A stretch of DNA of 27,841 bases, from IMG/VR virus record IMGVR_UViG_3300010391_000181, positions 1-27,841 of that record; one strand, written 5' to 3'. The number at the start of each line of letters is the position of its first letter. Position 1 is the first letter of the stretch. A program made the position numbers and the translations under genes. The notes below the pieces were generated by a model that made no database searches, was not told the origin of the DNA, and was given only the letters and a program-made list of their open reading frames with translations. Positions 1-27,841 of the stretch are shown in pieces. This DNA comes from a virus.

Positions 1-2
1 CT

Positions 3-119
3 CCCGGCGCAACCGACGAAGACCTCGAAGCGGCGATCGCCGAGGTGGACCGATGCCTAGGCGGGGAAGGCGAGGACGGTGCCGACTCCTCCGGGGAAGA
101 CTCGCCGAGCGGCGCTTAA
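3..119 (+). CDS. 3' end of an upstream gene, possibly small terminase subunit (partial)
   Basis: The window opens inside a reading frame that runs from base 3 to a TAA at 117-119 and encodes 38 residues beginning PGATDEDLEAAIAEVD and ending in an acidic Gly/Ser-rich tail. Its codons match the window's preferences (GAC, GAG, GCG, CTC), which supports real coding. It overlaps the terminase start by 41 nt. A gene directly upstream of and overlapping the large terminase is often the small terminase subunit, but the visible part has no diagnostic motif, so that role is inferred from position only. Confidence 0.5.
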   Translation, partial: PGATDEDLEAAIAEVDRCLGGEGEDGADSSGEDSPSGA

Positions 120-1671
120 ACGCGCGGCGGAGGCTCGCGAAGAGCTCCTCCGCCGGCGGGCTCGTCGCGACCCGGCGGTCTTCGCGCGGTACCTCAACCG
201 CTGGCGGCTCGCCGAGTTCCACCGGAAGTGGTACGAACTCCTCGGACCCAGCGGTCCCGACCGGCTCGTCCTCCGGGCTCCGGTAGAACGCGGGAAGTCC
301 TCGACCCTCGCGAAGACGCTCCCTCTCTGGCTTCTCGGGAACGACGTCGAGTCCTCGGGCGCGATCATCTCGATTACGGCGACGCAAGCCGAGAGCCGAC
401 TCGCGACGATCTCCTCCCTGATCGAGCTCGCCGAGATCGAGGCGGACCCGACCTTCGAGCCGGGCCGGCTTCGGGTCGTCTTCCCGGACCTCCGCCGGGA
501 GCGGCGTCCCGGGCGACCTCAGAAGTGGGAAGACTCCCGTATCCTCGTCGAGCGGAATGCGATCTCGGAGCATCCGTCGATCCTCGCGACCGGGATCGAG
601 GGGCCGCTCGGCGGGTCGAGGCTCGCGTGGATCATCTTCGACGACCCGGAGTCCGACCCTCGCGCGCTCTCCGAGGCGTGGCGGCGGCGCGTCTCGAACT
701 GGGTCTGGCAGGTCGCCGAGTCGCGGGTCCTCGAAGGCGGGCGCTTCGTCATGGGCGGGACGCCGGGACACCCGGAGGCGATCATGGCCGAAGCCGAGAA
801 GCTCGGGTTCGTCGCGTGGTCCTTCCCGGCTCCCGGACTCCCTCCCGAGGAGTACGCGAAGCCGAACTTCATGGTCGCCGACTGGCCGGAGCGGTGGCCG
901 GCGGCGTCCCTCGCGCGCGAGCGGCGGCGGTACCCGAGGAAGCAATACGACCAGCTCGTCCACCTCCTCGCCTTCTCGGAGACCGACCGGTTCTTTACCC
1001 GGGACTCGCTCAAGCTGATGCGCTCGCTCGGGCGCGCGTACTCGATGCCCGGGCAGAGCCGGCGGGAGGGGCGTCCCGGGTACGTCGTCGCCGGCGTCGA
1101 CCTCTCCTCGGGGAAGAAGGGCCGGACCTCCTCGGCGATTACGGTCGCGCACTACGGCGACGGGGCGAGGCGTCCGATCCACCTCCGGAGCGGCGAGTGG
1201 GACCAGATCGCGATATTCCGGCACGTCCTCGACGTCCTCCGTGGATGGGAGCCGGACGCCTTCGCCGTCGAGTCGAACGGTATCCAGACCCTCGTGATCG
1301 ACGGGCTCCGGAGCGAGGCGATCATGCGCGCGGTCGGGGCGACGACCGAGGATATCGAGCGACTCTACGTGATCTCGACCGAGACGAAGCCGGGCGCGAA
1401 GGTCGAGGAGACCGAGATCCGGTCGCTCGCGCTCGCCTTCGAGGCCGGACGCTGGGCGATGCCGGACTCCCCGGAGGTCGAGAAGCTTCTCGGGCAGATC
1501 GAGACGTGGACGCCGAGCGGGCATACCGGCGACGCCTTCTCGGCGCTCTGGCAAGCCGAGCAGGTCTGGCGCGCGGTCGGGTTCCGGGAGCCGGCTCCTC
1601 CGGAGGAGCTTGACAACGCCGGGGAAGGCTCCGAAGATCCGGGCGACCTCTCGGGGGCGCGGCGGTGGTAG
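79..1671 (+). CDS. terL: Terminase large subunit (packaging ATPase/nuclease)
   Basis: This 530-residue protein is the motor that translocates phage DNA into the prohead and cuts the concatemer. A Walker A-like loop (APVERGKSS, about residues 67-75) and a Walker B segment (LAWIIFDDPE, about 182-191) form the ATPase. A C-terminal RNase H-like nuclease is shown by VAGVDLSSG (D342), FAVESNG (E399) and GHTGDAF (D486), the usual three acidic positions. Length is normal for the family. The GTG at 79 is the only start after the in-frame TAG at 58-60 and has GAGG a few bases upstream. The P-loop lacks the textbook GxGKT form, as in many phage terminases. The adjoining portal, protease and capsid genes support the call. 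Confidence 0.95.
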   Translation: MPTPPGKTRRAALKRAAEAREELLRRRARRDPAVFARYLNRWRLAEFHRKWYELLGPSGPDRLVLRAPVERGKSSTLAKTLPLWLLGNDVESSGAIISITATQAESRLATISSLIELAEIEADPTFEPGRLRVVFPDLRRERRPGRPQKWEDSRILVERNAISEHPSILATGIEGPLGGSRLAWIIFDDPESDPRALSEAWRRRVSNWVWQVAESRVLEGGRFVMGGTPGHPEAIMAEAEKLGFVAWSFPAPGLPPEEYAKPNFMVADWPERWPAASLARERRRYPRKQYDQLVHLLAFSETDRFFTRDSLKLMRSLGRAYSMPGQSRREGRPGYVVAGVDLSSGKKGRTSSAITVAHYGDGARRPIHLRSGEWDQIAIFRHVLDVLRGWEPDAFAVESNGIQTLVIDGLRSEAIMRAVGATTEDIERLYVISTETKPGAKVEETEIRSLALAFEAGRWAMPDSPEVEKLLGQIETWTPSGHTGDAFSALWQAEQVWRAVGFREPAPPEELDNAGEGSEDPGDLSGARRW

Positions 1672-1690
1672 GGTGGCGGAGGAGGCGGGG

Positions 1691-2677
1691 ATGAAGCCGT
1701 TCGAGAAGAGGGCGCTAACGCGGGCGGTCGCTCCGTTCGCGCGCGAGGCGTGGGCCCGATACCGGGACCTCCGCGCGAGGAAAGAGATCCCCGAGGCTCC
1801 CGACGGTCTTCCTTCGTCGGCGCTCCTCGCGTACCTCGTCGAGAAGGGCCTCGCGTCCGATAGCCTCGCCTCGCGTCTCGAAGACCTCCGTCTCGCGGAG
1901 GAGTTCGAGGCAACCCGTCCGACGATCTCCGTCGTTATCGCCTCGCTCAACACGAAGACGCATCTCGAAAAGTGCCTCCGCTCGATCGTCCGGTTCGCTT
2001 CCGTTCCGACCGAGATCCTCGTCGTCGACGGCGGTTCGAAGGACGGCTCCCTCGCGGCGGTCTCGGCGGCTCGGGCGGACTATCACGCGATCGAGCCGGT
2101 CGACTTCCGGGAGTCGATCTCCTTCGCGATGTCCTCGAACGAGGGCGCGCGCCGGGCCTCCGGGCGAACGCTCGTCTTTCTCAACTCCGATACGATCGTT
2201 ACGGCGCGATGGGACGAGGCTCTCCTCGACGCGCTCGCGCGCGAGAACGTCGCGGCGGCGGGACCCACGTCGAACGCGGTCAAGGGAGCGCAGATCAACC
2301 CTCGCGCCTCGATCGGATACGCGGACGAGGACGGGCTCCGCGACTTCGCGTGGGACGAGACGCACCGGTACTGGGGGCGCGTTACCGAGACGAACTTCCT
2401 CTCCGGGTTCTGCCTCGCGACGCGAGCCGATACGTGGGACGAGATCGGCGAGTTCGACGAGAGGTTCGTCCCGGGAAACTTCGAGGACGACGACTGGTGC
2501 CTCCGGGCGCAGGTCCGGGGATACCGGCTCCTCGTCGCTCGGGCGGCGTACGTCCACCACGTCGGGCAGAAGACCTTCGAGGCGAACGCGATCGGATACG
2601 CGGGCGCTCTTACCGACAATCACCGCCGAATGAACGAGAAGTGGGGTCCCGAACTCCTCGGGGTCCCGGGAGCGTAG
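1691..2677 (+). CDS. GT2-family glycosyltransferase (between terminase and portal)
   Basis: A 328-residue GT-A fold glycosyltransferase. After about 75 helical, charged N-terminal residues comes the nucleotide-sugar fold: TISVVIASLNTKTHL (about 78-92), ILVVDGGSKDGS (109-120), LVFLNSDT (161-168, the DXD-like metal site) and NFEDDDWCLRA (263-273, acceptor/catalytic acidic region), ending with HHVGQKTF. This order is typical of rhamnosyltransferase-like GT2 enzymes. ATG 1691 is chosen because GGAGGAGG lies just upstream; a TTG at 1610 in the same frame would add 27 low-complexity residues and overlap terL. The stop is 2 nt before the portal start, so it sits within the packaging operon. Donor and acceptor cannot be read from sequence. 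A virion protein or host glycan target is inference. Confidence 0.88.
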   Translation: MKPFEKRALTRAVAPFAREAWARYRDLRARKEIPEAPDGLPSSALLAYLVEKGLASDSLASRLEDLRLAEEFEATRPTISVVIASLNTKTHLEKCLRSIVRFASVPTEILVVDGGSKDGSLAAVSAARADYHAIEPVDFRESISFAMSSNEGARRASGRTLVFLNSDTIVTARWDEALLDALARENVAAAGPTSNAVKGAQINPRASIGYADEDGLRDFAWDETHRYWGRVTETNFLSGFCLATRADTWDEIGEFDERFVPGNFEDDDWCLRAQVRGYRLLVARAAYVHHVGQKTFEANAIGYAGALTDNHRRMNEKWGPELLGVPGA

Positions 2678-2679
2678 AC

Positions 2680-4860
2680 GTGGGACGTCTTCGAGAAGCG
2701 GTCGGCGCTCTCGCCTCGGCGTTCGCGGAAGGGCTCGACGATCGGGCGATCGGCGCGCGAGGCGCGGGATCGACCTCGATGACGATCATGCAAGGCGAAG
2801 CCTCCGGATGGGGGCGCGACGCGGCGAAGGAGGAAGGCTTCGACCCGAGTTCGATCTACCGGAACCGGAGCTGGCCTCATATCTCGATCTTTCGCGTCGC
2901 GATGAACCTCGCTCGCCTCCCGCTCCGCTGGTATCAGGGAGACCCGAACGGCTCCTTCGACGAACTCCCGGAGTCGCACGAACTCCGCCGGCTCTGGGAC
3001 GACCCGAACCCGAGGCAGTCCTCCTTCGACGTCAAGTTCGATATCGCGCTCTTCCTCCGGACCGAGGGCGAGGCTCCGCTCGCGCTGACCGGACCCGGGC
3101 GCGCGCCTCTCGGCGGCGCTCCGCTCCCGAAGGAGATCGAGGTCGTACGTCCGAAGTTCCTCGGCGGCGCGTACGACGAGGGGCGTCTCGTCGGGTGGGG
3201 ATACAACGAGGGCCTCCGGAAGCAGTCGTTCGCGCCGAGCGATATCGTCATGATCAAGTATCGCGACCCGAGCGACGACGTCCGGGGCCTCTCTCCGCTC
3301 CTCGCCTCGTGGGAGGCGCTCGTACAGGATCGCCTCGCGGTCCTCTTCCAGACGGCGAAGCTCCGGAACGGAGGCGCGGTCGGGTACGTCCTCGAAGCGA
3401 AGGAGTCGAACGTCGACCTCCCGGAGATGAAGCGGCGCGAGATCCGGCGCGACTTCGACGCGGTACACGGCGGTCCGATGCGCGCCGGCAAGCTCTTCAT
3501 CTCCGATCGCGGGATGAGCCTGAAGAGCCTCGATACGACCTCGCGCGATATGGAGTACGACCTCCTCCGCCGGCGTCTTCGCGAGGAGGTCCTCGGCGTG
3601 CAAGGGGTTCCGCCGGTCGAGGCGTCGTGGATGGAGACCTCGATCCGGGCGAACGCCGAGATCCAGACGCTCCTCCTCTGGCGGAATACGATCATCCCGG
3701 ACTGCGCCCTGATCGAGAACGCTCTCAACTCCCCGAGGTCCGGTCTCGCGTTCCGGTACGGGCCGAAGATCTGGTGCTCGTTCGATCTCTCCGGGGTCGA
3801 CGCGCTTCAGGAGGACCCGAACTCGAAGACCGACCGGCTTGTCTCGCTCTTCGCGATCGGGTGCTATTCGCCGAACGACGTCCTCGAAAAACTCGGCGAG
3901 TCGCCGGACGTCGGCAACCCGGCGATGGAGCAGCACTATATTGCGGGACAACCGGTCGGGACCGAGGCGGACGCCGAGATCGTCCGGCAGAAGAAGGTCA
4001 TCGCGCGGGCTCGCTCGATCCGGCGCGGGCACTACTGGGCCGACCCGCAGCGCCGGCTCGACGCTTCCCGGCTCTTCGATACGCAGCGCGACCTCCTCGA
4101 AGCCGGATGGCGCGGCTCGGCGCGGACGCTCTTCTCGGGACAGGCGGACCGGTTCCTCGCGGCGGCGGGGAAGCTCGACCCGGCGGCTCCGGCTCCCTCG
4201 GCGACGGCGTTCCTCGGAATGCTCGATCGCGAGAAGGAAGTCGAGCGGGCGCGGGAGGCGTTCGGGAAGGACGTCCGGATGAGCGTCGCCGTCGGGATAC
4301 GGTGGGGCAACAAGATGGTCCTCCGCGCGCGTCGCCGGCGGGACGGCGAGGAGTCCGGGACCCGGGCGATCCGGGACGAGGACTTCGACCTCGACTCGGA
4401 CGCGCTCGCGCTGATCGCGCGGATCGAGCAGAATCTCGTCGAGAAGGTAACGGAGACGACGTGGGACGCGGTCCGGGCCCAGCTCGCCGAGTCGGTCAAC
4501 GCCGGCGAGACCGTCGCCGAGATGACCGTCCGACTGAAGGAGGTCCTCGGGGAGCGGAGGTCGCAGTACCAGCTTCAGCGGATCGCGAGGACCGAGACCG
4601 TCAAGGCGACGAACGGCGGGACGCTCCTCGCCTTCCGGAAGTCCGGGGTCGTCGCGAAGAAGGAGTGGCTCTCCTCCGGAGACGAGAGGACGAGGGCGTC
4701 CCATCTCGCGGCGGAAGCTTACGGGCCTATCCCGATCGAGGAGGACTTCCTCGTCGGCGGGTCGAGGATGAGCTTCCCGGGAGACCCGAAGGGGCCGATC
4801 GAGGAACTCGCGAACTGCCGCTGTTCGCTCGCGCCTCTCGTCGCGGGCGAGGAGGACTAG
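2680..4860 (+). CDS. Portal protein fused to Mu F-like head morphogenesis domain
   Basis: This 726-residue protein combines two proteins usually encoded separately. Residues about 1-430 look like an HK97-type portal: an N-terminal MGRLREAVGALASAF helix, SIFRVAMNLARLPLRWY, the FAPSDIVMIKYRDPSDDVRGLSPL region (about 185-210), and DAVHGGPMRAGKLFI followed by VQGVPPVEA. The C-terminal part (about 520-726) is a Mu F-like minor head domain, with IARTETVKATNGG (about 634) and the terminal cysteine motif NCRCSLAPL (about 712). The portal is the dodecameric ring for DNA entry and exit; the MuF part probably sits inside the head. The start is GTG 2680 with GGGAG upstream, 2 nt after the glycosyltransferase stop; ATG 2779 is an alternative that would remove the typical portal N-terminus. 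Confidence 0.88.
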   Translation: MGRLREAVGALASAFAEGLDDRAIGARGAGSTSMTIMQGEASGWGRDAAKEEGFDPSSIYRNRSWPHISIFRVAMNLARLPLRWYQGDPNGSFDELPESHELRRLWDDPNPRQSSFDVKFDIALFLRTEGEAPLALTGPGRAPLGGAPLPKEIEVVRPKFLGGAYDEGRLVGWGYNEGLRKQSFAPSDIVMIKYRDPSDDVRGLSPLLASWEALVQDRLAVLFQTAKLRNGGAVGYVLEAKESNVDLPEMKRREIRRDFDAVHGGPMRAGKLFISDRGMSLKSLDTTSRDMEYDLLRRRLREEVLGVQGVPPVEASWMETSIRANAEIQTLLLWRNTIIPDCALIENALNSPRSGLAFRYGPKIWCSFDLSGVDALQEDPNSKTDRLVSLFAIGCYSPNDVLEKLGESPDVGNPAMEQHYIAGQPVGTEADAEIVRQKKVIARARSIRRGHYWADPQRRLDASRLFDTQRDLLEAGWRGSARTLFSGQADRFLAAAGKLDPAAPAPSATAFLGMLDREKEVERAREAFGKDVRMSVAVGIRWGNKMVLRARRRRDGEESGTRAIRDEDFDLDSDALALIARIEQNLVEKVTETTWDAVRAQLAESVNAGETVAEMTVRLKEVLGERRSQYQLQRIARTETVKATNGGTLLAFRKSGVVAKKEWLSSGDERTRASHLAAEAYGPIPIEEDFLVGGSRMSFPGDPKGPIEELANCRCSLAPLVAGEED

Positions 4861-4864
4861 CACG

Positions 4865-5728
4865 ATGAAGCCTTTCGGGGTCCGCTCCTTCGAGAGCGAG
4901 GTCCGCGCGGAGGAGTCCGGGAAGCCGATCGTCTCCTCCCTGATCTCTCCGTACGACGCGAAGACGCCGGACCGGTACGGGACGTGGTTCGAGCCGAAGG
5001 GCTGGCGGCTCGATAACTTCCGGAAGACCGGGATCGTCTCGCTCAATCACATGGCGAGCTTCCTCCCGATCGGTCCGCTCCCGATCGGAAAGAACCTCGG
5101 CTTCGAGGTCGTCCCTCGCGGACTCGTCGCGACGACGGAGTTCGCCGTCGACGAACCGAACCCGGTCGGCGACTGGGCGCGGCTCGCCTTCTCGCTCGTC
5201 TCGAAGGGGTTCCTCCGGGGCTGGTCGCAGATCTTCGACGCCTTCGGGTGGCGCGAGAAGGACGGCTCCGAGGTCCGGCGCGAGCCGGGCACGATGTTTT
5301 TCGAGCGTCCGGGGCGGACCTACACGGACATGGAACTGATGGATTACGGGCCGGTCTTCCTCGTCGGCGACGGTCGCGCGGAGACGCTCTCCGTCGGGCG
5401 TTCCGCCGAGGAGGCGCGCGCGGTTCACGACGAGGTCGTCGCGTTCGGGAAGCGGGGCCTCGACGTCCCGGCTCCGTTCGTCGACATGCTCGACGTGTAC
5501 GCGCGGATGCTCGCGGAGTTCGCCGACAAGATCGAGGCCGGCGCGAAGCCGGACCTCGGCGACCCGGCGGGAACGGGAAGAACCGGCGACGGGATAGTTC
5601 CGGGCCGGGAAGAAGAGGACGTGGAAGGCAAGGTCGCGTGGTCGAGGGCGGCGCTCTCGCTCGCGGCTCGGGTCGCGTACGCGCGGCTCGGGGAACTTCA
5701 ACGGGGAGACGGGCTCCGTCGTCCCTGA
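4865..5728 (+). CDS. HK97-type prohead maturation protease (U35)
   Basis: A 287-residue serine protease that matures the capsid by removing N-terminal delta domains and itself. The conserved core is present: IVSLNHM with H62, the IGPLPIGK and GLVATTEF strands, then LVSKGFLRGWS with S121 as the likely nucleophile. The C-terminal 80 residues are charged, with an acidic EEEDVE segment, as expected for a self-cleaved or scaffold-like tail. The ATG at 4865 has GAGGAGG upstream and lies 4 nt after the portal-MuF stop. The capsid gene directly downstream, with a long N-terminal extension, is the expected substrate. The third catalytic residue cannot be assigned confidently by eye. Confidence 0.88.
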   Translation: MKPFGVRSFESEVRAEESGKPIVSSLISPYDAKTPDRYGTWFEPKGWRLDNFRKTGIVSLNHMASFLPIGPLPIGKNLGFEVVPRGLVATTEFAVDEPNPVGDWARLAFSLVSKGFLRGWSQIFDAFGWREKDGSEVRREPGTMFFERPGRTYTDMELMDYGPVFLVGDGRAETLSVGRSAEEARAVHDEVVAFGKRGLDVPAPFVDMLDVYARMLAEFADKIEAGAKPDLGDPAGTGRTGDGIVPGREEEDVEGKVAWSRAALSLAARVAYARLGELQRGDGLRRP

Positions 5729-5740
5729 CGGGAGGAAGTC

Positions 5741-7339
5741 GTGTTCAAGAAATGGCTTTGTCTCTCCCCGGACGACGGGGGGGGCGGAGGCGGCGGCGCG
5801 GGAGGCTCCGGCGAGAGGGGCGGAGGCGGCGGCGCGGGAGGCTCCGGCGAGAGGGCCGGCGACAAGCTTCGCGCGCGCGTGAAGGACTTCTCCGAGCCGG
5901 CGCAGGCTCTCGCGGCGATCACCGAATCGCTGGCCGAGGTCCTCGACGACGTCGGGGAGCGGAACAAGGCGATCCGGACGGAGGTCGCGACCGAGCTCTC
6001 CGGGCAGCGGGAGAAGATCGAGGCGGCGATGGTCCTGATGAAGGGGCGCGACGAGGAACTCCTCCGCTCCAAGATCAAGGGCCGGGTCCTCTCCTCGTTC
6101 GAGCCTCTCTCGGACAACGCGACGGTCGACGAACTCGGGAGGACGTACGAGGGGAGCGCGGACCTCACGGCGTTTCAGGAGTCGTGGGACGAGTTCCTCG
6201 TCGTCCGGCAGTTCGCGCGCGCGGCGCGATCGGTCAACCGCGCGGACGTCGTCTCGCCGAGCCGGCTCGCGAAGCTCGAAGAGGACGTCATGTCCGCGAA
6301 GCGGTCGTTCGTCGAGCGGTCCCGGGCTCTCGGGCTCCGGACCTCGATGGACACGCTCACGGCGGGCGAGGGCCTCGAATGGTCCCTGACCGGGTTCACG
6401 GCGAACCTCTGGACGAAGGTCCTCTTCGCCTCCCGGGTCGCTCCGCTCTTCGACTCGTTCACGATCCCGCAGCGGGTCGGTTCGTACGTCTGGCCGGTGC
6501 AGACCGAGGACCCGACTCCGTACCTCGCGGGACAGGCGACCGACTTCACGTGGATGCCGACGATGAACGCGAGTCTCGCGGGAACGGCGAACCGTACCTT
6601 CTCCTCGAAGGTCTTCGCGGTTCGCGTCCACCTCTCCCGCGAGTTCGAGGAGGACTCGGTCATTCCGGCGGCGTCGTGGATCACCGGTCGGATGGCGATC
6701 GCGCTCGCGCAGGGGAAGGACAAGGCGATCGTCTCGGGCGACTCCTCGACGACTCATCAGGACGCCGACGTTTGCGCGACGACCGGGACCGACGTCCGGT
6801 GCGCCTTCGACGGTATCCGGAAGATGATCCAGTCGGGCGCGAAGCTCAAGATCGTCACGGACTACCCGGTCCTCGACATCTGCGCCTTCGCTCGCCTCGG
6901 CGCGAAGATGGGCGTCTGGTCCTCGAACCCGGAGGAGAACGCCTACATCGCCTCGCCGAACGCGGGCTGGCAAATGATGGTCATGGACGGGGTCAAGACG
7001 ATTCAGGACTACGGAACGATGGCGACCGTCGTCGCGGGCGAGATCATGAAGCTCAACGCGCGACCGGTGATCATCTCCCCGTGGGTCCCGGATCAGAACG
7101 CTTCCGGCGTCGTCGACTCCTCGGCGGCGCTCAACACGAAGACGGCGATCCTCATGGTGAACCGTCGTCCGGCTCTCTTCGGCGAGAAGCGCGGGGTCAC
7201 GATGGACTCGTTCTTCAACCCGTTCACGCAGCAGCTCGGGATCGTCGCGACGATGCGCGGAGACTTCAAGTGTCTCCCCCTCTACTCGGCGGCCGGGAAC
7301 ACCTGCTTCGGGGAGATCTACAACCTGACGCTCTGGTAG
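5741..7339 (+). CDS. Major capsid protein, HK97 fold, with Gly-rich N-terminal extension
   Basis: At 532 residues this is the main shell protein. Residues 1-12 (MFKKWLCLSPDD) are followed by a Gly-rich stretch (13-38) containing two identical 12-residue units (GGGGGAGGSGER). A helical, probably coiled-coil segment (about 40-115, EPAQALAAITESLAEVLDDV) acts like the delta/scaffold domain that the upstream protease removes. The capsid core starts near residue 205 (TLTAGEGLEWSLTGFTANLW) and ends FKCLPLYSAAGNTCFGEIYNLTLW. It starts at GTG 5741 with GGAGGAAG 3-10 nt upstream. C-ending codons stay frequent even before A-starting codons, unlike its neighbours, consistent with high expression. The family is inferred from the order protease-capsid and the core motifs, not from a search. 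Confidence 0.88.
   Translation: MFKKWLCLSPDDGGGGGGGAGGSGERGGGGGAGGSGERAGDKLRARVKDFSEPAQALAAITESLAEVLDDVGERNKAIRTEVATELSGQREKIEAAMVLMKGRDEELLRSKIKGRVLSSFEPLSDNATVDELGRTYEGSADLTAFQESWDEFLVVRQFARAARSVNRADVVSPSRLAKLEEDVMSAKRSFVERSRALGLRTSMDTLTAGEGLEWSLTGFTANLWTKVLFASRVAPLFDSFTIPQRVGSYVWPVQTEDPTPYLAGQATDFTWMPTMNASLAGTANRTFSSKVFAVRVHLSREFEEDSVIPAASWITGRMAIALAQGKDKAIVSGDSSTTHQDADVCATTGTDVRCAFDGIRKMIQSGAKLKIVTDYPVLDICAFARLGAKMGVWSSNPEENAYIASPNAGWQMMVMDGVKTIQDYGTMATVVAGEIMKLNARPVIISPWVPDQNASGVVDSSAALNTKTAILMVNRRPALFGEKRGVTMDSFFNPFTQQLGIVATMRGDFKCLPLYSAAGNTCFGEIYNLTLW
5781..5852 (+). repeat. Perfect 36-bp tandem duplication in the capsid gene
   Basis: The 36-bp unit at 5781-5816 is repeated without mismatch at 5817-5852. 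It is in frame with the capsid gene and encodes GGGGGAGGSGER twice. The absence of synonymous differences between copies suggests a recent slippage duplication in a G-rich stretch. Confidence 0.95.
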
Positions 7340-7375
7340 TCCGGAGCGCAACCGAGGGAGCCGGGAGGGAAGGCG

Positions 7376-7573
7376 ATGGATAAGACGCCACGTCCTCGGT
7401 CGTCGGAACTTCCGGCTCCTCTATCGCGGCGGAAGAAGGCTCGGAAGAAGGCGGACGAGACGGAGGAGGAGGGAGTTCCGCGAGGGACTTCTTCGCCTCT
7501 CGTCTCGCGAGCCGGCTCGACGCGGGCGCTCGCTCCGCCGAGGCCGAAGAGAATCGGAGGGAGCCGAGGATGA
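7376..7573 (+). CDS. Small basic Pro/Arg/Lys-rich protein, unknown
   Basis: A 65-residue protein with a basic patch (RRKKARKK, about 18-25), an acidic ETEEEG segment and a Pro/Arg-rich end. Support for it being real is a strong GGGAGGGAAGG ribosome site just before ATG 7376 and an ATGA overlap with the next gene at 7570-7573. No family is recognised. The composition suggests a disordered, possibly nucleic-acid-contacting head protein, but that is inference. In this G+C-rich DNA a chance ORF of this length cannot be excluded. Confidence 0.6.
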   Translation: MDKTPRPRSSELPAPLSRRKKARKKADETEEEGVPRGTSSPLVSRAGSTRALAPPRPKRIGGSRG

Positions 7574-8244
7574 TCTTCGAGGTCCGGACGGACCTGAGAC
7601 TGGAAAGCTCCGGGACGGTAACGCGCTCGCCGGGTCCGACGTACTCGTCCGTCGGCGGGGATATCGGCGTCCGAGTCGCCGGCGGGGCGACAATCGTGGC
7701 GCGCGGGTTCGCCTCCTTCCCTCTCCCGGGCTCCTTCCGGATCGTCTCGGCGTCGCTCGAACTCACGACCGGGACGATCTCGACGGAGGTCGGGAAGACG
7801 CTATTCGACCTCGCGGTCCGATGCGGGCCGGGCCTCCTCCCCGACGCCTTCGAGGCCGGAGATCCGGCGACGATCTTCGCGGCGGCGTATCCGCGCTCGC
7901 TCGGGCTCGTCGTCAATCTGGTCAGTCACGCGACGTTCTCGGTCGTCGTCCCGGTCGCGGCGATCTCGGTCGCGGCGCGGCTCGACGTGCGGTTCTCGGC
8001 GTCCGGAGAATCCGCCGGGTTCGGCGGGAACGTTTCGCTCCACTCGGTCGTTCTCGTCCTTCAATGCTCGCCGGACCTCGAAGCGGACGCGACGCGTGAA
8101 CTCGGGGCCGGGGCGATCGGCTCTCCGGAGATGACTTCCGGCGCAACCGGCGGGGAGCTCTCCTCGGGCGTCGCCGGCGAGACGAGGCTATCCTCGGGAT
8201 CGGTCCCGGGCGAGATGGGAGCGGGCCATGCCGGAGAGGAATAA
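7570..8244 (+). CDS. Beta-rich virion-associated protein with degenerate Gly/Ser repeats at the C-terminus
   Basis: A 224-residue protein not assigned to a family. Residues about 1-170 alternate hydrophobic and polar residues as in a beta sandwich (ARGFASFPLPGSF, SASLELTTGTIS, VSLHSVVLVLQC) and loosely recall DNRLRE/jelly-roll carbohydrate-binding modules. The last 45 residues form about five degenerate 9-10-residue units of the pattern (E/R)(L/M)xxGxxG (ELGAGAIG, EMTSGATGG, ELSSGVAGE, RLSSGSVPG, EMGAGHAGE). It begins at ATG 7570 overlapping the preceding stop and ends 17 nt inside the next gene. Its place after the major capsid protein suits a head decoration protein, but no motif proves this. 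Confidence 0.7.
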   Translation: MIFEVRTDLRLESSGTVTRSPGPTYSSVGGDIGVRVAGGATIVARGFASFPLPGSFRIVSASLELTTGTISTEVGKTLFDLAVRCGPGLLPDAFEAGDPATIFAAAYPRSLGLVVNLVSHATFSVVVPVAAISVAARLDVRFSASGESAGFGGNVSLHSVVLVLQCSPDLEADATRELGAGAIGSPEMTSGATGGELSSGVAGETRLSSGSVPGEMGAGHAGEE

Positions 8245-9172
8245 CGTCACCCTGATCGCGCGCGGCGACCTCCTACCGGCGATCACGGCGACGCTCAAGG
8301 ATACGGCGGAGAACCCGATCGTCTTCGACATAACGGCTGGCGACACGGTCGAGTTCTACGCGGTCAACGCGCGGACGAACGCGCTCCTCGTCGACTGGAC
8401 TCCCGGGACGATCGTCTCGGCGGCGACGGGCTCGGTCAAGTATTCGTGGACGGCGGGCCAGACGGACGCTTCGCCGGGCTCCCTCTTCAACGCGCTCTTT
8501 CGGGTCGTCCGAGGAAGCGGCGCGAAGTGGACGCAACCCGAGCCCTTCCTGATCGGGATCTGGGCTCCGATCGTCTCCGAACCGTACTTCTTCGCGCCGG
8601 TCTCGGCGATCAAGGCGTTCCTCGATATCCGGGACAATACCCGGGACGACGTCGTCCGCGTGATCGGGGCGGCGGCGACGGCGAGCCTCGAAGGCGAACT
8701 CGGGTACCCGATCATCTCGCGGACGTTCCGGTACGACGGGACCGACTTCGACCGGCTCGACGGGTCCGGCTCGAACCGGATCAAGCTCCCGGTCCCGAAC
8801 GTCACGTCGCTGACCTCGATTGCGATCGAGGACGAGGAGACGATCAACGTCTCGGACCGCGAGGTCGTCCGGCTCAACCGCTCGACCGGCGAGGTCTATC
8901 TTATGAACCGGGTCTTCTCGTTCGGGTTCCAGAACGTCGAGACGGTCTTCGTCGCCGGCTGGAAGAACTCCTCGGACGCGACGCCGACGATCCCGAACGA
9001 CGTCGTCCTCGTCGGGCTCGAACTCTGCGGGCGCAAGTTTCAGGAGTGGCCGAGGAAGGGGCCGCAGACCGAGCGGCTCGTCGTCGGCGGAGAGATGATC
9101 GAGGTCCCTCCTCCGGACCTGACGGCGGAGCAGCGGCGAACCCTCTCGCGGTACCGGAGATACTCGTTCTGA
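8228..9172 (+). CDS. Head-tail connector with N-terminal BppU-like domain
   Basis: This 314-residue protein appears to be a fusion. Residues about 4-108 match the pattern of the BppU N-terminal Ig-like domain (LIARGDLLPAITATLKD, DTVEFYAVNARTNALLVDW, GSVKYSWTAGQTDASPGSLF, WTQPEPFLIGIW), normally found in baseplate or separate small phage proteins. Residues about 118-314 resemble gp6-like head-tail connectors: a helical start (PVSAIKAFLDIRDNTRDDVV, GAAATASLEGELGYPI), then beta segments and a C-terminal Arg/Tyr-rich tail. The connector ring binds the portal and receives the tail. ATG 8228 is preceded by GGAGCGGG. Order capsid-connector-tail completion fits the role. Both assignments rest on motif recognition. 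Confidence 0.7.
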   Translation: MPERNNVTLIARGDLLPAITATLKDTAENPIVFDITAGDTVEFYAVNARTNALLVDWTPGTIVSAATGSVKYSWTAGQTDASPGSLFNALFRVVRGSGAKWTQPEPFLIGIWAPIVSEPYFFAPVSAIKAFLDIRDNTRDDVVRVIGAAATASLEGELGYPIISRTFRYDGTDFDRLDGSGSNRIKLPVPNVTSLTSIAIEDEETINVSDREVVRLNRSTGEVYLMNRVFSFGFQNVETVFVAGWKNSSDATPTIPNDVVLVGLELCGRKFQEWPRKGPQTERLVVGGEMIEVPPPDLTAEQRRTLSRYRRYSF

Positions 9173-9789
9173 TGTTCGATATCGTCTTCACGCGCGCGCC
9201 GGCGCTCGTCGCCGGGAGAATCCGGAAGGCGGACGCGGTCCTCGATCGCGAAGAGCGGGAGGCGACCGTCGCTTCCGGGAACCACGTCCTCCGGGTCTGG
9301 CAGCATCGCCTCGTCGGGAGCGGCTCGGACGATACGCTCCACTCGCGGACGGGGAACACGCGGAGGCAGCTCCGGGTATCGCCTCCGAAGAAGGACGGGA
9401 TCTCGTGGTCTATCCGGGTCGGCGCGGCGGGCACCTCGGGGAAGATCCTCCGGGCCCACGAAGAGGGCGCGACGATCCGACCGAAGAACCGCAAGTTCCT
9501 GACGATCCCGCTCGGTCCGGCGAAGACGGGCGCGGGCGTCGCTCGCGGGCCGGCGCGCTCGTTCCCGGATACCTTCTTCCTCCGGTTTGGCGGGAAACTC
9601 TTTCTCATGAGGCAGAAGACGAAGGGGCGCGGGAAGGGTTCACTCGAAGCTCTCTTCGTCCTCGTTACGCGGGTCAAGCTCCCGAAGCGGAGGACGGCGT
9701 ACCGGACCTCGAAGGACGCGGCTCCGAAGATCCGGGAACTCTACGGGCGCGCGGTCGCGCTCGCCGTGAGGGCTGCGAATGGCGACTAA
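9172..9789 (+). CDS. Tail completion / neck protein (HK97 gp10 or DUF6441-like)
   Basis: A 205-residue basic protein starting at ATG 9172 in a TGATG overlap with the connector stop. The segment HEEGATIRPKNRKFLTIPLG (about 97-116) and the following AKTGAG are typical of phage neck proteins of the DUF6441/HK97 gp10 type, in which a helical N-terminus (about 15-50) precedes a beta domain. Such proteins join the head connector to the tail terminator. It overlaps the next gene by 11 nt. The exact family is uncertain, but the position between connector and tail terminator supports the role. Confidence 0.65.
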   Translation: MFDIVFTRAPALVAGRIRKADAVLDREEREATVASGNHVLRVWQHRLVGSGSDDTLHSRTGNTRRQLRVSPPKKDGISWSIRVGAAGTSGKILRAHEEGATIRPKNRKFLTIPLGPAKTGAGVARGPARSFPDTFFLRFGGKLFLMRQKTKGRGKGSLEALFVLVTRVKLPKRRTAYRTSKDAAPKIRELYGRAVALAVRAANGD

Positions 9790-10255
9790 GTCCGGCGCGG
9801 AGCTTATCGTCGAGGGGCTCGTCGAGGGGCTCCGGACGATCCGGCGCTCGTCCGGGTACGCGCACTCGCCGGAGGTTCGGCGCGGGCTCGTCGATTACTC
9901 GAACGTCTCGGCGAGCGACAAGGAGGAGATTTACGTCGAGGTCGCTCCCGGGGAACCCGAGACGCGCGAGGGCGACGCGGCTCCCTCGATGCGGTGCCAC
10001 CTCCCGGTCCTGATCGTCGCGGTCCTCCTCGACGAGAAGGACACGACGGAGCGGCTCAACGCCTTCATCAAGGATATCGTGCGCTGTATCTATGACCGCG
10101 AGTGGGCGAGTCCGAGCTGGGACGGCGGGCGCGGCTGCGTCGAGGACGTCGTCCTCGGGGATATCCGGCGCTGGGCGGCTCCCGGGACCTCGACGAAGGC
10201 GGCGACGATCATGGCCGAGGTCGTCTACCTCGACCCGAGAGATCAGGAGGCTTGA
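9779..10255 (+). CDS. Probable tail terminator protein
   Basis: A 158-residue protein at the place where siphoviruses encode the protein that caps the tail tube. It has an N-terminal helix (GAELIVEGLVEGLRTIRR), a central strand pair (CHLPVLIVAVLLDEKDTTERL), a helix (LNAFIKDIVRCIYD) and a terminal strand (TIMAEVVYLDPRD), an alpha/beta arrangement typical of lambda gpU/HK97 gp10-type terminators. ATG 9779 overlaps the upstream gene by 11 nt, with GAGGG upstream. Function is inferred from fold pattern and position. Confidence 0.6.
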   Translation: MATKSGAELIVEGLVEGLRTIRRSSGYAHSPEVRRGLVDYSNVSASDKEEIYVEVAPGEPETREGDAAPSMRCHLPVLIVAVLLDEKDTTERLNAFIKDIVRCIYDREWASPSWDGGRGCVEDVVLGDIRRWAAPGTSTKAATIMAEVVYLDPRDQEA

Positions 10256-10257
10256 CG

Positions 10258-10479
10258 ATGAAGACGAAGATGGTCGTATATCAGGGGAACCTCCCGGCGA
10301 CCTTCGTCCCGATGGCGCAGACGAAGGCGATCCGAGGCGTCCCGGTCGGGCTCCCCGACTGGCTCGCCGATCAGCTCGTCCGAGAGCAACCGAGGAAGTG
10401 GCGTTACGCGGAGGAGGCTCCTCCGCCGAAGGCGAAAGAGGAGAAGGCGGCGTCCTCGTCCGAGACGGGGAAGGAGTAG
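10258..10479 (+). CDS. Small phage protein with VPVGLPDWLADQLV motif, unknown
   Basis: A 73-residue protein starting at ATG 10258, two bases after the preceding stop and with AGGAGG just upstream. The middle (AIRGVPVGLPDWLADQLVRE, then QPRKWRYA) resembles the short proteins often found next to tail tube genes in siphoviruses, which carry an RGVPVELP-like stretch. The last 20 residues are a charged Lys/Glu/Ser tail. I cannot assign a biochemical role; position suggests tail or neck assembly. Confidence 0.72.
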   Translation: MKTKMVVYQGNLPATFVPMAQTKAIRGVPVGLPDWLADQLVREQPRKWRYAEEAPPPKAKEEKAASSSETGKE

Positions 10480-10482
10480 ACC

Positions 10483-11637
10483 ATGAGGTTCCGGACGACC
10501 TCGTCGGAAGCGGCGGTCGCGCTCGGCGAGGAGACGAGTTTCGGGCTCGGCAATACGACGCTGACCGAGTTCTTCCCGGCGTCGAAGTTCGAGTTCGAGC
10601 ACAACGTCAACTCGCGTACCCGTCCCGAGAGCGGGCTCGGGCTCAAGCTCCCGTTCTACTCGTCGAGGGACGCTCCGAAGTTCCACTGGAGTCTCTCGAC
10701 GAACCTCTGGGCCGAAGGGCTCGAAGCGCTGTTCAAGTACGGGATGGGACGGCACCAGCAGGACGAGACCCTCGCGTATACGAGTGGGAACGCCTTCGCG
10801 CATCTCTTCCTCGCGTCGAGCGGACCGATCCCGATGTACGGTCCGAACCCGGACAACCTCGCCGACGGGCTCGCGATCGGCGCGTACCTCGGCGACCTGA
10901 CGCCGGCGAAGGGCCGGTTCGTCAAGCTTCGCGGCTGTATGATCTCGAAGACGACGATCTCGATCAACTGCGCCGGGAACTCGGCGATGCTCAACGCCGA
11001 GGGGTTCTATCAGGACGCGTGCTTCGACTCGACTCCGCCGGCGGTCGCGTGGGACGCCGGGTATCTCTTCCACCCGAATGCGACGAACCTCTCGTTCGCC
11101 GACGCTTCGACCTCCGGGGCCGGGTGGGGGGCCGCGAACAAGCACTGGGACCCGTACTCGATCACCCTGACGATGGACAATAAGCTCGATCAGGAAGTCG
11201 GCGGCGGGCACGTTCTCGGAGGGCCGTTCTTCCGGACTCCGGAGGCTCCGCACCGGAGCGACGCGATCGACTGGCGGGTCGCCTTCGACGTCAAGGCGGG
11301 CGACTTCGACTCGACGATGACCTCCGGGGCCGCCGTCGCCGGCGGGACGACGTGGCGGCAGATGCTCGAAAACGAGAAGCACTTCCACGGATACTTCGAG
11401 ATGTTCGGCGAGCAGATCCTCAACCTGACCGACGGCTCCGGGTATCCGAAGGAGAGGTCGTTCCGGTTCCAGTGGGACTTCGCGACGCTCGTCTCGTGGA
11501 AGACGAACCTCGTCGGACCGGGCGTCTTCAAGCACTCCTGCGAAGCCGTCCTCCACGAACCTCCGGGCACGTGGTACGGCGACCTCGCGAATCTCTACCT
11601 GACGAACGGTCGCGGGTTCTCCTTCGGCGTTCGTTAG
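10483..11637 (+). CDS. Major tail tube protein
   Basis: A 384-residue protein located between the terminator and the tail chaperones, where the tail tube gene lies in siphoviruses. It begins MRFRTTSSEAAVALGEETSFG, a pattern seen in tube proteins that form stacked rings, and is rich in beta segments (KFEFEHNVNSRTRPESG, RFVKLRGCMISKTTISINC, DPYSITLTMDNKLDQ, IDWRVAFDVKAGDF). It is larger than small tube proteins (150-250 residues), leaving room for an extra surface domain. ATG 10483 has AAGGAG 6 nt upstream. Call based on order, size and sequence character. Confidence 0.75.
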   Translation: MRFRTTSSEAAVALGEETSFGLGNTTLTEFFPASKFEFEHNVNSRTRPESGLGLKLPFYSSRDAPKFHWSLSTNLWAEGLEALFKYGMGRHQQDETLAYTSGNAFAHLFLASSGPIPMYGPNPDNLADGLAIGAYLGDLTPAKGRFVKLRGCMISKTTISINCAGNSAMLNAEGFYQDACFDSTPPAVAWDAGYLFHPNATNLSFADASTSGAGWGAANKHWDPYSITLTMDNKLDQEVGGGHVLGGPFFRTPEAPHRSDAIDWRVAFDVKAGDFDSTMTSGAAVAGGTTWRQMLENEKHFHGYFEMFGEQILNLTDGSGYPKERSFRFQWDFATLVSWKTNLVGPGVFKHSCEAVLHEPPGTWYGDLANLYLTNGRGFSFGVR

Positions 11638-11652
11638 CCGAGGGAGCGCGAC

Positions 11653-11668
11653 GGAGGACGTGGCAATG
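11653..11668 (+). promoter_or_regulatory. Translation initiation region that fixes the chaperone start (repeated at 20476-20491)
   Basis: GGAGGACGTGGCAATG places GGAGGA 7 nt before ATG 11666, but only 1 nt before the in-frame GTG 11660. ATG 11666 is therefore the functional start. The same 16 bases occur before the glycosyltransferase at 20489. Confidence 0.75.
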
Positions 11669-12361
11669 ACCGAAGAGCGGAAGGTCCTCGACCCGGGGGA
11701 GACGGCTCGTCTCCTCGCGGGGTCGGGGGTCAAGGTAGTGGCCTATCCCGGGGAGGTCGAAGCCTTCCCGGGCGTGACGTTCTCGTTCGAGATCCAGCGA
11801 GTCGTCGGGTTCGACGTCTTCGCCTTCGACGTCATGCCGGGCCTCGACGACCGGGAGCCGGAGATCGAGGCGGCGGGGCGGTTCGTCGTTCACCCGGACC
11901 TCCGGACGAAGAACGACGTCGGACCGTGGTCCTGCGCGACCGAGGAGGAGGCCGAGACCTTCGCGGCGGATCTCCGGAAGACCCGTCCTCGGAGTATCGT
12001 CTCCGCGAGGCCGTCCTCGAAGGAGGGCTCAACCGAGTGGGTCGTCGACGCGCGAGACCCGGACCCGGAGTCGATCCGGCGGTACCAGAACGCGATTATC
12101 GCCGGCGGGGCGCGGGCTCCTCGGATCTTCTTCGGGAGGCGCGAGGATACGCCGGCGGGCGTCCTCCACTATCGCGACGTCCCGAGGCCGGTCCTCGAAT
12201 GGCTCTTCGTCGAGATCGAGCAACTCTCGGGAAGGGAGTCTCGCGTCCGCTCGGGCGCGGGGCGACCGTTTCCCGTCGCGGCGGACCCGTCGCTGGCTCG
12301 ACCGGGTCTCGAAGAGGTACGGGCTCAACCCGATGAGTCTGGCGGAGGCGGAGCTTTCTGA
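11666..12361 (+). CDS. Tail assembly chaperone (gpG-like)
   Basis: A 231-residue protein between tail tube and tape measure, the universal place for the tail assembly chaperone that binds the tape measure protein during tail building. Readable folded sequence runs to about residue 190 (VLEWLFVEIEQLSG); the last 40 residues in this frame (RPFPVAADPSLARPG onward to GGGGAF) look like out-of-frame translation. The alternative +1 frame there encodes a more natural sequence running to 12512. I therefore read this as the short product of a G/GT pair. No search was possible; the call rests on position, frame overlap and length. Confidence 0.7.
   Translation: MTEERKVLDPGETARLLAGSGVKVVAYPGEVEAFPGVTFSFEIQRVVGFDVFAFDVMPGLDDREPEIEAAGRFVVHPDLRTKNDVGPWSCATEEEAETFAADLRKTRPRSIVSARPSSKEGSTEWVVDARDPDPESIRRYQNAIIAGGARAPRIFFGRREDTPAGVLHYRDVPRPVLEWLFVEIEQLSGRESRVRSGAGRPFPVAADPSLARPGLEEVRAQPDESGGGGAF
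12266..12274 (+). other. Candidate +1 programmed frameshift site (CCG TTT CCC)
   Basis: In the chaperone frame the codons are CCG (12266-12268), TTT (12269-12271) and CCC (12272-12274). A tRNA-Phe on TTT can re-pair perfectly with TTC after a +1 slip, placing translation in the frame that stays open to 12512. TTT is rare in this window, where TTC is the usual Phe codon. A -2 slip would reach the same frame, and the exact position is not proven. Confidence 0.5.
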
Positions 12362-12512
12362 GGTCGCGTTCGTCATCTCCGTCGCGCGCGCGGGGATCGA
12401 GGAGGACGACGAGACGCTTCGCTCGATCGCGGAGCAGGAGGCCGGGAGCGAGAGCGGGGGAATCTCCCTCGCGATAAGGCTCCTCGGGGAGATTCTTCGG
12501 AGGCTCGGGTAA
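12273..12512 (+). CDS. T-domain of tail assembly chaperone, reached by frameshift (gpGT-like)
   Basis: This frame lacks a well-placed start, since its first ATG (12333) has no good ribosome site, yet it encodes a convincing protein: RRWLDRVSKRYGLNPMSLAE, then helical SEVAFVISVARAGIEEDDE and a C-terminal LAIRLLGEILRRLG. It stops at 12510-12512, immediately before the tape measure ATG at 12513. With a +1 slip at 12269-12272 the fusion would be about 281 residues: 202 from the G frame and 79 here. In siphoviruses the T part bridges the tape measure and tube subunits. Alternatives are an independent 59-residue protein starting at ATG 12333, or an authentic frameshift mutation. Confidence 0.68.
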   Translation, partial: PSRRTRRWLDRVSKRYGLNPMSLAEAELSEVAFVISVARAGIEEDDETLRSIAEQEAGSESGGISLAIRLLGEILRRLG

Positions 12513-14432
12513 ATGGCCGATCCGAACGCTATCGAGATCGCGATCAACGCGCGGAACCGCGCGAGCGATCAGCTGAAGCAATTCGCGCGCGACGCCGAGG
12601 AGGTCGATCGGGTTACGACGCGGGTCTTCCTCGGGATGGCGGCGGGCGCTCTCGCGGCGGAGACGGCGGTCGTCGGGATGAGCATCCGGGTCGCGATGGC
12701 CGGCGACCGGCTCGCCGATATGGGCGACCGGGTCGGGATGGCCGGGTCCTCCCTCTCCCGGTACGAGTTCGCGCTCAAGCGGTCCGGGGCGACGCTCGAC
12801 GGGTCCATCCCCGGGCTCAAGATGCTCTCCTCCCTCTCCTCGGACGCGGCGGCGGGGAGCGATACCGCACGCGCGACCCTCGACCGGTGGGGCGTCTCGA
12901 TCTTCGACGCCTCCGGGAAGATCAAGTCAATGAACGACCTGATCCTCGACGCCTCCGAAGCCGTCCACCAGCAGGTCGGGGAAGCGAACCAGCTCGCGGC
13001 GGCGACCGACCTCTTCGGTCGCGCGGCTCTCGAATCCGCCGGCTTCATCAAGCGGGGCCGGGTCGAGATCGAGGCGCTCCTCGCGCGAAGTGACGAACTC
13101 GGGAACACGATGTCCGATACGCTCGTCGCGGCGGGAGACGACTTCGATCGGTCAATGACCGAGGTCAAGGGCGCGCTGCAAGGCGTCGCGAATACGATCG
13201 CGGAGCCGGTTATCCCGGCACTGACCCGGTACATCGACAAGGTCTCGGACGCGATCGCGAAGAACAAGGAGTGGCGGGACTCGCATCCCGAGGGGGCGGC
13301 ATTCCTCGGAGGGGCGGGGCAGGGCGCGCTGATCGGCGGCGGGATCGTCGGGGCGGCGGGCCTCGCGGCTCGATACGGCGGGGCGATCGCGGGCACGGCG
13401 GAGACGGCGGCGATCATGGCGCTCGTCATCAACCCGGCGGTCTGGGCCGGCGCGGCACTCGCGGCGCTCGGCGGGATCGCCATCGGACTCAAGAGCGCGG
13501 CGGAGGAGCACGCCGAGGCTGCGGCGAAGCGGGCCGGCGACGACTTCGACTGGTCGAAGGTTCCGGGCGGGTACCTCGGCGCGATCAAGCGGGCGACGCT
13601 CCCGGAGGTCGTCACGTACGGGAACCGTCCCGGACAAGCGATCGAGCCTCCGCCGGCGGTCGCGTACGCTCAGGGTACCTTCGGATACGATATGAGCGAG
13701 GCGCGCGCGGCGGGCGAAGCGGCGGATCGTTGGGTACGCGACGCGGCGGAGTTCTTCGGCAACCCGAAGAACAACTGGAAGATGGCTCCTCCCTCCCCGG
13801 TCTCGGACGCCGAGATGGGCTACGGACCGTCCTCCTCGTACGACGTGACCGAACCGTCGAAGTCGGCGGGCGTCCAGCAAGCGTGGGCGGAGACCGTCGA
13901 GCGAAACTCGCGCGATATCGAGGCGGCGACCCGGCGCGAACTCGACGGGCGTTATATGGTCGCGAACGCGGCGGCGAACCTCGCGACCGGGATGTGGGCG
14001 GCGGCGACTGGCGCGCGAGACTTCGGGCAGGTCGCGCGGGACGTCATGCAACAGCTCGCGATTCAGATCATTCAGGGGTCGATTATGAAGGCGTTCGGCT
14101 TCGCCTCGGGAGGCGTTATCCCGATGACCGTCGGGACTCCCGGACGAGACTCCGTCCCGATCCTCGCGATGCCGGGCGAGCGAGTCCTCTCCGTCGAGGA
14201 GAACCGGCGCTTCGAGTCGGGGATGGCCTCGTCCTCCCGAGGCGGCGGCGAGCGCGGAGGAGGCGGGCAGGTCGTCAACCTCAACGGGACGGTGCAGGTC
14301 GTCGTCCCGGCGTCGCCGATGCTCGGGCAGATGGACGGGCTCCGCGCAGGGTATTCGATCGAGCGGTCGCTCGCGAACTTGAACCGGAACGTCTTCGTCC
14401 TCGGCGTGAACGATAAGGACTTCCACGTATGA
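12513..14432 (+). CDS. Tape measure protein
   Basis: At 639 residues this protein sets tail length and may help DNA cross the membrane. It starts with a helical region typical of tape measures (IEIAINARNRASDQLKQFA, then AMAGDRLADMGDRVGMAGSS, about 60-85). A hydrophobic Gly/Ala-rich stretch follows at about 264-335 (GAAFLGGAGQGALIGGG, INPAVWAGAALAALGGIAIG). Near the end come FGFASGGVIP and ILAMPGERVLSVEEN, signatures of tape measure C-termini. At about 0.15 nm per residue the tail would be short to medium, near 95 nm. ATG 12513 abuts the chaperone stop. Confidence 0.9.
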   Translation: MADPNAIEIAINARNRASDQLKQFARDAEEVDRVTTRVFLGMAAGALAAETAVVGMSIRVAMAGDRLADMGDRVGMAGSSLSRYEFALKRSGATLDGSIPGLKMLSSLSSDAAAGSDTARATLDRWGVSIFDASGKIKSMNDLILDASEAVHQQVGEANQLAAATDLFGRAALESAGFIKRGRVEIEALLARSDELGNTMSDTLVAAGDDFDRSMTEVKGALQGVANTIAEPVIPALTRYIDKVSDAIAKNKEWRDSHPEGAAFLGGAGQGALIGGGIVGAAGLAARYGGAIAGTAETAAIMALVINPAVWAGAALAALGGIAIGLKSAAEEHAEAAAKRAGDDFDWSKVPGGYLGAIKRATLPEVVTYGNRPGQAIEPPPAVAYAQGTFGYDMSEARAAGEAADRWVRDAAEFFGNPKNNWKMAPPSPVSDAEMGYGPSSSYDVTEPSKSAGVQQAWAETVERNSRDIEAATRRELDGRYMVANAAANLATGMWAAATGARDFGQVARDVMQQLAIQIIQGSIMKAFGFASGGVIPMTVGTPGRDSVPILAMPGERVLSVEENRRFESGMASSSRGGGERGGGGQVVNLNGTVQVVVPASPMLGQMDGLRAGYSIERSLANLNRNVFVLGVNDKDFHV

Positions 14433-15535
14433 GTATTCTCGACCCGTTCTCGCGCGGTCTCCTTACGCTCGCGAGCGATCCGGTAAACTTCGCCTCGTTC
14501 GCGAAGTTCACGTTCCCTCGCGCGCCGAGAGTCTCGCTCCTTCCGGATACTCCCGGGACGGCGCTCGTCCAGCTCTCGGACCGGAGCTATCGGTCCGACG
14601 ACGTCGGCTCGGATCTCCGGAACCTCGACCTCGCGATCGGCGGCGGCGAGTTCCTAGAACCGGCGGACCTCGAAAAGTGGCGGCTCTTCCGGGCGACGAA
14701 GCAGTTCTTCTCGTTCTTCCCAAACTATGACGCCTCGACCCTCGCGCTGAACCACTTCGAGGGCAACCTCGTCCGGGAGATCGGACCCTCGGGCTCGGAC
14801 CCGACCGTCCTCGGGACGTCTTCGTATTCCTGCGGCGCGCTCGGCGGGGCGCTATACCTCGGGACCGGGTCGCGGCTCGGGTACAACGTGACGCCACCGT
14901 CGACCGGCTCGCTCAACTTCTGGCTTAGGTTCCCGAGCGACGGCTCGTGGTATTCGCTCAACGGCGTATATCTCGGCGGCGTCAACGTCTTCCTCGGCTG
15001 GAATCACTACTCCGGGCCTCCCGGGAAGCTACGCTTCCGACCGGCGAACAACAATGACATCGACGCGACGCCGGGACAACTCCCGACCTTCGCTCCCGGC
15101 GAGTGGTTCAACGTCGGGCTATCGTGGAAGAGCGGGACGGGGCGGCACGCGAGAATGGTTATCAACGGCTCGACCTCGACGTACCACTTCGAGCGAGACC
15201 TCGATCAGGACCCGACCTTCAATAACTCGCTGGTCCTCGGTTACGCTCCGATCGGCGGGACGGAATACTATCAGGGGCCGCTCGACGAGGTCCGGCTCAC
15301 GTCCGCGTACTGGGACGCGACCGAGCACGGAGCCTGTTACGACCGGTTCGCCGAGGTCACGGCGAAGACGCTCGCGTCGCAAACGCAGGGCTGTTACTTC
15401 CACGTCGTCTCGGACGATATCGGGTTCATCTCGAAGCCTCAGACCGACCGGCTCGTCGGGCGGCTCCGGTTCCAGTCGGCGTACGTCGACTCGCGGTTCC
15501 TCGTCTCTCAAGCCTCCGCGAGCTATCCGTCGTGA
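14429..15535 (+). CDS. Distal-tail-like protein with LamG/concanavalin-like insertion
   Basis: This 368-residue protein follows the tape measure with an ATGA overlap, the usual place of the distal tail protein (Dit) that forms the hub of the tail tip. Residues 1-100 and about 320-368 look like the Dit-like frame. Between them (about 105-315) lies a LamG-like jelly roll: ALNHFEGNL, LGGALYLGTGSRLGY, SLNFWLRFPSDGSW, FAPGEWFNVGLSWKSG, ARMVINGST, and GPLDEVRLTSAYW, the classic end of such domains. The insertion suggests glycan binding at the tail tip, as in evolved Dit proteins with carbohydrate-binding modules. Ligand unknown. Confidence 0.75.
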   Translation: MSILDPFSRGLLTLASDPVNFASFAKFTFPRAPRVSLLPDTPGTALVQLSDRSYRSDDVGSDLRNLDLAIGGGEFLEPADLEKWRLFRATKQFFSFFPNYDASTLALNHFEGNLVREIGPSGSDPTVLGTSSYSCGALGGALYLGTGSRLGYNVTPPSTGSLNFWLRFPSDGSWYSLNGVYLGGVNVFLGWNHYSGPPGKLRFRPANNNDIDATPGQLPTFAPGEWFNVGLSWKSGTGRHARMVINGSTSTYHFERDLDQDPTFNNSLVLGYAPIGGTEYYQGPLDEVRLTSAYWDATEHGACYDRFAEVTAKTLASQTQGCYFHVVSDDIGFISKPQTDRLVGRLRFQSAYVDSRFLVSQASASYPS

Positions 15536-16866
15536 GGTCCCTCTCGGCGGACGCGCTCGCTCAGATCGCGCGGCGCTCGGGCTGCCGGTGGGACGTCGTC
15601 GCCGAGTGGCATTACGACACGTGCGATCCGGCGGCGGTTCGGACGATCTCCTCGTCCGGGCGCGACGCGAGCGGAGTCTTCTCTCCCTCGGCGTTCCGTC
15701 TCGTCGACGCCGATATGGACTGGAACCTCCCGCAGTACGGCGAGTCGTTCGTCCTTCCGACGGTCTCGCTCGCGGTCGCGGCGACCGAGGCCGGCTCCTC
15801 CGGCTGGAAGTGGGGCGAGTCCGGAGACCCGTTCTATCGGAAACCGCTCTTCTCCGATCGCGGGGCGCTCGTCCTCAAGGCGCGCGTCTGGCTCCCGGGC
15901 TCCTCGACGTACGAGAATATTACGCTCGCGACCTGCGGGCGCGCCGAGCCGGAGTTCCGGGGAGATCCTCCGGTCCTGACCCTGCAAGCGACGCATCGCC
16001 TCGCGGCGAACTTCGATCGGAAGATCGCGACGGCGAGTCATTCGCACGAGCTACCAAACTACTGGGACCTTGTCTTCGGGCCGGCGTACTCGATCCTCGA
16101 TCCGTCGTACGACGTCGCGACGATCGCGGACCTCTCGGCGGAGCTACGCGGGTGGGCGGTCGGCGGGAGTGGGAGCGGGATTCGGCTCCAGAACTTCTAT
16201 CCGGAGAACACGCGGCGGGCGGACGTCGCCTTCGACCTGCTCCGGTATGCGATCGCCTCGCCGTTCATTGACGGGAGCGGTCGCCTCTCGGCGTTCCCGT
16301 GGAGGAGCGAAGCCTCGCCGACTCCCGACCTGACGTGGACCGAGGACCTCGGCTGCTTCGTCGCCGGGACCTATCGGATGCGCCTCGGGCTCGATCGCGT
16401 CTCGACCTGCGTCGGCTACTCCTGCAATCTGATCGTGCGCGACGTCATTGATACGACGGTCTCGCCGGCGTCCGGCGTCCGGGTCTACGTCGCCGGGACC
16501 GGGGGCGACGTCTCCGGCAACGGGGGGGACGTACAGGTCCGGTACGGCTCGATGCGGCGAGACTTGTCGTTCGATCAACAGTGGGCGTACGCGGACCCGA
16601 CGCAGCAGTACTACAAACTAATGGGACTCTTCGCGATCGGCGACCTCTCGCAGGGGTTCAAGATCCCGACCGTCCTGACGACCGAGGTCCCGTTCGCGCG
16701 AGGCCTGCCGGCGGAACCCGGCGACCTCGTCTCGATTACCCTGCCGGCGCTCGGGCTCACGAACCACCTCTTCCGGATCGAGCGGCTCCGTCCCTCGCTC
16801 GGGAAGAAGTCGTTCGAGGTCACGATGCACGACCGGATTACGTTCCCCGACCTCACGCCGTCCTGA
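15532..16866 (+). CDS. Tail tip / baseplate hub protein
   Basis: A 444-residue protein starting at GTG 15532 in a GTGA overlap with the Dit-like gene and lying before the fibre gene. It is beta-rich with many aromatic residues (RWDVVAEWHYDTCDP, GSSGWKWGESGDPFYRKPLF, ELPNYWDLVFGPAYSILDPS). Repeated hub-like segments follow (LGLDRVSTCVGYSCNLIVRD, EPGDLVSITLPALGL, FRIERLRPSLGKKSFEVTMH), the last resembling the end of tail hub proteins that carry measured-field-like modules. It probably forms the central hub or Tal-like tip. No catalytic motif is evident. Confidence 0.68.
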   Translation: MRSLSADALAQIARRSGCRWDVVAEWHYDTCDPAAVRTISSSGRDASGVFSPSAFRLVDADMDWNLPQYGESFVLPTVSLAVAATEAGSSGWKWGESGDPFYRKPLFSDRGALVLKARVWLPGSSTYENITLATCGRAEPEFRGDPPVLTLQATHRLAANFDRKIATASHSHELPNYWDLVFGPAYSILDPSYDVATIADLSAELRGWAVGGSGSGIRLQNFYPENTRRADVAFDLLRYAIASPFIDGSGRLSAFPWRSEASPTPDLTWTEDLGCFVAGTYRMRLGLDRVSTCVGYSCNLIVRDVIDTTVSPASGVRVYVAGTGGDVSGNGGDVQVRYGSMRRDLSFDQQWAYADPTQQYYKLMGLFAIGDLSQGFKIPTVLTTEVPFARGLPAEPGDLVSITLPALGLTNHLFRIERLRPSLGKKSFEVTMHDRITFPDLTPS

Positions 16867-16884
16867 CGGCGAGGAGACGAAGCG

Positions 16885-17505
16885 ATGTCCGTCGAAGGCG
16901 CTACCGGGGCTCCGATCTCTCCTCCGTACGCGATGACCGCGCACGCGGCGTCGCACCAGCCGGGGGGCTCGGACGCGATGGCCGTCGACGCGGCGGCGGC
17001 GACCGGCTCCCTCCGGACGCTCGGGGTCTCGGCGACCTCGGCGGCGGCGGGGAACGCGGCGTGGCCGGTCGGGTCGATCTTCCTCTCGGTCGTCTCGACG
17101 AGTCCGGCGACGCTCCTCGGGTACGGGACGTGGTCAGCGATCGGGGCCGGGCGCGTCCTCGTCGGGCTCGACTCCGGGGACGCCGACTTCGACGTCGTCG
17201 AGGAGACCGGCGGAGCGAAGACCGTCGCGGCGGCTGGATCGAACGCGGCGGAGGCAGCGCATACGCATAGCGTCACGGCGCAGGGTACGGTCGCGGCGAT
17301 CGCGTCGTTCTCGGAGGCGGCAACGACGAAGGGTGCGGGTCTCTCGAACGCGGCTCCGTCTCCGCATACGCATCCGGCTCCGGTATTTACCGGGAGCCCG
17401 GTCGCGAGCGGGGCGGGGAGTTCGCACAATCATACCTTCACCGGGAGCGCGACTAGTGTCGTGCAACCCTATCTCGTATGCTACATGTGGAAGCGGACGG
17501 CGTGA
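16885..17505 (+). CDS. Tail fibre tip with metal-binding His motifs (T4 gp10-like C-terminal domain)
   Basis: A 206-residue protein with an N-terminal low-complexity Ala-rich region (HAASHQPGGSDAMAVDAAAA) and a C-terminal collar/fibre domain (about 60-206): WPVGSIFLSVVSTSPATLLG, GTWSAIGAGRVLVGLDSGD, ETGGAKT, then three HxH motifs (126-128 HTH, 161-163 HTH, 181-183 HNH) and the ending QPYLVCYMWKRTA. In related phage fibres such His pairs bind metal ions along a trimeric needle. It is the last tail gene before the lysis genes, so it is a good candidate receptor-contact protein. ATG 16885 has GAGGAG upstream. Confidence 0.88.
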   Translation: MSVEGATGAPISPPYAMTAHAASHQPGGSDAMAVDAAAATGSLRTLGVSATSAAAGNAAWPVGSIFLSVVSTSPATLLGYGTWSAIGAGRVLVGLDSGDADFDVVEETGGAKTVAAAGSNAAEAAHTHSVTAQGTVAAIASFSEAATTKGAGLSNAAPSPHTHPAPVFTGSPVASGAGSSHNHTFTGSATSVVQPYLVCYMWKRTA

Positions 17506-17531
17506 TCTCGATACCGTAGGTGGGAGACCGG

Positions 17532-17858
17532 ATGGCGCGGGACGGGAACGGAGGGATCTCGGCGACGGCTCGAGCGGTGATCTTCCTCGCGGGGATCGTC
17601 GGCTCGGCGTTCGTCGCGGGAGTCTCGGTCATGGGGTTCATGTCCGATCGGTTCGTTCCTCGATCGGAGGCCGGGGAGTTCGTCTCCGAGGTCGACTATG
17701 CGGCTCACGTGAAGTGGGGCGAGACGAAGTCGATCGAGTACGGGACGGCGATCACCGTCCTCTCGGCGGATATCCGGAGCCTCGACGCGACAATGAAGAA
17801 GGTCGCCGAGGACGTCGCGTGGATGCGCGGGCGCGCCGAAAGGGAGGCGAGGCGATGA
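17532..17858 (+). CDS. Single-TM coiled-coil protein, candidate holin or lysis accessory
   Basis: A 108-residue protein with one strong membrane segment (about 12-37, ARAVIFLAGIVGSAFVAG) and a cytoplasmic or periplasmic amphipathic helix at the end (about 75-105, VLSADIRSLDATMKKVAEDV, then AWMRGRAE). ATG 17532 is preferred over GTG 17520 because TGGGAG lies 6-7 nt upstream of it. Its stop overlaps the lysozyme start (ATGA at 17855-17858). Small one-TM proteins with a coiled coil next to an endolysin are often holins, pinholins or spanin-like helpers. No lipobox is seen. Confidence 0.7.
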   Translation: MARDGNGGISATARAVIFLAGIVGSAFVAGVSVMGFMSDRFVPRSEAGEFVSEVDYAAHVKWGETKSIEYGTAITVLSADIRSLDATMKKVAEDVAWMRGRAEREARR

Positions 17859-18424
17859 GTCCCGGCGGAGACTTCGAGATCGGCGTGACCTTCGTCCTCG
17901 GGGCCGGCGTCGAGGGCGGGTTCTCGAACGACCCGGACGACCCGGGAGGCGCGACGAACCGGGGGATCTCGCTCCGGGCGGTACGGCTCCGGGATCACGA
18001 CCGGGACGGGCTCCTCGACTTCGACCTCGACCGGGACGGCGACGTCGACGAGGATGATATGCGACTCGTATCCGAGGCGGACGCGAGGCGGGTCCTCGTC
18101 GAAGACTACTGGCAGCCTTCCCGGGCATTCCTCCTCCCGAGGCGGCTCGCGATCGCGGTCTTCGACGCGGCGGTCAACTGCGGGCCGCGCGTCGCCGTGG
18201 CGCTGCTCCAGCGCGCGCTCGGGCTCAAGGAGGACGGGATCGTCGGGCCGAAGACGGTCGCGGCGGCGACCCGGGACCCGGAGGCTCTCGCGCGGTACGG
18301 CGCGGCGAGGGCGCGGTTCTACCTCGGGCGCAAGGCGAAGAACGGGTCTCCGTCGAAGTATATCGACGGCTGGCTCAAGCGGACGTACCTCCTCGCCGAA
18401 TACCTCGGCGGGGTTCCTTTATAA
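17855..18424 (+). CDS. GH108 family lysozyme (endolysin)
   Basis: A 189-residue muramidase predicted to cleave the glycan backbone of peptidoglycan for host lysis. The GH108 signature is clear: VEGGFSNDPDDPGGATNRGI (about 19-38), with E20 as the catalytic acid. Downstream come VLVEDYWQPSR and AIAVFDAAVNCGPRVAV (about 99-115), then a C-terminal peptidoglycan-binding-3-like helical part (ALGLKEDGIVGPKTVAAATR). Inserted at about 47-68 is a calcium-loop pair, DHDRDGLLD and DLDRDGDVDEDD, like an EF-hand/dockerin repeat. No signal peptide is present, so a holin is required; candidates flank it. Confidence 0.92.
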   Translation: MSPGGDFEIGVTFVLGAGVEGGFSNDPDDPGGATNRGISLRAVRLRDHDRDGLLDFDLDRDGDVDEDDMRLVSEADARRVLVEDYWQPSRAFLLPRRLAIAVFDAAVNCGPRVAVALLQRALGLKEDGIVGPKTVAAATRDPEALARYGAARARFYLGRKAKNGSPSKYIDGWLKRTYLLAEYLGGVPL

Positions 18425-18439
18425 CCGGGAGGCGCGGCG

Positions 18440-19852
18440 ATGAACGAGGACGTGGCGGCAGGGACGCAGGAGACGCCGGCAGAACCGAAGGAAGATACCG
18501 GGCTCCCGGCGGCGGTCGCCGTCGAGGAGGACGGCGAGAAGAAGACGCTCGGGGAGGCGCTCCGGGAGCTCTCCGCCGAGTCGCTCGCCGTGATCGTCTC
18601 CCGGATGCCGAAGCTCCCCGGAGACGGGGAGATCCTCGCGGCGTACGAGGCGCGGATGAAGTCCCGAGACCGGGCGAAGCTCGCGCTCGTTATGATCGTC
18701 CGGGACGCCGACAAGGAGCTCCTCGGGGTCGACGCTCACGGGAACCTCTCGGTCGGGATGCTCTCTCGGGTCGCCGGCGAGGTCTGGGATACCGTCGTCG
18801 TCGATACCGGCTCGAAGGATAAGACGCCTTCGCTCGCGACGGAGCTCGGGGCGCGAGTCTACTCGTACTCGTGGAATCAGGACTTCGCGGCGGCACGGAA
18901 CTTCGCGATCTCGAAGGTCAGGCCGGGCGCGCGATTCATCCTCCACCTCGACGCGGACGAGGTCCTCTCCCGGGAGTTCGTCGCGCGGCTCAACGCGATG
19001 CTCGAAGACGCTCCAGACAATCGCTGTTACGCGGTTCCCCTTGAGATCCAGAACACGGACGGGCCGCTCGAGGGCGGGATCACGATGCAGGTCCGGGTCT
19101 TCCCGGTCATGTGGGGCGAGGACGGGCTCCCTCGGGTTCGCTTCGAGGGCGCGATCCACGAGCAGATCCGCTACTCCCTCGAAGAGCTCGGCTGCGAGGA
19201 GGAGATCGCCTCGAATATCCGGATCGTCCATACCGGGTACGCGGACCCGGACCGGACGAAGCTCAAGTGCGTTCGGAACCGCGAGATCCTCGAACGGGAG
19301 CTCGACAACCCGTGTCGCCGGCGTCCGAAGTACGAGATCCTCTGGCACCTCTCGAAGTGCGAGGCGGCGCTCGGGCATACCCGGAAGGCGCTCGACCTCG
19401 TGATCGCCGTCGCCATGGACCCGGACGCGCGCTCGAAGTCGAAGTGGCTCGGGAAGTCGGCGTTCCGCTGGTGGGGCGAGCTCCTCTCCCGGGAGGGGTC
19501 TCCGCTCCTCGCGATCCGAGTCTGGGAGGAAGCCGAGGGGCTCTACCCGGACGACCCGATGTTCCCGGCGCTGATCGGGTTCCACCTGAAGGCGCTCGGC
19601 GCTCGGGACGAGGCGATCGCGAAGCTCCTCGGCGCTGCGGGCCGGGACTATCCGGTCTCGGCGCTCGACGTCCCGGTACAGGAGATCCGGGCGCGGATCG
19701 CGAACGACCTCGTCCAGCTCCTACGCGAGAAGGCGTACGGGACGAAGGGCCTCTCCCGGGCGGAGAAGATCAAGCTCCTGACCGAGGCCAATAAGTGGGA
19801 GACCGAGCGTGACACGGCGTTCTCCTCGACGACCGTGGTTCGTCCGGGATGA
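18440..19852 (+). CDS. GT2 glycosyltransferase with C-terminal helical (TPR-like) region
   Basis: At 470 residues this protein has an acidic N-terminus (1-75), a GT2 domain (about 80-265) and a helical tail (about 270-440). GT2 landmarks are LALVMIVRDADKELLG (81-96), VVVDTGSKDKTPSLA (119-133), DFAAARNFAI (148-157), FILHLDADEVL (166-176, DXD) and FEGAIHEQIRY (235-245). The set DTGSxDxT, DFAxxRN and DADE is that of SunS-like and TPR-linked GT2 enzymes that often glycosylate proteins. Repeated Trp/Leu helices in the tail (CEAALGHTRKALDLVIAVAM, GARDEAIAKLLGAAG) suggest TPRs for acceptor binding. GGGAGG precedes ATG 18440. It lies between lysozyme and holin candidates. Confidence 0.87.
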   Translation: MNEDVAAGTQETPAEPKEDTGLPAAVAVEEDGEKKTLGEALRELSAESLAVIVSRMPKLPGDGEILAAYEARMKSRDRAKLALVMIVRDADKELLGVDAHGNLSVGMLSRVAGEVWDTVVVDTGSKDKTPSLATELGARVYSYSWNQDFAAARNFAISKVRPGARFILHLDADEVLSREFVARLNAMLEDAPDNRCYAVPLEIQNTDGPLEGGITMQVRVFPVMWGEDGLPRVRFEGAIHEQIRYSLEELGCEEEIASNIRIVHTGYADPDRTKLKCVRNREILERELDNPCRRRPKYEILWHLSKCEAALGHTRKALDLVIAVAMDPDARSKSKWLGKSAFRWWGELLSREGSPLLAIRVWEEAEGLYPDDPMFPALIGFHLKALGARDEAIAKLLGAAGRDYPVSALDVPVQEIRARIANDLVQLLREKAYGTKGLSRAEKIKLLTEANKWETERDTAFSSTTVVRPG

Positions 19853-19947
19853 CCGACGGCGAGCGCGGTCTCGAACCGGCTCCGGCGCGGTTTACGCCGG
19901 AATACTCCCGGGTACCGATCGTGGTCCCGGAACCGAAGGAGGGCTCG

Positions 19948-20130
19948 ATGAAGAAGATCAAGCTCCCCGAGATCACGACGACCTCGGGGATCGGCCTCTG
20001 GATACTGACGATCGCGAACGCGCTCCGGGAGGCTCAGTCCCCGGACGGGCACGTGAACGTCCTCCTCACGATCGGCGGGTTCCTCGCCGGGCTCCTCGGG
20101 GTCCGGGCGTCGCAGGCTCCGAAGAAGTGA
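19948..20130 (+). CDS. Small membrane protein, holin candidate
   Basis: A 60-residue protein with two hydrophobic segments (about 13-25, GIGLWILTIANAL; 37-52, VNVLLTIGGFLAGLLG) and a Lys-rich end. ATG 19948 is preferred because AAGGAGG (19936-19942) precedes it by 5 nt. An in-frame ATG at 19849, overlapping the glycosyltransferase stop, would add 33 Pro/Glu-rich residues and cannot be excluded. Size and topology suit a small holin, but short two-helix proteins have other roles. Confidence 0.65.
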   Translation: MKKIKLPEITTTSGIGLWILTIANALREAQSPDGHVNVLLTIGGFLAGLLGVRASQAPKK

Positions 20131-20438
20131 AGCGGGTCCTCGAAGCGATCGGGGCCGGGGTGGCCGGCGTCGTCGGCTCCCCGGTCCTTGTCCGGACCGT
20201 CCGGTTCCTCGCCGGGCGGGTCCGCGAGGCGACCTCTCGAACCTTCCTCCTCGCCGGGGGCGGGACCGCTGCCGTCCTCTGGCTGGCAGCGCACGGGGCC
20301 GGTGGCTGGAGTTTCGCGGCGGTCGCCGGGATCTCCGTCGCAGCGCTCCTCTCCGGCGCGTGGGAGGCGAGATCCTCGGAAGCGATCCGGGCGGAGGTCT
20401 TCCGGGTCCTCCGGGACGAGGTCTCGAAAGAAGCTTGA
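20127..20438 (+). CDS. Two-TM membrane protein, holin or antiholin candidate
   Basis: A 103-residue protein starting at GTG 20127 in a GTGA overlap with the preceding membrane gene. A moderately hydrophobic N-terminus (VLEAIGAGVAGVVGSP) is followed by two clear membrane helices (about 40-56, FLLAGGGTAAVLWLAA; 61-77, WSFAAVAGISVAALLSG) and a charged C-terminal helix (EAIRAEVFRVLRDEVSKE). Pairing with another small membrane protein after an endolysin suggests a holin/antiholin pair. No family recognised. Confidence 0.65.
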   Translation: MKRVLEAIGAGVAGVVGSPVLVRTVRFLAGRVREATSRTFLLAGGGTAAVLWLAAHGAGGWSFAAVAGISVAALLSGAWEARSSEAIRAEVFRVLRDEVSKEA

Positions 20439-20464
20439 CGTCGCCGGGTCCTCCCGGATAACCT
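20435..20464 (+). promoter_or_regulatory. Candidate sigma70-like promoter P1
   Basis: TTGACG (20435-20440), an 18-nt spacer and TAACCT (20459-20464) lie in the only gap of about 50 nt between the lysis genes and the glycosyltransferase at 20489. Its architecture matches the other two promoter-like sites. The -35 overlaps the preceding stop codon and the -10 is imperfect. Confidence 0.45.
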
Positions 20465-20488
20465 CTCCGATCGAAGGAGGACGTGGCA

Positions 20489-21316
20489 ATGCACTCCGTC
20501 GTGATCGTGACCCGGAACTCGGCTGCCGATATCCGGGCCTGTATCCTCTCCGTCGCGCGCGCTCTACCGGACTATGCCGGCGAGATCGTCGTCGTCGACA
20601 ACGCTTCCGAGGACGCGACGCTCGACGCGGCGCTCCTCGCGGCGGAGGAGATCCCGCGCGACCTCCGGAACGTCAAGATCCGATCTCTCGAAGCGAACCT
20701 CGGGTACGCGGCGGCGGCGAACCTCGGCGCGGCGGAAGCGTCCGACGAGGTCCTCTTCTTCCTCAACCCGGATACCGTCCTCCCTCCCGAGGGCCTCTCG
20801 CGCCTCGCGGCTCATCTCCTCCCGGGCGTCGCCGGCGTCGGGCCGGTCTCGAACTATTCCTCGGGGCCCCAGAAGTACGCCGGCTGGATGCCTCCGAACG
20901 ACCCGCGCGCACGGACGCGGGAGTTCCTCGCGACCGACTCCCTCCTCCGCGAAGCGAACGCCGGTCGCGCCTTCGACGCGAAGGTCCTGATCGGCTTCGC
21001 GCTCGCGATCCATCGGGCCGCGTGGGAGGCTCTCGGGCCGTTCGACGAGGGCTACATCCTCGGGCTCGAAGACCTCGAATGGTCGCTCCGCGCGCGGCGC
21101 GCCGGGTGGCGGCTCTCCGTCGCGACCGACGTACTCGTCTATCACAAGGGGCAGGCAAGCTTCGCGAGCCTCCCGGGCTCGAAGCGTTACGAACTCGAAC
21201 GGCGGAGCCGGAATCATCTCCGCGCGAAGCTCCGCGAGTGGTACGGGCCGGTCCCTCCGCTCGCGAAGGAACTCTGGAACCTCGGCTGGTTCGATACCCG
21301 GAGGGACGACGAATGA
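20489..21316 (+). CDS. GT2 glycosyltransferase (rhamnosyltransferase-like)
   Basis: A compact 275-residue GT2 enzyme beginning directly with the first strand: MHSVVIVTRNSAADI, then EIVVVDNASEDATL (32-45), NLGYAAAANLGA (70-81), LFFLNPDTVLPP (89-100, NPDT as the metal site) and YILGLEDLEWSLRARRAG (189-206) with VYHKGQASF after it. The motif set is that of rhamnosyl- and related GT2 enzymes of polysaccharide synthesis. The ATG has GGAGGA 7 nt upstream within a 16-nt initiation region identical to that at 11653. It is the first gene after promoter P1. Donor and acceptor unknown. Confidence 0.9.
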   Translation: MHSVVIVTRNSAADIRACILSVARALPDYAGEIVVVDNASEDATLDAALLAAEEIPRDLRNVKIRSLEANLGYAAAANLGAAEASDEVLFFLNPDTVLPPEGLSRLAAHLLPGVAGVGPVSNYSSGPQKYAGWMPPNDPRARTREFLATDSLLREANAGRAFDAKVLIGFALAIHRAAWEALGPFDEGYILGLEDLEWSLRARRAGWRLSVATDVLVYHKGQASFASLPGSKRYELERRSRNHLRAKLREWYGPVPPLAKELWNLGWFDTRRDDE

Positions 21317-21393
21317 AGGTCAAGCTCGCGGGAGGACGTCACGACGGGGTCGTCGTCGAGTGGCCTCGTGCCGATATCCGTCGAATGAAGTGA
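21313..21393 (+). CDS. 26-residue microprotein, possibly a truncated gene start
   Basis: ATG 21313 overlaps the glycosyltransferase stop (ATGA) and encodes MKVKLAGGRHDGVVVEWP plus eight residues, ending at TGA 21391-21393. Phages often encode small proteins beginning MKVRLVGGPxDGxVVEVP that are two to three times longer. This one could be a shortened version. The next ORF continues in the same frame after the TGA. Confidence 0.5.
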   Translation: MKVKLAGGRHDGVVVEWPRADIRRMK

Positions 21394-21399
21394 CCGGAG

Positions 21400-21591
21400 A
21401 TGGACGCGGACGGGCTCTGGGCCCTGACCTTCGAGATCCGCGACCGGGACGAGGACGGGCTCCCCGTCGCCGAACTCGTCGAGCGGGAGAAGATCAACGC
21501 GGGACCTCCGCCGGCGTCCGAGGAGTTCCCGGTCGGGAGGCTCTTCGAGGTCCGGTTCTGTCCGTTCTGCGGCGGTAGGCTTCACCAATGA
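21400..21591 (+). CDS. Small protein with a C-terminal CPFCGG zinc-knuckle-like motif
   Basis: A 63-residue protein, acidic in the first half (FEIRDRDEDGLPVAELVERE) and ending RFCPFCGGRLHQ with C54, C57 and H62. One CxxC pair suggests a half zinc site, perhaps completed by dimerisation. Its ribosome site is poor (GGAG touching the ATG). It is in frame with the preceding 26-residue ORF, only one TGA apart, so it may be the second half of a disrupted or read-through gene. It overlaps the methyltransferase by 4 nt. Confidence 0.6.
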   Translation: MDADGLWALTFEIRDRDEDGLPVAELVEREKINAGPPPASEEFPVGRLFEVRFCPFCGGRLHQ

Positions 21592-22340
21592 TCGACGACC
21601 TCGACCTCCCTCCTCCGGCGATGCGCGACTGGATCGGCTCGCGGTCGAACGCCGACTTCCTCGCGTGGGGCGGATACTTCTGGCGGAAGCTCCGGATCGC
21701 CTTCGGGCTCCGTCCCGAGAGCCGGGTCCTCGAAGTCGGATGCGGTCCCGGGAGCCTCGCGCGCTGGATCGCGCCGGACCTCCGGTCGCCGGGGTCGTAC
21801 GTCGGCTTCGATATCAACCCGGAGGCGATCGCGGTCTGCGCGACGACGATCTCCGCGCGGTTCCCTCTCGCGCGGTTCGAGTTCGCGAACCTCCGGAACG
21901 TGTACGCGAGAGACAATACGGGAAGCGCGGCGGAGTATCGGTTCCCGGCGGAGGACGGCTCGATCGACGTCGTCGCCGGGATCTCTCTCTGGACGCATCT
22001 CCTCGCGAACGACGCGCGAGCCTATCTCCGCGAGGTCGCGCGCGTCCTCGCTCCGGAGGGCAAGGCGCTTATCACGCTCCTCCTCGGTCCGGATACGGTC
22101 CTCCCTCCGTCCTCGATACCGGGGCCGGACGGGCTCGTCCTCCCGAGGCTCCCGAGCGGGGAGTACGCTCACTCGGAGTGGCTCGTCGCGTACCCGTTCG
22201 AGACCTTCTCGGACCTCGCGCTCGACGCCGGACTCGAAGCGGAGATCGAGGAGCGCGGAGACTGGCGTCGCGTCGTCGCCGACGGAGAGAACCCGGACTC
22301 GTGGACGCAGGATATCATCCGAATCAGGAGGGCGTCGTGA
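21588..22340 (+). CDS. Class I SAM-dependent methyltransferase
   Basis: A 250-residue Rossmann-fold methyltransferase. Motif I is VLEVGCGPGSLARWI (about 47-61); the acidic residue binding the SAM ribose follows in YVGFDINPEAI (71-81). Later motifs are SIDVVAGISLWTHLL and REVARVLAPEGKALITLLLG. The arrangement matches Methyltransf_11/25-type small-molecule or sugar methyltransferases rather than DNA methylases, as no DPPY or PCQ motif is present. Starts at ATG 21588 in an ATGA overlap. Lying within the sugar-gene block, it may O-methylate a sugar, as in capped polysaccharides. That target is inference. Confidence 0.88.
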   Translation: MIDDLDLPPPAMRDWIGSRSNADFLAWGGYFWRKLRIAFGLRPESRVLEVGCGPGSLARWIAPDLRSPGSYVGFDINPEAIAVCATTISARFPLARFEFANLRNVYARDNTGSAAEYRFPAEDGSIDVVAGISLWTHLLANDARAYLREVARVLAPEGKALITLLLGPDTVLPPSSIPGPDGLVLPRLPSGEYAHSEWLVAYPFETFSDLALDAGLEAEIEERGDWRRVVADGENPDSWTQDIIRIRRAS

Positions 22341-22933
22341 AGAAGACTATCGTCGTCGCGAGGTACGCGGAGCCGCTCGACTGGCTCGCGCGGGTCCCGG
22401 AGGACTGGCAGATCGAGATCGTGAATAAGGGCGAGATCCTCGCGCCGTTCCCGCTCGAGGCGCTCTCGGCGCGTACTTACTGGACGATGGCCGAGAACGT
22501 CGGGCGCGAGGGAGGGACGTTCCTCCGCGCGATCGAGCGTGCGCGCGCCGAGGGCGGCGACCCGGACGATCTCTTCGCCTTCCTGCAAGGGAAGCCGGAG
22601 GACCACGTCCCGGAGGCTCCGGAGCTCCTCGCGATCGAGCCGAACGGCGACTTCCGGGAGCTCGGGCGTACCTTCCTCTGCGACGCGAAGGGGATGCCGC
22701 ACCATTGGGAGCCGCTCCCGCTCGCCGAGTCGTTCGAGTTCGTATTCGAGCGCAAGGCTCCCGAGCGGTTCCGGTTTATCGTCGGGGCGCAGTTCCTCGC
22801 GCGTCGCTCGCTCCTCGCAGTGATCTCCGAGGCGGAACTCCGGCGCGCGACGATGCTAACCGAGGAGACGCCGGCGGGTCCGTGGGTTATGGAACGTCTC
22901 TGGATGTACCTCCTCCGCTGCGACGAACGCTAA
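22337..22933 (+). CDS. DUF3431-like protein (glycosyltransferase-associated)
   Basis: A 198-residue protein starting at GTG 22337 (GTGA overlap). The sequence follows the DUF3431 pattern: TIVVARYAEPLDWL (about 4-17), IEIVNKGEIL, ENVGREGGTFLRAIERA (about 51-67) and DLFAFLQGKPEDHVPE. DUF3431 proteins occur in bacteria and fungi near sugar-transfer genes and are thought to have a glycosyltransferase-like fold, but the activity is not established. The surrounding glycosyltransferase and methyltransferase support a carbohydrate role. I recognise the family from motifs only. Confidence 0.78.
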   Translation: MKKTIVVARYAEPLDWLARVPEDWQIEIVNKGEILAPFPLEALSARTYWTMAENVGREGGTFLRAIERARAEGGDPDDLFAFLQGKPEDHVPEAPELLAIEPNGDFRELGRTFLCDAKGMPHHWEPLPLAESFEFVFERKAPERFRFIVGAQFLARRSLLAVISEAELRRATMLTEETPAGPWVMERLWMYLLRCDER

Positions 22934-22950
22934 ACCGAAAGGAGTTCGAG

Positions 22951-23256
22951 ATGAGCCTCCCGAAGACCGTCCCGATTGACAACCGAGTCCTGATCCGGAT
23001 GGACGCCGAGCCGAAGTACGAGGGCCGGCTCGTGATCCCCGACACCGCGAAGCGTAAGGTCGACCTCGGGACGGTCGTCGCCGTCGGTCCGGGCTCGCCT
23101 CGGCGCGACGGGCCGGGCCGCTGCGAGATGCAGGTCCTCGTCGGGAACCGGGTCCTCGTCGGGAAGTACGCGGGACAGGAGGTCGAGATCAATGGCGAGT
23201 CGCTCTCCGTCCTTCTGGAAACCGATATCCTTCTCGTCTTCCCGGACGAGGCTTAG
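22951..23256 (+). CDS. groES: GroES-like co-chaperonin
   Basis: A 101-residue Hsp10. The beta barrel is evident from PIDNRVLIRMDAE (about 8-20), DLGTVVAVGPGSPRRDG and VGNRVLVGKYAGQEVEINGE (about 66-85), followed by LLETDILLVF. The mobile loop that contacts GroEL is present as YEGRLVIPDTAKRK (about 23-36), with LVI in the place of the Ile-Val-Leu tripeptide of bacterial GroES. AAAGGAG sits 6 nt before ATG 22951, the best ribosome site in this block. No GroEL gene is in the window, so it would work with the host GroEL, as T4 gp31 does for its capsid protein. Confidence 0.92.
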   Translation: MSLPKTVPIDNRVLIRMDAEPKYEGRLVIPDTAKRKVDLGTVVAVGPGSPRRDGPGRCEMQVLVGNRVLVGKYAGQEVEINGESLSVLLETDILLVFPDEA

Positions 23257-23259
23257 TCG

Positions 23260-23799
23260 GTGGCGTATCCGGCGCGGCGGGAGAAGTTCGAGACGCCGGC
23301 GAACCTCCGGGCGGAGACCGAGATCGTCTCCGAGATCCGGAAGGCGTCGGGGCTCTTCTTCGTCAAGCTCCCTCCGATGTACCACGTCGAGGGAGTCCTA
23401 CTCCAGACGGCGGCGTCTCGCGGCGAGGCTCCCCGGGACCCGGTCGCGATCCTCGAACTCGGCGGTCCCGGCGACGTCGTTACGGTCGACGCGGTCGTCG
23501 AGGTCAAGGAGCGGCATATCCTCCCTCGGGACTTATCCTCCGTGATCCTCTCAGTCGAGAAGGTGATCCGAGGGACCGAGCTCGCCGGGTTCCTCCGGGT
23601 CCCGTTCTTCTTCGCGGTACGCTTCGCCGATCGCGCGATCCGGGTCGCCGAGATCCAGTACGGTCCTCGCTGGACGACCGGGATCGGAGGCCGGCGCGTC
23701 GACCGGGACGGATACGACCGGGAGATCGTCGTCCACGTCCCGATGGGCGAGTTCCTCCCGCTCGACGAGTGGGCCGCGCCAGAATCCTCTCTCCCCTGA
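23260..23799 (+). CDS. PD-(D/E)XK nuclease-like protein
   Basis: A 179-residue protein beginning at GTG 23260, three bases after the groES stop. The core pattern fits the PD-(D/E)XK fold: a helix with an acidic residue (ANLRAETEIVSEIRKAS, about 14-30), then VVTVDAVVEVKER with D77, E81 and K83, and a later helix and strand (SVEKVIRGTELAGFLRVPFF, about 98-117) followed by FAVRFADRAIRV. Many phages encode such a nuclease near replication or host-takeover genes. The first acidic residue is tentative and the ribosome site is weak. An inactive structural relative is possible. Confidence 0.6.
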   Translation: MAYPARREKFETPANLRAETEIVSEIRKASGLFFVKLPPMYHVEGVLLQTAASRGEAPRDPVAILELGGPGDVVTVDAVVEVKERHILPRDLSSVILSVEKVIRGTELAGFLRVPFFFAVRFADRAIRVAEIQYGPRWTTGIGGRRVDRDGYDREIVVHVPMGEFLPLDEWAAPESSLP

Positions 23800-23812
23800 A
23801 CCGGAGGCTCCG

Positions 23813-25033
23813 ATGCAACGTCTCGACGGCGAGAAGCCGGCGAAGTTCGTCCCGGGCTCAATCGCGATCATCGTCCCGACCTGCCGACCCGAGCGGCTCG
23901 AACGCTGGTGGAACTTGTGGACGCCGGACTTCTTCGAGGGCGACCGTCCGGGCGCGCCGAACGACGTCACGGTGTACGTGATCCTCGACGCTCCGGAGCG
24001 CGAGTCGCTCTCGGTCGGGGCGTACTTCCGGGACCCGGATCTCGAAGGGCGCGCGCCGGCGTCGACGATGCGCTCCGAGGTCTATTCGTGGGCGGAGATC
24101 GACGCGGCGCTCGGCGCGGACTCGTGGATTATCCCGAGGCGCTCGGACGCGATCCGGTCGTTCGGATTCCTCAAGGCGTACCGGAACGGAGCGGAGTTCA
24201 TCCTCTCGCTCGACGACGACTGCCTTCCGGACCCGAAGAGTCTCGGGTCGTGGGTCGACGCTCATCTCGCGGCGCTCCGGAGCAAAGTCGAGGAGGCGGC
24301 GTGGGCCTCGACGATCAAGCCTCTCCGTCCTCGCGGGTTCCCGTACGGCGCGACGACTCGGTCTCTCCCGGTCGCGATCAATCACGGCGGGTGGAACGGA
24401 GTCCTCGACCTCGACGCTCCGACCCGGCTCGCGCTCTCGCGCGATCCGGCGCGCGCGTGCTCGGCGGAGTTCGGCCTCGGCGCGATCCGGCGCGGGGAGT
24501 ACGCTCCGCTCTGCGGGATGAACCTCGCCTTCCGCGCGGAGTTTGCTCCGGCGATGTACCAGCTCCTTATGGGCGCTCACGCTCGCGAGGCGTTCGCGCT
24601 CGGCGGAGATCCCGATGCGGACCTCGCGAGGATGGAGCGTCCGAGGTACCCGTTCGATCGGTTCGCCGATATCTGGTCGGGCGTCCTCGCGAAGAAGATC
24701 GCGGACCATCTCGGCTTCGCGGTCACGACCGGCGGACCGTTCGTCGTCCACGAAGGCGCGAGCGATCCGCTCGTCAATCTCGGGAAGGAAGCGGCGGGGA
24801 TACGCGCGAACGAGACCTTCTGGCGCGCGGTCGACGCGGTTCCGCTCGGAGGCGAGACCGTCGCCGAGTGTTACCTCGAAGTCGCGAACTGGCTCGGCGA
24901 AGGCTTCGGCGTCGAGGAGTTCGCTCCCGGGTACGCGACGACGCTCCGCGAGGCGATGCGCGCGTGGGTTCGCGTCCTCGGCGACCGGAAGGCTCCAGAC
25001 CCGGTCCCGTCAGTCGTTATGCCGCAAGGCTAA
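23813..25033 (+). CDS. GT75/RGP-like protein (UDP-arabinopyranose mutase family)
   Basis: This 406-residue protein follows the pattern of reversibly glycosylated polypeptides, the plant UDP-L-arabinopyranose mutases. Visible landmarks are SIAIIVPTCRPERLERWW (16-33), FILSLDDDCLP (129-139, the DDD metal site), RGFPYGATTR (174-183, the Arg region self-glycosylated in plant enzymes), INHGGWNGVLDLDAPT (189-204), PLCGMNLAF (232-240), FADIWSGVLAKKIADHLG (284-301), and SDPLVNLGKEAAGI (317-330). Length is close to plant members. GGAGG lies 6 nt before ATG 23813. It is the last gene of the sugar block, before promoter P2. Whether it makes UDP-arabinofuranose, or transfers sugar, is unproven. Confidence 0.85.
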   Translation: MQRLDGEKPAKFVPGSIAIIVPTCRPERLERWWNLWTPDFFEGDRPGAPNDVTVYVILDAPERESLSVGAYFRDPDLEGRAPASTMRSEVYSWAEIDAALGADSWIIPRRSDAIRSFGFLKAYRNGAEFILSLDDDCLPDPKSLGSWVDAHLAALRSKVEEAAWASTIKPLRPRGFPYGATTRSLPVAINHGGWNGVLDLDAPTRLALSRDPARACSAEFGLGAIRRGEYAPLCGMNLAFRAEFAPAMYQLLMGAHAREAFALGGDPDADLARMERPRYPFDRFADIWSGVLAKKIADHLGFAVTTGGPFVVHEGASDPLVNLGKEAAGIRANETFWRAVDAVPLGGETVAECYLEVANWLGEGFGVEEFAPGYATTLREAMRAWVRVLGDRKAPDPVPSVVMPQG

Positions 25034-25042
25034 AATAAAAGG

Positions 25043-25071
25043 TTGACAAGGTTATCCTCCTCGGATATGCT
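25043..25071 (+). promoter_or_regulatory. Strong sigma70-like promoter P2
   Basis: TTGACA (25043-25048), a 17-nt spacer and TATGCT (25066-25071) follow an A-rich stretch (TAAAATAAAA, 25031-25040) that could act as an UP element. It is located right after the GT75-like gene and before the small-gene operon. Expected transcription start is near 25078. Confidence 0.75.
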
Positions 25072-25078
25072 GAGTATG

Positions 25079-25097
25079 TCGATCGAGATTCGGTCGA
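25079..25097 (+). promoter_or_regulatory. Imperfect inverted repeat at the P2 transcription start, candidate operator
   Basis: TCGATCG and CGGTCGA flank a 5-nt centre; 6 of 7 positions pair. Its location over the predicted start of transcription suits a repressor site, but short inverted repeats with TCGA cores are common in this DNA. Confidence 0.3.
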
Positions 25098-25123
25098 CGA
25101 ACTCAAGCCGAAGGGAGACCGAA

Positions 25124-25387
25124 GTGAAGAACTCCGCTCCGCAGATCTCGACCTTCCTCGCGACCGTCTCGACGTTCGAGGACGACGGCTCGCGCCACTC
25201 CTCGCTCCGCTGCGCCTCTCCGGACTTCGCCGACGTCCGGAAGTTCCTCCTCGCGTTTATCGACGACGAGGTCGTTCCGAACTCCGGCGACGAACTCCCG
25301 GTATCTCCTCGCTCGATCGCGCTCTGCGGTCGCGCGGACTTCTCCGGTCGCGTTCGCGTCGCGCGGCTCTCGCGCGTGGAGGTCTAA
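25124..25387 (+). CDS. First small gene of the P2 operon, unknown
   Basis: An 87-residue protein (MKNSAPQISTFLATVSTFED, then DFADVRKFLLAFIDDEVVPN). GTG 25124 is chosen because AAGGGAG lies 6 nt upstream and it falls 46 nt after the predicted P2 transcription start. The longer open frame beginning at 25043 would start inside the promoter. One hydrophobic amphipathic helix is seen in the middle, with an Arg-rich C-terminus. No family recognised. As the first gene of an early-looking operon it might be regulatory or anti-host, but this is only context. Confidence 0.7.
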   Translation: MKNSAPQISTFLATVSTFEDDGSRHSSLRCASPDFADVRKFLLAFIDDEVVPNSGDELPVSPRSIALCGRADFSGRVRVARLSRVEV

Positions 25388-25397
25388 ACTCGAACCG

Positions 25398-25425
25398 GCG
25401 GGGCCTCGCGCGAGCGGGGCCTCGC
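25398..25425 (+). repeat. Short direct repeat with internal palindrome in leader of the 23-residue gene
   Basis: GCGGGGCCTCGC occurs at 25398-25409 and 25414-25425. The perfect palindrome CTCGCGCGAG (25405-25414) spans the junction, so this short gap between two small genes can fold. There is no T-tract, so a terminator is unlikely. Confidence 0.4.
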
Positions 25426-25442
25426 CTCGAAGGAGCAAGGCG

Positions 25443-25514
25443 ATGAAGAACTCAACGGGCGACGGGTACGAGGTCCGGTACGGGGTCCGGTACGAGGACG
25501 GAGGCGCGCGATGA
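25443..25514 (+). CDS. 23-residue microprotein
   Basis: ATG 25443 is preceded by AAGGAG (25430-25435) with an ideal 7-nt spacing and its TGA overlaps the next ATG (ATGA at 25511-25514). It encodes MKNSTGDGYEVRYGVRYEDG and three more residues, with a repeated VRY unit. The start MKNS matches that of the gene before it. It may act mainly as a translational coupler. Confidence 0.5.
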   Translation: MKNSTGDGYEVRYGVRYEDGGAR

Positions 25515-25771
25515 TCGGGTACCGGCGCGAGTGGAAGCTCTCCGAGAGGGCGGCGCTCGATATGGCCGAGGCGCTCGCCGACGAGTGCTTCGCGAAGCGG
25601 ACGATCGGCGTCGAAGAGGCGCGGGTTCTCGTCGCGGAGATCCGCGCGAAGATCGGCGGAGGGAAGACCGGGACCGGTCGCGGTCCGGAGTACGCGATCG
25701 CCGACTGGATCGTCCGGACGGCGGAGGAGATCATTCAGGACGCGGCGGCGGGAGAGGAGGAGGCGCGATGA
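25511..25771 (+). CDS. Small helical protein, unknown
   Basis: An 86-residue protein that looks all-helical: REWKLSERAALDMAEALADE (6-25), TIGVEEARVLVAEIRAKIG (about 31-49), EYAIADWIVRTAEEIIQDAA (about 60-79). GGAGG precedes ATG 25511, and both ends overlap the neighbouring genes by 4 nt. No recognised domain. It lies in a run of small genes typical of early phage regions that often bind host proteins, but I cannot assign a role. Confidence 0.75.
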   Translation: MIGYRREWKLSERAALDMAEALADECFAKRTIGVEEARVLVAEIRAKIGGGKTGTGRGPEYAIADWIVRTAEEIIQDAAAGEEEAR

Positions 25772-26043
25772 TCCGTCCGGCGCGGTTCGTCGTCGAGAAA
25801 TGCGACCGGGTTCCCGAGGGCTCGGTCGTGATCCGGGACCTCGACGCTCCCGGCGCGGCGAGCGTAACGAACGACGCGGAGAACGTCGTCTTCTCGCTCT
25901 GGAAGGGCGGGTACCTCGGGACGACCCGGGCTCCGAAGCGGCTCTTCTACTTCGACTCGGAGGGGTTCCTTGACGAACTCCTCCACGACCTCGGGATGTT
26001 CGTCGGCTTCGCTCCGGGTCCGGATCGGAAGGTGCTTCGATGA
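25768..26043 (+). CDS. Small protein, unknown
   Basis: A 91-residue alpha/beta protein beginning MIRPARFVVEKCDRVPEGSV, with strands around VVFSLWKGGYLG and LFYFDSEGFLDELLHDLGMF. GAGGAGG precedes ATG 25768 in an ATGA overlap, and the stop overlaps ATG 26040. No family recognised. Codon use matches the rest of the phage, so it is a genuine resident gene. Confidence 0.75.
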   Translation: MIRPARFVVEKCDRVPEGSVVIRDLDAPGAASVTNDAENVVFSLWKGGYLGTTRAPKRLFYFDSEGFLDELLHDLGMFVGFAPGPDRKVLR

Positions 26044-26243
26044 CCGGCAAGCGAGGGAGACCGCTCGGCTCGAAGGGGAACCCGGGGCCGGGCGACCGGA
26101 AGAACGTAACGATCGACGCCGAGTCGCTCGACGCTCTCCGCGAGATACAGGCGGAGATGGCGCGCGACCTCGGCTTCGAGCCGACTCTCAAGCAGACAAT
26201 CCTCCGGCTCGTACGAGTCGCGAGAGAAAGGACCGAGAAGTGA
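26040..26243 (+). CDS. AT-hook plus ribbon-helix-helix-like DNA-binding protein
   Basis: A 67-residue protein with an AT-hook-like N-terminus (GKRGRPLGSKGNPGPGDRK, residues 3-21) followed by a pattern typical of ribbon-helix-helix repressors: a strand (KNVTIDAES), helix A (LDALREIQAEMARDLG) and helix B (TLKQTILRLVRVARER). It probably dimerises on DNA and could autoregulate the P2 operon through sites such as 25079-25097. GGAAGG precedes ATG 26040. Regulatory targets are inference. Confidence 0.68.
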   Translation: MTGKRGRPLGSKGNPGPGDRKNVTIDAESLDALREIQAEMARDLGFEPTLKQTILRLVRVARERTEK

Positions 26244-26443
26244 GCGGGACGAAGAAGATACTCGACGCGGACCTCCGGCAGCGGCTCCTCGCGTGGATCG
26301 AGGCGTACGACCGGGCGCGGAGGACGACCTTCGCGCACCACCGGAGCGAGTTCGAGAGGCAGGACGAGGCGCTGCGGAAGATCGCGCGGGCGCTCAAGCG
26401 GGAGGAGACGAGGAAGGCGGACGAGGAGGAGCCGACGTCATGA
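26240..26443 (+). CDS. Small charged helical protein, unknown
   Basis: A 67-residue protein starting at GTG 26240 in a GTGA overlap, preceded by AAAGGA. It is almost entirely helical and charged (KKILDADLRQRLLAWIEAYD, FERQDEALRKIARALKREE), suggesting a short coiled coil. No family recognised. It is coupled to the DNA-binding gene upstream and may be its partner or an independent host-interacting protein. Confidence 0.68.
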   Translation: MSGTKKILDADLRQRLLAWIEAYDRARRTTFAHHRSEFERQDEALRKIARALKREETRKADEEEPTS

Positions 26444-26898
26444 CGGATGAATATTACGTCGCGTCCCTGAAGATGGCGCACAAACGTGCGGTCGACGCAG
26501 CGATCGCGAGCGAGAAGATACGCGGGAGCGAGTTCGTCGCCGTCGTCGTCGGGACGGTACCGGGAGGTCCGCTCGGGTCGACGGAGATCGCGCGCGGCGA
26601 CGCCGAGGAGATCCTCCGCGCGCTCGTCTGGAAGGAGGCGCGCCTCGCCGGCGGGAACTCGGGGTGGCTTGACGGAGCCTTCTTCGTTCTCCCGGACGGG
26701 ACCTCGGTCCGGGTTCTGGAGACGCCGGCAAGCGAGGACCTCCGGCTCCGCACGCCGGGACCCGGTATCCCTCCGGGGCCGGTCAAGCCGTGGCTCGACG
26801 GGCTCGCGAAGTGGTTCGGCGAGGAGGCGGCGCGGGACGCGGCGTCGAAGGAGATCGAGAGGCTCCGGTCGTACCTCTCGGGGAGACCGACGGGATGA
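26440..26898 (+). CDS. Protein of unknown function
   Basis: A 152-residue protein beginning MTDEYYVASLKMAHKRAVDA. It has a strand-helix core (EFVAVVVGTVPGG, DAEEILRALVWKEARL), a possible beta hairpin (GWLDGAFFVLPDGTSVRVLE) and a C-terminal helix (LAKWFGEEAARDAASKEIER). GAGGAGG lies upstream and ATG 26440 overlaps the previous stop. The first codons (GAT GAA TAT TAC) are more A/T-rich than the phage norm, often helpful for initiation. No function assigned. Confidence 0.75.
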   Translation: MTDEYYVASLKMAHKRAVDAAIASEKIRGSEFVAVVVGTVPGGPLGSTEIARGDAEEILRALVWKEARLAGGNSGWLDGAFFVLPDGTSVRVLETPASEDLRLRTPGPGIPPGPVKPWLDGLAKWFGEEAARDAASKEIERLRSYLSGRPTG

Positions 26899-27086
26899 AC
26901 CGCGAGGAGATCGCGCGCTCGCTCCGGCTTCGACCGACGCACCAGAAGTCGAAGCCCGGCAGTCGCGGACGAGTCTCCCGGGTCCGGAAGGGATGGCTCG
27001 TCTCGCGCGTCTCGCGGCGCGAGCGGAAGGCGGACCGCGAGGCGATCGAGGAAGAGGTCGCTCGCGCCGAGGAGGACGGGGAATGA
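26895..27086 (+). CDS. Small basic protein, unknown
   Basis: A 63-residue, strongly basic protein (LRLRPTHQKSKPGSRGRVSR, WLVSRVSRRERKADRE) with an acidic end (IEEEVARAEEDGE). ATG 26895 overlaps the previous stop by 4 nt with GGGAG upstream. The Arg/Lys content suggests nucleic-acid binding. No domain recognised. Confidence 0.68.
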   Translation: MNREEIARSLRLRPTHQKSKPGSRGRVSRVRKGWLVSRVSRRERKADREAIEEEVARAEEDGE

Positions 27087-27310
27087 GCGTACTGCGCTAT
27101 CGGTGCCAGAAGTGTCGCGAGCCTCTCGGTCTCCTCGACCGGGAGGACGCGGCTCGCTTCCCGAACGGGTGTCGCTGCGGCTCCTGCGGCGCGTGGAACT
27201 CCGCCGGGTACCTCGCGATCGAGAGCGACTCGTACGACGAGGAGAAGGACGCCGACGTCGAGCGCGAAGGCGACGACGCGGACTTCGAGGACGAGGAGGA
27301 CGATGAGTGA
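27083..27310 (+). CDS. Zinc-ribbon protein with acidic tail
   Basis: A 75-residue protein with Cys pairs typical of a zinc ribbon: RCQKC (C8, C11) and GCRCGSCG (C30, C32, C35). The last 27 residues are almost all acidic (EEKDADVEREGDDADFEDEE). GAGGAGG precedes ATG 27083, which overlaps the previous stop. Zinc ribbons of this size bind nucleic acid or protein; the tail may mimic DNA or bind basic partners. Function unknown. Confidence 0.75.
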   Translation: MSVLRYRCQKCREPLGLLDREDAARFPNGCRCGSCGAWNSAGYLAIESDSYDEEKDADVEREGDDADFEDEEDDE

Positions 27311-27701
27311 GGCCGGCGACCCGGGGGAGGACCTCGGGACGGTCCTCTCCCTCGTCCGGATCATGGCAGCGCACGCGACGCCGACGCTCCGGCGAGACCT
27401 CCTCGGGATCGGGAGCCGGGTCGAGGCGGCGATCGCGGCAGGTAGGCAGGAGGACGTCTTCCTCGCGACCATGGACGGTCCCTCGGGCCGGTTCGTCCGG
27501 AGGCTCCTCCGGGCGGTTCGCGCATACCGGATCGGCAGGTCCTCTTTACCCTCAATTGAGGCGCCGTTCGGGGCCGAGAAAGAAAAGTGGGGGGAGGCGA
27601 AAAAAGAGGTTGACGGGGTAAACCCGAGCGTCGTATCCTGTACTCGTTCGGTCGAGACGCGACCGGGCGAGGCTGGAGACAACGCGCGCAGCACTTCCTG
27701 A
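27303..27701 (+). CDS. Protein of unknown function with atypical 3' end
   Basis: A 132-residue protein starting at ATG 27303, with GAGGAGG upstream and an 8-nt overlap with the zinc-ribbon gene. Residues 1-80 have good phage-like codons and helical sequence (DLGTVLSLVRIMAAHA, TLRRDLLGIGSRVEAAIAAG, GRFVRRLLRAVRAYRIG). From about 27537 codon use changes (TTA, TCA, ATT, AAA), and this part contains a palindrome and a promoter-like site. The reading frame may simply continue into regulatory DNA before meeting a stop, so the C-terminal third is doubtful. Confidence 0.65.
   Translation: MSEAGDPGEDLGTVLSLVRIMAAHATPTLRRDLLGIGSRVEAAIAAGRQEDVFLATMDGPSGRFVRRLLRAVRAYRIGRSSLPSIEAPFGAEKEKWGEAKKEVDGVNPSVVSCTRSVETRPGEAGDNARSTS
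27550..27561 (+). promoter_or_regulatory. Perfect 12-bp palindrome, candidate operator
   Basis: CCTCAATTGAGG is an exact palindrome with an A/T-rich centre, unusual in this DNA. It is 49 nt upstream of the -35 of promoter-like site P3, so it is a candidate regulator-binding site. Confidence 0.4.
27611..27640 (+). promoter_or_regulatory. Candidate sigma70-like promoter P3
   Basis: TTGACG (27611-27616), an 18-nt spacer and TATCCT (27635-27640) follow an A-rich stretch (27601-27606). The context AGG-TTGAC matches P2. It precedes the partial gene at 27746 by about 100 nt. Confidence 0.6.
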
Positions 27702-27745
27702 AGCTCCAACGCGCCCGCGTCGAGGGAGCGGCGACGGGGGAGAGG

Positions 27746-27841
27746 ATGACGGAGGGGGAGATTGTGAAGATGTGGGGGCCTTACGTTCAGAACCAGCCTG
27801 AGATCGGATTCGCCCGCCGCATCGAATCCGCCCTGGCCGAG
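27746..27841 (+). CDS. 5' end of a new gene (partial), unknown
   Basis: ATG 27746 follows GGGGGAGAGG and opens a frame that runs off the window. The visible 32 residues begin MTEGEIVKMWGPYVQNQPEI and end SALAE. Codon choice differs from the rest (GCC and CGC, CTG, CAG, GTT), which may mean a different module or origin. Too short for a functional call. Confidence 0.6.
   Translation, partial: MTEGEIVKMWGPYVQNQPEIGFARRIESALAE

Follow-up and report, generated by a model that had tools for sequence, protein, structure and literature searches.

Within the window, the whole 27,841-nucleotide stretch of uncultured viral DNA that was analysed, predicted sugar-active genes were located in a closely packed block behind the lysis genes and at two positions outside it. 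The relevant features are as follows.

1691-2677, + strand: GT2 glycosyltransferase, GT2c (PF00535, E 9.8e-16, queried as 1688-2677; ATG at 1691), between the terminase large subunit and the portal
18440-19852, + strand: GmaR-like GT2 glycosyltransferase, GT2b (PF00535, E 2.9e-11), 3' of the endolysin
20483-21316, + strand: GT2 glycosyltransferase, GT2a (PF00535, E 9.7e-21; start at GTG 20483 or ATG 20489)
21313-21393, + strand: putative ORF of 26 aa, overlapping GT2a by 4 nt
21400-21591, + strand: protein of 63 aa with a single CxxC (FCPFCGG)
21588-22340, + strand: class I SAM methyltransferase (PF13649, E 2.9e-14)
22337-22933, + strand: divergent DUF3431 relative (through PF11913 matches of its relatives), predicted GT-A-like fold, candidate transferase
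22951-23256, + strand: GroES co-chaperonin (PF00166, E 9.2e-20)
23260-23799, + strand: PDDEXK_14-type phage protein (PF24579, E 3.6e-13)
23813-25033, + strand: RGP/GT75 protein, predicted metal-dependent NDP-pyranose mutase (PF03214, E 3.7e-33)
25043-25071, + strand: promoter-like TTGACA-17-TATGCT (10/12 matches), possible start of the next unit

The block comes after the lysis genes, as a preliminary description of this DNA had placed it; it begins 44 nt downstream of them and runs in the same direction. From GT2a to RGP the intergenic gaps were -4, 6, -4, -4, 17, 3 and 13 nt, representing tight coupling, and third-position GC was 0.86-0.88 for each listed gene of the block (the 26-aa ORF excluded). 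GGAGG precedes the GT2a start, and the 63-aa protein had a weak zinc-ribbon resemblance only (PF09297, E 0.17). Across the run from 17520 to 25033 the largest gap was 44 nt; the gene block is the tail of a single late run. The coupled series that had been described, a GT2, two tiny ORFs, a methyltransferase, GroES, a PDDEXK_14 protein and RGP/GT75, was confirmed by Pfam profiles and by the short gaps, and its DUF3431 member was reached via relatives only; the gene set was, however, drawn too narrowly, since two further GT2 genes (1691 and 18440) lie outside the block.

The preliminary description also gave the block its own promoter, and this part did not hold. The candidate, TTGACG-16-GATAAC at 20435, had 9/12 consensus matches, below the threshold of a strict scan, and sites of this grade were found six times in the window as against one to eight times in ten shuffles. 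A dedicated promoter at 20435 was rejected on this chance-level frequency, the 44-nt gap and the co-directional lysis genes upstream. The site at 25043-25071, 9 nt beyond the RGP stop, is a better promoter-like match than 20435, and sites of its grade (10/12) were also present in four of ten whole-window shuffles.

The RGP protein matched PF03214 with 115.6 bits (curated cut-off 23.8), and its sequence matches in the PDB were the GT75 proteins MtdL and plant UAM. The predicted model (pLDDT 83) aligned with MtdL over 313 residues (Z 34.5, rmsd 2.6) and with Oryza sativa UAM2 at Z 32.0, the next unrelated fold among the matches listed scoring Z 16.0. In the alignment, residues D134, D136, R174, D199, R283, D286 and H313 correspond to MtdL D109, D111, R159, D195, R257, D260 and H287, the functional roles of which are described in PMC9937993. 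These seven active-site residues were invariant in all 26 phage RGPs compared, and D135, the middle residue of the DDD motif, was nearly so. The protein thus has in common with MtdL and the plant UDP-arabinopyranose mutases the profile, the full-length fold, the DDD motif and the catalytic Arg, Asp and His, and differs from them in being phage-borne and placed within a late run. The MtdL-like fold and the conserved active-site residues favour a nucleotide-sugar mutase over a transferase, a well-supported prediction by which the protein would supply furanose donors. The earlier label of GT75-like enzyme is therefore retained for the family and relinquished in the sense of a transferase. Positions T13, N42 and S86 select the nucleotide in MtdL (PMC9937993); P22 and P61 occupy the equivalents of T13 and N42 in the window's protein, so UDP and GDP cannot be told apart as its nucleotide.

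The product of 22337-22933, previously called a DUF3431 protein, itself matched no Pfam family at E<=1, and gave no matches when used as a single query against viral contigs and phages. Searching the window record for PF11913 also returned no signal, in a search whose controls were equally silent. An iterated search recovered six relatives in other phages, and PF11913 was matched by six of the seven rows of the alignment of the protein with these relatives (A2). The assignment thus stands for the relatives and is confirmed indirectly for the protein, which appears to be a divergent DUF3431 relative and not a Pfam member. A DUF3431-family profile reached a best E of 0.1 against PDB sequences. 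The predicted model gave VIA Z scores of up to 11.0 over 160-164 residues, most of the top structure matches among those listed were GT-A enzymes, and Foldseek TM-scores were low (0.34-0.49). These predictions suggest a GT-A-like fold over the whole chain and a candidate transferase. The canonical DXD motif was absent from both the protein and the family alignment, where a conserved FLQGxPFxH stands in its place; the window reads FLQGKPEDH.

DUF3431 was found in 7/75 RGP loci, the window included, and in none of 26 bacterial RGP loci. The query used to collect 42 DUF3431 loci (A6) was built from RGP-adjacent loci, so matches on those contigs are circular; four of the 42 are on RGP-adjacent contigs (L021, L051, L075, which is the contig of L027, and L107, which is the contig of L059). 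The remaining 38 showed no RGP within the fetched flanks, and DUF3431 therefore also occurs apart from RGP. A GT2-like ORF was present in 8/40 DUF3431 loci.

Residues 109-290 of GT2b matched GmaR (PDB 22ao) with an E of 5.9e-16, the GT2 domain of this Listeria flagellin GlcNAc transferase and anti-repressor being homologous to that of GT2b. The N-terminal domain of GmaR glycosylates flagellin, and GmaR has 637 residues (PMC9638930) against 470 in GT2b; the match covers the GT domain only, and the resemblance of residues 341-373 to TPR_14 (E 0.7) is a hint only. The best curated-family resemblances of GT2a and GT2c were to polysaccharide or small-molecule glycosyltransferases, all far under the cut-offs. 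Related GT2 enzymes act on polysaccharide too. Membrane segments were found in none of the three GT2s, the methyltransferase, the DUF3431 relative and RGP (19-residue window, hydropathy >=1.6), and the sugar enzymes of the window are predicted to be soluble and cytosolic. In this they are unlike gtr-type O-antigen conversion, which employs membrane-anchored GtrA, GtrB and Gtr proteins. The methyltransferase may carry out O-methylation of a sugar.

A scan detected GT75 in 73 uncultured viral contigs, its neighbours often being glycosyltransferases, epimerases, methyltransferases and terminase, and there were at least 63 RGP sequence clusters besides the window. The 50-record searches comprised the window and 49 representatives, 14 of the 63 cluster representatives, mostly short contigs, being left out, and proteins of more than 750 aa were excluded from alignments A3 and A4. 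A GT2 gene lay within 3 kb of RGP in 20 of 30 records (8.3 expected), counted after ten PF00535 matches overlapping RGP were removed by hand, which dropped four of 34 records. The distance from RGP to terminase was 5 kb or less in 12 of 25 records (null 6.2, P 0.005) and 3 kb or less in seven (null 3.8, P 0.06, non-significant), the records being phylogenetically non-independent in both comparisons. The window's terminase was unmatched in the A5 and phrog_2 searches and is absent from this test; its RGP is located ~22 kb away.

In L027, from an unrelated phage, a methyltransferase, DUF3431, RGP and a GT-like gene follow one another in the same order as in the window, with 4-nt overlaps from methyltransferase through DUF3431 to RGP. 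L028 has the order TerL, GT2, RGP, methyltransferase, one unassigned ORF, an Anp1-like ORF and a portal candidate, and most RGP islands differ in gene set. The window's terminase, PDDEXK protein and GT2b gave no matches as single queries against viral contigs, so no close relative of the phage was found, and the terminase comparison revealed no near relative among named records. The genes were not scattered without linkage in other phages, and the GT2 enrichment and the gene order of L027 support the proposal that the block serves a glycan pathway, among whose members GroES and the PDDEXK-like gene are not counted.

The preliminary description left capsid or tail, host surface and DNA side by side as targets. 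We favour a virion protein as the probable acceptor, on the GmaR-like glycosyltransferase, the late-gene position and the lack of membrane segments, the other two targets being kept as rivals. With moderate confidence, the genes are taken to direct glycosylation of virion protein with a methylated, furanose-containing glycan, through a soluble cytosolic pathway expressed with the late genes. RGP, in which the conserved arginine would act as the nucleophile with the aid of a divalent metal, would interconvert an NDP-pyranose and an NDP-furanose and so supply the furanose donor, a step for which fold and residues give good support. The GmaR-like GT2b may place the first sugar onto protein, most likely one of the virion, for example the capsid protein (5741-7339) or a tail protein, GT2a, GT2c and the GT-A-like DUF3431 relative may extend the chain with the furanose donor, and the methyltransferase may cap or tune the glycan; the product could shield or alter the particle surface. 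The pathway would thus extend past the block to GT2c (1691) and GT2b (18440). A gene making the pyranose donor was not recognized in the window, and the host would therefore have to supply it.

Mycobacteriophages with an O-methyltransferase and tandem glycosyltransferases have glycosylated capsids and tail tubes (PMC11600133, PMC12363180), and virion glycosylation of Che8, Corndog and Myrna is attributed to Freeman et al. 2023 in PMC11600133, PMC12363180 and PMC12619734. Phage glycosyltransferases and a methyltransferase are common to those systems and the window, where they sit among structural and lysis genes; the window adds a predicted nucleotide-sugar mutase and the GT-A-like DUF3431 protein.

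It is unlikely that the furanose-containing glycan is instead attached to modified bases in the phage's DNA, where it would protect against restriction. Phage glycosyltransferases are common to the window and such systems, phage RB69 has arabinosyl-hmC (PMC6024577), and RGP is often close to terminase, a DNA-handling enzyme. TAGT (TET-associated glycosyltransferase), a family named for DNA-modifying systems, occurred in 11/50 RGP-bearing records and made up 10/96 proteins in the two-gene neighbourhood upstream of RGP. However, the window, which is a fragment, held no TAGT match at E<=0.001 and no recognized base-oxidizing or base-modifying gene, and its GT2b resembles a protein glycosyltransferase. 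Tet_JBP was found in 0/50 records, in a search that was silent on controls too.

Remodelling of the host surface, in which a cell-wall or capsule glycan is built or altered with receptor masking or a superinfection block as the outcome, is equally improbable. It would suit the distant resemblances of GT2a and GT2c, the 26 bacterial RGP loci, in which a cell-surface function would be plausible, and soil phage GT75 and GT2 genes that have been tied to cell membrane components (PMC12016548). Against it, the glycosyltransferases have no membrane segments, the families detected in the block include no flippase or polyprenyl-phosphate enzyme, and the genes lie among virion and lysis genes, where late expression (if the run is one unit) would leave masking little use. 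Least likely of all is a loose cargo region of separately acquired neighbours with unrelated roles, for although GroES and a PDDEXK-like gene are interspersed and RGP islands for the most part carry differing sets of genes, GT2 genes are enriched near RGP, DUF3431 recurs in some RGP loci and methyltransferase-DUF3431-RGP is repeated with overlaps in L027.

Phage GT75 in soil is mentioned in PMC12016548, and a search to which most subscription journals were closed found no publication that assigns RGP, arabinopyranose mutase or GT75 a function in phage virions. Virion glycosylation would gain a new layer in a phage-made furanose donor. We suggest tentatively, as an idea somewhat short of probable, that GT75 mutases mark widespread unrecognized phage glycan islands producing furanose-bearing, often methylated virion glycans, and that DUF3431 is a new GT-A-like transferase family in some of them. 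If so, the soil-virome labels of auxiliary metabolic gene (carbon, membrane) given to phage GT75 misread a pathway for the virion coat. A vague label would be replaced by a testable enzyme with named residues, DUF3431 would be given a fold, by prediction, together with a probable function, and the findings would point to a change in the phage surface.

The window, a linear record of an uncultured virus (27,841 bp, 68% GC), carries a tailed-phage late module, identified from + strand genes for terminase, portal, capsid, head-tail adaptor, tape measure, baseplate and endolysin. The candidate glycan-modification block lies downstream of these genes.

1691-2677, +, additional GT2 gene, between terminase and portal
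16885-17505, +, baseplate protein, Gp10_C-type (E 3.8e-23)
late module, +, GH108 endolysin
18440-19852, +, additional GT2 gene (GT2b), 3' of the endolysin
20483-25033, +, the block

Profile matches bore out the proposed GT2, methyltransferase, GroES, PDDEXK_14 and RGP (GT75) identities, and the run is indeed coupled, its genes touching or almost so (gaps of -4 to 17 nt). Given the two outlying GT2 genes, the glycan pathway extends beyond the block. A promoter of the block's own, which the preliminary description placed at 20435, was not sustained; that site has only 9/12 matches, and there are six of the same grade in the window against one to eight per shuffle in ten shuffles of it. The block is spaced 44 nt from the lysis genes, and a better promoter-like site is located at 25043, downstream of RGP, with sites of its grade seen in 4/10 whole-window shuffles. 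In our interpretation the block is the last part of the late run.

RGP matched rice UAM2 and the mutase MtdL among PDB sequences. Its AlphaFold model (pLDDT 83) aligned with MtdL over 313 residues (Z 34.5), the next other fold scoring Z 16. In MtdL, D109/D111 and H287 are described as the metal site, R159 as the likely nucleophile, D195 and D260 as taking part in the reaction and R257 in binding (PMC9937993); the respective RGP counterparts, D134, D136, H313, R174, D199, D286 and R283, were identical in all 26 phage RGP sequences compared. By modelled fold and residues RGP is a predicted mutase, therefore the name GT75 is misleading, and it more likely supplies a furanose donor. Three MtdL positions are named as base-selecting (PMC9937993); at the first two RGP has P22 and P61, which match neither nucleotide set throughout and so point to no one sugar or nucleotide.

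The DUF3431 label held for the window protein only by way of its relatives, the protein itself being below the reach of Pfam; iterated searching among RGP loci recovered six relatives, and PF11913 was matched by six of the seven aligned sequences. A model built from a 24-row alignment (pLDDT 93.6) gave GT-A domains (LH3, heparosan synthase, GlcAT) as top VIA matches, at Z ∼11. The predicted fold is best termed GT-A-like and no more strongly, because Foldseek TM-scores were low (0.34-0.49) with nucleotidyltransferases ranked first. The protein lacks a DXD motif, and the alignment shows a conserved FLQGxPFxH in its place.

RGP was rare among named phages (1/50,697 records, tblastn), while a profile scan detected 73 relatives in viral contigs; together with the locus from the named phage these make 74 loci, in 63 clusters at 80% identity. 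It was likewise rare in bacteria: the genome collection yielded 26 loci, of which 16 come from lineages titled Patescibacteria-type (CPR) and the remainder from Planctomycetota, Chloroflexi and others. The two genes upstream (96 proteins) included 10 TET-associated glycosyltransferases (TAGT), 9 GT2, 5 GT1, 4 epimerases, 4 Methyltransf_24 and 2 DUF3431, and the two downstream (108 proteins) 8 Methyltransf_24, 7 GT2, 6 epimerases and several distinct terminase families. A terminase-like ORF was present in the examined flank of 31/63 clusters, the terminase families being confirmed as a group. Fifty records were searched whole; in the 30 with a usable GT2 match, GT2 lay within 3 kb of RGP in 20 (null 8.3; 0/10,000 shuffles as high), and phrog_2 terminase lay within 5 kb in 12/25 records (null 6.2, P 0.005) and within 3 kb in only 7/25 (null 3.8, P 0.06), P values that are optimistic because the records are related to each other to an uncertain degree. 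The proposed gene set recurred in one uncultured viral contig, L027.

8827-9432, FkbM methyltransferase
9429-10007, DUF3431
10004-10918, RGP
3' of RGP, one unassigned ORF, then two weakly GT-like ORFs

A second locus, L028, has the order terminase, GT2, RGP, methyltransferase, one unassigned ORF, Anp1-like ORF and portal candidate. Read by eye, RGP in a 595-kb uncultured phage (L004, 6450-11133) accompanies one methyltransferase-like and two sulfotransferase-like ORFs, and an RGP island upstream of a portal candidate (L010, 5228-12873) contains radical SAM/B12-, methyltransferase- and sugar-nucleotide-enzyme-like ORFs.

DNA is a less probable sugar acceptor than a virion protein. Two observations count against the virion-protein reading: TAGT, a family named for DNA modification, occurs in 11/50 RGP records (L012, L034, L043, L045, L049, L053, L056, L057, L060, L066 and L070), and phage RB69 is described as arabinosylating its own DNA (PMC6024577); however, neither TAGT nor recognised base-modifying genes were found in the window, although the window is only a fragment. 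A Tet_JBP search matched 0/50 RGP records, the control being likewise silent, and TAGT may serve without TET in these phages.

A virion protein is favoured as the acceptor by the late-gene position, the soluble enzymes and the GmaR match. No hydrophobic segments were found at a 1.6 threshold in the GT2s, methyltransferase, DUF3431 relative or RGP. GT2b matched the glycosyltransferase domain of Listeria GmaR (E 5.9e-16), which is reported to transfer GlcNAc onto flagellin (PMC9638930); its NCBIfam matches were weak, far under cut-offs, and the GmaR similarity is the chief hint at a protein acceptor. As a separate observation, the major capsid protein (5741-7339) has a glycine-rich repeat near its N-terminus (∼residues 13-41, two GGSGER units). 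The protein at 14429-15535, in the tail region, matched the concanavalin-like lectin domain Laminin_G_3 (E 8.3e-08) and may be a sugar-binding adhesin.

The literature searched yielded no paper on a mutase or virion role for phage GT75, and a soil-virome study mentions phage GT75 as tied to membrane components (PMC12016548). Virion glycosylation by phage glycosyltransferases with methyltransferases is already known; mycobacteriophages described as glycosylating virion proteins carry an O-methyltransferase and tandem glycosyltransferases (PMC11600133; PMC12363180), and the window likewise combines phage glycosyltransferases with a methyltransferase.

Follow-up and report, generated by a model that had tools for sequence, protein, structure and literature searches.

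The analysed window comprises the 27,841 nucleotides of the IMG/VR record IMGVR_UViG_3300010391_000181. Its genes, all on a single strand, encode, among others, a terminase, a portal-MuF protein, an HK97-type capsid protein, a tape measure protein, a LamG-type protein and a GH108 lysozyme, identifying the contig as that of a tailed phage. The portal and the Mu-F-like head morphogenesis domain are fused in one open reading frame (positions 2677–4860), and the gene for a GT2 glycosyltransferase, GT2a, has been inserted between those for the terminase and the portal. The window lacks terminal repeats, so that further phage genes may lie outside it. The gene under study encodes a GT75/RGP protein, hereafter P0001 (Table 1). 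It was originally predicted to lie next to glycosyltransferases; the phage does encode three GT2 enzymes, but the nearest, GT2c, is located approximately 2.5 kb upstream, with the genes for a methyltransferase, a DUF3431-like protein, GroES and a PDDEXK endonuclease-like protein in between. Judging from its neighbourhood, the methyltransferase may possibly act on sugars, whereas GroES and the PDDEXK protein probably stand outside the sugar pathway. GroES is encoded in the phage late region, and GroEL was not seen within the window. A link between GroES and GT75 considered for 2 other contigs (L016 and L018) was dropped, the small neighbour protein in L016 having no Pfam match.

Table 1. Features of the GT75 locus and associated genes in the 27,841-nucleotide window.
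Feature	Coordinates	Strand	Evidence
GT2 glycosyltransferase GT2a	1691..2677	+	PF00535, E 9.7e-16
GT2 glycosyltransferase GT2b, 470 aa	18440..19852	+	PF00535, E 2.9e-11
GT2 glycosyltransferase GT2c, 277 aa	20483..21316	+	PF00535, E 9.7e-21
SAM methyltransferase	21588..22340	+	PF13649, E 2.9e-14
DUF3431-like protein, 198 aa	22337..22933	+	Similarity to L029 and pPL62-2 proteins; profile search
GroES (Cpn10)	22951..23256	+	PF00166, E 1.2e-19
PDDEXK endonuclease-like protein	23260..23799	+	PF24579, E 3.6e-13
GGAGG ribosome-binding site before the P0001 ATG	23802..23806	+	Sequence
GT75/RGP protein P0001, NDP-sugar pyranose/furanose mutase homologue, 406 aa, ATG start	23813..25033	+	PF03214 match, fold match, residue map

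The P0001 gene displays coding-type periodicity, as do the terminase and capsid genes, with GC contents of 0.69, 0.52 and 0.86 at the 3 codon positions. The sole significant Pfam match of the protein was RGP (PF03214; E 3.7e-33, 115.6 bits against a curated cut-off of 23.8 bits), covering positions 51–336 of the 342-position profile, which bears out the prediction of a full-length GT75/RGP homologue in a glycosyltransferase-carrying phage. All motifs on which that prediction was based are present in order: DDDC (134–137), RGFPY (174–178), NHGGWN (190–195), DAPT (201–204), CGMNLAF (234–240), DIWSG (286–290), DHLG (298–301) and SDPLVNLGKEA (317–327). By contrast, P0001 did not match the FAD-binding UDP-galactopyranose mutase (UGM) family in Pfam or any NCBIfam model, and neither P0001 nor any sequence in an alignment of 24 members matched a PHROGs family. 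A phmmer search with P0001 recovered MtdL (2e-16), and a profile of 24 sequences recovered both OsUAM2 (3.7e-43) and MtdL (1.7e-40). GT75, described in the original prediction as best known from plants, does include plant members but is not confined to them, MtdL and Hyg20 being characterised bacterial representatives (PMC9937993).

P0001 was modelled with AlphaFold2 using 29 relatives, and the model (mean pLDDT 83.5, pTM 0.86) shows the GT75 fold, with a Rossmann-like region, the GT75-specific core and C-terminal helices. The model matched MtdL, an enzyme from an antibiotic cluster of Marinactinospora thermotolerans (PDB 7xpr/7xps/7yua), with a Z score of 34.0 (3.0 Å over 316 residues, approximately 30% identity over the structural alignment) and, in the comparison with plant UAM that had been proposed as a check, rice OsUAM2 (PDB 8cid) with a Z score of 31.6. 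The next folds, of GT2 type, scored 15.6 and below, rendering the assignment of P0001 to the family and fold secure.

To map the active site, P0001 was aligned with its viral, plasmid and bacterial relatives, and roles were taken from the study of MtdL (PMC9937993). The metal site (Asp134-Asp135-Asp136, metal/ribose, and His313, metal) and the arginine pocket are both retained: Arg174 aligns with the glycosyl-acceptor arginine of MtdL (R159) and OsUAM1 (R158), and Asp199, Arg283 and Asp286 correspond to the MtdL sugar-site residues D195, R257 and D260, Asp286 being the equivalent of the proposed base. The MtdL residues D109, D111, R159, D195, R257, D260 and H287, of which R159, R257, D109, D195 and D260 are required by that enzyme (PMC9937993), remain unchanged in P0001 and in each viral, plasmid or bacterial relative of sufficient length for the comparison.

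The rarity of GT75 in viruses was overstated in the original prediction. One profile scan of IMG/VR recovered 73 viral loci, and relatives are present on approximately 70 viral contigs; scans of genome collections yielded none in a first round and 11 loci in a second, with alignment. A further carrier is the megaphage LR756511, BFVD/UniProt already lists a Caudovirales protein under the name ‘Reversibly glycosylated polypeptide’ (BFVD A0A6J5N5Z7), and a phage-encoded GT75 in soil is mentioned in PMC12016548 with reference to an earlier study. Phage GT75/RGP proteins are thus already known, and our literature searches found no paper characterising one; what merits following are their recurring operons and their associations with DUF3431 and flagellar genes. 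P0001 has no close relatives, its identity to other viral GT75 proteins being at most approximately 45%. In the maximum likelihood phylogeny, viral and cellular sequences are interleaved, with 8 label changes, at least 4 of which are forced by well-supported branches, and P0001 forms a lone long branch (0.8) within a mixed viral and bacterial group. A protein of the isolated cyanophages S-T4 and Sf-CH8 (L133:3785–4693 and L134:2836–3693) was rejected as an isolate member of the family: it keeps the DDD motif and the arginine, but Gln replaces the metal-binding His and there is no PF03214 match at E 0.001. This protein resembles MtdL distantly, sharing its Ser-Gln, and is encoded among heptose, cytidyltransferase and fucosyltransferase genes.

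Other viral GT75 genes often reside in sugar operons, the partners of which differ from those of P0001. In 5 phage contigs (L006, L007, L014, L017 and L020), the gene order is GT4-GT2-GT75-SDR; the 3 SDRs scanned were most similar to dTDP-glucose 4,6-dehydratase (RmlB-like), below the equivalog cut-off. In another contig, an RmlC gene (dTDP-4-dehydrorhamnose 3,5-epimerase, L009:8964–9497), with a match above the equivalog cut-off, lies directly downstream of GT75. Among 111 genes flanking 28 viral GT75 loci, we counted 14 GT2, 5 GT4, 6 epimerase/dehydratase and 5 sulfotransferase genes along with several methyltransferases, these being codon-based gene predictions from contigs that, where related, are not independent. 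Besides the window, DUF3431-like genes were found 0–2.7 kb from GT75 in 5 of 64 loci, 4 viral and 1 plasmid-borne (L029:7429–8007, L079:9375–10112, L055, L015 and L033). The DUF3431-like protein of the window is similar to that of L029 (E 2e-11), which itself matches PF11913 right at the cut-off, and to the DUF3431 protein of plasmid pPL62-2 (E 7e-6). DUF3431 is possibly an unrecognised partner in the pathway.

Several links lead to Planctomycetota, where GT75 is rare (9 of 294 genomes, several of these being weak partial matches). The best match of GT2c in 149 planctomycete genomes is the gene directly upstream of GT75 in genome G014 (46% identity, E 1.8e-56), and its best match in Acidobacteriota is far weaker (2.5e-31), supporting a pathway common to the phage and the planctomycete. 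The GT2-GT75-GT2 cassette of G014 is embedded in a flagellar cluster encoding FlgE, a FlgL/flagellin-type protein, FlhA and a FliA-like sigma factor, and this position suggests furanose-containing flagellar glycosylation. Over the wider region (contig C18, L114:8151–14400 and flanks), the cassette among the flagellar genes reads GT2-GT75-GT2/TPR/GT4. Plasmid pPL62-2 of Planctomyces sp. SH-PL62 carries, unlike the viral P0001, a plasmid-borne GT75 (38% identity to P0001), which lies beside DUF3431 and near GT2 proteins resembling those of the phage. The GT75 clusters of pPL62-2 (L079:9375–18583) and of a second planctomycete, G075 (L116:276–9246), also encode very large GT2-TPR proteins with multiple domains and a scaffold protein of the NifU-like/iron-sulfur type. 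The GT2c match and the GT75 neighbours hint at a planctomycete host for the phage. For host assignment, the terminase and capsid had no relatives in IMG/VR, and the portal had only distant ones, mostly with 25%–31% identity over its main part, among planctomycete genes and known phages.

Collectively, the analyses establish the family and fold of P0001, its conserved catalytic set, its location in a phage and the sugar-gene neighbourhoods of related phages, and P0001 is probably a metal-dependent NDP-sugar pyranose/furanose mutase of the GT75 family, the product of which would feed the phage GT2 enzymes; its activity, its NDP-sugar, the use of the product by the GT2s and the final target are what we infer. 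This reading is favoured because the catalytic residues are kept, phage GT75 genes adjoin those of NDP-sugar enzymes, and the relative of GT2c adjoins a GT75. Following the arginine-mediated mechanism proposed for MtdL (PMC9937993), the reaction would depend on Mn2+ or Mg2+, with the DDD motif and His313 holding the metal on the diphosphate. Arg174, activated by Asp286, would take over the nucleotide-bound sugar in a covalent adduct, and the ring would open and reclose through O4 before release of the NDP-furanose. No NDP-sugar synthesis gene was recognised within the window, implying that the pyranose has to come from the host. The phage GT2 transferases, possibly together with the methyltransferase, would then use the donor to glycosylate proteins of the virion or a structure on the host surface. 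Glycosylation of mycobacteriophage capsids and tail tubes has been reported in work cited in PMC12619734. GT2c is a candidate user of the furanose donor; GT2a, GT2b and GT2c are of a generic type, and none of them gave a specific match to a furanosyltransferase. Such generic GT2s weigh against the mutase reading, as do the missing synthesis gene, the substitution at Gly315 described below, the lack of close relatives and the existence of GT75 proteins that are not mutases.

Within the mutase reading, the assignment of P0001 to the UDP-arabinopyranose mutase type, as originally predicted, was too specific, even though a furanose-donor role is the most likely one given the conserved mutase residues. 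P0001 shares with the plant RGP/UAM proteins (AtRGP2, OsUAM1 and OsUAM2) the acceptor arginine, Pro22 (Thr13 in MtdL) and the Gly235-Met236 pair (Ser228-Gln229 in MtdL), as would be expected of a plant-like UDP-L-arabinopyranose mutase. However, at MtdL positions 86/87, the base/sugar pair, it carries Ser111-Asp112 as in the GDP-sugar mutase MtdL (S86-D87), whereas active plant enzymes have Asp-Ser, and an S91D substitution abolishes the mutase activity of AtRGP2 (PMC9937993). Moreover, the partners of related phage GT75 genes are deoxyhexose genes of the RmlB/RmlC type, and we consider this plant-type specificity unlikely. The signature of P0001 at MtdL positions 13, 42 and 86 is mixed, with an ambiguous alignment at position 42; due to this mixture of plant-like and MtdL-like residues in the pocket, the base and the substrate sugar are not readable from sequence.

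There is a somewhat smaller chance that P0001 is an arginine-autoglycosylating or ordinary GT-A glycosyltransferase, which would transfer the sugar to its own polypeptide or to a different acceptor and leave the ring uncontracted. Its fold is GT-A like, autoglycosylation is separate from mutase activity in GT75 enzymes, and AtRGP2 transfers only from UDP-glucose (PMC9937993). Nevertheless, P0001 keeps the full mutase residue set, and a donor-making enzyme fits better with neighbouring phage genes for donor synthesis and transfer. About as improbable is a catalytically weakened or repurposed protein, serving as a binding or partner subunit like OsUAM2. Not every GT75 protein is a mutase, since AtRGP5, OsUAM2 and HvUAM4 lack UAM/RGP activity (PMC9937993), and P0001 has at the position of MtdL Arg289, which contacts the beta-phosphate (PMC9937993), a glycine (Gly315; codon GGC, read directly). 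All remaining viral, plasmid and bacterial members of the alignment have Arg or Lys at this position, and OsUAM2 has Asp; a basic residue here is usual in GT75 but not family-defining. Gly315 would be the main sequence argument for a lowered activity of P0001, to which its lone long branch and insertions relative to its relatives at approximately positions 76–84 and 255–275 may be added. Yet P0001 retains every remaining catalytic and metal residue, whereas 3 of them have been lost from OsUAM2, namely those corresponding to MtdL D111, R257 and H287. Finally, decoration of phage DNA rather than of proteins or surface glycans is very improbable: the T4-like phage RB69 arabinosylates its DNA (PMC6024577), showing that phages put unusual pentose donors on bases, but that paper mentions no mutase, furanose or pyranose, and no hydroxymethylase, thymidylate-synthase-like or DNA-base glycosyltransferase genes were recognised in the window.

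More broadly, we tentatively suggest, while judging it considerably less likely than the mutase reading of P0001 itself, that a flavin-free module for furanose donors is widespread among environmental phages, combining GT75 with GT2/GT4 and sometimes RmlB/RmlC-type enzymes, methyltransferases or DUF3431 as an unrecognised component, and that this module may place furanose glycans on virions or on host appendages such as flagella. If P0001 is active, phages would make their own rare furanose donors by a metal-dependent enzyme and could place sugars possibly not made by the host, with a bearing on virion glycosylation, superinfection exclusion and receptor masking. An active P0001 would also add to the available GT75 enzymes, among which only a few plant and 2 bacterial members have so far been characterised (PMC9937993), and provide a source of NDP-furanose tools, for which the phage GT75 operons suggest candidate substrates.
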